From positions 62,001 to 126,000 of the forward strand of contig NZ_CP119410.1 of NCBI RefSeq assembly GCF_029223885.1: a stretch of DNA of 64,000 nucleotides. Direction: 5' to 3'. Below the pieces are notes generated by a model that searched no databases, was not told the DNA's origin, and saw only the letters and a list, made by a program, of their open reading frames with translations. The translations under genes and the position numbers were made by a program. Positions 1 to 64,000 of the stretch are shown one piece after another; the first letter of the stretch is position 1, and each line of letters begins with the position of its first letter. The stretch comes from Pararhizobium gei. Its GTDB lineage: Bacteria > Pseudomonadota > Alphaproteobacteria > Rhizobiales > Rhizobiaceae.

Positions 1-1
1 C

Positions 2-406
2 GTCGACCTCTATCGGGAGGCGACACACAAGCTCGCCAAAGAACAGCAGCCTATAGGTATCCATTCTCCAGGATATGTAGCCGCGACAGATGCAAGGGCT
101 CGAGACGAGTTCTGGCCGCATTACCGGGTCATGCGCGACAGGATCGGGAAGGAGCGGGGTTGGGGACCCGTTACCATGGATGAGTTCGTATCTGAAATCG
201 ATAACGGTTCGCTGTATGTCGGTTCCCCCGAAACAGTCGCGGCAAAGCTCGCTCCGGTAATCTTCACTCTAGGCATCCAGCGTTTCCAGCTCAAGTACAG
301 CGCAGGAACTCTGCCGCACAAGGATCTGATGACGAGTATTAGGTTTTTCGGCGAGGTAGTTGTTCCCACGGTTAAAGCCGCTCTGGGGGATCGGAAAGCA
401 GCTTAG
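2..406 (+). CDS. LLM-class flavin-dependent oxidoreductase, C-terminal part
   Basis: The frame is open from the window edge to a TAG at 404-406, so only about the last 134 residues are present and the start lies outside. The segment YVGSPETVAAKLAP followed by a helix-rich tail ending in FGEVVVPTVKAAL is typical of the end of luciferase-like (F420/FMN) monooxygenases, where the SPETVAAKL stretch belongs to the last helices of the TIM barrel. The FMN site and the catalytic part are not visible. It reads the same way as the transporter and hydantoinase genes that follow and may act in the same pathway, but 245 bp with an operator-like palindrome separate them. The family call is fairly safe; the substrate is unknown. 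Confidence 0.75.
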   Translation, partial: VDLYREATHKLAKEQQPIGIHSPGYVAATDARARDEFWPHYRVMRDRIGKERGWGPVTMDEFVSEIDNGSLYVGSPETVAAKLAPVIFTLGIQRFQLKYSAGTLPHKDLMTSIRFFGEVVVPTVKAALGDRKAA

Positions 407-578
407 CTCTCTCGAACCCGCATGCACATTGTCGCGGAAATCCATGCGCAGCGGACGGAGGAGGTTTGCGGGTTTACCCGTCCAACCTGCTCTGGTTTGG
501 AGAGGCGAAACCGACAACATGCCTGTGACAGCCGCTGTGACCTGAGAAAACGATAAGCGAAAAAACGCCTTGATAAAT

Positions 579-597
579 AACTTATAAGATATAAGTT
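579..597. promoter_or_regulatory. Operator-like perfect inverted repeat upstream of the ABC operon
   Basis: AACTTATA (579-586) and TATAAGTT (590-597) form a perfect 8-bp inverted repeat around a 3-bp centre, 55 bp before the binding-protein ATG. It sits in an AT-rich stretch inside the 245-bp gap after the monooxygenase. Size and symmetry suit a dimeric repressor such as a GntR-type protein; the regulator itself is not in the window. The rest of the gap (407-651) shows no gene. Confidence 0.5.
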
Positions 598-651
598 CTA
601 CTTCCAGACGCCAAAGGCGCAAGGGAACTAATTCAGAACCGGGAGCTTGTT

Positions 652-1713
652 ATGCAGAAACTGTCGCGTCTTTCCTCAGTAGCAACAGTCATTGGACTCT
701 TGCTTTCCACCCAGCCTGTGCACGCCAAGGACTGGTGGCCGTTCAAGATTGCAGCTGCAAAAAACGGCGACCTCAAGAAGGTCGAGCAAATTGAGTATAC
801 GCCGCTCCTGAAAGCAGAAAAGGCTTGGAACCTCTGCGTCCTGTATCCTCATATGCAAGACAGCTATTGGGTGTCCGTGAACTACGGACTTATCGAGGAG
901 GCGAAGCGCCTCGGCGTGAAGGTGAGTGCATTCCAGGCTGGTGGTTACACAGCCCTCCCGAAGCAGATTGCCCAGTACGATGACTGCCTCGCGGCAGGTG
1001 CCGACGCGATCCTCATCGCCCCCATTTCTGAAGCGGGGCTCGCCTCGAAGATCAATGAGGGAATGAAAAAGGGGATCGTAAACATTGCTGTTGCAAACCC
1101 GATCCTTGAAACTCCGATTACCGCCCGCATCACCCCTGATACCTACCAGAAAGGCCTGCAGACGGGCGAATTCCTCAAGAAGCACCTCGGTGAGAATAAA
1201 GGGGCCGCCGTCGGCTTCCCCGGACCGCAAGGCAGCGGATGGGCGGAGAGCTATATGGCTGGTTTCCGCGATGCTTTGAAAACTGGCAACATTCAGCTTC
1301 TGGCCGAGCAATATGGCGAGGCCAGCGTGCCGGCACAGCTAAGGCTGGTGGAGGACGCCCTCCAGACCTACGCCGATATCAATGTGATCTGGGGGGGAGC
1401 GCCCACGGCCGAAGCAGCTGTCGGAGCGGTCGCAGATACCGGAAGGGAAGACGTGACAATCATGGCTTCTTACGAAAACCAGACGATGCTCAAAGCGGTC
1501 GCGGATGGGAAAGTCGTTGGCTTCGCCTCCGAGTTTCCTGTCATGATGGGAAAGATCAGCGTCGACCTGGCCGTTCGAGCCCTGGAGAAGAAGCCTTATG
1601 AGAAAGTCCTACTTGTGGCGCCCGGTATCGTAACGAAGGACAATATTGCGACCTTCGATACCACCCAGATATTCGCCCCTGAGGGTACAAAACCTGAATT
1701 CTCTGTGAAGTGA
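652..1713 (+). CDS. TorT-like periplasmic substrate-binding protein of an ABC importer
   Basis: This 353-residue exported protein has a signal peptide (charged MQKLSR, hydrophobic core, cleavage near PVHA-KD). The remainder reads as a two-lobed type 1 periplasmic binding fold: VLYPHMQDSYWVSV near residue 65, then GADAILIAPISEAG in the first lobe, and INVIWGGAPTAEAAVGA plus VVGFASEFPVMMGK in the second. The family is usually annotated TorT, the TMAO sensor partner, but here it is followed by an ATPase and two permeases and no TorS/TorR kinase system is present, so an importer role is far more likely. GGGAG sits 6 bases before the ATG. The cargo is probably a small cyclic amide handled by the hydantoinases downstream (inference). 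Confidence 0.85.
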   Translation: MQKLSRLSSVATVIGLLLSTQPVHAKDWWPFKIAAAKNGDLKKVEQIEYTPLLKAEKAWNLCVLYPHMQDSYWVSVNYGLIEEAKRLGVKVSAFQAGGYTALPKQIAQYDDCLAAGADAILIAPISEAGLASKINEGMKKGIVNIAVANPILETPITARITPDTYQKGLQTGEFLKKHLGENKGAAVGFPGPQGSGWAESYMAGFRDALKTGNIQLLAEQYGEASVPAQLRLVEDALQTYADINVIWGGAPTAEAAVGAVADTGREDVTIMASYENQTMLKAVADGKVVGFASEFPVMMGKISVDLAVRALEKKPYEKVLLVAPGIVTKDNIATFDTTQIFAPEGTKPEFSVK

Positions 1714-1718
1714 AGCTC

Positions 1719-1743
1719 CCGTAGGCGGACTAGCCGCCTACGG
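1719..1743 (+). terminator. Stem-loop between binding protein and ATPase genes
   Basis: CCGTAGGCGG (1719-1728) pairs perfectly with CCGCCTACGG (1734-1743) around a 5-base loop, 5 bases after the binding-protein stop. There is only a weak T-rich tail. Hairpins at this place in ABC operons usually stabilise the upstream message or cause partial termination, so that binding protein exceeds the membrane parts. Confidence 0.65.
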
Positions 1744-1764
1744 TTCTCAACTTTGGAAACGCAG

Positions 1765-3270
1765 ATGTTGTTAGGTCAGAATCTCGGAAAACGGTTCGGG
1801 GGCGCTGTTGCGCTTGAAGCCGTCGATTTCGAACTGCGGAGCGGCGAAGTCCATGCGCTGCTCGGTGAAAATGGAGCGGGTAAGTCGACGCTCATCAACC
1901 TCTTGGTCGGCACATTCCCCCCGACAACAGGTTCGATTGAGCTGCAAGGAAAGAGCCATGCTTCGATGTCTCCGAACATGGCGAACGAGCTCGGCGTGGC
2001 GGCCGTGTTCCAGGAATTCAGCCTGCCCCCTGATCTGACAGTGCTCGAGAGCCTGTTCCTGGGACGTGAGAAGCGCCGGGGATTTTTACTGGATCGCCGA
2101 GGCATGAGAAGCGAAGCAGAGCAGTTGTTACAGCAACTTTCCTTCGATATCGATCTCGACCAACAGGTCTTAAGCCTTACGCGCGCTCAGAAGCAGATGG
2201 TGGAGATAGCAAAGGCCCTACGGACCAGTCCCCGTGTCCTGATATTGGACGAACCGACGGCATCTCTTACTGACGGAGAGGCGGGAAAGCTGTTTGACGC
2301 CATCGCCCAGCTCAAGATGGGCGGCGTCGGAATCATCTACGTCTCGCACCGCATGTCCGAAATCCGCAATCTGTCTGATCGGGTTACTGTTCTACGCGGC
2401 GGTCGCAGGATCGGCACAGTCAATACAGCGGACGTGTCGGACCAAGAACTGATCGAGATGATGGTAGGCCGCCCTATGGAGCAGCTGTTCCCGGTGATCA
2501 GCTCCGCTCCCGGATCAGTAGCCGTTCAGGTAAGTGACTTATCTACCGCTGACGGCACGGTCAGACACGCCTCCTTCACCGCTAGAGCGGGCGAGGTGGT
2601 CGGTCTAGCGGGGCTGGTGGGCTGTGGGCGAAGCGAGCTCTGCCGCGCTATCTTCGGTCTCACCTCTATAACAGGAGGCTCGATCGAAGTACTTGGGAAG
2701 AAGATAGGCCAGCAGCATCCCTCTTCAATGCTCGACCGCGGCCTTTGCTATTTTCCACCAGACAGGGGAGCGGAGGGTCTGGCACTCTCGCGGCCAGTTC
2801 GGGAGAACGTGACAATGAGCTCCCTGGACCTCACCTCCTTGAAGGCAGGCCCTTTTCTAGACATCCTGCGCGAGCGACGGGTCGTTAGAGGACCTTTGCA
2901 GGAGTTGAAGCTTAGGCCACTTTCGCCGGAGAGCCCGGTGTCGACGTTTTCCGGCGGCAACCAGCAGAAGGCAATGCTCGCTCGCGGGCTGATCAAAGAA
3001 TACGAGGTTTACGTATTCGATGAGCCGACAGTCGGCATCGACGTCGGAGCCAAATCCGATGTGTATCAGCTTATCAAGAGGCTGGTCGAACGAGGGGCGT
3101 GCGTGATCCTATCGACGTCCGAACTCCCTGAACTCATCAACCTGTCTTCCAGGATTTACGTGATGCACCAGAGCTCAGTCGTTGCGGAGCTTCACGGAGA
3201 GGGAATGACCGAGGCTGCCGTGCTTTCCCACTATTTTGGGAACTCGGCAGAGGAAAGGAAACTCCAGTGA
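1765..3270 (+). CDS. Sugar-type ABC importer ATPase (RbsA/MglA-like, two ATPase domains)
   Basis: This protein of about 501 residues powers the importer from the cytoplasmic face. The first half has Walker A GENGAGKS, a degenerate signature region (LTRAQKQMVEIAKAL) and Walker B LILDEPT. The second has the altered Walker A typical of this family (GLVGCGRSELC), signature SGGNQQKAMLARG and Walker B YVFDEPTVGID. Such fused ATPases serve ribose, galactose, xylose and related importers (CUT2). A TTG start at 1753 is possible, but ATG 1765 has GGAA six bases upstream and is preferred. The stop overlaps the next gene in GTGA, pointing to translational coupling with the first permease. Confidence 0.9.
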   Translation: MLLGQNLGKRFGGAVALEAVDFELRSGEVHALLGENGAGKSTLINLLVGTFPPTTGSIELQGKSHASMSPNMANELGVAAVFQEFSLPPDLTVLESLFLGREKRRGFLLDRRGMRSEAEQLLQQLSFDIDLDQQVLSLTRAQKQMVEIAKALRTSPRVLILDEPTASLTDGEAGKLFDAIAQLKMGGVGIIYVSHRMSEIRNLSDRVTVLRGGRRIGTVNTADVSDQELIEMMVGRPMEQLFPVISSAPGSVAVQVSDLSTADGTVRHASFTARAGEVVGLAGLVGCGRSELCRAIFGLTSITGGSIEVLGKKIGQQHPSSMLDRGLCYFPPDRGAEGLALSRPVRENVTMSSLDLTSLKAGPFLDILRERRVVRGPLQELKLRPLSPESPVSTFSGGNQQKAMLARGLIKEYEVYVFDEPTVGIDVGAKSDVYQLIKRLVERGACVILSTSELPELINLSSRIYVMHQSSVVAELHGEGMTEAAVLSHYFGNSAEERKLQ

Positions 3271-4277
3271 CAAGCATAGCTGTTTCGGGAATGCCGAATG
3301 GGCGCGGTAGGAGCAGGCGCGACAGGTTCATCGCCCAGGGAGGAATTGTCCTGACGTTCCTCGTTGTCGCGGCGGTGGGGACATACTTGTTGGAGCCGAG
3401 GTTCATCAACCGCCTCAATATCCTCAACCTTCTTAGAAACTTCTCGTTTCTCCTGCTTCCGGCACTCGCCCAGATGGTCGTGATGACCACAGGGGGATTC
3501 GATCTTTCGGTGGGTGCGATGGTCGCAATTTCCTCGGTTCTGACCGCCACCGTAATGCTGTACCTGTCGTCATTCGCTCCAGACATGCCGGTAGCAGTGT
3601 CATTGACCGCTCTGGCAGCATGCCTTCTCGCTGGCGGGCTGGTGGGCTTGGTGAACGGCGTCCTTATCGCGGTGTGGAAGCTGTCACCTTTCATGGTGAC
3701 ACTTGCCACGGCTTCCATGATTACAGGGACGACGCTTTACTACACCCAGGGCATACCGATTTATGGTGTCCTGCAGCAGTTCTCCGACGGCGTTGGACGG
3801 GGCCAGATCGGAGGAATACCCGTCGTTGTCGTAATCACACTCGCCGTAACCGTCTGCCTTGTGATTATGCAGCGTCAGACAGCCTTCGGTCGGCATCTCT
3901 ACGCGGTGGGTAGCGATTTTCGGTCGGCACGGCTTTCCGGAGTCGGCACGATACGCACCACACTCGCTGCCTATATGATCTCCAGCACCCTGGCGGCGAT
4001 AACCGGATACCTTATGACGGCGCGCCTTGGCTCCGGGCAGGGCACGATCGGAGCCACGCTTGCTCTCGAGACGATCGCCGCCGCGGTTATAGGAGGTGTG
4101 TCCTTGCGCGGCGGTGTCGGGCGGGCCGAACTGGTGGCGGTCGCGGCGCTCTTTCTCGCAGTCACCAACAACGCCATGAACCTCCTCAAGATCGACAGTC
4201 GTTTCCAAACGCTGATGCTGGGCGTCATCCTGATCGCCGCGCTGTGGACCGAACGATCCCTCATAAGGAAGAAGTGA
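3267..4277 (+). CDS. CUT2-type ABC importer permease 1
   Basis: The 336-residue product is a membrane protein of the BPD_transp_2 (RbsC-like) family, with about eight to ten hydrophobic segments. The conserved block GGFDLSVGAMVAIS lies near residue 75 and the cytoplasmic coupling block near GRHLYAVGSDFRSARLSG, followed by AAAVIGGVSLRGGVG. It starts at GTG 3267 inside the ATPase stop codon, with AGGAAAGGAA just upstream, and its own stop overlaps the next ATG (TGATG at 4275-4279). The ATPase and both permeases therefore form one translationally coupled block. Confidence 0.9.
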   Translation: MTSIAVSGMPNGRGRSRRDRFIAQGGIVLTFLVVAAVGTYLLEPRFINRLNILNLLRNFSFLLLPALAQMVVMTTGGFDLSVGAMVAISSVLTATVMLYLSSFAPDMPVAVSLTALAACLLAGGLVGLVNGVLIAVWKLSPFMVTLATASMITGTTLYYTQGIPIYGVLQQFSDGVGRGQIGGIPVVVVITLAVTVCLVIMQRQTAFGRHLYAVGSDFRSARLSGVGTIRTTLAAYMISSTLAAITGYLMTARLGSGQGTIGATLALETIAAAVIGGVSLRGGVGRAELVAVAALFLAVTNNAMNLLKIDSRFQTLMLGVILIAALWTERSLIRKK

Positions 4278-4573
4278 TGGCGGAATTGGCTCTCCCTGAA
4301 AACCGTTCCTTCGACAAGGCCAAGCTGCGGACATGGACGCTGCCTGCTGCAGTAATTGCTGTGTTCGTCGGCTTCTCGATCGTCGAGCCCCGCGTGTTCT
4401 CGCAGGCGAACATCTTCAATATAGTCACACAAACAAGCTACCTGGCCATATTCGCAATGGCGCAGACGGTCGTGATCGTAACTCGGGGATTTGATCTCTC
4501 GCTCGGCTTCGCAGTTTCGCTCGTCAGTGTCCTCTCTGCCATTGTAATGGTCGCGGTGGGCGAGCCCACCTTA

Positions 4574-4589
4574 TACCAACCGTCAGTGA
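4574..4589. repeat. Left terminal inverted repeat of IS630 copy 1
   Basis: TACCAACCGTCAGTGA at the left end matches the reverse complement of the right end (TACCAACCGTCACTGA) with one mismatch. Confidence 0.85.
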
Positions 4590-4657
4590 GCATGACTCTG
4601 AAGGGGATTCCCAGCAGCCAACGAATCTGAATCTGTGATGCAAACTGGAGGTTTGTG

Positions 4658-5718
4658 ATGGGTTCAGCGATTTCTTTGCGATCGGACTTCGACGGAGCCA
4701 GGTTGCGGCTTCTGGCTCGGCAGACACGCGATGCCGATCAGGCACGGCGGCTTCTGGCACTTGCATCGATCTATGATGGCGGCTCACGCGCCGATGCCGC
4801 CCGGCTTGGCAGTGTGACGGTTCAGATCGTGCGCGACTGGGTGGTGCGCTTCAATGAACGCGGTCCCGCCGGCCTTATCAACGGCAAGGCCCCGGGCAAA
4901 CCTTCTCTCCTGAACGATGAACAGCGAACGGCTTTGGCGCAAGCCATAGAGCGCGGACCGACCCCGTATCTGGATGGAGTCGTTCGCTGGCGTCTGTGTG
5001 ATCTGGCGCAATGGATTTGGGAAGAGTTCCGCATCTCGGTGAGCGAGGAGACCCTGGGCCGCGAAGTGCGTGCCATGGGCTATCGCAAGCTCTCGGCTCG
5101 CCCAAGACATCATGCGCAGGATGCCGAGGCGGCCGAGGCATTTAAAAAAACTTCCCCGCCGCTGTGGCAGAAATCGCCGCAGGTCCCGCCAAGGGCAAAG
5201 TAATCGAAATCTGGTTCCAGGACGAAGCCCGGATAGGCCAGAAGAACAAGATCACGCGTCGTTGGGCCAAGCGGGGCTCAAGGCCGTCCGCGCCGCACGA
5301 CCAGCGAACCCGATCGGCCTATATCTTCGGTGCCATCTGTCCCAAGCACGGCAAGGCCGCCGCTCTCGTCATGCCGTGGTGCGACACCCATGCCATGAAC
5401 CAGCACCTGATCGAGATATCCCGCAACGTCGCCGTTCATGCACACGCCGTCCTCATCATGGATCAGGCCGGATGGCACATGTCCAACAATCTCGTCGTTC
5501 CAGAAAACATCACCATCCTGCCACTGCCGCCCAAATCGCCCGAGTTGAACCCGGTCGAAAACATCTGGCAGTTCATGAGGGACAACTGGCTCTCAAACCG
5601 AGTCTTCAAATCCTACGAGGATATCGTCGACCACTGCTGCTACGCTTGGAGAACCCTCCAGCAACGACCATGGAAGATCATGTCAATCGGCCGACGCAAA
5701 TGGGCGCAAGGGTTCTAA
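4658..5718 (+). CDS. IS630-family transposase, two frames joined by -1 frameshifting (copy 1)
   Basis: The first frame (4658-5203) encodes an N-terminal helix-turn-helix region (RRLLALASIYDGGSRADAARL, then VQIVRDWVVRFNERG) that binds the ends. The second (5164-5718) holds the DDE catalytic core: FQDEARIG (first Asp), LIMDQAGWH (second Asp) and SPELNPVENIW (Glu). At 5141-5151 the codons TTT AAA AAA ACT give an A AAA AAA slippery site; slipping back one base joins the frames, a normal expression mode for this family. GGAGG lies six bases before ATG 4658. The fused product would be about 350 residues. All catalytic residues are present, so it is probably active. Confidence 0.9.
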
Positions 5719-5719
5719 T

Positions 5720-5735
5720 CAGTGACGGTTGGTAT
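5720..5735. repeat. Right terminal inverted repeat of IS630 copy 1
   Basis: CAGTGACGGTTGGTAT closes the element and is followed by the TA target copy at 5736-5737. The right end carries one more base (T) outside the TACCAA core than the left end does. Confidence 0.85.
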
Positions 5736-6426
5736 TAGCGATAGCCGCCGGCATATTTACCGGCCTTGTTGTGGCTGTGATTATAGGCATGGCAAACGGT
5801 GTGCTGATTGCAGGAATCGGAATAAACCCGCTCGTGACGACGCTCGGCGTCGCCAACATAGTTTTATCCCTCGCCTCAACAGTAAGCGGAGGCTTTCCGG
5901 TCAGCGGTTTCACTCTTCAATTCAGTCAGTTGTTTGCCCAAAGCTCGTTCCTAGGGCTTCCCGTTCCGGTGGTCGTCGCGGCTGTGGTTTTCGCGGGATT
6001 GTCCGTGTTGATGAATTTGACCTCATTCGGACGCAGCCTCTATATAATTGGGGCCAACCCCAAAGCCGCCGTGGTCGCCGGGATCAGGAGTGGTCCCGTC
6101 GTTGCGGCGGCCTACTGCCTGTGCGGAATGCTCGTCGGGCTCGGCGCTTTGATGCTGACAGCGCGAACTGGCTCGGGTGAACCGAACCTGGGAGGCAACC
6201 TCACCCTGGAATCCATCGCGGCCGCTGTAGTCGGAGGCGTGAAGCTCTCCGGCGGCGAGGGCGGCGTTGGAGCCGCAGTCCTTGGCGCGCTGTTTGTCAC
6301 CGTGCTGTCGAACGGAATGAACCTTACTCAGGTAGACGGCTATCTCCAGCAGATCTGCCTCGGCGCGATCATCATCATTGCCCTGGTCACCAGCCGTGGC
6401 CACAGCAGACATTAATAGAGGAAGCT

Positions 6427-8487
6427 ATGGGATATCAGGTTTGTATCGATATCGGCGGGACTTTCACCGACTGCCTTGTGTCAGATAAGAATGGCGAGAT
6501 CTCGATTTTTAAGTCGCCCACCACGCCGGGCGAGTTCGAGAAAGGGTTCATCAATGTCCTGAACGTGGCCGCCGAAGGTTATGGCCTCGCGCCTGACGCC
6601 TTCCTCAAAGATATCGACCTTATCGTCCACGGGTCCACCGTTTCGACCAACGCTCTGGTCGAGAAGAAGACGGTGAAGGTAGGGTTGATCCTGACAGCCG
6701 GACACCAGGACATCCTCGTGCTGCGCGAAGGTCCGCGAAAAGGAGCCTTCCAGTGGAAACTCAATTATCCTGAGCCTTACGTACCGCGGCATTTGACTAG
6801 GACAGTGACCGAGAGGATCGATGCCCGGGGTCGCGTCCTCACAAGCCTGCTCGAAGACGACGTTTTGCGCGCCGCTTCCGATTTCAAGGCTTCCGCCGTC
6901 GAGGCGGTCGCCGTCGGGCTCCTTTGGTCCGTGGTCAACAGCCAGCACGAGCTGAAGGTCCGGGAAATCCTTGAGCGTGAACTGCCGGGAGTTCCTGTAA
7001 CCCTGAGCCATGAGATCAATCCGATGCCGCGGGAATACAAACGCGTGATCGCGGCCGCCATCGACGCCTCGATCAATCCCATCGTTCGCACCTATATCGA
7101 GCGGCTCAAGATGGCACTAGACGAGGCGCAGTTCGCAGGGGAGTTGCTTCTGGCGAACTGCGTGGGCGGGATGATGCCGGTGCCAGAGATGATCCGGAAG
7201 CCTATCTATAGCGTCATGTCCGGGCCGACACTCGCACCGATGGCGGCGCTGGCTTTATCATCCGAGCCCGACATAATCGTCGGCGACATGGGCGGTACCA
7301 CGTTTGACGTTTCCGCTCTGCGAAGCCACCAGATCATCGTTACGCCAGATTCCATGATCCACGACGACTCTCTGGGCATTCCCAAGGTGGACGTAAGGTC
7401 CGTCGGCGCTGGAGGTGGTTCTATCGCTTCGGTCGATGCTGGAGGGATGCTTCATGTCGGCCCTCATAGCGCAGGCGCTCGACCGGGCCCTGCCTGCTAT
7501 CAACGGGGAGGCATGAAACCCACGGTAACGGATGCGAACGTCGTCCTCGGTATCATCGATCCCGACTACTTCCTCGGCGGAAAGATGAAGCTAAGCAAGG
7601 AGCGGGCGGAGCAAGCACTGGCGGAAGTCGCCGCGCCTCTAGGTCTGTCGATCGAGGAATCGGCATTCGCGATCTATACCACAAGCAATCACAACATGGT
7701 CGCCGCGATCGAAGAGATCACGGTGCGTGAGGGCATCAACCCGCGTGATAGCTTCTTCGTCTGCGGTGGCGGCGCAACGGCGATACACATTGCAGACATG
7801 GCCGATATCCTCGGCCTCAAAAGATATATGATACCAAGATTCATGGCGGGATTGAGCGCATTCGGCGGACTCATTTCTGATATCCGGAGAGAGGATACCG
7901 CCGTCCTACTTACTTCCAGCGCGACGTTTGACGCTGAAGGTGTCACTGACGCTCTCGGAGGGCTCCTCAAAGCAGGCCGTCAATTCCTTGCCGAAGCAGG
8001 GGTGTCGCCGGAGAACCAGCGCTTCGAGTTCGCCTTCCTTGGACGATACGAGTACCAGTCATTCGAAATCGAGGTGCCATTTGTTCCAAAAGACCGCGCG
8101 GTAACGCCAGGCCAGCTTCAACGTCTTGTGGAGGATTTCCACCGAATGCACGAGCGCATCTATTCGATTAGGTCGGATGGTGACGTGGTCGAGTTCACCG
8201 GATGGAAACTCAGGTCCATCGGCAAGCGCGACGGCCAGGATATCTGGCTTAACCACAAAGTGCCTCGTCAGATAGAAACCGTCACGGCCGCAGGTTCCCG
8301 AGCCGTTTACAGTCATTCGCTCGGTCGCCGCGAAGAAATCCCGGTATTCAAGCTCTCGTCTCTCGGCTGCGGGGCCGCGGTTGATGGCCCCTGCGTCATC
8401 GATGCGGACACATTCACCGCCTTCCTCAAGAGGAGCCATCGCGCAACGATCGACGACTACGGGAATGTCGTCGTAACGGTCGAATGA
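6427..8487 (+). CDS. hyuA: Hydantoinase/oxoprolinase subunit A (HyuA-like)
   Basis: This 686-residue cytoplasmic subunit belongs to the ATP-dependent hydantoinase/5-oxoprolinase family, which opens cyclic amide rings such as N-methylhydantoin or 5-oxoproline using ATP. The N-terminus has DIGGTFTDC, the phosphate-binding loop of the family's actin-like fold, then HGSTVSTNALVEKK. Near residue 280 comes GDMGGTTFDVS, the second phosphate-binding loop, and near 340 the glycine-rich SVGAGGGSIA. GAGGAAGC precedes the ATG. It lies 11 bp after the permease and 15 bp before HyuB, as expected for a heteromeric enzyme made with its transporter. Which ring is opened cannot be told from sequence. Confidence 0.88.
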   Translation: MGYQVCIDIGGTFTDCLVSDKNGEISIFKSPTTPGEFEKGFINVLNVAAEGYGLAPDAFLKDIDLIVHGSTVSTNALVEKKTVKVGLILTAGHQDILVLREGPRKGAFQWKLNYPEPYVPRHLTRTVTERIDARGRVLTSLLEDDVLRAASDFKASAVEAVAVGLLWSVVNSQHELKVREILERELPGVPVTLSHEINPMPREYKRVIAAAIDASINPIVRTYIERLKMALDEAQFAGELLLANCVGGMMPVPEMIRKPIYSVMSGPTLAPMAALALSSEPDIIVGDMGGTTFDVSALRSHQIIVTPDSMIHDDSLGIPKVDVRSVGAGGGSIASVDAGGMLHVGPHSAGARPGPACYQRGGMKPTVTDANVVLGIIDPDYFLGGKMKLSKERAEQALAEVAAPLGLSIEESAFAIYTTSNHNMVAAIEEITVREGINPRDSFFVCGGGATAIHIADMADILGLKRYMIPRFMAGLSAFGGLISDIRREDTAVLLTSSATFDAEGVTDALGGLLKAGRQFLAEAGVSPENQRFEFAFLGRYEYQSFEIEVPFVPKDRAVTPGQLQRLVEDFHRMHERIYSIRSDGDVVEFTGWKLRSIGKRDGQDIWLNHKVPRQIETVTAAGSRAVYSHSLGRREEIPVFKLSSLGCGAAVDGPCVIDADTFTAFLKRSHRATIDDYGNVVVTVE

Positions 8488-8502
8488 CCGCAGGAGAACC
8501 AC

Positions 8503-10272
8503 ATGAATACTGTCGCGAAGTTCGAAGCCGAGCATATGAATCGTCGGGTGGACCCATTCATAATGTCGGTTCTCAAGAGCCGTTTCGAAGCGATCGTGCG
8601 CGAGATGACACTCGTGGTGATGCGCGCCAGCCGCTCGGCCGTGATCAAAAATGCCCGCGATTTCAGCTGCGCCATCCTCACCTACGACCATCGCCTGGTT
8701 TCTGTCGAGGACGCGCTGCCGATCCATGTGATGTCCATGGACATGGCGACGCGCCCGATCACCCGGTTCTTTGACGACATCAAGCCGGGCGACATCTTCT
8801 TCAATAACTGCCCTTTCACGGGCGGCACCCATCACGCCGACCTTATAGTGGCAATGCCTGTCTTCTATGACGGCGAGCCGCTCTTCTGGATGATCGCTCT
8901 CTCGCATCACGCGGACACCGGAGCGCCTGTGCCCTCTACATATCTGCCTTTCGCCAAGAGCATATTCGAAGAGGGCATTCATTTTCCGTGTGTGCGTGTG
9001 GCAGAGAATTACGTCGAGAAGGCCGATATCCTTCGGATCGGCAGCACGAGAAATAGAGTGCCGGAACTTTGGCTGGGCGATGTCCGTGCGCAGATCGGCG
9101 CTTGCCGCACGGGCGAAAAGCGGATTGCGGAACTGGTTGGTAAGTATGGCAGGGACGTCGTGACGGACTTTGTTGAAGACTGGTTCGATTATGGTGCTCG
9201 GTGCGCGAAGGCGGCGATCGCAAAACTTCCGGCCGGGAGCTACACTTATGAAACCCGGCACGATCCAGTACCTGGAGTGGCGGAAGATGGAATTCCAGTC
9301 AGGATCACGGTGACGGTCGATCCCCAAGCCGGAGAAATCGTCGTGGACGCCCGCGACAATATCGACAACGTGCCTGGCGGCCTCAATCTCTCGGAGAACA
9401 CAGCAACAGGGTCCTGCCGTATCGGAGTTTTCAACAATCTTGATGAGTCTGTTCCTCACAATGAAGGAGCAAAGTCACAGATAAAGGTGCTCCTGAGGGA
9501 AGGGAGCGTGGTTGGCAAGCCTTCGCCGCAGGTAGGTACATCGGTCGCGACCACCAACGTCAATGACCGCCTTATGATGGCGGGAAACTGTGTATTCTCC
9601 GAGATGGGTGCGCCGTATGGCCAAGCGGAAGGCGGGTCCCATCTTCCGGCAGGCATCGGTGTCATCTCGGGTCGCGACCCCTTCAAAGGCGGTCGGTCTT
9701 ACGTGAACCAGATATTCGTCGGCTACGCAGGCGGTGGAGCGCGCAGCGAGTACGATGGCTGGCTTACCTATTGCGGCCCTGCCAACGCGGGTCTGATCCA
9801 GTTAGACTCGGTCGAGGTGGACGAGTCGATGTATCCAATCATTATCGAGAGCCGAGGTGTTGTTGCAGACAGCCAAGGATACGGCCAATTCGAAGGCGCT
9901 CCTGCAGTTGGTGGCGTCTTTTATCCACTGGAGCACGACATGACGATCGTATATGCTGCGGATGGAACGACGTTTCCCCCTAAGGGCGTGCTAGGTGGTC
10001 GAAATGGGGGAGCAAGCTCAAGTTGGAAGATTACTTCCACGGGTCATACCGCCGACCTACCTGCCTTCGCGGAAGTGGTGATCGAAAACGGGGCAAAGAT
10101 CGCCTTCAGAGCTTGCGGCGGGGGCGGCTACGGTAGTCCGCTTGATCGCGATCGGGTGAGGGTTTTAGAAACCGTAAACCGTGGATGGCTATCGCCTGAG
10201 AAAGCCAAAGAGGTATATGGAGTAGGGGTACGATTGACGTCGCAGCCCGGCCTGTTTGAGCTGATAACTTAG
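8503..10272 (+). CDS. hyuB: Hydantoinase/oxoprolinase subunit B (HyuB-like)
   Basis: This 589-residue protein is the usual partner of HyuA and belongs to the hydantoinase B/oxoprolinase family. Markers are SRSAVIKNARDFSCAIL near residue 45, NNCPFTGGTHHADL near 105, and the glycine-rich C-terminal FRACGGGGYGSPLDRD. The length fits the family. AGGAG precedes the ATG. It is the last gene of the transport/ring-opening operon; the following 380 bp hold no supported gene. The two subunits together perform the ATP-dependent hydrolysis. Confidence 0.88.
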   Translation: MNTVAKFEAEHMNRRVDPFIMSVLKSRFEAIVREMTLVVMRASRSAVIKNARDFSCAILTYDHRLVSVEDALPIHVMSMDMATRPITRFFDDIKPGDIFFNNCPFTGGTHHADLIVAMPVFYDGEPLFWMIALSHHADTGAPVPSTYLPFAKSIFEEGIHFPCVRVAENYVEKADILRIGSTRNRVPELWLGDVRAQIGACRTGEKRIAELVGKYGRDVVTDFVEDWFDYGARCAKAAIAKLPAGSYTYETRHDPVPGVAEDGIPVRITVTVDPQAGEIVVDARDNIDNVPGGLNLSENTATGSCRIGVFNNLDESVPHNEGAKSQIKVLLREGSVVGKPSPQVGTSVATTNVNDRLMMAGNCVFSEMGAPYGQAEGGSHLPAGIGVISGRDPFKGGRSYVNQIFVGYAGGGARSEYDGWLTYCGPANAGLIQLDSVEVDESMYPIIIESRGVVADSQGYGQFEGAPAVGGVFYPLEHDMTIVYAADGTTFPPKGVLGGRNGGASSSWKITSTGHTADLPAFAEVVIENGAKIAFRACGGGGYGSPLDRDRVRVLETVNRGWLSPEKAKEVYGVGVRLTSQPGLFELIT

Positions 10273-10651
10273 TGGCAATCTCGTTACTTTCACGGACCAT
10301 GGTATCAACCGTGAGACGACGACGGAACCGTAAAAATCGGCTGCGAACATGCCTGGTCAGCAGCCGGCTTCCATGACGGTTTCGGGAAGCCATTGGAAAC
10401 ACCCATGTTCCACCCAAGGAAGCGCCAGCAAGCACCATGCCGCCGCGCTGAGGCAACGTGATCCGCCTTCGATGTGCAAGGCGCGTCAGGCCAGATGGCG
10501 GGCATTTCGACAGGTGGCTTCTCCACATTTCAAATCATTCTTGGAGAAACAGGCAACCTTCGTAGAGGCTTAATCTACCGGTCGCATTCGGTCAGTCGCT
10601 AAGTTTCTCTCGTGTCCAAAGCGCAATCGGCGCAAGCGAGAGGAAAGCAAA
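10273..10651. other. Intergenic stretch without a recognised gene
   Basis: About 380 bp separate hyuB from the dehydrogenase. Short open frames exist on both strands, but none has a convincing ribosome site or a family motif. It must contain the end of the hydantoinase transcript and the promoter of the next gene; I see no strong hairpin with a T-run. Confidence 0.5.
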
Positions 10652-11485
10652 ATGTCGAAGGTTTGGTTTATCACTGGTGCAGCCCGCGGTATCGGCAAGG
10701 AAGTGGCACGTGCGGCGTTGGCTGCCGGAGATAAGGTTGTCATCACTGGCCGCAATGTCGAGCAGCTCACGAAGGCATACAAGGGCGATGACGATGTTTT
10801 GGCTCTTCAGCTCGATGTATCGAACGAAGAACAAGCCGCAACTGCAGTCGACGCTGCTGTGGCCTATTTCGGCCGCATCGACGTTCTTCTGAACAATGCC
10901 GGCTTCGGCCAACTCGGACTATTCGAAGAAATCGGCTCCGCTGCAATCGTCAACCAGTTCAACACCAACGTGTTCGGTCTCCTCAACGTGACCCGCGCGG
11001 TGCTCCCCGTCATGCGCAAACAGCGCGGCGGCCACATCCTCAATGTATCATCGATTGGCGGGTCCGTTGGCTTTGCGGGTTCTACAGTCTACTGCGCCAC
11101 GAAATATGCTGTCGAAGGGTTCTCTGAATCGCTCGCGCTTGAGGTTGCCGACTTCGGCATCAAGGTCTCGATCGTAGCGCCCGGCTTCGTCCGTACGGAC
11201 TTTCTCGACAGTTCATCGGTTCGTTACGGTGACAAGACGATCGATGACTACGCCGAAGTCTCCGCCAATATCCGCGCCACCTACGACAGCTACAGCCACA
11301 AACAAGCTGGCGACCCCAAGAAACTGGCGAGCGCGATCGTGACGCTTGCCAATCAGAACGAGCCTCCGGTGCGCCTGCTCACGGGATCGGACGCTATCGC
11401 CATGGCAAGGGAGAAAATCGGGAAGGTCGATCAGGAAATCGATCGTTGGCAGGATCTCTCCGCTTCCACGGACATCATTGAATAA
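10652..11485 (+). CDS. Short-chain dehydrogenase/reductase
   Basis: The 277-residue protein is a classical SDR with a Rossmann fold: cofactor motif TGAARGIG near residue 9, the Arg of ITGRN after the second strand (favouring NADP), NNAG near 89, the catalytic Ser in NVSSIGG and the YCATK active site (Tyr-x3-Lys). The C-terminal loop (SSVRYGDKTIDDYAEV) and tail resemble the SDRs often annotated as oxidoreductase or ketoreductase in rhizobia; the substrate is unknown. AGAGGAAAG precedes the ATG. An AraC-type regulator follows 55 bp downstream on the same strand, an arrangement in which the regulator commonly controls the dehydrogenase. Confidence 0.88.
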   Translation: MSKVWFITGAARGIGKEVARAALAAGDKVVITGRNVEQLTKAYKGDDDVLALQLDVSNEEQAATAVDAAVAYFGRIDVLLNNAGFGQLGLFEEIGSAAIVNQFNTNVFGLLNVTRAVLPVMRKQRGGHILNVSSIGGSVGFAGSTVYCATKYAVEGFSESLALEVADFGIKVSIVAPGFVRTDFLDSSSVRYGDKTIDDYAEVSANIRATYDSYSHKQAGDPKKLASAIVTLANQNEPPVRLLTGSDAIAMAREKIGKVDQEIDRWQDLSASTDIIE

Positions 11486-11540
11486 GGATGGTCACGAGGA
11501 GACCGGCGCTCCTGCCGGTCCCTCCTTAAAGTTTGAACTG

Positions 11541-12440
11541 ATGTATAAAAGTCAGAAGATAGCAGCACTGATCGGACAAAATACCGGGATGGACGGCGTC
11601 TTCTCGACCATCCTGCCCGGCGTTTTCCTGCTGCGCGCCTCACGTCCGACGGCCCCGATACACACCATCTATGAGCCGAGCCTTTGTTTCGTCGCTCAGG
11701 GCCGTAAGCAGGTGTCCGCTGGTTCCCTGAATTATACCTACGAACCGGGGGCGGCGCTTGCAGTTTCCGTCGCGTTGCCTGTGCGTGGGCAAGTGTTGGA
11801 GGCTTCCCCTTTAGAGCCCTTTCTGTGTTTGCGCATTGAGTTGAGGCAGGAAACTTTCGCTGGACTTCGCGGCATTAGCACAAGCCAGTCTGACGCTAAC
11901 TGTCTTCACCCAGGAATGGGTATCGTTCCGTCCTCCATCTCTCTGGAAGACGCACTTGTCCGGACATTGCAGCTTCTCGCAGAACCGCGAGAAGCTAGGG
12001 TGCTTTGGCCCCTGTTGGAAAAAGAAATCAGCTATCATCTGCTGTCGGAATGCTCGAGCCCTGTCCTCAGGCAACTATCACTGCCAGCGCGCCGATTTCA
12101 GCACATTACGCGGGCTGCCGGCTACCTGCGCCGACATTTCCGCAAAAGCGATGCGCCAAAAGACCTCTCCATTTGGGCTGGCGCTCGGACCATGACCCTC
12201 GATCGTGATTTCAGACTTGTGACAGGAATGAACGTTGCTGGCTACGTGCGCACCCTGCGTCTGCAGGAGTCCCGGCGACTGCTGATGTTGGGTATTCAGG
12301 ATCCATGCGAGCTCGCAAGGAGCACGGGTTACTTCGACGCATCTACCTTTCTACAGGACTACAGCACAACGTTCCATTCGACGCCCGTTATGGATGCCGA
12401 GCATTGGCGTCACACTTCCAGACCCGCTGGAGAAGAGTGA
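11541..12440 (+). CDS. AraC-family regulator with an eroded DNA-binding domain
   Basis: The N-terminal half (about residues 20-150) is a good AraC_N cupin-like domain: IYEPSLCFVAQGRKQ and ASPLEPFLCLRIEL match the same places in the second AraC gene at 14192-15091. The C-terminal half is weaker. Where the second protein has a regular double helix-turn-helix, this one reads AGARTMTLDRDFRLVTGMNV and ARSTGYFDASTFLQDYSTTF, with several family positions changed. DNA binding may be altered or lost. No good ribosome site precedes the ATG, and longer in-frame starts exist upstream. It overlaps the convergent LysR relic by 31 bp. Confidence 0.75.
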   Translation: MYKSQKIAALIGQNTGMDGVFSTILPGVFLLRASRPTAPIHTIYEPSLCFVAQGRKQVSAGSLNYTYEPGAALAVSVALPVRGQVLEASPLEPFLCLRIELRQETFAGLRGISTSQSDANCLHPGMGIVPSSISLEDALVRTLQLLAEPREARVLWPLLEKEISYHLLSECSSPVLRQLSLPARRFQHITRAAGYLRRHFRKSDAPKDLSIWAGARTMTLDRDFRLVTGMNVAGYVRTLRLQESRRLLMLGIQDPCELARSTGYFDASTFLQDYSTTFHSTPVMDAEHWRHTSRPAGEE

Positions 12441-13213
12441 TCAGACTTGCTCTCCTTCACGTAGTCGATCCACGCTCTGAAAGCAGGCGAGACCTGCCGG
12501 CGGCTTGGGTAGAACAGGCTAAAACCGGGCAGGGACCGTACCCAATCCGGCAGCACTTTTACCAAGGTGCCCGCCGCAAGGTCACCCGTCACCTGAGACT
12601 CGAACAAAAAGGCGAGCCCGAGGCCGTCCAAGGCCGCCGCGCGGATTGCTTCGCCGCTGTCCAGCACAAGCGGCCCGTCTCCTCGAAACTCAAATCGCGC
12701 ATTGTCTTTTTCAAGGGGCCATCGGAAGATTCTGCCAGAGGTCGCAAACCGGTAGTTGATGCATCGGTGGGATTGCAGGTCAGCTGGCGTTGACGGCAGG
12801 CTCTCGAAGCTCGCCAGATATCCCGGGCTCCCAACAATAGCGGCTGGCGACGTTGAAGACAAACCAACCGCTACCATGTCTTTTTCGACCAGCGAACCAA
12901 AGCGAATACCGCCGTCAAAACTTGCCGAGATGACATCAGTCAGGCCATCGTTGACGGAAACCTCCATGCTGACGTGCGGATACCTGGCGACAAACCCGGA
13001 TAGCCTCGGGCGTATGAGCATATCATAGGCGACCTGCACGGTCGTCAGCCGGATTGTCCCGGCTACGTGAGAACGCATATCCTGCAGACCCTGGAGTTCG
13101 GCCTCGATTCCGCGCAATGCCGGTTGCAGGGTCGCAAGAAGCCGTGTGCCGGCCTCCGTGGGCGACACATTCCCCGGACCTGTTGCGCTGGATGTACTCC
13201 CGCTCCAACACAA
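12410..13213 (-). pseudogene. LysR-family regulator missing its helix-turn-helix and frameshifted
   Basis: The effector-binding part is complete (GTIRLTTVQVAYDMLI through YPSRRQVSPAFRAWIDYVK), but the DNA-binding domain is absent. Homology is clear from NVSPTEAGTRLL onward; just upstream, the remains LERE and QRNRSG lie in another frame, and removing one G from the GGGG run near 13173-13176 would join them. Further upstream the gene stops at about 13213, where the end of an alpha/beta hydrolase gene on the other strand begins. The LysR 5' end, the intergenic region and most of the hydrolase gene therefore appear deleted. No functional regulator can be made. Confidence 0.8.
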
Positions 13214-13308
13214 AGGCGGTTGAGATAAAGGCTAGCCATATGGTCCAAATGTCTCAGACCAAGCGGGTAGCGGACATGATCATGGAGGCGGTGAGAGCAG
13301 TAGAATAA
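13206..13308 (+). pseudogene. Alpha/beta hydrolase, last ~33 codons only
   Basis: The frame reads KAVEIKASHMVQMSQTKRVA followed by DMIMEAVRAVE and a stop. This resembles the final strand and helix of alpha/beta hydrolases, where the His of the catalytic triad sits in an xxSHxVxxSxP context. Nothing of the nucleophile elbow remains upstream, since the DNA turns into the truncated LysR gene. It is the other half of the deletion scar. Confidence 0.65.
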
Positions 13309-13314
13309 CAGGAA

Positions 13315-13345
13315 AGAGCAGGCGGGCCGGAAAGCCGCCTGTTCT
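13315..13345. terminator. Hairpin between convergent gene ends
   Basis: AGAGCAGGCGG (13315-13325) pairs with CCGCCTGTTCT (13335-13345) with one G-T pair. It lies between the hydrolase relic (+) and the Atu4866-type gene (-) and could end transcripts from both sides. Confidence 0.6.
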
Positions 13346-13349
13346 ACCT

Positions 13350-13724
13350 TTAATGTTCGCGCCTCAACACCATGCCCGCATGGTAGAGGACATCATCGAT
13401 GAAATCACCGTCTGCCGTGAAACCCGTATCGTCGACATAATCGATGTGGTCTCCGGTAATGCGGTAGCTACCCTGGTAAGCGCTTTTCCTCTTTCCACGC
13501 GCTTCATCATATCTACCATTAGGTAGAAGCTCATGACGGATGTAACCGTCTTCCGTGACCCACATGCCGACGTAAGGATGTTCGTTCTTGATCACGGTGT
13601 TCTCCATGTGTTGATTTTCCGTCGTTGCAACCTCATTCGAAAATGCATGGTGGCTTGCGAGGATCAGGATCGAACCAAGGAGGATCGACGCAGCTATCAC
13701 TGCGCGTCGTTCATCTCGGCGCAT
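13350..13724 (-). CDS. Atu4866-family protein with N-terminal membrane anchor or signal
   Basis: This 124-residue protein starts with a charged stretch and a hydrophobic segment (IAASILLGSILILASHHAF), so it is exported or anchored. The C-terminal domain from about residue 48 has HPYVGMWVTEDGYIRHELL, then LPNGRYDEARG, SAYQGSYRI and DDTGFTADGDF. That matches the small beta-barrel Atu4866 family (named for an Agrobacterium protein), whose function is unknown. Its start overlaps the end of the upstream monooxygenase gene by 14 bp, so the two are one operon. Confidence 0.82.
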   Translation of the reverse strand: MRRDERRAVIAASILLGSILILASHHAFSNEVATTENQHMENTVIKNEHPYVGMWVTEDGYIRHELLPNGRYDEARGKRKSAYQGSYRITGDHIDYVDDTGFTADGDFIDDVLYHAGMVLRREH

Positions 13725-14025
13725 AAGCTTGCTCCGTAGTCATTGCCAGATAATGGAGATCAAGCACGCCGTGGATCATGGTGGGGACGGCATCCACGAA
13801 CTGTCTCATGTGAGGCGTTTCGAAATGTGCGTCCAGATCCTGCTTGCTGCGCCAGTTCTCGTAGACGCACCAGACGTCAGGCTCGTCGAGCGAACGATGG
13901 ACATCATAATTGATGCAGCCTGGCTCGCTACGGCTTGGCTCGGCCAGCCGATTGAGCCAATCGCCGAGCACATCGGCGCTTCCCTGCTTTGCTCGCATGA
14001 AAGCTATGTTTGTAAGTTTCGTCAT
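13711..14025 (-). CDS. Antibiotic-biosynthesis-monooxygenase (ABM) domain protein, putative quinol monooxygenase
   Basis: The 104-residue protein MTKLTNIAF... has the ferredoxin-like ABM fold: SEPGCINYDVHRS, then WCVYENWRSKQDLDAHFETPH, close to YgiN-type quinol monooxygenases. Longer starts exist, but ATG 14025 has GAGGAGAG at the right distance. It heads a two-gene operon with the Atu4866-type protein and lies 166 bp downstream of an AraC regulator on the same strand. A role in handling quinones or reactive electrophiles is inferred from the family. Confidence 0.85.
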   Translation of the reverse strand: MTKLTNIAFMRAKQGSADVLGDWLNRLAEPSRSEPGCINYDVHRSLDEPDVWCVYENWRSKQDLDAHFETPHMRQFVDAVPTMIHGVLDLHYLAMTTEQAYAPR

Positions 14026-14191
14026 GGTTCTCTCCTCATCGTTTTTGAAAGGCAGCCAAATGGCTGTCCATGAGACAAACATGCACGACCTCGGCACGAA
14101 GGCGGTAGAACGCTTCTCTGCGCGGCTTGCCCGATTCTATAGGTTCCATAAATGGAGAAGCCGCCCGAAGACGGCTCAGAAGTTCGAGAAC

Positions 14192-15091
14192 CTATTGCCA
14201 ACTCGTGGCGGGCATCGCCTTCATTTTTTCCACATCCTTCTTCGGCGAAAGGCCAAACATCCGGGCGTATTCGCGCGAAAACTGGGAGGGGCTTTCATAT
14301 CCAACCGAGAAACCAGCGGATGCGGCATCCAGCGCCTGAGCGATCATCAGTCGCCGTGCCTCCTGCAGTCGCACCTGCTTCTGATATTGAAGGGGGCTCA
14401 TCGCCGTGACCGTTTTGAAATGCTGATGGAACGACGAAACGCTCATATGGACCTGAGCGGCAACTTCCTCAATCTTCAAGGCCCGATCGTACTGGGTCTT
14501 GATGATCGCGATGGCCTTGTTGATCTGACTAAGCTTGCTCTCGGCCATTGCGATCTGACGGAGACGGTCGCCCTGCTCGCCAAGGAGCAGCCTGTAAAGG
14601 ATCTCGCGCTCTGCAAGCGGCGCCAGAACGGCCCGGTCGCTTTCACGTCCGCTTTCCAGCAGCTCTGCAAGCCTGACGACCGCGTCAAGAAGTTGCGCTG
14701 GCACGTCACTGACCGCGATCCCTCGCTGGGGCTCCTCGTTTCGAAGCCCACCGGGCACGGCCGCGGTGATGACGTCTGCAATGGCGGCGGGTTGAAGATC
14801 GAGTCGCAAGCAGAGGTACGGGATTTCAGGCGAAGCCTCAAGAATTTGACCGGCGATAGGAAGATCGACACTGACGATGAGAAATTTCATTGGCTCATAT
14901 AGATAAGCCTGATCGGCCAGCGTGGTTTGCTTGCGGCCTTGCGCGACGAAACAAACCGCCGGCTTGTGCAAGATTGGAACCGCCTCTGTCGGCGTGACTG
15001 AACGTAAGATATGGACCCGCGGGACATCTGTCTCAGTGACACCGTCGTTTCGGCAGTTGTCGGCCAGAATGCGCGCGAGACGTTCGATCAT
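14192..15091 (-). CDS. AraC-family transcriptional regulator
   Basis: This 299-residue protein has an AraC_N domain (PAVCFVAQGRKQTTL near residue 45; EIPYLCLRLDL near 90) and an intact C-terminal double helix-turn-helix: LKIEEVAAQVHMSVSSFHQHF, then SPLQYQKQVRLQEARRLM and AGFSVGYESPSQFSREYARM. It is a paralogue of the degenerate regulator at 11541-12440. Regulators of this type often sit beside small dehydrogenase or monooxygenase genes; here the likely target is the downstream monooxygenase/Atu4866 operon in the 166-bp gap. Confidence 0.9.
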   Translation of the reverse strand: MIERLARILADNCRNDGVTETDVPRVHILRSVTPTEAVPILHKPAVCFVAQGRKQTTLADQAYLYEPMKFLIVSVDLPIAGQILEASPEIPYLCLRLDLQPAAIADVITAAVPGGLRNEEPQRGIAVSDVPAQLLDAVVRLAELLESGRESDRAVLAPLAEREILYRLLLGEQGDRLRQIAMAESKLSQINKAIAIIKTQYDRALKIEEVAAQVHMSVSSFHQHFKTVTAMSPLQYQKQVRLQEARRLMIAQALDAASAGFSVGYESPSQFSREYARMFGLSPKKDVEKMKAMPATSWQ

Positions 15092-15128
15092 CTATGTTCC
15101 TAAAATCGTTTGATAATGTCACACAAAA

Positions 15129-15151
15129 ATAGCCGCGAAATTCGCGGCTAT
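15129..15151 (-). terminator. Rho-independent terminator of the DUF1127 gene
   Basis: ATAGCCGCG and CGCGGCTAT pair across a 5-base loop. On the minus strand the hairpin is followed directly by TTTTTGTG. It lies 10 bp after the stop of the DUF1127 gene. Confidence 0.85.
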
Positions 15152-15160
15152 CAATCTATT

Positions 15161-15385
15161 TCATCCTAACTTGATTTCCCAGGATGAGCGCCGATTACCG
15201 GCTGTTCTGCGAGTTGGGGAACTCTTAGCCCGACGCGGCACTTCCGTTCCCAATCGCGGATCCCCGACGAGCAGGCCCAGGCGCGAAACGCCGAGATCTG
15301 CCAGATGCTCGTCGGGGAGGCGGTCAAGCTCCTTCTTCAACCTTTTTATGCGGTAGGACCGGACTATATTGGCAAAGAATTCCAT
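15161..15385 (-). CDS. DUF1127 protein with extended C-terminal tail
   Basis: The 74-residue product starts MEFFANIVRSYRIKRLKKEL and continues RLPDEHLADLGVSR, the arginine-rich DUF1127 motif common in Rhizobiales. Small DUF1127 proteins have been linked to RNA turnover and to phosphate and carbon adaptation in Agrobacterium. GAGGAGAAAG precedes ATG 15385, which is why the longer open frame to 15472 is not used. After the domain (about residue 45) there is an unusual basic tail of nearly 30 residues (SSPTRRTAGNRRSSWEIK) that may be a read-through extension. A good terminator follows. Confidence 0.8.
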   Translation of the reverse strand: MEFFANIVRSYRIKRLKKELDRLPDEHLADLGVSRLGLLVGDPRLGTEVPRRAKSSPTRRTAGNRRSSWEIKLG

Positions 15386-15514
15386 CTCTTTCTCCTCTCG
15401 TGTCGTTTGATGGTTGAGTAATCCCACAAGCTTTGAGAGAGGCGGTATCACGATGCCATAAGGGAATTGCACGATCCTACGAACCTGAACGGCTGTCCCG
15501 TCTCAGCAGCGGTT

Positions 15515-16111
15515 TCAGTCCCTCAGTAGGTTGAGCGCGACCAGTGCCTGCCCGAAATGTTGAAGTGAACCGGAGGCTTTGAAACTGCCAAGGTCGGACG
15601 GCGCAAAGCCCAAACGAGCGATCAGATCTGCTACCTTCTTACTGGCCTCTGGAAAGTTTCCCGACAGAAAGAGAACGCGCTTTCCGCTCGCTTTCACCGG
15701 ATCGGCAGCCAGTACAGCGGCCGGGAGGGTGTTGAACGCTTTCACGAGCTGAGCGCCAGGGAAGAGATCGGAGACGATTTCCGAAGACAGCCGGCCACCA
15801 AGTTCACGTGGTTTGAAAGCAGGAAAGTCGATAGCGTTCGTCGCGTCCACGATGGTGTGGCCATCCCAGACCGCTTTTTTGCCAGCGACTTCCGGTACCG
15901 CATCATAAGGCACGGCCAGAATAAGAACGTCGGATTGAAGAGCCTGATCGAGTTCGACGGCCTTCACCGTGCTGCCGAACTTGTCGGTGACAGGCTGAAG
16001 CGAGCCCGGACCGCGTGTGTTGGCGATAACGGCGTCAACGCCTGCAGCATGGAAGCGTTCAGCAAGTGCAGAGCCGATCGCACCAGAACCGATGATTGCA
16101 TAGGTAGTCAT
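15515..16111 (-). CDS. NADPH-dependent F420 reductase-like oxidoreductase
   Basis: The 198-residue protein has a Rossmann N-terminus YAIIGSGAIGSALAERF and the family blocks ANTRGPGSL (binding the cofactor phosphate), LILAVPYDAV, IVDATNAID and LVKAFNTLPAAVL. This is the F420:NADP reductase-like family (NAD_binding_10/F420_oxidored), which in proteobacteria acts on unknown quinone or flavin substrates. It is the second gene after pirin, 27 bp downstream on the same strand. Confidence 0.85.
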   Translation of the reverse strand: MTTYAIIGSGAIGSALAERFHAAGVDAVIANTRGPGSLQPVTDKFGSTVKAVELDQALQSDVLILAVPYDAVPEVAGKKAVWDGHTIVDATNAIDFPAFKPRELGGRLSSEIVSDLFPGAQLVKAFNTLPAAVLAADPVKASGKRVLFLSGNFPEASKKVADLIARLGFAPSDLGSFKASGSLQHFGQALVALNLLRD

Positions 16112-16138
16112 TGTATTTCTCCTTGATTAGATGGGGTT

Positions 16139-17035
16139 TCAGTTGAAGTTGTCGGGGAGGGGAATGAACTCGTCGTCGCCCGGCACGCCGGGGAATTGTC
16201 GTTCGCGCCACTGGTCGGCAGCATGGCGAATGCGCTCCTGATCCGTGGCCACGAAATTCCAGCGGATGAACCGCTTTTCAGGAAGCGGCTCGCCTCCGAA
16301 GGCAAGAAACCGGGCTGGCTGGTTCGCCTTTACAACGATCTCCGCGCCCGGCTTGAACACGATAAGACGATCCGGCCCGTAGGTACCGTCCTGCCCGATG
16401 ATCTCGATCGCACCGCTGACGACGAAGATCGCTCGCTCGATATGCTCCCCGTCAATCCTGTAGCGTGCTCCAGCCTGAAGCTGGATCTCTGCGGAGAAGA
16501 GGTCAGAGAAGGTGCTGGCAGGTGAGCGCCGTCCGTGCAGGGTGCCGGCGAGAAGCTTCATATCGATGCCCTCACCATTGATCGTTGGCAGTTCATGGGC
16601 GCCGAGGTGCTGAAAAAGCGGTGCAGTCTCTTCCGATTGCTTGGGAAGAGCGATCCAGCTCTGCAGGCCCGTGAGCTTGCCCCCATCCTTGCGGATATGT
16701 TCCGGGGTCCGCTCGGAGTGAACAATGCCGGAACCGGCGACCATCAGATTGACTTCCCCGGGGCTGATCGACTGTACGTAGCTCTCGCTGTCACGATGCA
16801 GCAACTCACCTTCGAGAAGGTAGGTGAGTGTTGAGAGACCGATATGCGGGTGGGGGCGGGTATCAATCCCCTCGCCAGCACCGAACCGCACTGGCCCGAA
16901 ACTGTCGAGGAATATGAAGGGCCCGACCATCTGGCGCATGGCCGCAGGCAGCGCCCGGCGAACGGAGAAGCCTCCGAGGTCACGGGTCGAGGGCAGGATA
17001 ACCTGCTCGATGTCAGCGTTAGACAAATAGGACAT
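16139..17035 (-). CDS. Pirin-family protein
   Basis: This 298-residue double-cupin protein carries the pirin metal site: RPHPHIGLSTLTYLLEGEL (two His), then GSGIVHSERTPE (His and Glu). The C-terminal pirin_C domain follows (SDLFSAEIQLQAGARYRI onward). Bacterial pirins include quercetinase-like dioxygenases and redox sensors. It heads an operon with the reductase and is divergent from a LysR gene 99 bp away, a common pairing in which LysR controls pirin. Confidence 0.92.
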   Translation of the reverse strand: MSYLSNADIEQVILPSTRDLGGFSVRRALPAAMRQMVGPFIFLDSFGPVRFGAGEGIDTRPHPHIGLSTLTYLLEGELLHRDSESYVQSISPGEVNLMVAGSGIVHSERTPEHIRKDGGKLTGLQSWIALPKQSEETAPLFQHLGAHELPTINGEGIDMKLLAGTLHGRRSPASTFSDLFSAEIQLQAGARYRIDGEHIERAIFVVSGAIEIIGQDGTYGPDRLIVFKPGAEIVVKANQPARFLAFGGEPLPEKRFIRWNFVATDQERIRHAADQWRERQFPGVPGDDEFIPLPDNFN

Positions 17036-17134
17036 TGTCAGCTCCAGCGGTTGAATTCGATGGATTGAAGGTAGGCCCCCTAGACGTTTCGGAAAACTCA
17101 GATAATTTCGGCGAAAATGATCGAGGAATTAGAA

Positions 17135-18049
17135 ATGTCAGACCCCGGCCAGCCGACGCTGGATCAGCTTAAAGTCTTCATCACCGTTGTTGAGACGGGG
17201 AGCTTCGCGGCGGCTTCCAGGAAGCTCAACCGTGCGACTTCTGTGATCAGCTACACGATCGCCAACCTCGAAACGCAATTGGGTGTCACGCTCTTCGATC
17301 GGCTTTCGACGAAGAAGCCGCAACTGACTTTGGAGGGGAGGACGGTCCTTGCCGAAGCCAAGAGCGTCGCCCATGGCATCGACAATCTTCGGGCTAAAGT
17401 AAAAAGCATGCTCCGCGGCGTGGAGCCGGAGGTGCACCTTGCGCTCGACGTCATGCTTCCTGCCGCCCGCGTCATGGACGCTCTGAAAGCGTTTCGAAAA
17501 GAATTTCCGAGCGTATCTCTTCGGCTTTACGTCGAAGCCTTGGGCGCGGTAACGCAGATCGTGCTTAACCGAACCGCCGCGATAGGCATCAGTGGCCCAC
17601 TCGATGTCGAGATCGCGGGCTTGGAACGCATAGGGGTTGGCTTTGTAAAACTTATCCCTGTCGCGTCCCCGGACCACCCTCTTGCTGGCGGGTCGCATCC
17701 ACCGGGCGCAGCGCGGGGCCATATCCAGCTAGTCCTGACAGACAGATCGCCTCTGACCCAAGGCCACGAGTTTGCTGTCGTCGGAAACCATACCTGGCGG
17801 CTCGCCGATCTGGGCGCCAAGCATATGCTGCTCAAGGAGGGTATCGGTTGGGGCAATATGCCAGAGCCGATGGTGAGAGACGACATAGAATCAGGTCGCC
17901 TCGTGCAACTGGATCTTCCGGACTGCAAAGGCGGTCCATATCGCCTTCAGGCCGTCTACCGCACCGATACACCGCCAGGACCAGCCGCACGTTTTCTGAT
18001 CGACCACTTTCAGAGCCAGGACATCGATGATCCGATCGCGGCCGGCTAA
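17135..18049 (+). CDS. LysR-family regulator divergent from pirin
   Basis: The product of about 304 residues has an N-terminal winged helix (LDQLKVFITVVETGSFAAAS, SVISYTIANLETQLG, LFDRLSTKKPQLTLEG) and a substrate-binding domain starting near residue 90 (EPEVHLALDVML). ATG 17135 is chosen because GAGGA lies eight bases upstream; ATG 17117 lacks such a site. It probably regulates the divergent pirin/reductase operon from the shared 99-bp region. Confidence 0.88.
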   Translation: MSDPGQPTLDQLKVFITVVETGSFAAASRKLNRATSVISYTIANLETQLGVTLFDRLSTKKPQLTLEGRTVLAEAKSVAHGIDNLRAKVKSMLRGVEPEVHLALDVMLPAARVMDALKAFRKEFPSVSLRLYVEALGAVTQIVLNRTAAIGISGPLDVEIAGLERIGVGFVKLIPVASPDHPLAGGSHPPGAARGHIQLVLTDRSPLTQGHEFAVVGNHTWRLADLGAKHMLLKEGIGWGNMPEPMVRDDIESGRLVQLDLPDCKGGPYRLQAVYRTDTPPGPAARFLIDHFQSQDIDDPIAAG

Positions 18050-18194
18050 ACAAATGCAGGATCAGGCAAGGCGCGCATCAACGATCTACCGACCGTTTAT
18101 TATCATGGATATTCAACACTTGGTCAGTGGCCCGACGGTTCGTATTGGTTCAAGACCAGATAACTTTTCGGGAAGGCATTGGGTCTCGCGGATT

Positions 18195-19139
18195 TCAAGT
18201 GCTAGGCATATTCCGAGAATACCGGTTCGCAATTATCTCCCGGAATCTCTTCACGACCTTTCGAAATCCCAGGTAGCCCGGATGGAGTTCATTTGCCCAG
18301 TCCGCCGCCTTTAGTAGGCCTTGTGTTTTTATAAGGTGAAAGTTGTTTCCGGCATCGACCTCTAGTGATTCAAGCATACTCTCAAATTGAAGGAGTGCCT
18401 CTTTAACAATCCTGGTTCCATCTTGCAGTGACCAGCCACACAAATCCAGCGACGGCTTCAGCCATGGGCCCGCACAGGAAGGATGCACCCCGTTTGGAAT
18501 CGCCAAACCATAAGAGTGACCATAGATCGGAACGCCAGGAGCATATCGGTTTCGAAGCTCAAAAAGAGTTGAATAGGACGCCTCGACACTGCCAAGAATC
18601 TTCTTAAATCTGTTGATATTTAAACCTTTCGACGTTCCATCGTTGAAGTCCAAAAAGTTGCAAAATTGATCGCCGGCGACATCGTTACCCCCTGCTGAAA
18701 ACAGAATTGCATCTGGTTTCCCTCCAACCCAGTTTGCTCGGTTCCGAAGAGCGCTAATTGCGCGCTGTTGCTTGGGTAAGGACATTGCGTCGGTCGATGC
18801 ATCACCGCGGTGTGCGAGATTTAGAATCTTAAATGGCATGGCGCCGTATTGTTCAAGTTGGGCGACAATATCCGTTTTTTGTAGCACCGGACCATTATTA
18901 AGTAGCGGATAATCGAACCACGAGTCGCCGAGTGCAAGGAGTATTAGAGGCCGCTTAGGCGTGATAGCAGATGGTAAGGTTTGCCTTGCTTCATGTGCAG
19001 CTGAATAATTTGACACGATCGACTGATGGAGGCGCGTCCTTTCTGCCAGTTCAAACTCTATGGTGCTGTTCAGTCTTGCGGGCGTTAAGCCTAGCTCTTG
19101 CAAAGCGGCCTCCTTCTCGTAATTTTCAAATATAGCCAT
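18195..19139 (-). CDS. SGNH/GDSL-like hydrolase, 5' end abutting an IS element
   Basis: The protein of about 314 residues shows GDSWFDYP near residue 71 (nucleophile Ser73), GGND in the block carrying the Asn, and NELHPGYLGF near the end with the catalytic His, so it should be an esterase or lipase. A 60-residue helical region precedes the domain and there is no signal peptide. ATG 19139 lies only seven bases from the end of the IS630 copy at 19146, so the native ribosome site and perhaps codons are lost. A GTG at 19172 inside the IS extends the frame by 11 residues and could start translation. Base composition is poorer in GC than its neighbours, suggesting a foreign origin. Confidence 0.7.
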   Translation of the reverse strand: MAIFENYEKEAALQELGLTPARLNSTIEFELAERTRLHQSIVSNYSAAHEARQTLPSAITPKRPLILLALGDSWFDYPLLNNGPVLQKTDIVAQLEQYGAMPFKILNLAHRGDASTDAMSLPKQQRAISALRNRANWVGGKPDAILFSAGGNDVAGDQFCNFLDFNDGTSKGLNINRFKKILGSVEASYSTLFELRNRYAPGVPIYGHSYGLAIPNGVHPSCAGPWLKPSLDLCGWSLQDGTRIVKEALLQFESMLESLEVDAGNNFHLIKTQGLLKAADWANELHPGYLGFRKVVKRFREIIANRYSRNMPST

Positions 19140-19145
19140 ATCTGA

Positions 19146-20306
19146 TACCAATGCCCGATGAAATCGACTCACGGGATTCCGTTTTCGAGCAAATCAGGAT
19201 TCAACATGGCGGAAGGAGATTTCGCCATGGGAACGGCCCTCAATATCCGTCAGGATTACACTGCTTGTGACCTGCGTCAGCTTGCCAGAAAGAGCCTGGA
19301 CGCTAACTGGTCCCGCCGATTGCTTGCTTTATCAGTGATTTACGAAGGCGGTTCTCGGAGCCAGGCCGCCTCTATTGGCGGGGTCGGTTTGCAGATCATC
19401 CGCGATTGGGTCGAGCGCTTCAACCGAGACGGTCCAGACGGCCTGAAGAGTGGAAAGGCCAAGGGCCGTGAGCCGTTGCTGAACGACAAGCAGCGCAAGG
19501 CGCTCGTCGAGGCGGTAGAAAAAGGCCCCGTTCCCTATCTTGATGGCGTGGTGCGCTGGAGGCTCGTCGATCTTGTGCAATGGCTTTGGCAGGAACACCG
19601 TATCTCGGTGAGCCGTCAGACGCTTGGGCGCGAACTGCATGCGATGGGCTATCGCAAACTCACGGCCCGGCCAACGCATCATGCGCAAGATAGCCAGGCG
19701 ATTGAGGAATTTAAAAAAACTTCCCCGCCGCTGTGGCAGAAATTGCTGCCGGAGCAGCCCGAGGAAAGCGAGTAGAGATTTGGTTCCAGGACGAGGCCCG
19801 GATCGGACAGAAGAACAAGATAACGCGCCGCTGGGCCAGGCGCGGAACGCGGCCTTCAGCACCGCATGATCAACGCACTAGGTCGGCCTACATCTTCGGG
19901 GCGATTTGTCCGAAGCTCGGCAAAGCGGCGGCTCTTGTTATGCCGTGGTGCGACACCCACGCGATGACACAGCATCTTGCCGAAATCTCCCGCCATGTCG
20001 ACGAGAACGCGCACGCCATCCTCATCATGGATCAGGCGGGCTGGCACATGTCCAACAACCTCGTTGTGCCCGGAAACATCAGCATTCTGCCGCTGCCGCC
20101 GAAATCCCCGGAACTGAACCCGGTTGAAAACCTCTGGCAGTTCATGCGCCAGAACTGGCTCTCAAACCGGGTCTTCAAATCATACGACGACATCGTCGAC
20201 CATTGCTGCGACGCTTGGCGGAGACTCGAAAACCAGCCTTGGCGCATCATGTCCGTCGGTCACCGCAAATGGGCGCATGAATTCTAATCATTGAGCGTTG
20301 GTATTA
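19146..20306 (+). mobile_element. IS630-family insertion sequence, copy 2 (about 1159 bp)
   Basis: The ends, TACCAATGCCCGATGA on the left and the reverse complement of TTGAGCGTTGGTAT on the right, form an imperfect inverted repeat. A TA follows the right end (20305-20306) but the left flank reads GA, so the target duplication is not intact or the boundary has changed. The element is related to copy 1 (same organisation, same slippery site) but clearly diverged in the terminal repeats and protein, so the two are different IS types or old relatives rather than recent copies. Confidence 0.85.
19227..20287 (+). CDS. IS630-family transposase, two frames joined by -1 frameshifting (copy 2)
   Basis: The first frame starts at ATG 19227 with GGAAGGAG upstream and runs to 19775. 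It carries the helix-turn-helix region (RRLLALSVIYEGGSRSQAAS, IIRDWVERFNRDGPDG). The second frame (19733-20287) holds the catalytic triad: FQDEARIG, LIMDQAGWH and SPELNPVENLW. The slippery codons TTT AAA AAA ACT recur (19710-19720), and the same -1 shift joins the frames. All catalytic residues remain, so it may be active. The two transposases are closest in the catalytic half. Confidence 0.88.
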
Positions 20307-20410
20307 CAAGATAATTTCTTCCACATATGCATGTATTGTCTGCTGTGTTTCGGATCCATTTCACTCGGCCTTGTAAAAAAAGCAGCTCATGTGCCGAGAA
20401 GCGGAATCGG

Positions 20411-21355
20411 CTAAAACTCAACGTCAAGCGCCGGAAAACTCGCGTTTGCCGGTGGTGATTTGTCACCACATTCGGCGTCGTCAATGACTGCCCCTCCGTT
20501 GTCACTGAAGATTTCGGCCTCGTGATCGTTCCAGACAACGACCGCTTCGGGGGTCATTCCCGAAAAATCCGCATCAGGTCCGGCCGTCGCTTTATCGCTC
20601 TTTCCATCCCACCAGAACAGTTTCGGAGCGGGAACGCCACCGTCTGGTTCGGAGCCGGCGACAATCAGATAACGGTCTCCAACACGCGCAATATCCCGGA
20701 TTCCCCGTCCCGTTGCGCCGGTCCCGTCGGACAGGCCGAGTTTGACGATCCGAGAGACTCTCGCTCGCCTATCCTTTGCGTTCGAAGCGATGAGTTCTGC
20801 GGGATTTCCGATCTCCACCAAGATTGCCTCGTCGGCTTGCTCGGTTCTCGGACCTCTGAGACCGATAAGCAGATGTCCGTCCGGGGTGTCGGTCATACCC
20901 TCAATATTGAAGCGCACCTTCAAATTTGCCTCGGTCTCATTCAGCGCGAGAGCCAAGTCTTGGCGCAGATTGCGATACACCTTGCCCTCGCTAGAGAGTG
21001 TCCCATCAGATTTGATCCGGGTTGCGAAGAGGAGCTTTCTTTTTTTCTTGTCCTCGCCGTCTTTGTTCAGGGAGTGGGAGGTGGTCCAGTAGATGATATC
21101 ATCGATCCTGGCCGCAGCTTCGATATCCGTTGCGTCGTCACCTAGGTCGTATCGCGAAACGGGCTGAGGCTGCCCGCGTTGATAGATCAAAATTGTCTCG
21201 TAGTCGTCGCTGGCGATTGCAACATGAGACTGATCCACCAGAGTCGCAGCAGAGGCCTCGCAGATCTTGTTGTAGTTTCGGCTACTTGCTGCGGCAGGCA
21301 TGGCCAGACCGCACGATATCAGCATACCAAGAAACATTCGCTCGTAAAATTCCAT
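20411..21355 (-). CDS. DUF3616 family exported protein
   Basis: This 314-residue protein starts with a signal peptide (MFLGMLISCGLAMPAAAS). The mature part reads as a repeated beta-propeller-like protein with HVAIASDDYETILIY, then FNIEGMTDTPDGHLLIGLRG near residue 150 and RGIRDIARVGDRYLIVAG near 215, matching DUF3616. That family is of unknown function and resembles esterase-like/phytase propellers. GGAGAG precedes the ATG. It is third in a minus-strand run after the GH46-like/M15 and YkuD_2 genes, with 115 bp before it. Confidence 0.72.
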   Translation of the reverse strand: MEFYERMFLGMLISCGLAMPAAASSRNYNKICEASAATLVDQSHVAIASDDYETILIYQRGQPQPVSRYDLGDDATDIEAAARIDDIIYWTTSHSLNKDGEDKKKRKLLFATRIKSDGTLSSEGKVYRNLRQDLALALNETEANLKVRFNIEGMTDTPDGHLLIGLRGPRTEQADEAILVEIGNPAELIASNAKDRRARVSRIVKLGLSDGTGATGRGIRDIARVGDRYLIVAGSEPDGGVPAPKLFWWDGKSDKATAGPDADFSGMTPEAVVVWNDHEAEIFSDNGGAVIDDAECGDKSPPANASFPALDVEF

Positions 21356-21470
21356 GCCACTCTCCGGTTAAGTATCGCGGCCGATGCCACGATGCCAGAA
21401 GTAAAATGCCAGCTCGGGCAAGGCCGAATAGTGCCAATTCGCACGGCCATGGTTGTTTTCGTGTGCAAAT

Positions 21471-22241
21471 TTAGGGGGACTTCCAATGTAGCAAGAACGA
21501 CCCTTGTTTCATCTGATCGATAATCTTCGTTGAATACTGGCGGTCTAACGCAGGGCATCCTTCGCTGCGGCCGATCCGGCCGTACTTTTTCGCGAACGCC
21601 TCCGAAACGTAATCTGCTCCGTGCATCACAATATAGCGCGAACGAGCACGGGAATTCGTTTCTTCCAGGCCATCGAGACAAAGCGAATAGCCATTCTTGG
21701 TTGATTGATAGGTTTCCGCACAACGATAAATGCCGAGAGAGGAAGCATTGGAATCTTCGACATTCGAAAAGACGTTTGCGTATCCATCGTCAGTCGGCCC
21801 TTCAGATCCTTTGCCGTGGGCGCAAAGATAGGATTTTGTGTCACGCTCGGCCAAGTCCAAGACAAAAAGCCTCGGTTTACTCGAATGGAGATCGAAATTA
21901 ACGATGCCCCAATAGCGGGGACGACTTTGTGGGTAGCGTTCGTTGCGAAGCGCGATTAGCCTCTCGATTGCGAACTCGAGATGATGCCTGGCGCCGAGTT
22001 CTCGAAGAAGCGCCTCGTCCTCACCATCTGCCATCTCTTCCAGCGATAGAGGAGTGAACGCATTGTCGAAATCAATGGTTGAACTCTGAGCCGTTCCCGA
22101 TGCAGCAAGCTCTTGACCTTCGTCGTTGTCGGTCAGGCTTTGCATGAGCGCTGTGGCATCTGCCAACGCATTATGAAGATTTTCGATCGCTTTGCCCACA
22201 CGAGCCTGGGTGTCCGTATCGGCTGAAATTTTCTTTGCCAT
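21471..22241 (-). CDS. YkuD_2-type (murein L,D-transpeptidase-like) catalytic domain protein
   Basis: The 256-residue protein has a helical N-terminal region of about 100 residues and a C-terminal YkuD_2 domain: the FSNVEDSNASSLGIYRC block, SLCLDGLEETNSRARSRYIV, His207 in VMHGADYV and the nucleophile Cys229 in IGRSEGCPAL. Enzymes of this fold form or cut 3-3 crosslinks in peptidoglycan. Unlike most of the family it has no signal peptide (MAKKISADTDTQ), so it must reach the wall by another route, act in another cell, or not act on wall at all. GGAGGACAGC precedes the ATG; it lies 21 bp after the GH46-like/M15 gene. Confidence 0.8.
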   Translation of the reverse strand: MAKKISADTDTQARVGKAIENLHNALADATALMQSLTDNDEGQELAASGTAQSSTIDFDNAFTPLSLEEMADGEDEALLRELGARHHLEFAIERLIALRNERYPQSRPRYWGIVNFDLHSSKPRLFVLDLAERDTKSYLCAHGKGSEGPTDDGYANVFSNVEDSNASSLGIYRCAETYQSTKNGYSLCLDGLEETNSRARSRYIVMHGADYVSEAFAKKYGRIGRSEGCPALDRQYSTKIIDQMKQGSFLLHWKSP

Positions 22242-22262
22242 GCTGTCCTCCGTGCCCGATTT

Positions 22263-23690
22263 CTACACGGACCAAGCCGCGTGAATATGGTTGGAATGTC
22301 CATTATCTCCCGGCCCTAGAACCTGTGTGGCACCGAGAGCGGCGCACTTCCTTCTAAACTCCGTCTGTTCAGGGTGAGCGGAGCAGACATGTCTGCCATT
22401 GATGACGTTCACGTCTGCGGTGACCCCGCGGTAATGCCGAGACGCGCGGCTATGTTCGCCACCGCAGAGTTCAGACACGTCGAATGCGAATTCCTCTGCG
22501 AGGGAGAGAAGACCCTGCAGCATTCGTGGATCGAGTGCGACCGTGCCGCCTGGTGCCGTTCCATATGAACTACGACTGGCGGAAAGGCCGTTTGCAGTAT
22601 CCACAATGTTCTGATGAGCTGTTGCATTGTCATCGACACCTGACACGTGAGCGCTTGCAAGCCGGATATTCGGGTTGTTTAGGATTTTCTCCGCAAGAGC
22701 CTCGGGACTGGCATCATCGACGCGGCGGCGCGAGGTTTCGGACGCTGACGGAGGTTCCAGTTCGCTCCAGTCAGTGACGATTAACGTGCTCAAGAGAGCA
22801 TCTTGAACTGAAGGTCCAATATCCGGTTCATGGTCCGTAACGGGAGTGCCGTTCGCAACGATCGGGAGGATCGACAAATCCCAATTCCCGTTCCTGACCT
22901 CCCGGCTCAGGTCGTTTGTACGATAGTTGCTTGCCCTGATGACCGGATTAGCATGCAACGACAGCCAAGCATGCCTGACATCCAGATACTGGCGGATCCA
23001 GGTTTTCTCTTCTCCGCCGCGGTCGGGTGTTTTTTCAGGAAAACGTTGCCGGAGAAAGCCAAGGATACCGCCGCTATGGATGAAGGAATCATAGATGACG
23101 AGGATGGAAAGTGCGCGGTTAAAACCATGATCAGTCGCCCAGCGGAGCGCCGGCTGAAAGTAGCGCTTGTCGAAAAACTGATCCTGAGTTCGGTGCATGA
23201 CCGGATCCAATCCGGCGGAACGCAATAGCCCCTTGAAGGTGCCGTCATCAACGAGTGGGGTGATACCGATGCGCGTAACGTAGGTGCGCAATGCCGCAGA
23301 ATACCGCCCGTTGGCCGCCGCATACATGTCGATGAGTTCCCGCAAATTTCCGTACTCGGTCGTCTGCGAACGGCCATAAGTGATCTGCCGGCGCCCGTCA
23401 GGTCCGTCGTTGTAGATGCTTATTGCGTCGTACTTGCCATTGACCGTTCCTGTTTCGAACACGTTAATGACGCGTTCGCAAAGTCGTTTTTGGCGATCCG
23501 AAAGGACTACCGACGCGACGGCTCTCTCTTCCTGCGCCGATGCACGTGGCGGGTGATCATTGCCTTCGTTATTTGGTTTGCCATCATCCGTTGGCTGGAA
23601 GCCGCCGAGCGTATCCACGAGAGCCTTTGCAGTTTCAAGTAAAGTTGTCAGCCGGGCGGAATCTTCGGCTTTTAGAATTGGCTTCACCAT
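22263..23690 (-). CDS. Fusion of GH46-like chitosanase/lysozyme domain and M15-like zinc peptidase domain
   Basis: About 475 residues. From residue 64 the sequence resembles GH46 chitosanases: RVINVFETGTVNGKYD supplies the acid Glu79, and DGPDGRRQITYGRSQ the second acidic residue Asp98, in the pattern of this lysozyme-like fold. The last 65 residues form an M15/D-Ala-D-Ala-peptidase-like motif: SRHYRGVTADVN (His419, Asp426) and SNHIHAAW (His470) would bind zinc. It could thus cut both the glycan and the peptide of murein. There is no signal peptide. The start chosen (23690) has GGGAG seven bases upstream; ATG 23696 is too close to it. It opens the operon with the YkuD_2 gene. Confidence 0.75.
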   Translation of the reverse strand: MVKPILKAEDSARLTTLLETAKALVDTLGGFQPTDDGKPNNEGNDHPPRASAQEERAVASVVLSDRQKRLCERVINVFETGTVNGKYDAISIYNDGPDGRRQITYGRSQTTEYGNLRELIDMYAAANGRYSAALRTYVTRIGITPLVDDGTFKGLLRSAGLDPVMHRTQDQFFDKRYFQPALRWATDHGFNRALSILVIYDSFIHSGGILGFLRQRFPEKTPDRGGEEKTWIRQYLDVRHAWLSLHANPVIRASNYRTNDLSREVRNGNWDLSILPIVANGTPVTDHEPDIGPSVQDALLSTLIVTDWSELEPPSASETSRRRVDDASPEALAEKILNNPNIRLASAHVSGVDDNATAHQNIVDTANGLSASRSSYGTAPGGTVALDPRMLQGLLSLAEEFAFDVSELCGGEHSRASRHYRGVTADVNVINGRHVCSAHPEQTEFRRKCAALGATQVLGPGDNGHSNHIHAAWSV

Positions 23691-23696
23691 CGCCAT

Positions 23697-24517
23697 CTCC
23701 CTGGTCCGACCTTTCGCGGCCCGGACACTTTTTGAACGAAACTGGTTTACGAAGTTAGAACCATGCGTAGTCCACGGGTATCGCCACGATCAAGCTAGCC
23801 GGTATTGAGTTTTACATTCCCACCATGCGCCGGTTCACTACGTTCCGACTCAGTGAGGCGCGAGATACACGAATTAGAGAAAAGATGGATTTTGAACCGC
23901 GGAGCGCTATCGGGCGCCAAGCGGTTATTCACGCAGGGGAACGATACACTTTATCCGATCGTAGTTCATTTCCCTCTCTTTTGACGGGCGAAGTAAACAT
24001 CAGCTTCTCGTTGCAGTCAATATCGTCCCGCCTCGCCAAATGGGACTGGCGGGGTGCGTTTGTAAAAACCCCTATCTCAAATACAGCACCACCCCCAATG
24101 ATGTTGACTCCACTTCGCGTTGCATGGACAGTTATGCCGTCCGAGGGTTCGGACGAACTTGTAGCGGGTGGTGAAAAGGCTTGTTGGCAAGATCCTCGCG
24201 GGTCATTGTCGAGCGGTTGTCGCGATAGACAAGGCAAGGGAAGTTGAGCGGGCCAGCCATGTCGCGGCTTTGACCGTCCGCTGGCGGCGCGTAGGCCAGC
24301 ATCAGCGCCGGTGAGGTCGAAGGGAGTGATCTGGCGTTAGCCGGTTCAAGGTGGAGATGCGATCCAGATCGCCTCCCACCCCAAAATTCGGATAAAGAGT
24401 CGAGGCCAACGGAGTCTTGCAGGAGTCCAATACTGATCCGGGCCTGTTGCAAGCTTGTAGCCAACCAGGAAAATTTGCGACGGGCTCCTTACACCTAGTG
24501 GTTGACGCCCTGCTGTT
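23697..24517. other. Stretch without an intact gene, holding one recognisable relic
   Basis: About 820 bp between the GH46-like gene and the membrane-protein gene hold only short frames without ribosome sites. One piece (24165-24262, minus) is clearly a fragment of the 833-residue haem-motif protein family; the rest is unrecognised and may be older debris. The promoter of the GH46-like operon must lie at the low-coordinate end. Confidence 0.6.
24165..24262 (-). pseudogene. Relic of a second copy of the 833-residue haem-motif protein
   Basis: On the minus strand the frame contains AGPLNFPCLVYRDNRS then TMTREDLANKPFH. The intact gene at 37947-40448 has AGSLNFQCLVFKDDRS then MMKEEDFASNPFQ at its N-terminal part, about 17 of 29 positions identical. 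Flanking sequence shows no further match, so only this short piece of a paralogue survives. Confidence 0.6.
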
Positions 24518-26494
24518 TCACTGCTGCCCGATCTTGCCGATTGACAGGCGGGTGCCGGCGCCGGCCAGCAGCGCAAGCACGATGTCCTGCACGCTGCCCC
24601 AGGTATTATTCGTCATCCACAGCACCAGCACACCCGCGCTCGCGATACCGGCAAGCGCGATAACGTTGGTGATCCAGTCCCAGGCGCGGAGCGAATGAAG
24701 CAGAGTTGTCAGCGGCGCGCCGGCAGCTGGCTGAAGCGCGCCATTCGGCCATTTGACTATCAGACCGCTTTCCGCTGCGAGGATTATCGGCACGTTGATC
24801 GCCCCATCGGCACTTTCCAGGCCCAAAAGCACGACAAACCTCTCCGATAGTTTCAAGACGTCGTCCAATGTTCCTTCAACGGGCGGATTTGCGGACTTCA
24901 GCGCCCTAACGTCCCGCTGAAGCTTTGCCAGCTCGGCCTTGAGGTCATCCGTCGGTGGTGCCTGCAAAGCTCTGGTAATTTCCCTGTCGAGCTTCTCGAG
25001 CACGGCCGAGGCAAAGGCGGCAGGCTTTTTCTCCAGAACCGCGGTGGCACCGTTCAACGCCGTCGCGCGGGTCGCGGTGTGTTTGCCGTCACCGCCGGGC
25101 TCGATTGGAACGAATGCGCCATTGCGAAGATCGAGCGCGCTATTCCACTCGGCAGGCGCGTCGGTGCCCAAATAACTCGCTGCCGGCGCCAGCTTGGCGG
25201 CTATCAGGTCGTAACGACGCGCTGCCTGGTACAGCAAATCGAAATCGGCAAGTTCGGCGCAGAGTGTCTCCAAGGCGGCGGCAACGGCATCGCGGTTCCA
25301 TTCGATGGCATCCAGCGTGATGCACAGCCGTTGTGCCAAAAGGCCGAAGGTTTCGGTCGCGTTATTCCTGGGTTCCGTGGGCTGCGTGACTGCAATCAGC
25401 ATTCCGTCTGCCCGCGTGAGCAGTTCGATCCAGGCTTTGTAGTCCCCGACTTTTGCCGTGGTGTCCACGCCAGCAAGAATCTCGGTATCGAGCGCAGTCA
25501 GCTCGGAGACAAGCCGCGTAGCCCGCCTCCTGACCGCCGCCTGTTTCGTCGTGTTCGCTAGCGTTTGCGCAGCGTCACGCAGGCGCGCTGTTTCAATGCG
25601 ATGGACGGCAATTGGCCGTGCGGTGCGCCAGTCGGTCACCGCGGCACCAAGCAGCACGCCCAGGGCGATGACAATGCCTGCAAGCCATGCTGACGCCCGG
25701 ACATCGACACTGAGCGTCCGTACTGACTGCCCGCCTCCGTTGCCCGGCACGATCACATTGATCGAGTAGCTGCCAGGGGCAACGCCTGACGGCAGTTGCA
25801 CAGCGAAGACACAAGATTGGTTAGCGGGCAGGGGGCGGGGGCAACGGTCGTCGCTCACCATTGGCTCTGTCTCAGTGGCCGACTGCACTTTGGCATCGGT
25901 GGGGCCGAAAAGCAGCTGCCCGACAATCGGCTGACCGATCTCGACAGGCTCGTTCGATGCGTTGTGCGCGGTCAACTGGATCGGATAGGGCTTCGGGGTG
26001 AGGAAGTTGAGAAAGCTCAGATCGGCATGCAGCGGCTTGGGCTCCAACAGCAAGCCGTCCGTGACAGCCGTCATAGTGCGGGTAATTCGCACCGGATAGC
26101 GCGAGGTCCCCAACTTTCCCGCAGCCTCAATGAAAATCTCGTAGACGCCGGGTTTGGCAAATTCGCCGCTGACTTCGAAGGTTGCGGTCTCGCCTGACAT
26201 GAGTTTGAACGTGCCGTCCGACGGGGTCGCAAGCGGGTACTTGATCCACTTGGCGTCGACCTTTTCATGTGTGGTTTCGTTTTGAAACTCCTTACCCACC
26301 GTTACAAGGACCTCCGCCTCCTCACCCTTGAGCGTAATCGATGCGCGGCCGTTGACGATCGTGGTCTTCGTCGCCGTGGCCGTATCGCTGGTTGCATTGT
26401 TGACCTTCTCCACGCCTGCCGCCGGCCCGGAAATGGCCGCGATCAGTATCGTAAAAAAAAGCAATCCGATTCTGGAACTAAACTTCAAGTTCAT
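24518..26494 (-). CDS. Membrane protein with exported beta-rich region and cytoplasmic helical region
   Basis: The 658-residue protein starts with a signal sequence (LLFFTILIAAISGPAAG). Residues 30-265 look like two Ig-like beta-sandwich domains (EFAKPGVYEIFIEAAG, then a CARDB-like part with AHNASNEPVEIG and LPSGVAPGSYSINVIV) with a Cys pair near 218/228. A transmembrane helix (270-286) leads to an alanine-rich helical region of about 310 residues, and two more hydrophobic segments close the protein (about 608-627 and 633-648). I do not recognise the family. GGGAGAG precedes ATG 26494. It is divergent from the YbaY-astacin-caspase operon across an AT-rich 470-bp gap and could be its sensor or a substrate (inference). 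Confidence 0.7.
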   Translation of the reverse strand: MNLKFSSRIGLLFFTILIAAISGPAAGVEKVNNATSDTATATKTTIVNGRASITLKGEEAEVLVTVGKEFQNETTHEKVDAKWIKYPLATPSDGTFKLMSGETATFEVSGEFAKPGVYEIFIEAAGKLGTSRYPVRITRTMTAVTDGLLLEPKPLHADLSFLNFLTPKPYPIQLTAHNASNEPVEIGQPIVGQLLFGPTDAKVQSATETEPMVSDDRCPRPLPANQSCVFAVQLPSGVAPGSYSINVIVPGNGGGQSVRTLSVDVRASAWLAGIVIALGVLLGAAVTDWRTARPIAVHRIETARLRDAAQTLANTTKQAAVRRRATRLVSELTALDTEILAGVDTTAKVGDYKAWIELLTRADGMLIAVTQPTEPRNNATETFGLLAQRLCITLDAIEWNRDAVAAALETLCAELADFDLLYQAARRYDLIAAKLAPAASYLGTDAPAEWNSALDLRNGAFVPIEPGGDGKHTATRATALNGATAVLEKKPAAFASAVLEKLDREITRALQAPPTDDLKAELAKLQRDVRALKSANPPVEGTLDDVLKLSERFVVLLGLESADGAINVPIILAAESGLIVKWPNGALQPAAGAPLTTLLHSLRAWDWITNVIALAGIASAGVLVLWMTNNTWGSVQDIVLALLAGAGTRLSIGKIGQQ

Positions 26495-26519
26495 CGTCCG
26501 ATCTCTCCCAAAAGCCACG

Positions 26520-26963
26520 CCATATGAAATTCCGAACTACAATATTGATAATCTAAAAAGTAAATTATGCCAATAAAGCGTGTATTTTTATTTATAGCTC
26601 GATTGATAGTTTGTTGATTTATATTATAAATACGATGGGGTAGATTTTTCTGCAATTTCACGTCACGGCTTCGATAGTCAATAGTAGTGCAGAAATAGAG
26701 TACCGATGGCGACCGTCGCGCGGATGCCCTTGAAATAGTCGACCGATATTCTTGCCCGGACTGCATGTGCTCTTGACGTAACGCGATTTATGGTAGTAGA
26801 TTTCTTTAAAGTCAAGGAGCGGGCCGGACCGGCATGAGAGCTGTCTTACATAGGTCGCAAGAGGGCATATGCGGCGTTTGCCGGTGTGTTGCTATTTCCC
26901 AATTTATCGCCCCCATGCTTTGTGAGACGAGGACGGGAGTTCGCCGGAAACGGCCGATCGAGC
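26520..26963. promoter_or_regulatory. AT-rich divergent promoter region
   Basis: The gap between the membrane-protein gene (-) and the protease operon (+) is strikingly AT-rich from about 26525 to 26660, in contrast to coding DNA near 60 percent GC on either side. Such islands are favoured by xenogeneic silencers (MucR/Ros or H-NS-like proteins) in rhizobia. No intact gene was seen in it. Confidence 0.5.
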
Positions 26964-27344
26964 ATGACGATTGTTGATATCCTGGGCATGGTTGAGCTTG
27001 CACAAGGACCGGTCGCGGAGGGGCTTGACGTTCGGGTTCGCTTTGAGGACACAACGATGATGGACGGCCCGTCGATCGTGATCGCCGAGACCATGGTGCG
27101 GCTGGCGCCAGGCGCAGCGGCGTCCGCTCGGTTCAGGCTGGCTGTGCCCGCCGGCAGACTCGACACACGGCGGCATTATACGCTCTCGGCGCGCGGCAGG
27201 CGTGCAGGTTCGTCCGATTTTCGGGACTTCGGCACCGTCCAATCCTATTCATGGCGTGCTGGCGTCGACACTTTGTACCATCTTACGATCGAGACGTTCA
27301 CGGGCGACCAGCAGAATCCGAGCGAACTTCGGCCTTCTGAATAA
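26964..27344 (+). CDS. YbaY/YscW-like beta-barrel domain protein
   Basis: This 126-residue protein shows the pattern of the YbaY/YscW lipoprotein family: GPVAEGLDVRVRFEDTTMMD, GPSIVIAETMVRLAPG, ARFRLAVPAGRLDTRRHYTL. In that family the domain is a small beta-sandwich in lipoproteins, including chaperones of the secretin in type III secretion. Here there is neither a lipobox nor a signal peptide from the preferred ATG 26964; the longer frame to 26886 adds no signal either. It is the first gene before the astacin gene (92 bp), so it may be an inhibitor, chaperone or sensor in the cascade (inference). Confidence 0.55.
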   Translation: MTIVDILGMVELAQGPVAEGLDVRVRFEDTTMMDGPSIVIAETMVRLAPGAAASARFRLAVPAGRLDTRRHYTLSARGRRAGSSDFRDFGTVQSYSWRAGVDTLYHLTIETFTGDQQNPSELRPSE

Positions 27345-27436
27345 GATCACGCGGGTAACCGGGCAGCGCAGTCCATCGGCTGCTGATTTTTGCGACCAGT
27401 ATCATGCACTAGCAACGAAATTCAGAGGAGGACGGC

Positions 27437-28225
27437 ATGGCTGACGGCGAACAGACTGGCGGGAACGAAATCAAGACCACTTTCATGTTGGTGGGAGACA
27501 AGCTGCGCCCGGTACAGTATACGGTGGTGGACGGCCTGGCAGTGGTCGAGGGGTGCATCGTCATCGGCACGCCGGAAGAGGCGGAAGCCAATCTCAAAGC
27601 GGTGCAGGATCAGCCGGGCCTGTTGCGCGCCGATGTACAAGCTCAGGGGGTGGCCATAAAGGGCAAGGCCTTTCGCTGGGACAAAGGCAAGCTGATATAC
27701 GAGATCGATCCTGCGCTACCCCATCCCGAACGTGTCGAGCAGGCGATGGATCACTGGCGCCAAAACACCGCGATCACGTTCGAGAAGCGAGATCCTGCCA
27801 ACGCCGAGCATAAGAACTATGTACGCTTCGTCCCCGGCACCGGCTGCCGCTCGGCGGTAGGCAGGCGGGGCGGCATGCAGCAACTGGTGCTCGGCCCGGA
27901 ATGCACTAAGGGCAACGTCATTCACGAGATCGGCCACGCGCTGGGGCTCTTTCACGAGCAGAGCCGTGGCGACCGCGATGCCCATATCCGAATCCGTTTC
28001 GACCGCATCCAGGAAGGGATGGAGCATAATTTCACCCAGCATATAGACGACGGCATTGATGTCGAGGCCTATGACTTTGGCTCGATCATGCATTATCCGC
28101 TCAATGCGTTCTCGGTCGACGGCAAGCCGACTATCGAGTTGGTTCATGACTTTCCCGGCGTGGTCGGCCAGCGCGAGAAGTTGAGCGAAGGCGATCGTGC
28201 CACCATCAAGAAGCTCTACAAATGA
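27437..28225 (+). CDS. Astacin-like (M12A) zinc metalloprotease
   Basis: The 262-residue protein carries the full astacin signature: HEIGHALGLFHEQSR (His163, Glu164, His167, His173 bind zinc and activate water) and the Met-turn YDFGSIMHYP (Met218, Tyr220). Cys137 and Cys156 match the family's disulfide region. The first 75 residues look like a propeptide (AVVEGCIVIGTPEEAEANL), which would keep the enzyme inactive until cut; Cys40 within it could act as a switch (inference). There is no signal peptide, though most astacins are secreted. AGAGGAGG precedes the ATG. The stop overlaps the caspase start (ATGA at 28222-28225), so both are translated together. Confidence 0.9.
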   Translation: MADGEQTGGNEIKTTFMLVGDKLRPVQYTVVDGLAVVEGCIVIGTPEEAEANLKAVQDQPGLLRADVQAQGVAIKGKAFRWDKGKLIYEIDPALPHPERVEQAMDHWRQNTAITFEKRDPANAEHKNYVRFVPGTGCRSAVGRRGGMQQLVLGPECTKGNVIHEIGHALGLFHEQSRGDRDAHIRIRFDRIQEGMEHNFTQHIDDGIDVEAYDFGSIMHYPLNAFSVDGKPTIELVHDFPGVVGQREKLSEGDRATIKKLYK

Positions 28226-29460
28226 CGCTGGTTTTCGACCGTACCGCCGATCTCGCGGGGAAACCGCAGACCCATGTCTTTCTCGTCGGCGTCAGCGAAT
28301 ACACGCATCTTCCCGGCATCGACGAGCCGCCGGACGCGGCAAGCTTCGGGCTACAGCGTCTCGCGTCCCCGGCGCTGAGTGCCTGGGAGGTCTGCCGCTG
28401 GCTCGCCGCGCATGCCGATACGCTGTATCGGCCACTGGGCTCGATCCGGTTACTGATGTCGCCGGCGCCCGACGAAGTGGCGAAACTCATGCCGATCACC
28501 GCGCCAAGGGGCGTGCAGATGACCAATACTCAAGGCGAGCGTATCACCGCGCCCGACGGAACCAATATCAGCGCCGCCAACGTCGAGCAGGCCGACTGGG
28601 CTCATTTCGTGACGGAGGCCTGGGCATGGCGGCGCGCTGCCGCGCCTCATCGCGACAGCGTCACCATGTTTTATTATTCCGGCCATGGGCTCGAACGTTC
28701 CGGCGATACGCTCATCACCCTTGCTGATTTCACCGATCCGGCGGGCGGTGGCAAGCTGCAGCGCTGCTGCGAGGTGAAGTCTAATTTCGTGCTCGGCATG
28801 GCGCCCACCAACGATGAATTCAGCAATATCGCGCGGAGCCAGTTCTATTTCATCGACGCATGCCGTGAACCGTTGCTCGAACCGGTTGCCATCACTGCGA
28901 ATACCGCTTCGGTGTGGGAGACGATGGCGGGCAAGGACGACCGGACCACGCCGATCTTCCTCGCCACCTATGCGGGCCTGCGCGCCTTGGCCATCCGGGG
29001 CCAGGCGACCGATTTCTGTGCCGGCCTGCTCAAGGCGCTGGACACGGGTTCGGACAATTGCGACGTGCAGGACGCGCAGGGACGCTGGCCGGTCGATAGC
29101 GTCTCGCTGAGCGCCGCCCTCGAGAACTACTTCGGATGGATGGGCACGGGACAATTCGCGCCGACAACGGGAACCGTGTTCGGACGCCCGAGACTATGCT
29201 GGCTGGCCGATCCACCGGTCGTAGACTTCCGCGTCCTGGTGCGCCCGGATGCGGCAATCCCGGCTACTGAAATTCTCCTGACCAATCAGAACACTGGCTT
29301 CGAGAAGCGCATCGCCGCATCAACCGCCGACCACCCGTATCCAGTCAATGTGCCAGCCGGCGTCTACAGCCTCCTTCCGACTGCGAGTGGCGCCAAACGC
29401 CCCCCCGTTTTTCAGCTCGTCAACCAGCTCATGTTGGAATGGCCGGTCACGATAGGTTGA
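28222..29460 (+). CDS. Caspase-like (C14) protease with C-terminal beta-sandwich
   Basis: This 412-residue cytoplasmic protein has a peptidase C14 p20-like core: HVFLVGVSEYTHLPG at the first strand, the catalytic His155 in MFYYSGHG, and the catalytic Cys214 in FYFIDACREP. The specificity loops follow (ATYAGLRALAIRG). Residues from about 315 form a separate beta-rich domain (VDFRVLVRPDAAIPAT, VPAGVYSLLPTASG) whose pattern recalls the N-terminus of the next protein. Bacterial caspase-like enzymes act in abortive infection, gasdermin activation and CRISPR-linked proteolysis. Its partners here are an astacin upstream (overlapping) and a trypsin-PLD fusion 5 bp downstream, which argues for a cascade. 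Confidence 0.88.
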   Translation: MTLVFDRTADLAGKPQTHVFLVGVSEYTHLPGIDEPPDAASFGLQRLASPALSAWEVCRWLAAHADTLYRPLGSIRLLMSPAPDEVAKLMPITAPRGVQMTNTQGERITAPDGTNISAANVEQADWAHFVTEAWAWRRAAAPHRDSVTMFYYSGHGLERSGDTLITLADFTDPAGGGKLQRCCEVKSNFVLGMAPTNDEFSNIARSQFYFIDACREPLLEPVAITANTASVWETMAGKDDRTTPIFLATYAGLRALAIRGQATDFCAGLLKALDTGSDNCDVQDAQGRWPVDSVSLSAALENYFGWMGTGQFAPTTGTVFGRPRLCWLADPPVVDFRVLVRPDAAIPATEILLTNQNTGFEKRIAASTADHPYPVNVPAGVYSLLPTASGAKRPPVFQLVNQLMLEWPVTIG

Positions 29461-29465
29461 GCGCC

Positions 29466-32400
29466 ATGGCAAAGAAAAAACTCTTCCTCACGGTGCCGAA
29501 GGCCTTCGAGAACGCGCGTGCCCAGGTGTCGATCCTTGCACACGACCTGACAGTCGTGCGCTCAACGACGCTAAGAGAAGCCGCCGGCGGTATAGAGCTG
29601 GAGCCTGGTGTCTATGCCGCGCGTGCCGTGCTGGCTGATGGAAATGTTCTCCAGGCCGCTTTCAAACTGTACAAGACCACGAAGCAGGAAGTGGTCGAAC
29701 TTGTCGCCATGCCAACCTCCCAGTCCGGCTTGCACGCGGTTTCGTCACGTGTGTTCGCGACAAGCAGCGCAGCCCGCAATAGTCTCGCCCTGGAGGGCGT
29801 CGCCGCCTCTTATGCGCCGGGATCGAGCGCACTTGTTGAGGCCGATATGACTTCCGAGTCTGTTGCGTCGGTCGAGGCGCCAAGCTTGTCGCTGGTGAAC
29901 CTCGGACTGGAAGGCGTGGTTTCAGAGAGCGCGGAACCGGTGACGCTGGATCCGGCAGGCAAGGTCCAGATGTCGGCGCAGGCTGGCATCCGATTCGTAA
30001 AGGCGCATTATCAGACGGGCGACCTGCTCGTGGCCGTGCCGACCAGCCATGGCGAGTCGGCAACTCTGAGCTTCACGCCGGGCGATCCGGACGTTCATGT
30101 CGACCTGGAAGATGACGATGCCGACCTGCTGCTCGCCTATCTAGGCACGCGCCAACTCGAGCAGCTCTCGCAGCTCATCGGCGGCTACTGGGAGAGGTCC
30201 CGCGATCTGTTGGAGGGTAAGAGGATACGCCCGGTGGCCGCCGCGGTTGGCGCCTATGTGTCGGTTCTTGTCGGCTCTCCGGACCTCAGCGAGGCGGACT
30301 GCCTGTCCGAAGACAACTGGCTAAACAGATGGACCAACAACCTTTTCAAGGACTTTCCCTGGCTGGTGGATGGATTGTGCATCCGAGCAGAGATTCTGGC
30401 TCGGCGCGGGGAGCATGAAGAGGCGATCAGGCTGTTCTGCATGTTGTCGGAACGTGGTTTGCCGATGTTCACCTTTGGCTTCCGTTTCGCGATCGATCGC
30501 CTCGGTGGCTATCGCAACGCTGCCGAGAAAGGACTGCTTCGACAAGACCATCTGGCATCGATCGAAGCCGTGTTGACGCCGTTGAAGCGGCTCGCGGCCA
30601 CGGTCGATTTTCGCAGGCCGGTGTTGAGTTTCTGGCACGCGGCTCCCACTCATCAGCGGGAAGAGGAGCGGCAACTGCCTGTCCCGTCCATCCGCACGAC
30701 AGCAACCACAGCGGTGATATCACAAATCACGAGGAGCCAACCAATGGACGAGGCAGTCGAGCGGCAGCGCCGGAAGAATGCGCGAACCACACGTAACGAG
30801 GAATTCGTGCAGCGCCTGTTTGCCAGGCATCCAGATGCCAGCGCCCACTATAAAGCCGAACTGGAATCCGCGTCTTTGGAGAGCGATGTAGCGCTTGAGT
30901 CGGTCGCCTCCGCCGCGCCCGCGACGACCGGGCGCGAGCTCATGCTGGAGACGATCGTACGCAAGGAGCGCCCGGTACTGTTCGTCAGGGACGACTGGCT
31001 GGACATCGAGAACGTCACGACATTTGGTCTTGAAGCGGAAGAACTGGTACGCGACCTCAACGCGCGGCGCAATATACTGAAGCCGCTGATGCCGCTGGTC
31101 GGGCGCATTGACGTCACTTCCTTTCCGGGTGCCGAATTCCTGGGTACCGCCTGGTTTGTCGATGTCGATATCGTCGTCACTAACCGCCACGTTGCCGAGT
31201 TGATTGCCCGCTGGGACGGACGTCGTTACGCCTTCAGCCGCGGGATCGGAGGAACGATTACCGCCTCGGTCAACACGCTGCACGAATTCGATGACCTTGC
31301 GGGCGACGCCGCGCGCAGTTTCGCTGTCGAGGAGGTGCTCTACATCGAGCGCGATCCGGCGGTCGATATTGCCTTCCTCAAAGTGCGCCGGCGCACCGAT
31401 GGCGCGCGTCTCGACCGAATTACGATCGCATCGTCCGACGCCGAACCCGACACATCCGTGGTCACCGTCGGCTATCCAGCGCGCGCATCCAAGCGCGTCA
31501 TCCCGGACCAGGACCTGATGGAACAACTCTATCGCGGACGCTTCGACATCAAACGCGCGGCGCCGGGCCTCGCAATGCCGCGCGACGGTGCGTCCTGGCG
31601 TCACGATTGCACCACGCTCGGCGGCGCCTCGGGTTCACCGGTGTTCGATCCGCGCACCGGCACCGCCGTCGGTTTGCATTTTGCAGGACTCTATGAAGAG
31701 GCAAACTTCGCGGTGCCGGCAACGATTTTGCGCGATTATGTCACCAAGCGGCGCTGGACAAAGCCGCCTGAGATCGAAACGACGCAACCGGCCAAGCCTG
31801 CGGCATCGCTGCAGACGCTGACTCCCGTCTCTCCGGTTCAGGCCACCACTCCCGGTGGGCTAACGGTAGGCTCAACGGGCGGCTCTGTAAGCGTGACAAT
31901 CCCGCTCACCATCAACTTCAGCCTCGGCCAGCCCATGGCGAACGTTACCGTGGCTGCCATGCCGGCGGTCAGTGTCGGGCCGACTGATGACGGCGGCGCA
32001 ACGATGGACGCGGAATCCGCTGTCAAGGCATTTTGGGCCGCGCGACCGGAGGGTGTGATCGCTGCGCGCGTGGGATTCCGCAGTGTCGGCGGGGCGATTG
32101 GCGAGCAGCCCTATATCGCGGCGGCAGCGCCTGCCGATCGGTTGGCCGACGTTGCGGATCGCGGACCCGTGCGCTTTGCCGGCTATGAGGTGCGCTATGA
32201 GCCGGCCAATGCCACCGAGATCATCGATGGCATGGCACTCACGGAGTCAGTCGACGCGATTTCCTATGACGACAGTGCGCGCACAGGAGCGGCCTTCTCG
32301 TTCGACCAGGTTGATGAGGAGATGACGGTCAGGGCACATGTCGGGCCGGAATATTCCTGGGATGAGCTCAAGGCTTTCCTGTCGGATGGCCGTGGTGGCG

Positions 32401-33590
32401 ATCTCGTTTCGGCAATCTACGAATTCCACGCCCCGCAGATTAAGGATGTCCTCGAGGCCAGGCTGGTTGCCGGAGCCTCGCTGACGCTGGTTTGTGACAA
32501 TGTCACCTATTCGCCGGTTAAGAACCCGAAGGAGGAGTTCGAGCGGATCGAAGTATTTAATGACTGGAACAATCGGTTCCGGCGGCGGTTCCAGCGGATG
32601 GTTCCGCCGGAGGGACGCAATGGCCTGATCTCGGACGCGTACCACATCAAGGTCACGGTGAAGCAGGACGACAGCTTCTGGCTCTCATCGGGAAACTGGA
32701 AGGCGGGCTCGAGCCAACCGGTGATCAGTGACGCGCAGCGTGATAACGCCGCCAGAGTCGATCTGCCTGGAAACCGCGAGTGGCACGTGGTGATCGACAA
32801 TGCCACTCTGGCCGACCGCTTCCGCAGCCATATCCTGCAGGATTTCCAGCGCTCGAAGGATCTGGGCGGATCCGAGCAGCCGCGCCAGCGCGAGGCATCG
32901 GACGCGTTTATCGAAGTAGCGCTCGACCAGCAGATCCTGGAAGAGCGACCGCCAGCGAGCCGCCTGCTCAAGCCCAAGACATTCTCCGGCCGCGTACGGG
33001 CGAAGCCGCTGCTTACCCCCGACCAGGAAGGTGCGGTCTATTCCGAGGCCGTGCTGGAACTGATCGGCTCGGCGACCGACAACCTGCTTTTCCAAATCCC
33101 CTACATCTCCATGCCGTCCAATCCTGATGCGGATCGTGGCTTCATCGACACGCTGCTCCAGGCTCTGACGGACAAGCTGTTGACGTTGCGCGATGCCAGG
33201 CTGATCCTGCGCTCGGGCGGATCTAAATTCTCCGCCCCCACCCACGCCGCATGGTTCTTCAAGTCGAAAGGCGTCGATATCGACAATCGGGTAAGGCAGA
33301 TCGAGAACCATCATACCAAGGGCATGATCGTCGATGGCAAACGTGTGCTGATCGGCAGTCATAACTGGAGCAAGCCCGGCGTGACTCTCAACCGCGACGC
33401 CTCGCTGCTGTTCGACAATACGCCTATCGCCAGCTACTTCGCCGAGGCTTTCGAGATCGACTGGCAGCGTGGCAGTCGCATCCGTCCGCGCGAATTCCGG
33501 CGGGAATCGATCCTGGAGGCAGCAGCAGGTGCCACGCCCCCGGGCCTCATGCGGGTATCGCTTTCCGCGTTGCTCAAAGATGAGGACTAG
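29466..33590 (+). CDS. Multidomain protein: beta-sandwich, helical repeats, trypsin-like protease, phospholipase D-like domain
   Basis: The product is 1374 residues. Residues 1-85 are a beta-rich domain (LEPGVYAARAVLADG) like the end of the caspase. A helical, TPR-like region follows (about 215-380). A trypsin-like domain has His575 (VVTNRHVAEL), Asp634 (AVDIAFLKV) and Ser722 in GGASGSPVF. The C-terminal 300 residues hold two phospholipase D half-sites: a divergent one (YHIKVTVKQDD, His1060/Lys1062) and a perfect HxKx4D (HHTKGMIVDG, His1283/Lys1285/Asp1290) followed by GSHNWS. PLD folds include nucleases, so the tail may be an effector released by proteolysis (inference). There is no signal peptide. 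ATG 29466 follows the caspase stop by 5 bp. Confidence 0.88.
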   Translation: MAKKKLFLTVPKAFENARAQVSILAHDLTVVRSTTLREAAGGIELEPGVYAARAVLADGNVLQAAFKLYKTTKQEVVELVAMPTSQSGLHAVSSRVFATSSAARNSLALEGVAASYAPGSSALVEADMTSESVASVEAPSLSLVNLGLEGVVSESAEPVTLDPAGKVQMSAQAGIRFVKAHYQTGDLLVAVPTSHGESATLSFTPGDPDVHVDLEDDDADLLLAYLGTRQLEQLSQLIGGYWERSRDLLEGKRIRPVAAAVGAYVSVLVGSPDLSEADCLSEDNWLNRWTNNLFKDFPWLVDGLCIRAEILARRGEHEEAIRLFCMLSERGLPMFTFGFRFAIDRLGGYRNAAEKGLLRQDHLASIEAVLTPLKRLAATVDFRRPVLSFWHAAPTHQREEERQLPVPSIRTTATTAVISQITRSQPMDEAVERQRRKNARTTRNEEFVQRLFARHPDASAHYKAELESASLESDVALESVASAAPATTGRELMLETIVRKERPVLFVRDDWLDIENVTTFGLEAEELVRDLNARRNILKPLMPLVGRIDVTSFPGAEFLGTAWFVDVDIVVTNRHVAELIARWDGRRYAFSRGIGGTITASVNTLHEFDDLAGDAARSFAVEEVLYIERDPAVDIAFLKVRRRTDGARLDRITIASSDAEPDTSVVTVGYPARASKRVIPDQDLMEQLYRGRFDIKRAAPGLAMPRDGASWRHDCTTLGGASGSPVFDPRTGTAVGLHFAGLYEEANFAVPATILRDYVTKRRWTKPPEIETTQPAKPAASLQTLTPVSPVQATTPGGLTVGSTGGSVSVTIPLTINFSLGQPMANVTVAAMPAVSVGPTDDGGATMDAESAVKAFWAARPEGVIAARVGFRSVGGAIGEQPYIAAAAPADRLADVADRGPVRFAGYEVRYEPANATEIIDGMALTESVDAISYDDSARTGAAFSFDQVDEEMTVRAHVGPEYSWDELKAFLSDGRGGDLVSAIYEFHAPQIKDVLEARLVAGASLTLVCDNVTYSPVKNPKEEFERIEVFNDWNNRFRRRFQRMVPPEGRNGLISDAYHIKVTVKQDDSFWLSSGNWKAGSSQPVISDAQRDNAARVDLPGNREWHVVIDNATLADRFRSHILQDFQRSKDLGGSEQPRQREASDAFIEVALDQQILEERPPASRLLKPKTFSGRVRAKPLLTPDQEGAVYSEAVLELIGSATDNLLFQIPYISMPSNPDADRGFIDTLLQALTDKLLTLRDARLILRSGGSKFSAPTHAAWFFKSKGVDIDNRVRQIENHHTKGMIVDGKRVLIGSHNWSKPGVTLNRDASLLFDNTPIASYFAEAFEIDWQRGSRIRPREFRRESILEAAAGATPPGLMRVSLSALLKDED

Positions 33591-33639
33591 ATATGGTTGG
33601 TGTCGTTGCCGTGGGCGTATCCTTCTTAACATCGCGCGG

Positions 33640-33834
33640 ACCACCGTCAACCAACGACGGCCTTACGACTACAGGTCGATCATGCACTCGACTTCGACCT
33701 TCTTCTCCATGAATAACGAGTCAACGATTGAGCCACTTTTGTCGAGCGCGAGCATTGGGCGGACAGGACATTTGAGTGGCAGCGACATCCTGCTCATCAA
33801 TGCGATCTATCCAAACCAAGCCGCACCATCGTAG
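33640..33834 (+). pseudogene. C-terminal relic of a second astacin protease
   Basis: The frame reads RRPYDYRSIMHSTSTFFSMN, then STIEPLLSSASIGRTGHLS and DILLINAIYP before a stop. This is the Met-turn and end of an astacin (compare YDFGSIMHYP and the REKLSEGDRATIKKLY end of the intact protein). No HExxH part precedes it; the DNA upstream is the end of the trypsin-PLD gene. The Tyr of the Met-turn is Ser here. It marks loss of a second protease module. The remaining gap to 34030 shows no gene. Confidence 0.75.
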
Positions 33835-34030
33835 TTCGCGAGCGCCGAAAAACAATCATACATCACCTCCAGAAATCCCGAGTGAATATTTACAATTCAA
33901 CTATTGGGCGTATGTTGATGGTACCGACTATATCCAAGAATGAGCGTTCAGAGTGCTTGGAGCGCTTCAATTCAATCGGGAAACGCTCCTAGCGCCGATC
34001 CACTACGGGCTAGCGTTTCGGAGGAGCCTC

Positions 34031-36424
34031 ATGCCGCCGGTAATCAAGGATAACGACTTCGAAGGAGCAGATCACGGGCTTGTATTGCCGGTGCGCCGAC
34101 TTGTCGATGGCCCGTTCGAGCTTCGCATCGACAATCTCGATCGTGTGGATCCGCCCAGCCCGTACAGGCCCGGTGGCGTGCCGCGCGCCAGCACCTTTAC
34201 CAAGAATGTTTTGACCCTGCCGGTGGAGGACGGCATGCCAGAACTCAAGGTGGCGTTGAAAATTGCCGGCTTTGATCCCGCGACGACGCCGGTCATATGG
34301 CGATTGCAGAGTCTGCACGTGCTCGGCCGCTTCCATCGGAAGGGTGGCACAAAGACCGACCCGCAATATTGGGCCAAGGTCGTGCCGCTCGGCGACGAAT
34401 GGCGCGGCGAGAGCCGCACTGCCGACTTTACTCTGTTCGCTAAGGATACCCCGCCCGCGGATCACGTCGGCGGCGGCCACGCCATTGTCACCGTGGCCGT
34501 GAAACCGCCCGGCGCGACCGGTTGGCTGCAGGATTTCGTCCATTTGCGTATCATTGGCGCCAACCCGGACAGCAAATCAGTCAGGAAACAGATTCGTGCC
34601 GCATTGCCTGGCCGCGACCCCAATCTCTGGTCGATGCTGGACGCAATCTTCGCTTGGGAGGCGGGCTACAAGCAGTTCCGGCCCAAGTCCTATTCCGGCG
34701 ATACTTATATGGGTGTCTCCTTCAAGTGGCCGTCTGACCCGGCTTGGTTTCCGGTGTCGTCCTTCGATTTCGGAGTCGGGCTTTCCCAGTTCACGCATCC
34801 CGATCAACTCACGGCTTCGATCGCTTGGGATTGGCGTGACAATATGAGCTCCGGCATCAACATCTTTCTCGATGCATTGCGCGGCTCATACAAAAAAGAC
34901 ATCACCTGGATCGACTGGGCGAAGGCTGGTTGGCAGAGATACAACGGCAGTGCCGATTACGCAAAAAAGCGAGCCGAATCCGACGACGGTAAGCTCGTCT
35001 CAACGGCCCTCACACCAGGCGATCTGGCGGTTAAGGCGCTGACCAAGATGCTAGCGCTCGTCAAGGCACCGACCTGGCCAGCGTGGCCTCCCGAGGCCGA
35101 GCTTGTGGGCACCAGTGAGGATTTCGAACGCGTCGCGACCGTGTCGCGGTCCGGGGTCAACACGATCGCCGAAGCGGTGACGGCCAAGGTGACCGACCGT
35201 GCCGCGCTGCTATGGATGTGGCCGCAGTTGGAGAGCCAAATGCTTGACTTCGACGACCATCTCGCCACGCCCCTATTTCCTGGTCTCAACGCCGAGCAAA
35301 TCAGCGCAATGCACGCGGAGCTCAGCTCCGACGAGCTGCAGGCGGCGTTGGATCACGCACTTCTGGTCGCGCTACGGCGTTTCGACGGCCCTGTTCTTGA
35401 GACCAACGCTGCCGTGATGGAAACGACGCCGTCCTCGGCCAGCACCCTTGCCGAATGGAACAAGCTTTCGACTTTTGTGCGCAACAATATCAATGGCGGC
35501 TTTGCCGGCTACCAACAGCTGCGGACCAACCTACTCGGCCAGTTCGGCGGCCTGAACGACCCGGACAAGGCCATCAAGCGGATCAACGCGTATTACGGAC
35601 AGTTGACCGGTGCCGCTTTTCCCAAATCCGCCAGTGCTGCCCCGGTCCACCCCGAACTCAAGGCCCGGCTCGCCAAGGGCAAGGCGATCGCGAACGCCAA
35701 GGGGGCCGCAGCGGCGGTCGCCTCCATCGGCAAGATCGGCGGATTCAATATACGACCAAACGCCAACAACCCGAACAAACTCAGCCTGCACTCGTTTGGC
35801 TGGGCGGTCGATATCGACTGGGACATCAACCCCAATGTCAAGAAAACGGCCTTGCCGCTTGCCATCATCAAGGCGGTTACCGGCGTCGACCTTTATGGTG
35901 CGGAGAGCATTCTGCTACGCGTGCCCGCACCCTATGACACGATGCTGCCTGCCGCGAGCGTACTATCGAAGGCTAATGCCGATTTCAAGGTCGCATTCGC
36001 GACCCAGGCCGGACTTAAGAGTGCGATGAAAGAAACGGTGAAGCGGCTCTGCGCCATCACATTGTCTGCCGCTGACCTGACGGCGGCCGAGGGTTTCGCG
36101 ACCGCTCAACCGGCCAAGCTGGACCGCATTCGCGATCTGCTCGCCGGACTGGGTGTTGCGGCGGCAACGGCGAAAGCAACAGCCAAGCTCCTCGGCGAGG
36201 CAGCCGACCTGTTCCGCCGAGCCGCAAAAGTCACCAAACCTGTCGCCAATGGCCCCAGTGACGCAACGCTCGCGCATTTCGGTTTCTTCAACCATGCACC
36301 CGAACTGGTAGCTGCACTCGCCAGCAGCGACGGCGCCGGTCTGCGTTGGCTTGGCGCAGCGAACGGCACCAAGGACTACATGCATTTCGAACTGTTCCCG
36401 GCCGACACGCCCGACCTATTTTGA
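34031..36424 (+). CDS. Large peptidoglycan-hydrolase-like protein (transglycosylase-like region plus C-terminal M15-like peptidase)
   Basis: The protein is 797 residues. Residues 1-180 are beta-rich. Near 200-300 a lytic-transglycosylase-like stretch appears: LDAIFAWEAGYKQF (Glu210) and FDFGVGLSQFTHPDQL, the pattern in which a Glu is followed by a G-GLxQ block. The C-terminal 220 residues hold an M15/VanY-like zinc site: LSLHSFGWAVDIDWD (His587, Asp594) and KDYMHFELF (His785). It would therefore cleave both glycan and peptide. No signal peptide is present. GGAGGAG lies just before ATG 34031, excluding the longer frame. It follows the protease operon on the same strand after a 440-bp gap with a relic. 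Confidence 0.7.
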   Translation: MPPVIKDNDFEGADHGLVLPVRRLVDGPFELRIDNLDRVDPPSPYRPGGVPRASTFTKNVLTLPVEDGMPELKVALKIAGFDPATTPVIWRLQSLHVLGRFHRKGGTKTDPQYWAKVVPLGDEWRGESRTADFTLFAKDTPPADHVGGGHAIVTVAVKPPGATGWLQDFVHLRIIGANPDSKSVRKQIRAALPGRDPNLWSMLDAIFAWEAGYKQFRPKSYSGDTYMGVSFKWPSDPAWFPVSSFDFGVGLSQFTHPDQLTASIAWDWRDNMSSGINIFLDALRGSYKKDITWIDWAKAGWQRYNGSADYAKKRAESDDGKLVSTALTPGDLAVKALTKMLALVKAPTWPAWPPEAELVGTSEDFERVATVSRSGVNTIAEAVTAKVTDRAALLWMWPQLESQMLDFDDHLATPLFPGLNAEQISAMHAELSSDELQAALDHALLVALRRFDGPVLETNAAVMETTPSSASTLAEWNKLSTFVRNNINGGFAGYQQLRTNLLGQFGGLNDPDKAIKRINAYYGQLTGAAFPKSASAAPVHPELKARLAKGKAIANAKGAAAAVASIGKIGGFNIRPNANNPNKLSLHSFGWAVDIDWDINPNVKKTALPLAIIKAVTGVDLYGAESILLRVPAPYDTMLPAASVLSKANADFKVAFATQAGLKSAMKETVKRLCAITLSAADLTAAEGFATAQPAKLDRIRDLLAGLGVAAATAKATAKLLGEAADLFRRAAKVTKPVANGPSDATLAHFGFFNHAPELVAALASSDGAGLRWLGAANGTKDYMHFELFPADTPDLF

Positions 36425-36776
36425 GGGCTCCATTCGGAAAGCTTGGCCCTAAGTGGCGCTATCCTATCGTGACTAGCCCGAGCCTTGGCTTGATGTACGG
36501 TGTCCCAGTTCGGGCGAAGCGCTCGCAATCGCGGCGGCTATTTCTTTAAGGAGACATGGACATAAGCACTCTTCTTAAAGAACACCCAGCCGAGCCCGGC
36601 ATCTATCAGCAGCTGGCCGACCCGCCCTAGCTTGGCGCCGAGCCGCCGCCCTTTACCTAGAGTCCAGCATTGTTCTCGCTTCACCTGAATTTATCGCGTT
36701 CTTGAAGTTCAAAGCGCAACTTGGTCTTGTTAGGAAGTGAGGCTACAATAGCCAATGTTCTTCGGGAGGGAAGGTC
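36425..36776. other. Intergenic stretch without a supported gene
   Basis: About 350 bp. One short frame begins at ATG 36556 after AAGGAGAC (MDISTLLKEHPAEPG) but stops within 30 codons; it may be the remains of a gene start. Nothing else is recognised. The strong ribosome site GGGAGGGAAGG belongs to the next gene. Confidence 0.5.
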
Positions 36777-37685
36777 GTGCGCATCATTTTGCTTGTTTTC
36801 GCCTTTTTCGCCGGCCTAATCATAACGACCGTCGAGTGTTTTGCAGCCCAGCAATGTCCCAGTGCAACGCAGTGCCGCGAGATCCCGCCGAATGGCAAGT
36901 TGATCCACAAACCCAATAGCGCGGGAAACAGGATTTGGACCAGTCCGTGCGGCCCCAACACTTTCCCAAGCTCAGACGATCAAATCTGCCTCGAGATTGC
37001 AGCATGCCCGCAAGCTGGGGCCTTCGGAAAATTCCTTAAGGCCGTATCAGGTCAGTGTAAGCAGAAGCATTTCAACGGTTTCTTTGGTCTCGACGGCATG
37101 ACGTTTGGTATTCTCGATTGGACGTCTTCGAATATTCCCGGTGTACTGAAGGCGCATGAGGCTCGCTCACCGTCTGAATACCAGCGTCTTTTCGGGACAC
37201 TGCCAACGAAGAACGGGTGTGTCGATACCGCCTGGGTCTGCAAGGCCAACCGAGAGGCAGCTTTCATGTGCGACAGTGCATTGCGTGACAGCTTCACGTC
37301 AGCGCTCGCGACCAGCGATTTTCGGAAAGCCGAAATGGATTACGCCTTGAAGCAATACGAAGAGCGCCTCAAACGCTATGAATCGCTTGGTCTCAAGACG
37401 GAATATGGCAATACGGCCATGGCAGTCTTGGCGAATAATCTTAAGCGGACAAATTCGTGCAAGCCCTCGGTATGGAAGGCTGCCTGCAGCAACAAGCCCA
37501 CGGAGCGCGAGGTCGTCGATTGCATGCTCCAAAAGTATATCAATGGCACGTGCAGGGGCAGCGTCAGAGGTTCGCGCGAACGAGTCAAGGTTATCAAAGC
37601 ATTGTTCGAGGGCGGGTCAGAGAGCACCGTCATTCACCCGAAAATTTCGGAGGTGGAGAAATGCGTAACCAACTGGAGCCGCTAA
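36777..37685 (+). CDS. Exported cysteine-rich protein, possibly lysozyme-like
   Basis: The 302-residue protein starts at GTG 36777 after GGGAGGGAAGG. It has a signal peptide (RIILLVFAFFAGLIITTVECFA) and about 14 cysteines in the mature part, suggesting disulfides. The segment GFFGLDGMTFGILDWTSSNI resembles the core loop of lysozyme-like GH46 relatives (compare DCQGLSAGVLQWNVGKGSL in the protein at 45322), but I see no clear catalytic Glu before it. It could be an inactive relative, a wall-binding protein or an unrelated secreted toxin or immunity factor. Confidence 0.6.
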   Translation: MRIILLVFAFFAGLIITTVECFAAQQCPSATQCREIPPNGKLIHKPNSAGNRIWTSPCGPNTFPSSDDQICLEIAACPQAGAFGKFLKAVSGQCKQKHFNGFFGLDGMTFGILDWTSSNIPGVLKAHEARSPSEYQRLFGTLPTKNGCVDTAWVCKANREAAFMCDSALRDSFTSALATSDFRKAEMDYALKQYEERLKRYESLGLKTEYGNTAMAVLANNLKRTNSCKPSVWKAACSNKPTEREVVDCMLQKYINGTCRGSVRGSRERVKVIKALFEGGSESTVIHPKISEVEKCVTNWSR

Positions 37686-37946
37686 TCGAATGCTCTCATA
37701 GGGCGAGGCCTCGAGGCATGCCAAAGAACTGCTCGGCTGTCCGGTACCACGTCGGACTGATCGAGCATGTTCGAAGACTGCTAGCGGAAACTGACGCTGG
37801 GCGCGGCCAGCGGCCGAAGGTAATCGTGGTCCAGTCATCAGGCTAGCCGTCAAATGTGAAAGGGCAGGCTGCGGTTTGAATTGACTAACCGGCACTTGAT
37901 CATCGCGGCTCTCGTCTGCTTCTATTGAGCCGTCTCAGACGGTGCT

Positions 37947-40448
37947 TCACGGTTCGGGCACGAATTCCTTCGGCACCTTGTGCCCGTCCGCCTTGAACTG
38001 AAAAACGAAATAGGGCGGAATACAGAGACCCCTCTGGTCGCCCGCGCCTTCGTTGCTGCCGAGCCAGGCGTTGTCGGGCATCTTCTCGCCGAAGAAATTG
38101 ATCGCCAGACGCTTGCGGTTAGCGGCGGTTTCCTTAACGGACATCCGGGCATCCTTGCGTCGTTTCGCGCGCTCGTCAAACTTCGTTTTGGCGTTATCGG
38201 GCGAATAGCCCATCGGGCTCAGGCATATATAATCGTCCCGGCAGGGATGGGCCGCGTCACAGGCGCGAACTCCGGAATAGTTGGTATAGATTCCGAAACA
38301 ATTGTCAGGTGTACGCCTGCCCTCGCCGACCTCGTCCAGGCAGGGGTTGAAGCCGCTCGCGGCGAGAAGGCCGCATGTCGCTTCCTCCGGCAGACCGACG
38401 CATTCGGACAGTCGCAGCGCGCCAGCCGGAAAACCGCCGGTAGCCTGCTCCCGCACCCGCCGGGCGTGTTCCTCGGCCGTCTCCATCCTTGTCTTGCTTC
38501 CCACCTTTATCTTCATCGGGTCCAGCCCTCCGATCCCTTCATAGGCTTCCTGGTGGGACGCCACATAGCTGTTGCCGAGAGGAGCGGCAGGCGTCACATG
38601 CTCGGTCGAGATCGTCGTGTCGCGCGGCATGCCGTCCTTCGGACCGGGAACCTTGGGGTCGCGGAAATATTTTTCGATGCCGAATATCCTGGACACGACC
38701 TTGCCGACCTGCATTGGGTCGCCGATCTTCGCCCCCCCGTCGGGGCTGCTGCAAATGCCGATGCCCAGCTGGTTGTCCGACTGGAAGACGGGCTTGCAGG
38801 CGAGATGCTTGGCGCATCCCCATTGCCGCACGCCCTTCGGCGCCACGCCGTCCATCAGGCAGGTCGCGCCCCAGCCGCCGATCAGCTGGATGTCGAGATC
38901 CGCCGCCCTAGCGGACGCGGGGTCAGGTTTCAGCGCCTCATAGCTGTTCAGGGGACGAGCCGCATAACTCGTCGCGAGATCCGGGAATGTCGGAACCTCC
39001 CCGCTTGCAATTTTCTCGAGGATCTTGATGCGGCGGAGTTGGTCGCCGAAGAAATGCGCCGAACCCGGCAGGAAGACCGCGTTTACCGGCGACGTGTCGG
39101 GCCTATCCGCGCCCGGAAAATGAAAGCCCGCGATGGCGCGTGTTTGATGGCATCCGGAACAGGAGGCCTCGTTAAGCCGGGTGCGGAATTCGAGCGCCGA
39201 TCCGACATAGCCGAGCGTGTAGTCGTCGTCGTATTTCTTGAGCGCGGCATCGATCTCCTTATTGTCGATGATCTGTTCGGCCTTCACGGGGGCGTCCCAG
39301 AACGGCTGGTTGCCGGACCGGCTGGCGCCGCCCGGCGAGATCGAAATGGCGCGGCAGGCAAGAAATTCCTGCGGAATATTGAGCAAGCCGTTATCGACGT
39401 CGCCGATTGCGTTCTTGCTCAGGAGATATTCGACAAGCGCCTGTCTGCTGATCTTTAGGCCCCGCTTGTCCTCGCAAGTATTGTCGTCGAACGGTTTGCC
39501 CAGCAGCCGCGCGCGATCGATCTGGTTGGTCATGTAGCTGGGCTTCCAGCGTCCGCCATTCTCGCCCTGCGTCCATCGGAACACCCTGATGATATAGGTG
39601 CCGAGGGTGCCGAAATCGGTGATATCGGCCCCGGCGGCCACCCTCGATCCCTGCATGTTCAGCTCGATCCGTTCGATATCCTCTGGCTTCAGCACGGAGA
39701 CGAGCAATTTCGCCTGCTTGACGAGGTCGCCGGTGGGGGTCCCGTTCTTGAGACCATCGGCATAGTCCAGCCAGCGCCTGGCGACGTCCTGACAGCTTAT
39801 CGCCTTGGACCAGGGACGCGCCGGGAAAACCACGTTCATCGTCACGGGCAGCCGCGATCGGTAGTCCCGAGTGCCGATCGCCGTGCTCGGCAGCCGTCCT
39901 TCATATGCGAACCGATAGATGGCGCTGATTTCTCCGCATTCCAGGCGCTCGCCGCGACCATCGACCCTGTCGCGGTTGAACTGCCGGTCCATGCGGTTGA
40001 TGACGCCGACCAGCTCGATGCGCGCGCCGGCATAGGTTAAAAAACCTATGTCGAGGCTCTTGGCATTGCCGCCACCGAATTCTGTGTGCTTGGGCAGGGA
40101 TTCGAGGTCCGCCTTCACCGTTTTCCGCACCTCATCGAACACCGAAAGCTGAAATGGGTTCGATGCGAAGTCCTCCTCCTTCATCATCGACCGGTCGTCC
40201 TTGAAGACGAGGCACTGGAAATTCAGTGATCCCGCCTTGGCGCAGTCGCCGTCCTGCTGGTCGAGCTCCGCAAGCGTCGTCGGGTCGATGATATAAGGTC
40301 CTACTAGCGGCGCGGGGATCGTCGCCGTCACATGCTGCTCGGAGGCCGCGCCTCCTCTATCCGGCACATGCACCAGTAGGAGTGCGGACAGGACCATCGG
40401 GATGAACCGGACGGGCCGGCGGCGAAAATATGTTGGAAGATTAAGCAT
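37947..40448 (-). CDS. Large exported protein with a single c-type haem motif
   Basis: The 833-residue protein has an N-terminal signal (RRRPVRFIPMVLSALLLVHV) and one CxxCH haem-attachment motif (ASCSGCHQTRA, around 39150-39165). It has many further cysteines in the C-terminal half (such as CGLLAASGFNPC and CDAAHPCRDDYIC). I do not recognise a named family. A single haem in so large a secreted protein, with no oxidase or cytochrome genes nearby, is unusual. GGGGGAAC precedes ATG 40448. It is divergent from the GH75-like gene with 140 bp between. A fragment of a paralogue lies at 24165-24262. Confidence 0.7.
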   Translation of the reverse strand: MLNLPTYFRRRPVRFIPMVLSALLLVHVPDRGGAASEQHVTATIPAPLVGPYIIDPTTLAELDQQDGDCAKAGSLNFQCLVFKDDRSMMKEEDFASNPFQLSVFDEVRKTVKADLESLPKHTEFGGGNAKSLDIGFLTYAGARIELVGVINRMDRQFNRDRVDGRGERLECGEISAIYRFAYEGRLPSTAIGTRDYRSRLPVTMNVVFPARPWSKAISCQDVARRWLDYADGLKNGTPTGDLVKQAKLLVSVLKPEDIERIELNMQGSRVAAGADITDFGTLGTYIIRVFRWTQGENGGRWKPSYMTNQIDRARLLGKPFDDNTCEDKRGLKISRQALVEYLLSKNAIGDVDNGLLNIPQEFLACRAISISPGGASRSGNQPFWDAPVKAEQIIDNKEIDAALKKYDDDYTLGYVGSALEFRTRLNEASCSGCHQTRAIAGFHFPGADRPDTSPVNAVFLPGSAHFFGDQLRRIKILEKIASGEVPTFPDLATSYAARPLNSYEALKPDPASARAADLDIQLIGGWGATCLMDGVAPKGVRQWGCAKHLACKPVFQSDNQLGIGICSSPDGGAKIGDPMQVGKVVSRIFGIEKYFRDPKVPGPKDGMPRDTTISTEHVTPAAPLGNSYVASHQEAYEGIGGLDPMKIKVGSKTRMETAEEHARRVREQATGGFPAGALRLSECVGLPEEATCGLLAASGFNPCLDEVGEGRRTPDNCFGIYTNYSGVRACDAAHPCRDDYICLSPMGYSPDNAKTKFDERAKRRKDARMSVKETAANRKRLAINFFGEKMPDNAWLGSNEGAGDQRGLCIPPYFVFQFKADGHKVPKEFVPEP

Positions 40449-40588
40449 ATGTTCCCCCGAACGCTTGCAATGCCAAGTTGATATTTTGGCATACTGCGTT
40501 ATTGTCAAGCGGTTTGATGCCTACCAGATTGAATTGACGTTGCATTCGCCTCGGCGATGTGCCCGGGTGCGTGAGATGGGGGAATTTC

Positions 40589-41635
40589 ATGTTCTTGTCG
40601 ATCCATATCCGCATGATCGCAGCGGCGCTGGCGGTGTCGGCCATCCTGACCGCACCCGCGGATGCGGCAACGAAATGCCCCAAGGCCGCGCATGGCCGTC
40701 GCGTCTTCCCCGATGGCGCCATCCTGATGCGAACCGAACTCGCGGTTAACCCCGACGGTACCGCGGCATCCTATGTGCCCGGAGATCACGGTTACACCTA
40801 TGTGGCCAATGGCGTGAATCTCATAGACAAGGGCGAGAAGCGCGATTGCCTGGATAATTTCACGCTCTGCCGGAGGAAATGGAAGGAAGCGGAGACCGCC
40901 GACTTCGCCCCGGGTTCGCCGGAATTCTGCGTCTTTGCGCTCGAAGCCGTACCGTACAAGGCCGGTATCCCTCAGTCGAAATGCGAAAGCGACCGCTATG
41001 TCGTCGGCAATGGCAAGGGCAGGCCGAAGCTGGGGAAGAAAGTTTCGGCATTCGACGGGTCTGAGGTTGATACCTATCTATCGACCACCTCATTGAAGCA
41101 CACCGTCGACAAAAAGCCCGTCTATGTCGACTCCGCCGCCATCCCCGGCTTGGTCGTACCGAGAGGCCAAAGCAGCCTGCTTGGATCGCTGGCCTGGGTT
41201 CGGTATGGCGATCGGGAGGTTTTCGCCATCGTCAACGATACCGGCCCAAAGTTCGGCGAAGGGTCCGTCGCGCTGCATCAGCTTCTGCGCTATGGCGCCA
41301 TTCAGCCTTTCCAGCCGATCGGACCGATTTGGCTCGATCAGCGCTGTACAAAGGCGGAACTCGATCTCAAGGCACCCTTCCTGTCAAAGCCGGATGACGG
41401 AGAGGATGACCTATGCAAACCCGGCCATGTCACCACCAGCGCCTCGGACATCAGGGCTTATGACGGCATCGGCGGCCATGTCGTCACGATTATCCTCGCT
41501 AAGAAACCGCCGATGAAAGGCAAGCGACTGGTGACCGAGGAGCTGACGATCGATCACCTGCACCAATGGGTTCTCGATGCCGGCTACAGCTCCGACAAAC
41601 TGAATGAGATGGCGAGCTGCCTGGGAAAAAAATAG
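40589..41635 (+). CDS. Exported GH75-like chitosanase-family protein
   Basis: The 348-residue protein has a signal peptide (RMIAAALAVSAILTAPADA). In the mature part VYVDSAAIPGLVVPR, then LAWVRYGDREVFAIVNDTGP and KFGEGSVALHQLL, match the core of fungal-type GH75 chitosanases, in which Asp217 (VNDTGP) and Glu224 (GEGS) would be the catalytic pair. Possible substrates are chitosan, de-acetylated chitin or murein glycan. GGGGGAA precedes ATG 40589. Several extra Cys residues suggest disulfides. It is followed by the Hedgehog-like gene on the same strand. Confidence 0.75.
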   Translation: MFLSIHIRMIAAALAVSAILTAPADAATKCPKAAHGRRVFPDGAILMRTELAVNPDGTAASYVPGDHGYTYVANGVNLIDKGEKRDCLDNFTLCRRKWKEAETADFAPGSPEFCVFALEAVPYKAGIPQSKCESDRYVVGNGKGRPKLGKKVSAFDGSEVDTYLSTTSLKHTVDKKPVYVDSAAIPGLVVPRGQSSLLGSLAWVRYGDREVFAIVNDTGPKFGEGSVALHQLLRYGAIQPFQPIGPIWLDQRCTKAELDLKAPFLSKPDDGEDDLCKPGHVTTSASDIRAYDGIGGHVVTIILAKKPPMKGKRLVTEELTIDHLHQWVLDAGYSSDKLNEMASCLGKK

Positions 41636-41744
41636 ACGCGGCCTCCGCACTGGATGGGACGGTTTGATTGAAGCAAGGCGTGGCGCGTCAAAAGCCACCA
41701 ACAAGTAATGTCGGCGACGGCCACTCACGGAGAGGGAGAAGCAT

Positions 41745-42983
41745 ATGCCAATTACAGGACAGGGTTGGGAACTTCACGTTGAGCGCCTGGGAATTCAGAA
41801 AAAGGGCGGGCTGACGCGGACCTATGGAACATATCAGGTTTACATCAACGGCAACCCCGCGGCCGAGCTTTCAGGCCATATATGCGAAACAATCGGGCCT
41901 GGCGACAACAGCAAGAAGAACAACGGGAAGCGCGTCGAAGCGGGGGCATATCCGCTTTCGACACATTTTGGGGCCAAGTATGAGACGATTGGCTATTCGG
42001 AAGATCTGGAGACGCCGGGCGAGATCCATATGCCGAGCGTTCTGCTACTGGACACCAACAAGCGAACCGGCATCCTTGTCCATCCCGGCCATCCACCGCA
42101 CCTCTATCTCTCGAGCGTCGGCTGCTTCAATCCGACCAAGCCACTGGGGTCGGCCGACGAAATGGATTTCTGGGAGAGCCGGGATCGCGTGATCGCGATC
42201 ATCGAGAGCCTGAAGGCGTTTGCGCCCAATGCATTCCGCCGCCGCCGCCAGACGCCCATATCGAATGCGACGGTCGTTGTGGATGGCGAGCCGATGGGGA
42301 CGGTCAGAACCAATCCGCCGGCCGACGTCCCGGTCATGGCCCGCGCGGCAGACGGCGGTCCGCCGCCTCCGGCGTCCAGCGTGCAGATCGGCCTGCTCAC
42401 ACAAGCGCTCGATGCGCTGAAGCGCTCCGGCCGCCCTGTGGCAAAACTGCATGTGGATTTTCTGGATTCGACGAGCTTGGCGACAATCAACGTGGACTTC
42501 CATCCGTCCACAGCAACCGCCGCACTGAGCACCGCTTCTCCAAGGGAGCTCAACCTGCACGACAAGGTACCGAACCAGAGCGAGATCAGTGTCTGCGGAG
42601 CGATCGTCAAGAAGATCAAGCGCGGTGATCCGGAGTTTGCTGCGTTAGTCAGCAACGCCAACGCCAATATCGAATTCAAGGATGAGGAAGGCACTGGGGC
42701 GGATCGCATGATGTCGCCCCGGCTCAGGGACGGCCTCGACCGCCTGGCCACATTGGTTGCCGCGGAATGGCCGGGCGTGAAGTTGCGCGTGACAGAGGCA
42801 TGGGACGAGAACAACGAGCATCACGGCAGGTCGCTCCATTACGAGGGGCGCGGTGCCGATCTGACCACCTCACCCAAGGATGGCGACAAGCTCGGCCGCC
42901 TCGCCCAGCTGGCAGTCGATGCTGGGTTGGACTGGGTCTTTTTCGAAGACACCTCTCATGTCCATGTCTCGGTGAAGCGTTAA
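41745..42983 (+). CDS. DUF5675 domain fused to a Hedgehog signalling-domain-like zinc peptidase domain
   Basis: The protein is 412 residues. Residues about 8-150 match DUF5675 ([40 protein letters not shown]). Residues 270-412 align without large gaps to the animal Hedgehog N-terminal domain: [61 protein letters not shown]. All Hedgehog zinc-site residues are present (His365, Asp372, His407; Glu401 and His405 at the catalytic positions), as are most calcium ligands (Glu314, Glu315, Asp320, Glu351, Asp354; the sixth is Asn356). The fold is shared with M15 D-Ala-D-Ala peptidases, so it may cut peptidoglycan. No Hog autoprocessing domain and no signal peptide are present. Confidence 0.88.
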
Positions 42984-43062
42984 AAGCGTCGGAAGATCGA
43001 TGCTAGGCAACGTCGCCCGGTTGAATCAGCGCAGCGTGGACCTTTCCTCGCTGCGCTCCAAT

Positions 43063-43530
43063 TCATTCGATCGCGTCCAGTGACGTTTCCACCTCGATCT
43101 TGGGATCTGACAGGAAGAGTGCGGTCGAAAGCCCAGATGTCGTTGGGCCGATGGTCGGCACCCTCGGCAGCTTGAGAAGCTTGCTTTTCAGATCATATGC
43201 CGCCTTGATCTTCGGGCCATAAACGGCGCCATCGCCGTTGTAGATTTTTCCGAAGTTGGTCCAGTCCTGGGTTTGCATGTCATTAATGAGCTTCTTGTCT
43301 CGGCAGAAGTCAGCGAACCCCAGGACATGCCAACGTTCGTCGGCTGAGAAAGCATTGGCCAATTCTGTTGCCGATGAATAGCCGAGCGCCGCATGGTTGA
43401 AGCCCATGATTTGGGGGCCTCCCCAGCTTGATGAAAGACATGCAGCCTCGGTACCGCCCAGTTCCTTGGCGAGGCCGAAGGCCTAGTATTCGACGGTCTG
43501 GCTGTCAACATGCGACGTCTTGAATGGTCC
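43063..43530 (-). pseudogene. N-acetylmuramidase-type lysozyme relic
   Basis: On the minus strand, AFGLAKELGGTEAACLSS, SSWGGPQIMGFNHAALGYSS and DWTNFGKIYNGDGAVYGPK match the C-terminal part of the N-acetylmuramidase (DUF3380-type) domain. An in-frame TAG at 43485-43483 (after SQTVEY) interrupts it and the N-terminal part with the catalytic Glu is missing. It is another wall hydrolase of the locus, now dead. Confidence 0.7.
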
Positions 43531-43554
43531 CGTCGTACCCACACGATATTCGTG

Positions 43555-44274
43555 GCCCTTATGCCGCTGCTCCCCATCGCACCGACATAGAAAGCATTGC
43601 CTGCAAGCGCAGGTGACAGCAATTCCTCTCCCAATCATGATCATGGAAGGCAAAGACCGCAGTTGATCGATCGCCCCATTGGATGGTCGGCGCCTGGTGG
43701 GGGCTGTGCAGCAGATAGAACCCAGCACCAGCCATTTCGCCATGGTGCAATGTGAATTCGTCGTTCGAGTGGAGTTCTACCTCGAAGGAGGCAACGGCAG
43801 CCATCCTGCAGAGCGCCACCGCGGCCGGACCCGTACCCATCATCACCAGCCGGCGCCGTGTTTGATAGGTCATCGCCATACTATCGAAATGTGCCCGAGG
43901 GCCCGATTTCATTCTGCGTTTCACGCGTCGGCGCGCAGAGATCGCAGTGTCGATCCGACGAAGTTCACTCTCCGGCACGTCGACCTCGAAAACGAGCTCG
44001 ATAGCGCTTCCGCAGGGGAGCTGGATGTCAACGTATGGAGAGCCGACGCCATATCGCACGCGACGACCTCGCCGACGCGTATCGCATCCAGGGCCTCCGC
44101 CACGACGGCGCGTTCGATGCAGCCGCCGGACAGGTAGCCGACCTATTCGCCGCTTTCGGAAACGGCCATCTGTGCGCCAAGCGGCCTTGGAGAATTTCCT
44201 TCGATCAGAACCAGTGTTACCAACGCGACCCGATGTTTGGCAGCAAGCGTATCGAGCATGAAGTCGTTCCACAT
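43555..44274 (-). pseudogene. XdhC-family protein, broken by a stop and two frameshifts
   Basis: Starting at ATG 44274 the minus strand reads MWNDFMLDTLAAKHRVALV, then IEGNSPRPLGAQMA, a TAG at 44145, and GYLSGGCIERAVVAEALDAI, the typical XdhC N-terminal domain. A frameshift near 44065 leads to YVDIQLPCGSAIELVFEVD and LVMMGTGPAAVALCRMAA, the Rossmann C-terminal domain. A second shift near 43640 leads to ALAGNAFYVGAMGSSG. XdhC proteins insert the sulfurated molybdenum cofactor into xanthine dehydrogenase; no such enzyme is encoded here. Confidence 0.75.
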
Positions 44275-44589
44275 AGTCGTCAAACTTGTCCCGTATTCCG
44301 TCAGACTTCATCATGACGCTGGCCTCCCGCCGCTCGACATTTTCCATCGCCGAACCGATAGCGAACGGGGCTTCCTGACGCCACTATGTCTCGCTCGATC
44401 GATGGATCCGTCCGACATCACAGCGCCTGCCGCGCGGATCTCAATCGGAAATGCCCGGCAAACGTTCCGGCCGCACCTATATTTGACAAGCAATCAGCAA
44501 TTTATCGCGGAGGAACAGTTGATTCGTCCGGGTAGTGCAGTGCAGCAAGGCATAGGGCCGAGCGTCATTCGGATGAACGGCGGCTCGGC

Positions 44590-45130
44590 CGCCGGCCACC
44601 GAAGCCGAATGCGACGAGCGACCCCAACATGAGCGCGATGCCTAGTAGCCCCGATTGCGTCGGATGTTCACCGATCGTGATGCCGATCAGGACACCCCCA
44701 GCGATCTGAACGAAGTCGGTGAGCGTCACCAGCGAGGCCTCGCCATGCTTGAGGCATTGGTCCAGGCAAGCGTCCCTATGGCCGAGAGCAAGCCGGTCAC
44801 GAACAGCATCAGTGCCTCAGTGGTCGAGGGCCATGTCCAAACAAGGGCCGCCGGTGGAAAGCTGAAGACCGCTATGATCAGGGTCGTCCAGGGCACAATC
44901 GTATAGGGATCTTCTGTTCGGGCCGTGCTGCGCTCGATGCAGGCCGCTGCACCCCAGCAGGCGGAGGCGGCGAGTATGTGCGCCACAATACAAGGCGCAC
45001 GCGAGCGGACGCCGATAATCTCAAGCGGCTTCACGCGTTGCATCGGGGTGAGGGCCCCCAACGTGAGGCGCATGATCGAGCGCCAAGTTTTACCGCCCGC
45101 CGGCGATCTTCCACGCAACTGGATCATCAC
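44590..45130 (-). pseudogene. DMT/EamA-type transporter fragment, frameshifted
   Basis: The minus strand shows hydrophobic segments typical of the drug/metabolite transporter superfamily: APCIVAHILAASACWGAAA, TTEALMLFVTGLLSAIGTLA. After a frameshift near 44745 come KHGEASLVTLTDFVQIAGG and LLGIALMLGSLVAFGFG. Only part of the ten-helix protein remains, and the N-terminus is missing. It lies beside the XdhC relic in a stretch of decayed genes. Confidence 0.65.
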
Positions 45131-45321
45131 TTTAAGCGATCTCCGGCACCTTCGGTCCCTGGCATCAACTTCTCTCGTGTCGTCAGCCCTCTGACTGAGA
45201 GTGCTCCGAAGATGTCACAGCCGCGGCAGTTGACGGCGTGCGAGAAATACTCTCAGATACCCGCGAAAATTGTTCTCTGGCCGGAGCGTTTCTGGCCGAT
45301 GCGCGGGGGGCGCAGATTGCA

Positions 45322-46257
45322 ATGAGACGAGTGCTTGCCATAGGACTGAGCCTTCTGTTCCCGGCCTTCGCACTTGCAGGTCCCCCAGAAGCGTGGCGAA
45401 AGCCCGCTGCCGACATGGTCGCCTGGTTCGAAACTTCGGGCGTCGGATATGGTATGGTGACGCCGGATTTCGACTGCCAGGGCCTTTCGGCTGGGGTCCT
45501 GCAATGGAATGTCGGCAAGGGCTCGTTGTGGGACAAGTTGCTCTCCAAAGTGCCCGCCGCGACGTTCGACGCGACAATGCCAACCTACGGTGCAGACTTC
45601 CGGGCCGCATTAGCGAAATCTAAGGCCAAAAGACTGGAATATGTGCGCGGGTTCCAGACATTTGCAAACGAGGAGTCCTGCAACGGCAATGTTCGTAAGG
45701 CCGTATGGTCGACCGAAGGCGTGGCGTTTGCAAAGGAGGTGTCGACCCTCCTCAAGAGCGCGCCTGTCGTGGCCCTTCAACAGACTGCGCTCAACAACAA
45801 GCTCGATGGTGGATGGCAGTATGCGACATGGTGGGCTGAAGCAAAACGCGGCGTCGGGGCAACGCCAACCTATCTTGAATTCGCGACCTTCACGGACACG
45901 CTGAACTTCAATGGCACCTGGAAAGAGCAGGCCAACGCATCGCTCGTGGAGGAATTCCGCAAGGATCGCACCGATGACGATGTGTTCAAGGAAATCCTGG
46001 ACTATCTGGCCGCGGCTCCCGACGACCAGTATCAGCGAACCGAAGCACGCAAGAACGCCACGCTCTGGAAGGGCGAGGGCTTGAACGACGAGAAGATCGA
46101 TCTTCTTGTCTTTGCGTATCTCGTTGCAACCCATCTGACGAAGGACCATGCCAAGCCCTTCAAGCTGAATACGATCTCGCGACGTGGCGCAATCCTGTTC
46201 GAGGGTGGGTGGGTCAATGGCGAGAACGTCAGGTTTAAGTCGCCGCCATCGCACTAA
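45322..46257 (+). CDS. Exported lysozyme-like protein (probable peptidoglycan or chitosan hydrolase)
   Basis: The 311-residue protein starts at ATG 45322 with a signal peptide (MRRVLAIGLSLLFPAFALAG). Early in the mature part, MVAWFETSGVGYG supplies a candidate acid (Glu37), followed by TPDFDCQGLSAGVLQWNVGK with Asp49/Asp51. That is the Glu-x(10-12)-D-x-G-x-S-x-G arrangement of lysozyme-like GH46-type folds. The remainder is helical with an AWW/WYATWW-type aromatic patch. The fold assignment is from pattern only. Next downstream, after 55 bp, is an exported histidine phosphatase. Confidence 0.62.
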   Translation: MRRVLAIGLSLLFPAFALAGPPEAWRKPAADMVAWFETSGVGYGMVTPDFDCQGLSAGVLQWNVGKGSLWDKLLSKVPAATFDATMPTYGADFRAALAKSKAKRLEYVRGFQTFANEESCNGNVRKAVWSTEGVAFAKEVSTLLKSAPVVALQQTALNNKLDGGWQYATWWAEAKRGVGATPTYLEFATFTDTLNFNGTWKEQANASLVEEFRKDRTDDDVFKEILDYLAAAPDDQYQRTEARKNATLWKGEGLNDEKIDLLVFAYLVATHLTKDHAKPFKLNTISRRGAILFEGGWVNGENVRFKSPPSH

Positions 46258-46312
46258 ATGGATGACCATGGCTCGCTCTCGCAAAAGAGCAGGCTTAGAG
46301 GAGAGCTTGGAG

Positions 46313-46870
46313 ATGACACTGACAGCACGCGCGCATACAATCATTCAGGTCTGTGTGACCCTGCTCATGGCGTTGACTTTCACAGTGGGCCTGACGTCGG
46401 TGGGCCGCGCTGACGACGAGCTGACCACTATTTACATCGTCAGGCATGCCGAGAAAGAAAAACTCAAGCGGGGCGAGAAAGACCCACCAGGCCCTGGGCT
46501 CACAGACGCGGGCAGGAAACGGGCGGAAACCTTAGCGGTGATGATGAAAGACGCGGGCGTGAAAGCGATCTACATCAACAACTACCTCAGGACGCAGCAA
46601 ACGGCAGAGCCGACCGCAAGGGAAACCGGCGCGAAAGTCTCTGAGATTAAGGATGCCGCCGAGACCATTAGAGCGATCCGGAAAGAAGACGCAATCCATA
46701 CGTTCCTGATCGTAGGACGGTCCAACACGGTTGACGATCTCGGTAGCGAGCTCGGCGTGACCATCCCGACGCTCAACGAAACACAGTACGATCGAATGTT
46801 CATCGTGCGAATGAGAGGCGACAAGGTCGAATTGGAAACGAGCAGATACGGCGAGAAGTCTCCTGACTAG
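46313..46870 (+). CDS. Exported histidine phosphatase superfamily protein
   Basis: The 185-residue protein has a signal peptide (TIIQVCVTLLMALTFTVGL..RAD) and the branch-1 phosphoglycerate-mutase-like motif IYIVRHAEKE, with the catalytic His, followed by GPGLTDAGRKRAETLA and YLRTQQTAEPTA. A later VGRSNTVDDLG replaces the usual VxHxxxI block, so the second His is not evident and activity is uncertain. It would act in the periplasm or outside. GAGGAGAG..GGAG precedes ATG 46313. Confidence 0.78.
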   Translation: MTLTARAHTIIQVCVTLLMALTFTVGLTSVGRADDELTTIYIVRHAEKEKLKRGEKDPPGPGLTDAGRKRAETLAVMMKDAGVKAIYINNYLRTQQTAEPTARETGAKVSEIKDAAETIRAIRKEDAIHTFLIVGRSNTVDDLGSELGVTIPTLNETQYDRMFIVRMRGDKVELETSRYGEKSPD

Positions 46871-46918
46871 TCAGCCGGATTCCTGTTGAGCACCTGTCGG
46901 GTTTGCATCGTGAGGGAG

Positions 46919-47788
46919 TCAATCCTTTTTGCGCCTCGGCGCGCGACCACGCGCATTCGCCGGCGCTCCTGATTTTGGGTCTGTCGCCTCTGCAAGAAGC
47001 TCTTCGATCGCCGCCTCATTGATGGGCTCCTCGTCACCCTCATCTAGGTGTTCCATCGCAGACATTCCGAGAAAGGCGGCAAAGACATATCCGTCGATCA
47101 GGCCATCTCCTTGAAGGTCGACGCGAGCCCATTCGCCGTCGAGCCCCAGGATCGTGAGCGAGGTGCCCGCTTCAAGCAATCTTGCCCGGTCGAAGGCAAG
47201 GCCCGGTCCCCTTCTCAGCCAAAGCCCATCGCGCGCATTGACGGTCGAGTGAGCCACTGGCGGGGCGCCCGTAGACATTGTCAGCACCGCCGACGCGAGA
47301 AAATCGTGAGCCGGACTGTTCCAGCCCGCGCGGGCGGCCGTCCGCAACCATCCAGGGGCATTGGCCGACAGCCCATCCTTTCCCCACACCAATTGCTGTG
47401 TATCGCTCGCTGTTCGACCAAATCCGACATGAATTGTCTCTGGTCCCATGTAATCGGTTGCGGCGCCGATTCCATTCGAGCCTCTTGCTGCGCAGGCCGT
47501 TATGAAGGGTGCGACTTGACTACCATCGCTGTTGTTGAATTTGAGCCGCGCCCCGTTCTTGATGAGTTGAAGATCCGCCGCTCGGCCATTGTCATGCCGT
47601 GGCGAGCCTTTCCAGCCGCATGGAACGCCCTTTAGGTGAGGCGCGTGGTTGCTGGGCTGACCCCCCGATGTAATGACGATCTTGTCGATTCCCGTGGCTT
47701 GCGCCGCCGAGTCCAAGAGGTCCCGAAGATTGTCGGCAATAGGGCGGCAGCGCGTTGCATTCGACGGTGGTCCGACGATATCGACCAT
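46919..47788 (-). CDS. M15-like D-Ala-D-Ala carboxypeptidase domain with SH3 domain
   Basis: The 289-residue protein has an M15-like zinc motif: GSPRHDNGRAADLQLI (His65, Asp72) and PETIHVGFG (His120). An SH3b-like region follows (about 180-240: VNARDGLWLRRGPGLAF, ILGLDGEWARVDLQGDG) that could bind wall. The C-terminal tail is acidic and then basic (RGRAPRRKKD). There is no signal peptide. It is the fourth M15/Hedgehog-type domain in the locus. It ends the wall-hydrolase cluster; a mobile-element scar follows upstream of its start. Confidence 0.75.
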   Translation of the reverse strand: MVDIVGPPSNATRCRPIADNLRDLLDSAAQATGIDKIVITSGGQPSNHAPHLKGVPCGWKGSPRHDNGRAADLQLIKNGARLKFNNSDGSQVAPFITACAARGSNGIGAATDYMGPETIHVGFGRTASDTQQLVWGKDGLSANAPGWLRTAARAGWNSPAHDFLASAVLTMSTGAPPVAHSTVNARDGLWLRRGPGLAFDRARLLEAGTSLTILGLDGEWARVDLQGDGLIDGYVFAAFLGMSAMEHLDEGDEEPINEAAIEELLAEATDPKSGAPANARGRAPRRKKD

Positions 47789-48012
47789 TGTTTTCCTCCC
47801 GGCTTCGTTATTTTAGCAGAATTGCACCTCTGCCTAGTGCACGCAACTTTAAAGTTTAATGAGGCATGGATTTCATCTTGACTGGCGAACCTGACGCCCG
47901 AAGCATGAATCTATTCCAGCCAGCAAGGCGACTGAACGATGCTTCAACGTTCAAACAAGCAGTGTCACGAAACGGCATCGTCAACTTAACGGATTGTGGA
48001 ATTCGATGTGCG

Positions 48013-48411
48013 ATGACGGGCATGCCACATCGTGACCCGCTCTATCGCCGCCATCGCTTTCCCGCTGAAATCATTGCTCACGCCGTGTGGCTTTATTTCC
48101 GTTTTCCTCTCAGCCTGCGGGTGGTCGAGGACTTGCTGGCTGCCCGTGGGATCATTGTCTCCCATCAGACAATCCGGCAGTGGGCGGAGAAATTCGGCCG
48201 CACCTTCGCCAACGAGATCCGCCGTCGATCATCCGGTCGGCTCGGAGATAAATGGCACCTCGATGAGGCCGCCATTTCGATTCGAGGCAAGAAGCACTGG
48301 CTGTGGCGCGCCGTTGACCAGGACGGTTTCGTCTTGGAGGCGCTGGTGCAAAGCCGCCGCAATGCCAAGGCGGCCAAACGCCTGATGCGCAAGGTCTTGA
48401 AGAGCCAATGA
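48013..48411 (+). pseudogene. Truncated IS6-family transposase
   Basis: The 132-residue frame (MTGMPHRDPLYRRHRFPAEI, LRVVEDLLAARGIIVSHQTI, DKWHLDEAAISIRGKKHWLW) is the N-terminal half of an IS6/IS26-like DDE transposase with the first catalytic Asp in WHLDE. It stops at MRKVLKSQ, where intact proteins continue for another 100 residues with the second Asp and the Glu. No terminal inverted repeats were found. It marks the right edge of the wall-hydrolase/protease locus. Confidence 0.82.
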
Positions 48412-48454
48412 AGCCCGTTTACGGGATCGATGATGCTTTTGGAGGTGCCAATCG

Positions 48455-48755
48455 ATGACGTCAGCCATCCCCGACTTTGTCAGTGAGCTATATCGGTCGG
48501 CCAACGAGGTCTCAAAGCTGTCAACGTTCGAACGCCGGCGCCTGGTCGAGCGCGCCGCAAGCGTGATTGCCGAGCAGCGGATTACAACTTGCGGCGACTG
48601 GCAACGTGGTATCCATCTCCTCAAGCGTAGTCGCAGGCATCGAGGCTATTCTTCCCCAAGTCGACGACATGCCCGATCTGCTCGTCAGCCACATCCTTCT
48701 GGAATGCGCGGATGAAATCCGAAAACTGCATATCCTGAATGCAAAGACCGGGTGA
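48455..48755 (+). pseudogene. Small hypothetical gene, apparently frameshifted
   Basis: ATG 48455 follows GGAGGTG and opens MTSAIPDFVSELYRSANEVS, then FERRRLVERAASVIAEQR. The sensible continuation lies in the next frame (LAATGNVVSISSSVVAGIEA, LVSHILLECADEIRKLHILN). Together they would make a protein of about 100 residues interrupted near 48580. I do not recognise the family. Confidence 0.4.
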
Positions 48756-48857
48756 TGGGGGGCTATGGCAAGGAACAACTGCTGCAGCAGTGGAGATAGG
48801 GACAATCTTTTCGGTTGCAACTTTCTCCGGAGCTCGTAACTATAGCGAGAACTGAAA

Positions 48858-48882
48858 TTCACATAACTCGGAATTATGTGAA
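48858..48882. repeat. 9-bp perfect inverted repeat
   Basis: TTCACATAA (48858-48866) and TTATGTGAA (48874-48882) flank a 7-base centre. It has no GC-rich stem or T-run, so it is a poor terminator; the size suits a recombinase core site or an operator. It lies between two mobile-element remains. The rest of the 340-bp gap up to 49098 shows no gene. Confidence 0.5.
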
Positions 48883-49098
48883 ATTATGATGCCCTAGAAA
48901 GCGTTTGGTCGCATCTATCCACGTCATACACTCATTTTTCAAGCCGTTAGCTATCCTCATTGCGAGGGTCGCCGGTCCAGAGCAAGCGCAGCTCCATTCA
49001 CACCTTGACCGGACGTTTAAAGACTGCAGAGGCTGACCAACACCTGAACACATCTGCGTTGTGATACCTTGGCCTGCCATTGTTATCGGGAGGCCAGT

Positions 49099-49215
49099 AT
49101 GTGCAAAAAAGTGGCTATTTACGCGCGGTATTCAACAGCCCTAGCAATGTTTCCGCTGGCACCCACCTGCGCTGCTTGGATCAACTCGGCTCTAGCGGTG
49201 TATTGGCGTGTCTGA
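49099..49215 (+). pseudogene. Start of a serine recombinase (resolvase/invertase), cut after 13 codons
   Basis: A strong ribosome site (GGGAGG) precedes ATG 49099, and the first 13 residues MCKKVAIYARYST are the opening beta strand of serine recombinases including the catalytic Ser. After that the frame runs on through unrelated sequence to a stop at 49215. The break lies close to 49138. The recombinase body has been lost, leaving the promoter and start to drive downstream DNA. Confidence 0.65.
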
Positions 49216-49245
49216 ATTTATCTCGCCATAAAGGAGAAGCTTTTC

Positions 49246-50136
49246 ATGATACAAGCCGAGGATATCCTCGAATTCGATCCACACGGCCATGGTTTGAGGT
49301 CAGAAGGCAGGATCGACGGCATAACTGTAGTCGTGATCACTAAGAACAAGAACCACACGCACACCAATGACGGCATCTACACGGTCAATGTGCTCGGCGA
49401 GGAACTCCAAAATCGTTTCCGAGAAATCAAGGAAGCCAGAGATGCAGCTCGCATCGCATTCGCCGCACGCGTATCATCGGCGCTAACGGACGATAGTATC
49501 ACTTCGATAATGAGTGCAATCGGGCCTCGCCCCTTCCATACCGGTCACTTCATTGACAGCCTCGCCACTATTCGCCCCGATTTGTGGAGTGCGCTGATCG
49601 CTCGCTACGGAAAAGGTGGGCAAGGTGCAGGCACGCATTTTTCGGCGTTCTCGGCGGTGGCCCACGCGCTGCACCGGGCGGCAATTAGAGGTGTGCTCGA
49701 CAAGCTTGAAGAATATGTCCCCGCGCCGCCAGACTTGAATTGGGGAAGCCCAGTCATTCGGTACTGGACGGGGGCCGGTGGCTTTTCGGATCAGCCCTAT
49801 CCAGATGAACCGTCCCCTGAAGCCAACTATACCGAGGGCGCCATCATTGAGGTCAAAGTCAACCGTTACGAGAGAAATAGGGGCGCCCGCGCCGCCTGTA
49901 TCAGCCACTACGGCACTGTTTGTCAGGGTTGCGACATGGACTTCGGTTCCCGATACGGTGAGCGTGGGAGGGACTTTATGCACGTGCATCACTTGGTTCC
50001 ACTGAAGCAGATCAGGAAGACCTACAAGGTCGACCCGATCGCCGACCTGAAGCCTGTCTGCCCCAATTGCCATTCTATGATACATCGGCGAGAACCGATG
50101 CTTTCCATAGAGGAGTTGCGGGCAATCATCACGTGA
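49246..50136 (+). CDS. HNH endonuclease domain protein
   Basis: The 296-residue protein ends in an HNH nuclease domain (about 205-290): RGARAACISHYGTVCQGCDM, DFMHVHHLVPLKQI, then LKPVCPNCHSMIHR. The zinc Cys pairs and the HH..N..H catalytic elements are present, in the McrA-like arrangement often used to cut foreign DNA. The first 200 residues are unrecognised and probably recognise the target; they contain THFSAFSAVAHALHRAAIRG. AAGGAGAAG precedes the ATG. With no methylase nearby, a stand-alone (possibly modification-dependent) restriction role is plausible. Confidence 0.8.
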   Translation: MIQAEDILEFDPHGHGLRSEGRIDGITVVVITKNKNHTHTNDGIYTVNVLGEELQNRFREIKEARDAARIAFAARVSSALTDDSITSIMSAIGPRPFHTGHFIDSLATIRPDLWSALIARYGKGGQGAGTHFSAFSAVAHALHRAAIRGVLDKLEEYVPAPPDLNWGSPVIRYWTGAGGFSDQPYPDEPSPEANYTEGAIIEVKVNRYERNRGARAACISHYGTVCQGCDMDFGSRYGERGRDFMHVHHLVPLKQIRKTYKVDPIADLKPVCPNCHSMIHRREPMLSIEELRAIIT

Positions 50137-50284
50137 GTGGGCGAGCAGGGTAAACAGGCAGCTATGTGGCTGAGTCAGCTATTAATGAACGATTACAGTA
50201 GGATAGATTTTGTACCTACCAGGCTGCCGGTTCATATCCGTTCAAGGCGTGATGGTCGCATCATGTTCGCGGCCTTCATGAAAT

Positions 50285-50322
50285 GAGACGCAGGTGTCCG
50301 GCTCCCGGACGCCCCGCGTCTC
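50285..50322. terminator. Large hairpin, probable bidirectional terminator
   Basis: GAGACGC (50285-50291) pairs with GCGTCTC (50316-50322), and within it GTCCGG pairs with CCGGAC. It is followed by an AT-rich stretch on both sides, between the HNH gene (+) and the RidA gene end (-). Confidence 0.6.
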
Positions 50323-50337
50323 ATAATAAATTGTACG

Positions 50338-50742
50338 TTATGACAGGGCGACCAGAACCTCTATCTCGACAAGCCATTCTGGCAAGGCGAGCGCTTCGAC
50401 GCCGATCCAGGTGCTCGCGCACACCGGCCAACTTTCGCCGAATATTTCACCGCCTGCCCCAAAGATCGCTGGAACGAGATCTGGAGTGTGCCGGACGACG
50501 TAGATCTTCATCTGCAAGATATCGTCCGGATGCGCCTTTATGGCCGCGAGGGCGTCGAGGACATTGCTGAAGCATTGCCTCGCCTGGGCCGCGTGATCGT
50601 TTCCACCGACGAGTTGACCCGCCCTGTCGACGCCGACTTGGCCCGAGATGGCGGCAAGCCGCGCGCCAGGCGGGGTGACGGCGATCTGTGCAATCAGGTG
50701 CGAGGATGCTTCGGTCAGGGACGAGGGGTTCAGAGTTTCCAT
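50338..50742 (-). CDS. RidA-family protein
   Basis: The 134-residue protein is of the YjgF/YER057c/UK114 (RidA) family, whose classic members hydrolyse reactive enamine/imine intermediates. Visible blocks are PPGARLAAISGQVGVDRAGQ, AQARQCFSNVLDALAAI and CASTWIGVEALALPEWLVEI. The usual RNYPAR-type Arg is replaced (WPVCASTW), so it probably belongs to a RidA subgroup with another substrate. AAGGAGA precedes the ATG. It lies 11 bp after the FAD monooxygenase and is co-transcribed with it. Confidence 0.85.
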   Translation of the reverse strand: METLNPSSLTEASSHLIAQIAVTPPGARLAAISGQVGVDRAGQLVGGNDHAAQARQCFSNVLDALAAIKAHPDDILQMKIYVVRHTPDLVPAIFGAGGEIFGESWPVCASTWIGVEALALPEWLVEIEVLVALS

Positions 50743-50753
50743 TGATGCTCTCC

Positions 50754-52193
50754 TTATTCCTGATCGACAGCGGCGACATAACCGTCGGGCCTGACCAGCA
50801 ATGCCCGAACGCCGCGCAGGGCCGCATGGTCGGATGGAACTGCCGCCAGGGATTGGACGCTGCTGGATCGCAACCATTCCGGGCCGGAAACCGATGCGCC
50901 TGGTTTGAAGGAAATGTGAAGCCAACGTCCTTCGACCAGCAGGCTGTAGAGCGACATCGGTCCTCCGTCTCTACCGACAAGTTCGATATCCGGAACGCGT
51001 ACCCCTGCCGCCAACTGCCCGGCAGTAAGGGCCGCCTTCGCACCGGCGCCATAGGCGACGTCGAAACCGGAAAGCTCACCGGCAAGACGATGATTGACTG
51101 CCGGAATTTTGAGGAGCTCGTTCAGCGTCTCGCGCAAGGCAAGGGTCGCCGGATCGAATCGCGTAACCAGCCCGACCTGTGCCAGGGTGTTGGTATAGAG
51201 GATCTGTCCTATTGGACGACGTTCCTCGTCATAGGTATCCAGCAGTTGGTCAGGCGCTTCGCCCTTCACGACTGCGGCCAGCTTCCAGCCGAGATTCAAT
51301 GCGTCCTGCAGTCCGACATTCATGCCCTGTCCGCCCATGGGAGCATGGATATGAGCGGCATCGCCGGCGAGGAGGACGCGGCCCTTGCGATAGGTTCCGG
51401 CAAGGCGCGTCTCATCGGCGAAACGCGAAAGCCAGATCGGGTCGCGAGGCTGATAGTCCTCGCCGAGAATGCGCGCGGTTGGTCCCGCTACCTCTTCCAG
51501 AGTGACCGGTTCGGTTCGCGGCACATGGGTCCTCTGCGGATCCACGAGCACGATGCGGTGGTGTTTGCCGTCACCGAGAGGCGCGATCATCACCGAGCCA
51601 TGTTCATTGGTGACCGACACGACGGGTTTTGCCGGTGGCGAGGCAAGAACCACGTCTGCAAGCATGAGAGAGTTGCGGGCCTCTGTTCCCTCATATGAGA
51701 TGCCTGCATGTTCCCTCACGATGCTGCGAGCGCCATCCGCTCCAACAGCATAGGAGCCGAAAAACTCTCCGACATCGGTAGAGATGCGCACCCGGTTCCC
51801 GTCGTCCACAATTCCGGTTGCTGCCACGCCCCGCACGATGACGACAGCGAGTTCAATCGCGCGTTCTTCCAGACGCTCCTCGGTTACGGTCTGTGGAATA
51901 AACAGGGTGTAGGGGAAGCGCGTGTCAAAGGGTGAGAAATTCAGCCGCGTATCGAGGACCCCATAGTGACCGGTCGGGATCGGCTTGCCTGCACTGAGGA
52001 AGCGATCGGCAAGGCCGCGCAAGGCAAATACTTCCAGCGAACGCCCATGGATGGTGAGCGCTCGCGACTGCGCCGTCCGCTCCGTTCGCCGCTCAAGAAC
52101 AGCGACATCCACGCCGGCAAGTTTCAACTCGCAGGCCAGCCACAGTCCCACAGGGCCTGCGCCGACAACAATAACATCATAGTTCATTTTCAT
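50754..52193 (-). CDS. FAD-dependent aromatic-ring-type monooxygenase (PHBH fold)
   Basis: About 479 residues. FAD motifs are VIVVGAGPVGLWLACEL at the N-terminus, the DG motif in GADGARSIVRE, and GRVLLAGDAAHIHAPMGGQG near residue 285. Together they mark the FAD_binding_3 group that hydroxylates phenols and polyketides, and includes the tetracycline and rifampicin monooxygenases. A thioredoxin-like C-terminal domain follows. ATG 52193 has GGAG eight bases upstream; a GTG at 52202 is possible. It is divergent from a TetR gene with a palindromic operator between, so induction by its substrate is likely. Confidence 0.88.
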   Translation of the reverse strand: MKMNYDVIVVGAGPVGLWLACELKLAGVDVAVLERRTERTAQSRALTIHGRSLEVFALRGLADRFLSAGKPIPTGHYGVLDTRLNFSPFDTRFPYTLFIPQTVTEERLEERAIELAVVIVRGVAATGIVDDGNRVRISTDVGEFFGSYAVGADGARSIVREHAGISYEGTEARNSLMLADVVLASPPAKPVVSVTNEHGSVMIAPLGDGKHHRIVLVDPQRTHVPRTEPVTLEEVAGPTARILGEDYQPRDPIWLSRFADETRLAGTYRKGRVLLAGDAAHIHAPMGGQGMNVGLQDALNLGWKLAAVVKGEAPDQLLDTYDEERRPIGQILYTNTLAQVGLVTRFDPATLALRETLNELLKIPAVNHRLAGELSGFDVAYGAGAKAALTAGQLAAGVRVPDIELVGRDGGPMSLYSLLVEGRWLHISFKPGASVSGPEWLRSSSVQSLAAVPSDHAALRGVRALLVRPDGYVAAVDQE

Positions 52194-52208
52194 CAGAAGC
52201 ACTCCAAT

Positions 52209-52240
52209 CTAACGTTGTTAGGTTTACCTAACAGTGTTAG
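52209..52240. promoter_or_regulatory. Palindromic TetR-type operator between FAD monooxygenase and TetR genes
   Basis: A 32-bp dyad runs from CTAACGTTGTTAGG to CCTAACAGTGTTAG; 13 of 16 positions are symmetric. It consists of two overlapping TAAC/GTTA elements. It lies 15 bp from the monooxygenase start and 28 bp from the TetR start, so a bound repressor could block both. Confidence 0.8.
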
Positions 52241-52268
52241 GGAGTCAACAGAAAAACTGGAGATAGAC

Positions 52269-52883
52269 ATGCGCATTGTGAAAACCGAGGTCATCGCGAC
52301 GGCGTTGAAGCTGCTGGATGAGGTCGGGATGGAGGGGTTGACGATGCGTAAGCTGGCAGACGCCTTGAACATTCAGGCGCCGTCGCTCTACTGGCATTTT
52401 GCCAACAAGGATGCCCTGCTCGAGGGAATGGCGGATGCGCTGATGGAGCCGGTCGCTGCAAGCAATCCGGAAGGCGAGGCATGGGACGCGAGGCTTGGGC
52501 GCGTGGCCTCCGAAGTGCGCGACGCCCTGCTGTCGCGCCGCGATGCGGCACGTGTTTTCGCCGGCACCTATCCTTTATCCGACAACGTACTGCGCGTCGG
52601 CTCGTTGCTCATCGACGCTCTCAAGCAAGCCGGAGCTGACGACCGTGTCGCGACTTGGGGTGCATTCACGATCGTCTATTTCGTGATCGGCTTCGTTATC
52701 GAGGAGCAGGGTCTTGTGCGCGGAACAGAACCAGCAGGTCAGGAGGAGAACCCCCTGGCAGCAAAATTTCCTATGGCTGCAATAGCGATGCGTGAGATTG
52801 CCGGAGCCAATGCCGATCAACGTTTTGCGTTTGGGCTCGATCTGCAGATCGCAGGCTTGAAGGCGGCGCTTCGCCTTTCCTGA
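52269..52883 (+). CDS. TetR-family repressor (TetR_C type)
   Basis: The 204-residue protein has an N-terminal helix-turn-helix (EVIATALKLLDEVGMEGLTM, LADALNIQAPSLYWHFANKD) and a C-terminal domain of the tetracycline-repressor type (AFTIVYFVIGFVIEEQG). GGAG precedes ATG 52269. It should bind the adjacent palindrome and control itself and the FAD monooxygenase/RidA operon. Confidence 0.9.
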   Translation: MRIVKTEVIATALKLLDEVGMEGLTMRKLADALNIQAPSLYWHFANKDALLEGMADALMEPVAASNPEGEAWDARLGRVASEVRDALLSRRDAARVFAGTYPLSDNVLRVGSLLIDALKQAGADDRVATWGAFTIVYFVIGFVIEEQGLVRGTEPAGQEENPLAAKFPMAAIAMREIAGANADQRFAFGLDLQIAGLKAALRLS

Positions 52884-52922
52884 AACGGCAGCAAGGTCAC
52901 CCGCACACCTTTGTCCAGGACA

Positions 52923-53780
52923 TTACGACCCCAGACTATCCGCTAGGAAGCGACCGACGGACTGCGCCTCTGCAGAGAGGCTCGCCCGTCCTTTCACCAG
53001 CGCCATCTCGGACGCGGGCTGATCACCAAACCCATCCAGCGGGCCGAGCTTCCGGTGTTCGGAAAGCACCGCATCGGAAGGTAGCAGACTGATTCCGAGG
53101 CCGGAAGCAACCGCTGCCTGCACGCCCATCAGGCCCTGGCTGGTATAGGCGATTCGCCAGCGGCGACCACTGCGCTCGATCGCGCTGATCGCGCGATCCC
53201 GGTAGATACATCCGACGGGAAACACCGCAAGTGGGACCGGATTCGTCTCGACTGGACGGGTGGTGCTCTCCACCCAGATCAGCTCTTCTTTCCAACTCGC
53301 AAGACACGCCCCATCGCCAGGCTCGCGCTTGATCAGCGCCAGATCGATCTCGCCCGCGTCCAACAAGCGGCGAAGCTCGGTGCTCCAGCCGCTGACCGTA
53401 TCGAGCCTGATATGTGGAGACGCCGCAGAAAATCCCGATAGCAGATCGATAAGCCGCCGCCCGGCAAAATCTTCCGGCACTCCAAGACGGACCGTGCGCG
53501 GGGCCGAAGGCGTCCGCATGACCTCGGCGGCCTCATCTGCGATGGCGAGTATTCTGCGCGCATAGCTCAGCAGCAACTCGCCGGCTTCCGTCGTTTCAAC
53601 AGTTCCGGTCGATTTGTCCCGCCGCAACAACGAGGCGCCCAAATTGACCTCCAGCTTCTTGATCTGCTGGCTCACCGTCGACTGCGTCAGGTGTACCCGC
53701 TCGGCCGCCTTGGTAAAGCCGCTGCAATCGACGACTGCAGCAAAGGTTTTCAGAAGATCCAGATCGAAGCCGAAGCTCAT
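52923..53780 (-). CDS. LysR-family regulator
   Basis: The 285-residue protein has FDLDLLKTFAAVVDCSGFTK, then HLTQSTVSQQIKKLEVNLGA (recognition helix) and a substrate-binding domain starting RTVRLGVPEDF near residue 95. It is divergent from the dehalogenase/aldolase operon with 87 bp between and is its probable regulator. Confidence 0.9.
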   Translation of the reverse strand: MSFGFDLDLLKTFAAVVDCSGFTKAAERVHLTQSTVSQQIKKLEVNLGASLLRRDKSTGTVETTEAGELLLSYARRILAIADEAAEVMRTPSAPRTVRLGVPEDFAGRRLIDLLSGFSAASPHIRLDTVSGWSTELRRLLDAGEIDLALIKREPGDGACLASWKEELIWVESTTRPVETNPVPLAVFPVGCIYRDRAISAIERSGRRWRIAYTSQGLMGVQAAVASGLGISLLPSDAVLSEHRKLGPLDGFGDQPASEMALVKGRASLSAEAQSVGRFLADSLGS

Positions 53781-53867
53781 TTGATTTCTCGATGAAGATG
53801 ATGATAAGATTTAATTTCTCAATCCATGCAGGTTTTGTCAAGCTCGGGAAAATCAAGGAGTAGACAA

Positions 53868-54575
53868 ATGACCCTGAACGGACCCAAGCCGACCTGGCTG
53901 ACTTTTGATTGCTACGGAACCCTGATTCAATGGGACGAGGGGCTCCTTGCAGCAATGGACAGAATACTGTCCGCAAAAGGTGGCGATATCGATCAGAAGG
54001 CCTTCATCGCGGTCTACGACAGCCATGAACATGCGCTGGAGGAGGAGCGTCCGCACCGCACGTTTACCAAGGTCAGCGCGCTTGCGCTGGAGCGGTCGAT
54101 GGCTGAATTCGGACTTCCGTTTGAGGTTGCGGATGCGGAAATCCTGACCTCGTCGATCGGCAAGATGCCGCCGTTTCCGGAGGTCGTGGCAACCCTTGGA
54201 AAGTTGAAAGATGCAGGGTTCCGCCTCGCGATCATCTCCAATACTGATGATGCCATCATTGCTGGAAACGTGGCCCAACTTGGTGGCCACATCGACCGCG
54301 TCATCACTGCGGAACAGGCCCGTGCCTACAAGCCATCCAGCCAGATCTTCCATCATGCCTGGAAAAGCCTCGGCATCGGCATGGAGGATCTGGTGCATAT
54401 CTGCGCCAGCCCGCATCTTGATCTTGTCGCAGCGCGTGAGCTTGGCTTTCGTACTGTCTGGGTCGACCGTGGCACGGGCCGCAAACCACTCGCTGACTAC
54501 CACCCGAATGAGATCGTCCCGGCACTCGACAAGATACCTGCCATCCTTGCCACAGTAGGCTGGATGAAGCGATAA
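53868..54575 (+). CDS. HAD-superfamily (S)-2-haloacid dehalogenase-like hydrolase
   Basis: The 235-residue protein shows the HAD motifs in order: LTFDCYGTLIQWD (nucleophile Asp), IISNTDDAII (Ser/Thr), the Lys in ARAYKPSSQIF, and HICASPHLDLVAARELG near the end. In true haloacid dehalogenases the last motif is SSNxWD; the SPHLD seen here points to a related phosphatase or dehalogenase of the type II group. GGAG lies eight bases before ATG 53868. It forms an operon with the class II aldolase 10 bp downstream. Confidence 0.85.
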   Translation: MTLNGPKPTWLTFDCYGTLIQWDEGLLAAMDRILSAKGGDIDQKAFIAVYDSHEHALEEERPHRTFTKVSALALERSMAEFGLPFEVADAEILTSSIGKMPPFPEVVATLGKLKDAGFRLAIISNTDDAIIAGNVAQLGGHIDRVITAEQARAYKPSSQIFHHAWKSLGIGMEDLVHICASPHLDLVAARELGFRTVWVDRGTGRKPLADYHPNEIVPALDKIPAILATVGWMKR

Positions 54576-54585
54576 GGAGACCAAC

Positions 54586-55377
54586 ATGGCGCATGAACTG
54601 AATGTTTCGAAGACAAATCCTGCACTTCGGCGCAATCTCCCGCTGGATACTGACGAGATATGGCAGGCACGTGTCGATCTTGCCGCTTGCCTTCGTATGG
54701 CGGCACGGCTCGGCCTTGAAGAGGGGATTTGCAATCATTTCTCGGCCGTCGTGCCTGGCCATCCCGACCTCTTCATCGTCAACCGCCTCGGCTGGGCGTT
54801 TCAGGAGGCGACTGCCTCGTCATTGCTGATCTGCGATTTCGAGGGCAATGTGGTTGCCGGGGATGGCGTGCCGGAGGCGACGGCCTTCTACATCCATGCG
54901 CGCCTGCACAAGACGTCGCCTCGGGTGGGGGCCGCCTTTCACACCCATATGCCGAATGCCACCGCGCTCAGCATGGTGGAGGGGGAGCCATTGGTCTGGG
55001 CAGGCCAGACGGCGCTCAAGTTCTACGGCCGTGTCGCGGTGGATCAGGACTATAACGGCCTCGCCCTGGACGAAGGCGAAGGCGACAGGATCGCCTCCGT
55101 CCTTGGCGACAAGGATATACTGTTTATGAAAAACCATGGTGTGATGGTCTGCGCGCCGAACATCGCCGAAGCCTGGGACGATCTCTATTATCTCGAACGT
55201 GCTGCCGAAGTTCAGTTGAAGGCAATGGGTTCCGGCCGGAAACTTCTGCCGGTCGTGCCCGCTGTCGCCGATGAAGCGGCAAGGCAGATGCGCGAAGGGG
55301 ACCCCGAAAGTGCCAGAATGCATCTGGAGAGCATCCGGCGGGTCCTCGACCGGCAGGCGCCAGAGTATCGCGATTGA
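54586..55377 (+). CDS. Class II aldolase/adducin family protein
   Basis: The 263-residue protein has the zinc-site His pair in AAFHTHMPNATALS and a third His in FMKNHGVMVCA, plus the early GICNHFSAVVPG block. Enzymes of this family cleave sugar phosphates such as fuculose or ribulose phosphate, or act as decarboxylases. With the HAD enzyme upstream, a route splitting a hydroxy-acid or sugar-acid derivative is likely. AAGGAGACC precedes the ATG. Confidence 0.9.
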   Translation: MAHELNVSKTNPALRRNLPLDTDEIWQARVDLAACLRMAARLGLEEGICNHFSAVVPGHPDLFIVNRLGWAFQEATASSLLICDFEGNVVAGDGVPEATAFYIHARLHKTSPRVGAAFHTHMPNATALSMVEGEPLVWAGQTALKFYGRVAVDQDYNGLALDEGEGDRIASVLGDKDILFMKNHGVMVCAPNIAEAWDDLYYLERAAEVQLKAMGSGRKLLPVVPAVADEAARQMREGDPESARMHLESIRRVLDRQAPEYRD

Positions 55378-55430
55378 TGGAACAGGAAAGGCGACGCGTT
55401 GGCATTCGCCTTTCCCATATTCCGTCCGGG

Positions 55431-56351
55431 TCAGGACGTCCCTTTCAGCAGCGGTGAATCACCCAGTGTCACGACCATATGCTCGATGAAGGCACGGACG
55501 CGGTGGGGCAGGGGACCACCACCAACATAGACGGCATGCACCAGTTCAAGATCGCCTGGATTGAAGTCTTCGAGCAGTGGAATCAACCGCCCCGCTGCGA
55601 TGTCGTCGGCCACATGGAACAGGCCGACGCGGGCAATGGCGGCGCCGGCCAGCACCATTTGCTTCATCGTCTCTCCGTTGTTGACGACGATGCTGCCTTG
55701 GACCAGTTGAGCGATGTCCCGGTCACGGTCACGAAACGGCCAGGACGGCCTTGCGCGCCGGAAATTGAACGTCAGGCAGTCGTGATACGCAAGATCCGCC
55801 GGCGTTTGCGGCGAACCCCTGCGCGCCAGATAATCGGGTGAAGCGCAGACGACGCGCCTGCTTTGCCCTAGCTTGCGGGCTATCAGCCCGCTGTCCGGCA
55901 GATTGCCCATGCGGATAGCGACATCGGTCTTTTCCGCCACCAGATCGACAATCCCGTCAGTGAAGGAGAGGTCCACGATCAGATCGGGATGGCGTGAAAC
56001 GAACTCCGGGATGGCCGGTGCGACGAACATCGTGCCGAACGGTATCGTTGTATTGATCCTCAGTCGCCCGCGCACCGCGCCACCCGCGGCCTCCTGATCC
56101 GCCTCGTTCAGTTCCTGCAAAATCCGAAGCGCCGCATGATGATAGGCCTCGCCTTCTTGCGTGAGTGTCACGGCACGGGTGGTTCGCACCAGCAGACGTG
56201 TGCCGAGCCTTGCTTCAAGACGGGCGATCAACTTGCTGACCGCCGATGGCGTGATGTCGAGGTTGCGAGCCGCGGCGGAGAATCCTCCGTCCTGAACGAC
56301 GCGGGCAAACACTTCCATTTCTCCCGAACGTTCCATCAGGATGCGCGGCAT
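55431..56351 (-). CDS. LysR-family regulator
   Basis: The 306-residue protein has an N-terminal winged helix (GEMEVFARVVQDGGFSAAAR, DITPSAVSKLIARLEARLG, RLLVRTTRAVTLTQEGEAY) and a CrgA/PBP2-type effector domain (FTDGIVDLVAEKTDVAIRMG). It is divergent from the SDR operon with 97 bp between and probably controls it. Confidence 0.92.
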   Translation of the reverse strand: MPRILMERSGEMEVFARVVQDGGFSAAARNLDITPSAVSKLIARLEARLGTRLLVRTTRAVTLTQEGEAYHHAALRILQELNEADQEAAGGAVRGRLRINTTIPFGTMFVAPAIPEFVSRHPDLIVDLSFTDGIVDLVAEKTDVAIRMGNLPDSGLIARKLGQSRRVVCASPDYLARRGSPQTPADLAYHDCLTFNFRRARPSWPFRDRDRDIAQLVQGSIVVNNGETMKQMVLAGAAIARVGLFHVADDIAAGRLIPLLEDFNPGDLELVHAVYVGGGPLPHRVRAFIEHMVVTLGDSPLLKGTS

Positions 56352-56448
56352 TGATGATCCTAATTCACAGGTGCATGTCTTCTGCAGGCAATAGTGTGAA
56401 TTGAGCTTAAATCATAAGTTTCCTCCAGCAACAATCTGGAGACACGTC

Positions 56449-57240
56449 ATGGATCTGCAACTCACCGCCAAGACCGCGCTGATTACCGGTGCCACCGCTG
56501 GTATCGGTCTCGAAATTGCCCGCACACTCGCCGCTGAAGGCGCCCGCGTCGTCATCACCGGACGCGACCGTGCCAAACTCGACAACGTGCTCGCTTCCGT
56601 CAAGGCAGCCGGCGGATCGGATATCTCTGGAATTCTGGCGGACGCCGCCAGCGCCGAGGGAGCAGCGATCATCGCCAGCGCGGAACCTTCGGTCGATATC
56701 CTCGTCAACAATCTTGGTATCTACGAGAGCAAGGCCTTCGGCGACATCACCGACGCCGATTGGAGCCATCTGTTCGACGTCAACGTCATGAGCGGCGTGC
56801 GCCTGTCGCGCACCTATCTGCCCGGCATGCTGGAGCGCAACTGGGGCCGGATCATCTTCATTTCCAGTGAGTCAGGCCTCGCCATTCCGCAGGATATGAT
56901 CCACTACGCAACGACCAAGACGGCGCAACTCTCGGTCTCCCGCGGATTGGCACAATTGACCCGCGGCACCAATGTCACGGTCAATTCCGTGCTTCCGGGG
57001 CCGACCCGCTCGGAAGGTATCGAAGGCTTCCTGCGCAGCCAGGCCAGTGACCCGTCCGCACCGATCAAACAAATCGAGGCCGAATTCTTCGCAACAGCCC
57101 GCTCAGCCTCGATCCTCCAGCGCATGGTGGAAGCGGAAGAGGTGGCAAACCTCGTTGCCTATCTCGCCAGCCCCCGTTCATCGGCCACGAACGGCGCAGC
57201 CCTTCGTGCCGAGGGCGGTCTCGTCAACACCATCGCCTGA
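56449..57240 (+). CDS. Short-chain dehydrogenase/reductase
   Basis: The 263-residue SDR has TGATAGIG near residue 14 and ITGRDRAKL (Arg favouring NADP). In it, NNLG replaces the usual NNAG; SSES carries the catalytic Ser, and MIHYATTKTA supplies Tyr-x3-Lys. It is close to the SDRs found in LysR-paired rhizobial operons. GGAG is seven bases before ATG 56449. It is followed after 14 bp by an ABM monooxygenase. Confidence 0.9.
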   Translation: MDLQLTAKTALITGATAGIGLEIARTLAAEGARVVITGRDRAKLDNVLASVKAAGGSDISGILADAASAEGAAIIASAEPSVDILVNNLGIYESKAFGDITDADWSHLFDVNVMSGVRLSRTYLPGMLERNWGRIIFISSESGLAIPQDMIHYATTKTAQLSVSRGLAQLTRGTNVTVNSVLPGPTRSEGIEGFLRSQASDPSAPIKQIEAEFFATARSASILQRMVEAEEVANLVAYLASPRSSATNGAALRAEGGLVNTIA

Positions 57241-57254
57241 GAAGGGTTTCTCCT

Positions 57255-57557
57255 ATGTCCGACACACCTCTGACCATCATCGCCATTACCACAGCAAAGC
57301 CCGGCAAGGAGGCAGCGCTTGGCGCCGCCCAGGAAAAGCTGGTCACCGAGACTTTGGCCGAAGACGGCTGCCTTCGGTACGAGTTGCATCAGTCACTCGA
57401 TGATGGACGCGTGCGCATCTTCGTCGAAACCTGGGCAAGCGAACAACAGTGGCGCGCCCATATGCAGGGGGCCGCCATGCAGCGTTTCCAGGCGAGCGGC
57501 GTGGGAGACTATTTCGCCGATTTCGCCCTGCACCGGCTGACCAAGGTCGCTGGCTGA
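57255..57557 (+). CDS. ABM-domain protein, putative quinol monooxygenase
   Basis: The 100-residue protein has the ABM pattern: LTIIAITTAKPGKEAALGAA, DGCLRYELHQSLDDGRVRIF, ETWASEQQWRAHM. It is a paralogue of the one at 13711-14025. It lies in an operon with an SDR and an exported DJ-1-like protein, consistent with detoxifying a quinone or aldehyde. Confidence 0.88.
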   Translation: MSDTPLTIIAITTAKPGKEAALGAAQEKLVTETLAEDGCLRYELHQSLDDGRVRIFVETWASEQQWRAHMQGAAMQRFQASGVGDYFADFALHRLTKVAG

Positions 57558-57609
57558 GCATCCACCTTTCCATTCCCAAACAGATTTTCTCATATTCGGA
57601 GATAAACAA

Positions 57610-58449
57610 ATGAAACTACTGCGCAGCCTCGCTGTCGCTCTTGCGCTCGGCACCAGCACCTACGCCCATGCCGGAAACGTGCTGATTGTCCTGTCCGACT
57701 CCAACCGTCTCGACTTGAAGGACGGCAAGGTGTTCAAAACCGGCTTCTATCTGAATGAACTGATGCAGCCGGTAAAGGCGCTGCTCGACGCCGGCCATGA
57801 GATCACCTTCGCCACGCCGAAAGGTACGGTGCCTTCCGTTGACGTGACCTCCATCGACAAAATGTATTTCGGCGGCGACGAAACCGCGATGAAGGCCAGC
57901 GAAGCGCAACTGTCGGAACTGGGCCTGATGTCGAGCGACAAGTCGCCAGTCATCAGCCTGGCGCGGGTCGGGCAGATTGGCTACGACCATTTTGACGCGG
58001 TGTATGTGCCCGGCGGTCACGCACCGATGCAGGATCTTTTGGTAAGTTCCGATCTCGGCAAACTGCTCACCTACTTCCACGAAAACGGCAAGACGACCGC
58101 GCTTGCCTGCCATGGTCCGATCGCGCTTCTCTCAACACTGCCAGACGCACAAGAGTTCGTGGCGAAGTTCGAGACGGCGGGAACCGCAAAGGCGCAAACG
58201 GACTGGATCTATGCCGGCTACAAGTTCACGGTCTTCAGCAACCGGGAGGAGGAAATGGCGAAGGGACTTTTGAACGGTGGCGAGATGAAGTTCTACCCGC
58301 AGGATGCGCTAACTAAGGCGGGTGGCGAGTTCAGCCAGGCCAATGCTCCCTTCGACGGACATGTCGTCATGGATCGGGAATTGATCACCGGCCAGAATCC
58401 TGCGTCAGCTCTGGCTGTGGCTCATGAACTTCTCAACAGATTGAAGTAG
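57610..58449 (+). CDS. Exported DJ-1/PfpI-family protein
   Basis: The 279-residue protein has a signal peptide (MKLLRSLAVALALGTSTYAHA) and a class I glutamine-amidotransferase-like domain: VYVPGGHAPMQDL and ALACHGPIALLS, in which the nucleophile-elbow Cys is followed by His. Hsp31-like glyoxalase/chaperones have the same elbow. An exported member is less common. AGATAAAC precedes the ATG, 52 bp after the ABM gene. Confidence 0.87.
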   Translation: MKLLRSLAVALALGTSTYAHAGNVLIVLSDSNRLDLKDGKVFKTGFYLNELMQPVKALLDAGHEITFATPKGTVPSVDVTSIDKMYFGGDETAMKASEAQLSELGLMSSDKSPVISLARVGQIGYDHFDAVYVPGGHAPMQDLLVSSDLGKLLTYFHENGKTTALACHGPIALLSTLPDAQEFVAKFETAGTAKAQTDWIYAGYKFTVFSNREEEMAKGLLNGGEMKFYPQDALTKAGGEFSQANAPFDGHVVMDRELITGQNPASALAVAHELLNRLK

Positions 58450-58459
58450 TATCTGCCGA

Positions 58460-58479
58460 TGTCGCCTCACTTGGCGACA
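58460..58479 (+). terminator. Hairpin after the DJ-1-like gene
   Basis: TGTCGCC pairs with GGCGACA over a 6-base loop, 10 bp after the stop. No T-run follows, so termination may be weak or Rho-aided. Confidence 0.45.
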
Positions 58480-58581
58480 AAGGGTACCCTTAGCTGATAA
58501 GGCGAGAACCGGCCGCAGCGGGCGGCCGAAGAATTTGAACATTGCTTCAATGCGACTAAAACGTATTTGTTGTCTTGCCCT

Positions 58582-59028
58582 TCACAGAATCTTTTCCATG
58601 CGGATTCCGCCAGCGCCGGGTCCCAACTCAGACCAGCCGGAAGCCAGGTAGAAGCGCAACGCCGTTCTGGTGCTCACCAGCTTTCCCAGCGATATGCCGG
58701 CATCGCGGAGCGAGTCTTCCATAGCGGCCAACAGTGCCTTGCTTACACCCCGAAAACGCTGCTCGGGAGCCACGTAGTTGAGGACGATGCTGTCCCCTGC
58801 GACTGCTCCGACCGCAGCGACTTCGCCGCTGACTTCTGCGACCCAGACCGTTTGATTCGGATTGTCCATCATCTGAACAACGCCTGCTTCAGACTTGTTT
58901 TGCGTCCATTGACGCAGTCGGCTTGGATCATTTCCGTGATCATCAGTGCAAAGGGACGTGATCGAGGCAGTCAGCACCCGGCTCATCGCCGGAATGTCTG
59001 TTGTATTTGCTTTGCGAACGATGACCAT
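58582..59028 (-). CDS. GNAT-family N-acetyltransferase
   Basis: The 148-residue protein starts MVIVRKANTTDIPAM and has the acetyl-CoA loop region VAPEQRFRGVSKALLAAMED (RGxGxA-type) and the C-terminal ALRFYLASGWSELG. The target is unknown. ATG 59028 follows GGAAAAA; the longer frame to 59151 runs into the lipoprotein gene and is not used. It lies 14 bp after the lipoprotein gene. Confidence 0.85.
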   Translation of the reverse strand: MVIVRKANTTDIPAMSRVLTASITSLCTDDHGNDPSRLRQWTQNKSEAGVVQMMDNPNQTVWVAEVSGEVAAVGAVAGDSIVLNYVAPEQRFRGVSKALLAAMEDSLRDAGISLGKLVSTRTALRFYLASGWSELGPGAGGIRMEKIL

Positions 59029-59042
59029 TTTTTCCGACCGCC

Positions 59043-59501
59043 TCACGGCTGGGGAACAGACCCGTCCGGCATACGCTGACCGCGCGCTTTCATTTCGGCC
59101 TTGGTCTTCCGGAACTCGATGCAGGCATCGAATTTTGGGTTTGTCTTGCAATAGGCTTCCAGCCGCTGGACGTTTGCTGCCATCATGCCGGGTACGTACT
59201 GCTGGACATCCTGCATGCGTCGCCTGGTTTCCGCAGTGACCGCCATCTGGGTCATGCCGGTTGGATCCAATCCTCCGAAGGTATTTGCGGCCGCGATAGC
59301 CGGCGCCATGTCACTTGCACGCTGTGCCGATTTCATCGCTTTGGCCATCTCGGCATCCGTCAACGGCCTGGCTGTCACTATGCCATCTTTGGTGGTGCCA
59401 TTATAGCCGATTGGCGTGACGGGCGGTGGGCTCTGGCAGCCGGTGAGCGAAAAGGTCAAAAGCGCGAACAGGAGAAGTATGTTTCGAGACAAGGTGTTCA
59501 C
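59043..59501 (-). CDS. Small lipoprotein of unknown function
   Basis: The 152-residue protein has a type II signal ending in the lipobox LTGC (ILLLFALLTFSLTGCQSPPP), so it is anchored to a membrane. The mature part is helical with the segment PLTDAEMAKAMKSAQRASDM and two Cys near the end (AYCKTNPKFDACIEF). I do not recognise the family. It is first in a two-gene unit with the GNAT gene. Confidence 0.8.
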   Translation of the reverse strand: MNTLSRNILLLFALLTFSLTGCQSPPPVTPIGYNGTTKDGIVTARPLTDAEMAKAMKSAQRASDMAPAIAAANTFGGLDPTGMTQMAVTAETRRRMQDVQQYVPGMMAANVQRLEAYCKTNPKFDACIEFRKTKAEMKARGQRMPDGSVPQP

Positions 59502-59588
59502 TCACTTCAAGGCTGGACCCATAATTCCGCTCTGGTCTGGATAAGGCTGGGGCCGGTAGGGACCACGCGGGCATCTTGGCCGGTCTGC

Positions 59589-60350
59589 TTAAGCCTGGGC
59601 GCGCGTGATCGAGATTCCGCGCGTTTGGTAAGGTTCCAGGAGATCATTCGGGCAGCTCTTCTCGACGATCAGCCCATCTATCTGATCGAGACCGATGATG
59701 TCGTAAGCGGAGACGGCGCCGAGCTTCTCCTTGGATGCGAGGACAATCGTTTCCGCCGACTGGCGGCTGATTGCGCGTTTGGTTGCCGCCTCTTCTCTGT
59801 CGCCTGTCGTCAGCCCATGGTCGGGATGGATGCCGGTCACGCCCATAAAGAAGATGTCGGCGCGGATGTGGGAGATACACTCACTGGCTATGGCCCCCAC
59901 TGCCACGTTGGAGTGCTTGTAGATGCGGCCGCCGACGAGCTCGACTTCGATGGTTGGATGCTCAAGAAGTGCAACCGCGATATCGGGGCTGTGCGTGACA
60001 ACGGTCGCATGGAGATGCAAGGGGAGGGCGCGAGCCACCGCAACGGTGCTGGTCCCGCCATCCAGAAAGACAATCTGGCCATTCCTGACCATCGCCGCCG
60101 CCGCCTTTGCGATTGCCGTCTTGTCCTCGACGGAAATTTTCCGTCTGCTTGGTAGGTCAGCGAGCGCTTTGGATGCCGGTAGCGCTCCACCATGGACCCG
60201 TTGAAGCAGACCTTCCGCGGCAAGCTCGCGAAGGTCGCGGCGGATCGTATCCTCCGACAGGCCCAGCGTGAGGCTAAGCTCTTTCGCGACCACGCGGCCG
60301 GTGGTTCCAAGGGTATCAAGGATAAGGGCTTTTCTTTCGCTCGTCAGCAT
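59589..60350 (-). CDS. DeoR/GlpR-family regulator
   Basis: The 253-residue protein has a DeoR helix-turn-helix (LGLSEDTIRRDLRELAAEG, LLQRVHGGAL) and a DeoR sensor domain (NGQIVFLDGGTSTVAVARAL, ADIFFMGVTGIHPDHGLTTG). Such regulators sense phosphorylated sugars. It is divergent from the Nudix gene with repeats between them and probably controls that gene. ATG 60350 is preferred over the GTG just upstream. Confidence 0.9.
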   Translation of the reverse strand: MLTSERKALILDTLGTTGRVVAKELSLTLGLSEDTIRRDLRELAAEGLLQRVHGGALPASKALADLPSRRKISVEDKTAIAKAAAAMVRNGQIVFLDGGTSTVAVARALPLHLHATVVTHSPDIAVALLEHPTIEVELVGGRIYKHSNVAVGAIASECISHIRADIFFMGVTGIHPDHGLTTGDREEAATKRAISRQSAETIVLASKEKLGAVSAYDIIGLDQIDGLIVEKSCPNDLLEPYQTRGISITRAQA

Positions 60351-60376
60351 CACGTCCTCGCGCTGTTTTGCAGCTT

Positions 60377-60413
60377 ATTGCACGAAATACAAATTCATGC
60401 AATACCGTGCAAT
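60377..60413. promoter_or_regulatory. Operator-like repeats between DeoR and Nudix genes
   Basis: ATTGCACG (60377-60384) and CGTGCAAT (60406-60413) form a perfect inverted repeat, with an extra ATGCAAT near 60397. Spaced TGCAAT units suit a DeoR-type repressor and lie 20-57 bp before the Nudix start. Confidence 0.65.
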
Positions 60414-60433
60414 TATGTGCAGCGGAGACGAGC

Positions 60434-61015
60434 ATGACGATATCTGATCGGGTCAAGGTTGAAGAGGTCACTACGCTCTCCAACGACTGGTACATTCTGA
60501 AGAAGACAACATTCAGCTTCCTGCGGGGGGACGGTACCTGGCAGAGGCAAAGTCGGGAAACCTACGATCGCGGCAATGGTGCGACGATCCTTCTCTACGA
60601 CCTCGATCGTCGTACGGTCCTTCTGACCCGGCAGTTTCGCTACCCGGCCTACGTGAATGGCCATGACGATCTATTGACGGAAGCACCGGCGGGTCTCCTG
60701 GACAATGCCAGTCCGGAGGATCGGATCAAGGCTGAAGTCGAGGAGGAAACCGGATATCGGGTCAGCGATGTACGCCAGATTTTCGATGCCTTCATGAGCC
60801 CTGGCTCGGTAACCGAGAGGCTTCACTTCTTCATTGGCTCCTATTCAGCCGCGGACCAGGTCTCCAGTGGTGGCGGCAATGTGGACGAAGGCGAGGACAT
60901 CGAGCGCCTTGAACCAACGATAGATGAGGCGATGGAGATGATCGGGGATGGGCGCATCCGTGACGGCAAGACGATCATGCTTCTCCAGCATGCCGCCCTT
61001 CAGGTGTTCAAATAA
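60434..61015 (+). CDS. Nudix hydrolase (NudK-like)
   Basis: The 193-residue protein matches the ADP-ribose/GDP-mannose pyrophosphatase group. RGNGATILLYDLDRRTVLLT and RQFRYPAYVNGHDDLLTEAP lead to the Nudix box AGLLDNASPEDRIKAEVEEE plus TGY, in which the first Glu of the box is Ser. FMSPGSVTERLHFFIGSY follows, as in NudK. It splits nucleotide sugars to nucleotide plus sugar phosphate. GGAGACGAGC precedes ATG 60434. Confidence 0.87.
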   Translation: MTISDRVKVEEVTTLSNDWYILKKTTFSFLRGDGTWQRQSRETYDRGNGATILLYDLDRRTVLLTRQFRYPAYVNGHDDLLTEAPAGLLDNASPEDRIKAEVEEETGYRVSDVRQIFDAFMSPGSVTERLHFFIGSYSAADQVSSGGGNVDEGEDIERLEPTIDEAMEMIGDGRIRDGKTIMLLQHAALQVFK

Positions 61016-61076
61016 GAGGATCATGGCGACGGGATAAACCGTAGGCGTCGCGATCCATCAGTTCGGTAGTCTAATC

Positions 61077-61939
61077 ATGCATATTGTAGAGACAGGTACA
61101 TTTCTGGGACGGGTTCCGTTTGCAAGGATCGGCAAAGGCACGAACCCCATACTCGTGATTAACGGTGGCCAAGGCTTCATGATGACGCCCGACGGTACGC
61201 GTTTGTCGAAGGACATCAGGCGCCTGAAACGGCTGCTGCCGAACGACCGGAGTATTATTCTCGTCGGCTACGATCCGAATCCCGTCACGGTAACAGTTGA
61301 GGAGCTAGCTGATGATGTTGCGGAAATTATCGATCGACACCTCGGTGGGCGAGCGGATGTGGTGGGCATTTCCTATGGTGGCGTTGTCGCCTCTCACCTC
61401 GCGGCGCGCTCGCCTGAAAAAGTTGACAGACTTATCCGGATGGCAAGCGCCCATCGTTTTTCGGCCGAGGGAAAGCGTCTCGTGACGCGCCAGATCGAAT
61501 TGGTTGAGGCCGGGGATATGAAAGGCTTATTGAAGGAATTTACCTCCATGTTCCGAAACCCATCTGGCTGGTGGGTTTGCGCGTGTGCATCGGGGGAAAT
61601 CGCATGTTGCAGCGGTTCGGCAAGCCAGAGGTAATCGTTCGATATCTCGAGGCAATGCTCCGAAGCGAACTGCCTGGGGCCGACGCGGCCCCGTTCGATA
61701 CCCGTACACTCATTATCGGGGATAGCCGGGACCAGTTTTTTGCCGAGGCAATCGTTCAGGCCGCTTCGCGCGAATGCGGCATCCAAGTCACTCTTCTTGA
61801 TGGGGAAACTCATATGGCGCCGGTCGAGCGCGCGACAACAATAAAACGATCCATTGACTCGTTCCTAAGCCATCGCGGCATACATGGGTCGTCAGGGTCA
61901 CTACGAACGCCCCGAGCCCCAAAGGGATCGGGATCATGA
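61077..61939 (+). pseudogene. Alpha/beta hydrolase, frameshifted near codon 160
   Basis: The first frame (61077-61634) has the nucleophile elbow VVGISYGGVVASHLAAR and runs to FRNPSGWW. The sensible continuation lies in another frame from about 61571 (VCIGGNRMLQRFGKPEVIV), with the catalytic Asp in IIGDSRDQFF and His in DGETHMAPVE. One indel in 61555-61580 would restore an enzyme of about 286 residues. It may be a real mutation or a sequencing error. The stop overlaps the LysE start (61936-61939). Confidence 0.75.
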
Positions 61940-62535
61940 CGACTGCAATGCTGATTTCCATTGCAGCCTTCTCGCTTGCCGCCTCCATCTCGCCCGGGCC
62001 CGTCAATATAGTCGCGATGTCGGTCGGCATGCGACATGGATTTGTCCGGTCGGTGTGGTTCGTCACAGGGGCAACAATAGGGTTCGTCGTCCTGCTGGTT
62101 TTTGTCGGCCTTGGATTGAGCGCCGCCATCAGCTGGCTTCCCAATCTGCTTGCCGTCGTCCGCTGGGCAGGTGTCCTGTTCCTCGTATACATGGCAGTTG
62201 GGCTTGCGACCGACGGTGGGGCAATGTCTCCAGGGCGGACGGGGAATGCACCGAGCGCCGTGGATGGAGCGTTGCTACAATGGCTCAATCCAAAGGCCTG
62301 GCTTGCATCGATCGCCGGAATGGGCGTCTTCTCGGCAGGCGCAGATGTTGACCGGCTTCTGACCTTCGCGACCATCTACTTTATCGTTTGCTACCTCTCT
62401 ATCGGATGTTGGGCAATTGCCGGAACCTTCCTTCGCCGTTGGGTAGCCGATCCCTCGAAAATCAGAGTGATGAACAGGCTGCTCGCAGCACTCCTGACGG
62501 CAAGCGCCGCCTATTTGGCGTTCGCTGGCGTCTAG
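61936..62535 (+). CDS. LysE-family amino-acid exporter
   Basis: The 199-residue inner-membrane protein has six hydrophobic segments and the LysE/RhtB start SLAASISPGPVNIVAMSVGM, followed by RHGFVRSVWFVTGATIGFVV and the middle LQWLNPKAWLASIAG. It exports amino acids or related small molecules. ATG 61936 overlaps the hydrolase stop. Confidence 0.9.
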   Translation: MTTAMLISIAAFSLAASISPGPVNIVAMSVGMRHGFVRSVWFVTGATIGFVVLLVFVGLGLSAAISWLPNLLAVVRWAGVLFLVYMAVGLATDGGAMSPGRTGNAPSAVDGALLQWLNPKAWLASIAGMGVFSAGADVDRLLTFATIYFIVCYLSIGCWAIAGTFLRRWVADPSKIRVMNRLLAALLTASAAYLAFAGV

Positions 62536-62753
62536 TTCGAGATCGCCGTAGTATAGCCCTGTTTACGCTTGTCCCGGCATGCATCGGTGAACTGTCTGAC
62601 GGCATGGATTGCCAGCGCGACCAAATGGGACATGGTGTGGATTTCAAGGCGCATCCTAGTCTCGTACAGCTTGCTTTGGCCGTGCTGTGTTGGTTCCGCA
62701 GCAATCATAGAACATTCGCAAGGGCGGCGAGTCTCCTCCGAATGGCGTCCCTG

Positions 62754-62981
62754 TTACTGCGCAGCCTCCAGGTTTTGTGTGAAACGGCATTGCCGGATCC
62801 CATCGGTGGCCGGCCCGTTAACCGGAAGGTTTGTACCCGAGCTATTGCCGCGGGTCGCCATGACGGTACCCTGTACCGTTTGCGCTTCAAACGATGGGGT
62901 CTGTGCGCTTGCCAGATGGGGTGCAACCATCGTGGCAGCTGCGCTGCCTGCCGCGAGGGCGAGAAATTTTCGCCGTTCCAT
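62754..62981 (-). CDS. Short protein with Tat signal, probably a truncated gene
   Basis: The 75-residue frame begins MERRKFLALAAGSAAATMVA, a twin-arginine-like signal, then PHLASAQTPSFEAQ. AGGA precedes the ATG. After SGTNLPVNGPATDG the sequence loses any obvious pattern and stops. Exported enzymes with such signals are much longer, so this is probably the 5' end of a broken gene. Sequence down to 62536 shows nothing recognisable. Confidence 0.45.
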   Translation of the reverse strand: MERRKFLALAAGSAAATMVAPHLASAQTPSFEAQTVQGTVMATRGNSSGTNLPVNGPATDGIRQCRFTQNLEAAQ

Positions 62982-63092
62982 GGAAGTGTCCTGGTGACGA
63001 TCTATAGGGGAAGCGTTGTGCCGCGGGGCTGGCGGTACAGGCTGCGTTAGCGATCCAGGTGGTCCCGGCATGAATTACCGGCCCTGTCCTGA

Positions 63093-63605
63093 TCAGCGCA
63101 AGTCCGGCGCTTCGTTGAGCAAGGCTGGGTCCCAATGCTCGGTCGCTTTGCCATCCTTGATGCGCCACATGTCGAACCATGTCGTGCTATAGGTCTTGGA
63201 CGGATCTTTCGGATCCTTTTCGGTCCGGGCATAGGTCACGACCACCAGATCGCCCTCGGCAACCACGTCGGCAACCTTCATGTTGATTTTCGCAGGAATC
63301 GGCTTGGGCTGCACCTTGAGCACTTTGGTGAAGTATTGAACGACGGGCTTCAGTCCGCTTTGAGCATTCGGATTGTGCTGGATATAGTCGTCGGCGATAT
63401 ACTGGCCGGCCTTATCCCAATGGCCAGCTTCCAGAAGCTCGAGAATGATCTTGTAGACCACCTGCTTGTTGGCATTCAGCTTCGGGTCAGGGCTGGTGAA
63501 CAGCACGTCCGGATTGTCCGAGACGGCGACGGCTTCCTGAGCGTGCGCTGTGGATGGAGCCATGGCAGACAACGATAGAGCCGCTGCAAGGATAATGTTT
63601 CTCAA
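63093..63605 (-). CDS. Exported NTF2-like (SnoaL-type) protein
   Basis: The 170-residue protein has a signal peptide (RNIILAAALSLSAMAPSTAHA) and an NTF2-like fold: KIILELLEAGHWDKAGQYIA, DDYIQHNPNAQSG, then VVVTYARTEKDPKDPSKTY and FDMWRIKDGKATEHWD, close to SnoaL-like ester cyclase relatives. Role unknown. It is divergent from the regulator at the window end. Confidence 0.85.
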   Translation of the reverse strand: MRNIILAAALSLSAMAPSTAHAQEAVAVSDNPDVLFTSPDPKLNANKQVVYKIILELLEAGHWDKAGQYIADDYIQHNPNAQSGLKPVVQYFTKVLKVQPKPIPAKINMKVADVVAEGDLVVVTYARTEKDPKDPSKTYSTTWFDMWRIKDGKATEHWDPALLNEAPDLR

Positions 63606-63827
63606 TCTCTTCTCCGTGACGAATTGACCGTCTCTTGTTCATCTTCGGGTCACGCTTCCGCCTCTTTATTCTTAGATGCGAAACCGAAACCACTGAAAAG
63701 AAGATAGGAGTTGGTTTCATCCGACGTGATCTCGATTCGATTGATTTTTTGCACAATCCTGTCGATAATTGATCGGCGGATCGTCCTTCGGGATCACATT
63801 TTGCGGAGCTGAACGAGAGGTGCCGAG

Positions 63828-64000
63828 ATGAAACAGTTTCAAGCGGTCGATGAACGCTGGACGTTATCGCAGACTGCGCTCCTTGGATTGGCTTCGGTGG
63901 TACAACGCATTTGCACCAGTGAGAACTTAAATCAAAGCAAACTTTCCGGGTTGAAGTTTTTCAAGCTTTCACAGCCGGACGAACCAAGCAGATGCTTTTA
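63828..64000 (+). CDS. Start of a probable AraC-family regulator (partial)
   Basis: ATG 63828 follows GAGAGG with good spacing. The 57 visible residues (MKQFQAVDERWTLSQ, VVQRICTSENLNQSKLSGLK, FFKLSQPDEPSRCF) resemble the opening of an AraC_N domain, where a short strand precedes the PSLCxVxQG block. The gene runs off the window. The 222-bp gap before it holds the divergent promoters and no gene. Confidence 0.55.
   Translation, partial: MKQFQAVDERWTLSQTALLGLASVVQRICTSENLNQSKLSGLKFFKLSQPDEPSRCF

Follow-up and report, generated by a model that had tools for sequence, protein, structure and literature searches.

A caspase, astacin and trypsin-PLD operon with a probable Canu-like core on a genomic island of Pararhizobium gei

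Canu (CanABC) of K. aerogenes is an anti-phage system whose caspase-activated design has been demonstrated experimentally. According to the main text of PMC12799240, CanA has a MALT1-like fold and an Ig-like C-terminal domain, LmuA, Avs1a and RTasMBL form the gated pro-nuclease group of the system, and the effector shown by experiment is of one kind, an MBL nuclease. A further relevant group are the NucA-trypsin conflict systems, described in the text of PMC7159879 as System 3; they are trypsin-nuclease fusions, the majority from alphaproteobacteria, for which a proteolytic cascade has been proposed, and a subset has the effector-associated domain EAD1. The main text of PMC12799240 does not contain the words astacin, patatin and phospholipase, and 'astacin' and 'phospholipase' occur in PMC7159879 in the reference list only. 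Among the titles and abstracts listed for open-licence PMC articles, none described an astacin-caspase-PLD set. The first-pass annotation of this DNA knew of no such described system, but a precedent exists, since the core of the locus is Canu-like.

The window analysed here is a stretch of 64,000 nucleotides of P. gei. It harbours, head to tail on the forward strand, the genes for a YscW/YbaY-like protein, an astacin, a caspase and a trypsin-PLD protein, all catalytic motifs being intact. The astacin and caspase genes overlap by 4 bp (28222-28225), and 5 bp (29461-29465) separate the caspase gene from the fusion gene. This agrees with the first-pass annotation, which had reported three head-to-tail proteases with this overlap and gap and complete active sites: on recheck the coordinates matched, and the zinc motif and Met-turn of the astacin and the catalytic motifs of the caspase and the trypsin were all retained. 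The YscW/YbaY-like protein (126 aa, 26964..27344, + strand) scored 26.2 bits against Pfam YscW (cut-off 22.6), and inspection by eye revealed neither a lipobox nor a signal peptide. Two accessory genes flank the operon. One encodes an M15 D-Ala-D-Ala peptidase-like protein (34031..36424, + strand; Pfam Peptidase_M15_4, 5.1e-7) whose ATG follows GGAGGAG and whose homologue in locus L005 is directly 3' of the fusion gene; the other encodes a 666-aa protein (24518..26518, - strand) with a homologue at the equivalent place in L005 (E 3e-199).

The caspase-like, CanA-like protease (28222..29460, + strand) has His155 (28684-28686) and Cys214 (28861-28863). Its scores against Pfam Peptidase_C14 (20.4 and 20.8 bits) are below the gathering cut-off of 21.4, while both the fold and the H/C dyad are those of a caspase. 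The best fold match was MALT1; the identity with this paracaspase is 18% over the aligned part, and the window protein, by contrast, starts with the caspase domain. Residues 333-410 comprise about seven strands, and the structural alignments reach only residue ~330. Three more caspase-domain genes are present in the same genome (L001, L002 and L003 on contig C1), two of them within 3 kb. A phage or virus origin was considered and rejected: with the caspase of locus L018 as query, nothing in 50,697 phage records was matched at E 1e-5, and none of the 27 pattern matches in IMG/VR was confirmed.

The third protease is part of a 1374-aa protein (29466..33590, + strand) with a CanB-like domain, a V8-like trypsin and a PLD with two HKD sites. 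The first-pass annotation called it a trypsin-PLD fusion; the trypsin and the PLD were borne out, but an N-terminal CanB-like domain of about 426 residues had been overlooked. The profile that detects this domain (residues 1-426; 29466..30743, + strand) also detects the separate gene that follows the caspase in relatives. No family of the Pfam copy used matched the domain; a newer family, PF27295, is listed in the table of trypsin-PLD matches. The sequence of the domain suggests a beta-rich N-terminus followed by helices. Among the best 120 of 666 trypsin-PLD matches, 22 proteins exceeded 1200 aa and the other 98 did not. The CanB profile matched seven of these 22 at 6e-52 or lower (P0038-P0043 and P0047; P0038 is the window protein) and one more at 4e-5, but none of the 98 shorter proteins at 1e-3. 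A plain trypsin-PLD reading was consequently rejected. Met427 (30744..30746, + strand), with GAGGAG upstream, is the point at which a family of stand-alone trypsin-PLD proteins of about 949 aa starts, indicating that the fusion probably joined two genes; this internal start may still be used.

The Trypsin_2 domain (residues 560-737; 31143..31676, + strand; Pfam 1.7e-15) has a V8/Esp/Spl-like fold among its Foldseek matches. It is followed by a linker (residues 770-845; 31773..32000, + strand) that is probably disordered (residues 344-419 of the trypsin-PLD model, pLDDT under 50, the whole model having a mean pLDDT of 79 and a pTM of 0.57). The PLD module (Pfam PLDc_2; 32010..33587, + strand) has its HKD half-sites at residues 1060 and 1283. 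Its structural matches tie between the nuclease-type PLD3/PLD4 and lipid enzymes (F13, PS synthase), and judging from the model it could be a lipase or a nuclease. The exchange for EndoNS in locus L006 favours a nuclease, and the patatin and the hydrolases at other loci leave room for a lipid substrate.

In the match listings, at least six caspase/fusion pairs, with that of the window among them, agree in the length of their longest contig. Next, we compared 37 caspase loci: 23 that were found by scanning genome contigs, nine further genome loci (L104-L112), four loci on plasmids (L059, L060, L063 and L064) and the window. L062, whose caspase and PLD fusion are below the CanA and CanB thresholds, and L061, L065 and L066, which gave no caspase match, are outside this set. 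The partner profiles were built partly from the loci compared (for YscW, the window and L006 were used, and the threshold was looser), and these loci share ancestry; consequently, Fisher tests on the partner counts overstate independence. CanB adjoins CanA in 35 of the 37 loci in the profile comparison, the exceptions being L020 (contig end) and L112 (a 494-aa gene under the threshold). Within 6 kb of CanA, 11 loci have an astacin, 10 an alpha/beta-hydrolase, 8 a patatin and 8 none of these, and no locus has two of them over threshold; the weak matches of L007 (astacin, 2.5e-7) and L025 (hydrolase, 5.7e-6) were counted as absent. The astacin and the hydrolase are always directly 5' of CanA on the same strand (L111, with an overlong open frame, was judged by its caspase domain). 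The patatin has this position in five of eight loci (L019, L020, L021, L106 and L107) and is on the other strand in three (divergent in L063, on the far side in L104 and L109). YscW-like homologues at E 1e-4 were found within 6 kb of the caspase in 8/11 astacin loci and in 0/26 others. An MBL-fold gene is present in 12 of the 37 loci (7/8 with patatin, 5/8 with none of the three, 0/11 with astacin and 0/10 with hydrolase), and all six MBL genes examined match LmuA/Avs1a/RTasMBL. The MBL profile gave no match in the window. The first-pass annotation had proposed a neighbourhood search, with a missing conserved neighbourhood as the refuting outcome; this outcome is excluded, as the operon is a conserved unit, and a chance neighbourhood was rejected on the loci compared.

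The CanB-trypsin-PLD fusion is present in the window, L005 and L059; L006 encodes CanB alone and then a trypsin-EndoNS protein; L007 has a CanB-trypsin fusion and its astacin match, under the Pfam cut-off, is on the opposite strand; L008 has a CHAT protein. A separate PLD of about 530 aa is 5' of the astacin in L009, L010, L011 and L015, and no PLD was recognised by profile comparison in L012, L013 and L014. In L059, which is carried by a Bradyrhizobium plasmid and has Ku and IS genes nearby, a 1788-aa CanB-trypsin-trypsin-PLD protein (9457-14823) follows the astacin and the caspase. In L062 (5848-13782, Mesorhizobium plasmid), an alpha/beta-hydrolase, a caspase, a 1449-aa trypsin-PLD protein and a trypsin lie in a row, their divergence being too great for detection by the CanA and CanB profiles. 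Many relatives are rhizobial, and Actinomycetota and Acidobacteriota are also represented. The CanB profile matched 3 of 398 genomes in a sample of the phylum, and the CanA profile matched 53 of 397 genomes of the order at 1e-12 and only 6 at 1e-30 (own genome included in each case).

In the CanA tree (37 rows), ten of the 11 astacin loci form one clade (88/81; 98/97 when L007 and L008 are added), and L059 is separate from it. This clade covers several alphaproteobacterial families and Ideonella. The astacin label requires two changes on the tree compared to a mean of 9.8 after shuffling, a value reached in 0/500 shuffles and to which near-copies contribute. The hydrolase label is also clustered (0/500 shuffles as low), the 'none' label weakly so (13/500), and the patatin label is unclustered (7 changes, 251/500 shuffles as low).

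The astacin (M12A; 27437..28225, + strand; Pfam Astacin 2.1e-49) is preceded by the strong Shine-Dalgarno-like AGAGGAGG and has the M12A zinc motif HExxHxxGxxHE at residue 163 and the Met-turn SIMHY at 216. The first-pass annotation described it as propeptide-bearing, and a zymogen-like pro-segment is indeed present. Cys40 of an EGC motif in this pro-segment (27554..27556, + strand) is at the place of the aspartate switch. The cysteine is found in 10/10 members of the astacin clade (EGC, but QGC in L014), and both astacins of L059 lack the EGC motif. An Asp (GD) is at the matching place in 5/5 control astacins, taken from five of 17 plasmid records (L113 and L114 near-identical, L116 cut at the N-terminus). 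Four of the five controls have an N-terminal hydrophobic stretch, the remaining one being the cut L116; in the clade astacins, with start codons as predicted, hydropathy over the first 70 residues peaks at the EGC motif itself (in L012 the peak is low), and the window astacin has no visible signal peptide. From these sequences, Cys in place of Asp is likely the zymogen (cysteine) switch of this clade of caspase-linked astacins. Myroilysin is similar in being an astacin with Cys as zinc blocker, a role inferred for the window astacin; however, myroilysin is without the FXGDI motif according to the account in a review, whereas the window-type Cys lies inside a retained FEGC/VEGC motif and belongs to a caspase-linked gene product with no visible signal peptide.

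The locus resembles Canu, as described in the main text of PMC12799240, in its MALT1-like caspase with a second gene directly behind it, and relatives of the window pair carry LmuA/Avs1a-type MBL genes; the CanB-like domain of the window is homologous to the gene 3' of the caspase in the 12 MBL-bearing loci as well. It differs from Canu in that the window has no MBL gene (CanC), CanB is fused to trypsin-PLD, and an astacin and a YscW-like protein stand in front. Compared to the NucA-trypsin systems, as set out in PMC7159879, the trypsin is likewise fused to an effector and L006 even has trypsin-EndoNS, but the window fusion has PLD instead of NucA/EndoNS and a caspase-CanB core is present. The conserved pair, the LmuA/Avs1a-type MBL genes of its relatives and the MALT1 fold together indicate a Canu-like CanA-CanB core in which the nuclease has been replaced; the grounds for proposing kinship with K. 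aerogenes CanABC are the fold, the order of the genes and the MBL partner found in relatives. The conflict-system link that the first-pass annotation drew for the caspase was supported, as the pair shares homology with the core genes of loci encoding Canu-type gated pro-nucleases.

We therefore favour, with somewhat better than even confidence, a Canu-like caspase-controlled self-destruct module in which the CanC pro-nuclease has been replaced and which is probably directed against phages or mobile elements. We infer both the defence role and the order of the cascade. CanB would keep CanA silent and sense the trigger; activated CanA would cut its partners, taking the cysteine-switch pro-segment off the astacin and/or cleaving the linker of the 1374-aa protein; the released PLD would then destroy nucleic acid or membrane lipid, which would lead to cell death or growth arrest. 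Either the trypsin or the astacin would act second. A search for a cleavage site gave none, and we know of no phenotype of the operon. More tentatively, and with the balance against it, the operon might be a three-tier bacterial cascade (caspase, cysteine-switch metalloprotease, serine protease) ending in a PLD executioner; a single CanA-CanB switch would have this as one output among several that can replace each other (MBL nuclease, patatin, alpha/beta-hydrolase, astacin with PLD or EndoNS). Such a cascade, if true, would be the prokaryotic equivalent of apoptosis, coagulation and similar zymogen cascades. The 37 loci suggest a general CanA-CanB switch that is combined with at least three hydrolases, which exclude one another, and with several other effectors; these partners include an astacin that has Cys and not Asp as its latency residue in the caspase-linked lineage. 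If this is right, the choice of a caspase between DNA cleavage, lipid hydrolysis and proteolysis becomes testable, as does the origin of multi-step zymogen cascades.

The operon is contained in a 32-kb plasmid island (18155..50228) whose flanks are contiguous in A. tumefaciens pAt15955, which is without the island. Transposase genes are at 19158-20287 and 47866-48411. No exact common word of 8 or more bases was found within about 55 bp of each edge, and since the matches to the two flanks have 18 bp of pAt15955 in common (5063-5080 of L073), an imperfect repeat is possible. The island also has Glyco_hydro_46, YkuD_2 L,D-transpeptidase, weak GDSL, SH3 and HNH genes, several of them for cell-wall-type enzymes; relatives of the GDSL gene occur in L061 (5e-17) and, as a weak match, 3' of the L018 MBL gene (5e-6). 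At 41745-42983 of the window, a 412-aa bacterial protein strongly matches the Hedgehog amino-terminal signalling domain (HH_signal, 3.4e-50). On pRetIE4803d of R. etli IE4803 (L061), amidase, trypsin, trypsin-PLD and patatin genes lie in a row with no caspase over threshold. For nine window proteins, PADLOC gave only weak domain matches. At 1e-20, its only matches among 49 neighbours (proteins no shorter than about 200 aa, taken from eight astacin-type loci: L005, L006, L009, L010 and L012-L015) were mad3 (3) and methyltransferase (two models, one protein each), so that known defence genes were sparse near these loci. Among ten proteins picked by annotation from L063 and L064, SspB, SspC and SspD are next to L063, and IetA, IetS, a ThsB-type TIR gene and HEC-05 next to L064.

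The enzymes of this island bear on a reading in which proteases, PLD and cell-wall enzymes (M15, GH46, YkuD, Hedgehog-type) form a programmed-lysis or demolition kit that dismantles the cell to release plasmid, toxin or nutrients and does not stop phage. The Glyco_hydro_46, YkuD_2 and HH_signal genes besides M15, and the R. etli array, are in its favour, but we regard it as unlikely: of the other 36 caspase loci, just one (L005) has M15 too, GH46, YkuD and HH_signal have no homologue at 1e-4 in the loci compared for these genes, and the core is conserved without them. The absence of a visible defence island around the astacin-type loci would fit a domestic role, such as stress-induced cell death or regulatory proteolysis not aimed at invaders; the sporadic, island- and plasmid-borne spread and the kinship of the core to Canu-type loci make this improbable.

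Delivery into a eukaryotic (plant or protist) host via a type IV or III secretion system is, in our judgement, just as improbable. The astacin scores 270.6 bits against LegP (NF045530), a family of injected proteases, but this is under the curated cut-off of 300; the small protein matches the YscW family and many relatives are rhizobial, yet at other loci the core has bacterial defence nucleases as partners, and the relatives in Actinomycetota and Acidobacteriota make a common plant host unlikely. That the genes are mere neighbours without joint function is the least credible reading and is largely refuted by conservation: stand-alone trypsin-PLD proteins (the 98 of 120 listed that are 1200 aa or shorter) and S8-M12 gene pairs do exist, but the astacin-CanA-CanB order is found in 11/37 loci, ten of them in one clade, the genes overlap, and CanB is fused to the effector.

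Two further plasmid arrangements were observed. In L065 and L066, on two rhizobial/agrobacterial plasmids, an S8 peptidase, a small gene and a trypsin-EndoNS gene are found, apparently of the NucA-trypsin type. In L113 and L114, on Sinorhizobium plasmids, an S8 peptidase is directly followed by an exported-looking Asp-switch astacin.
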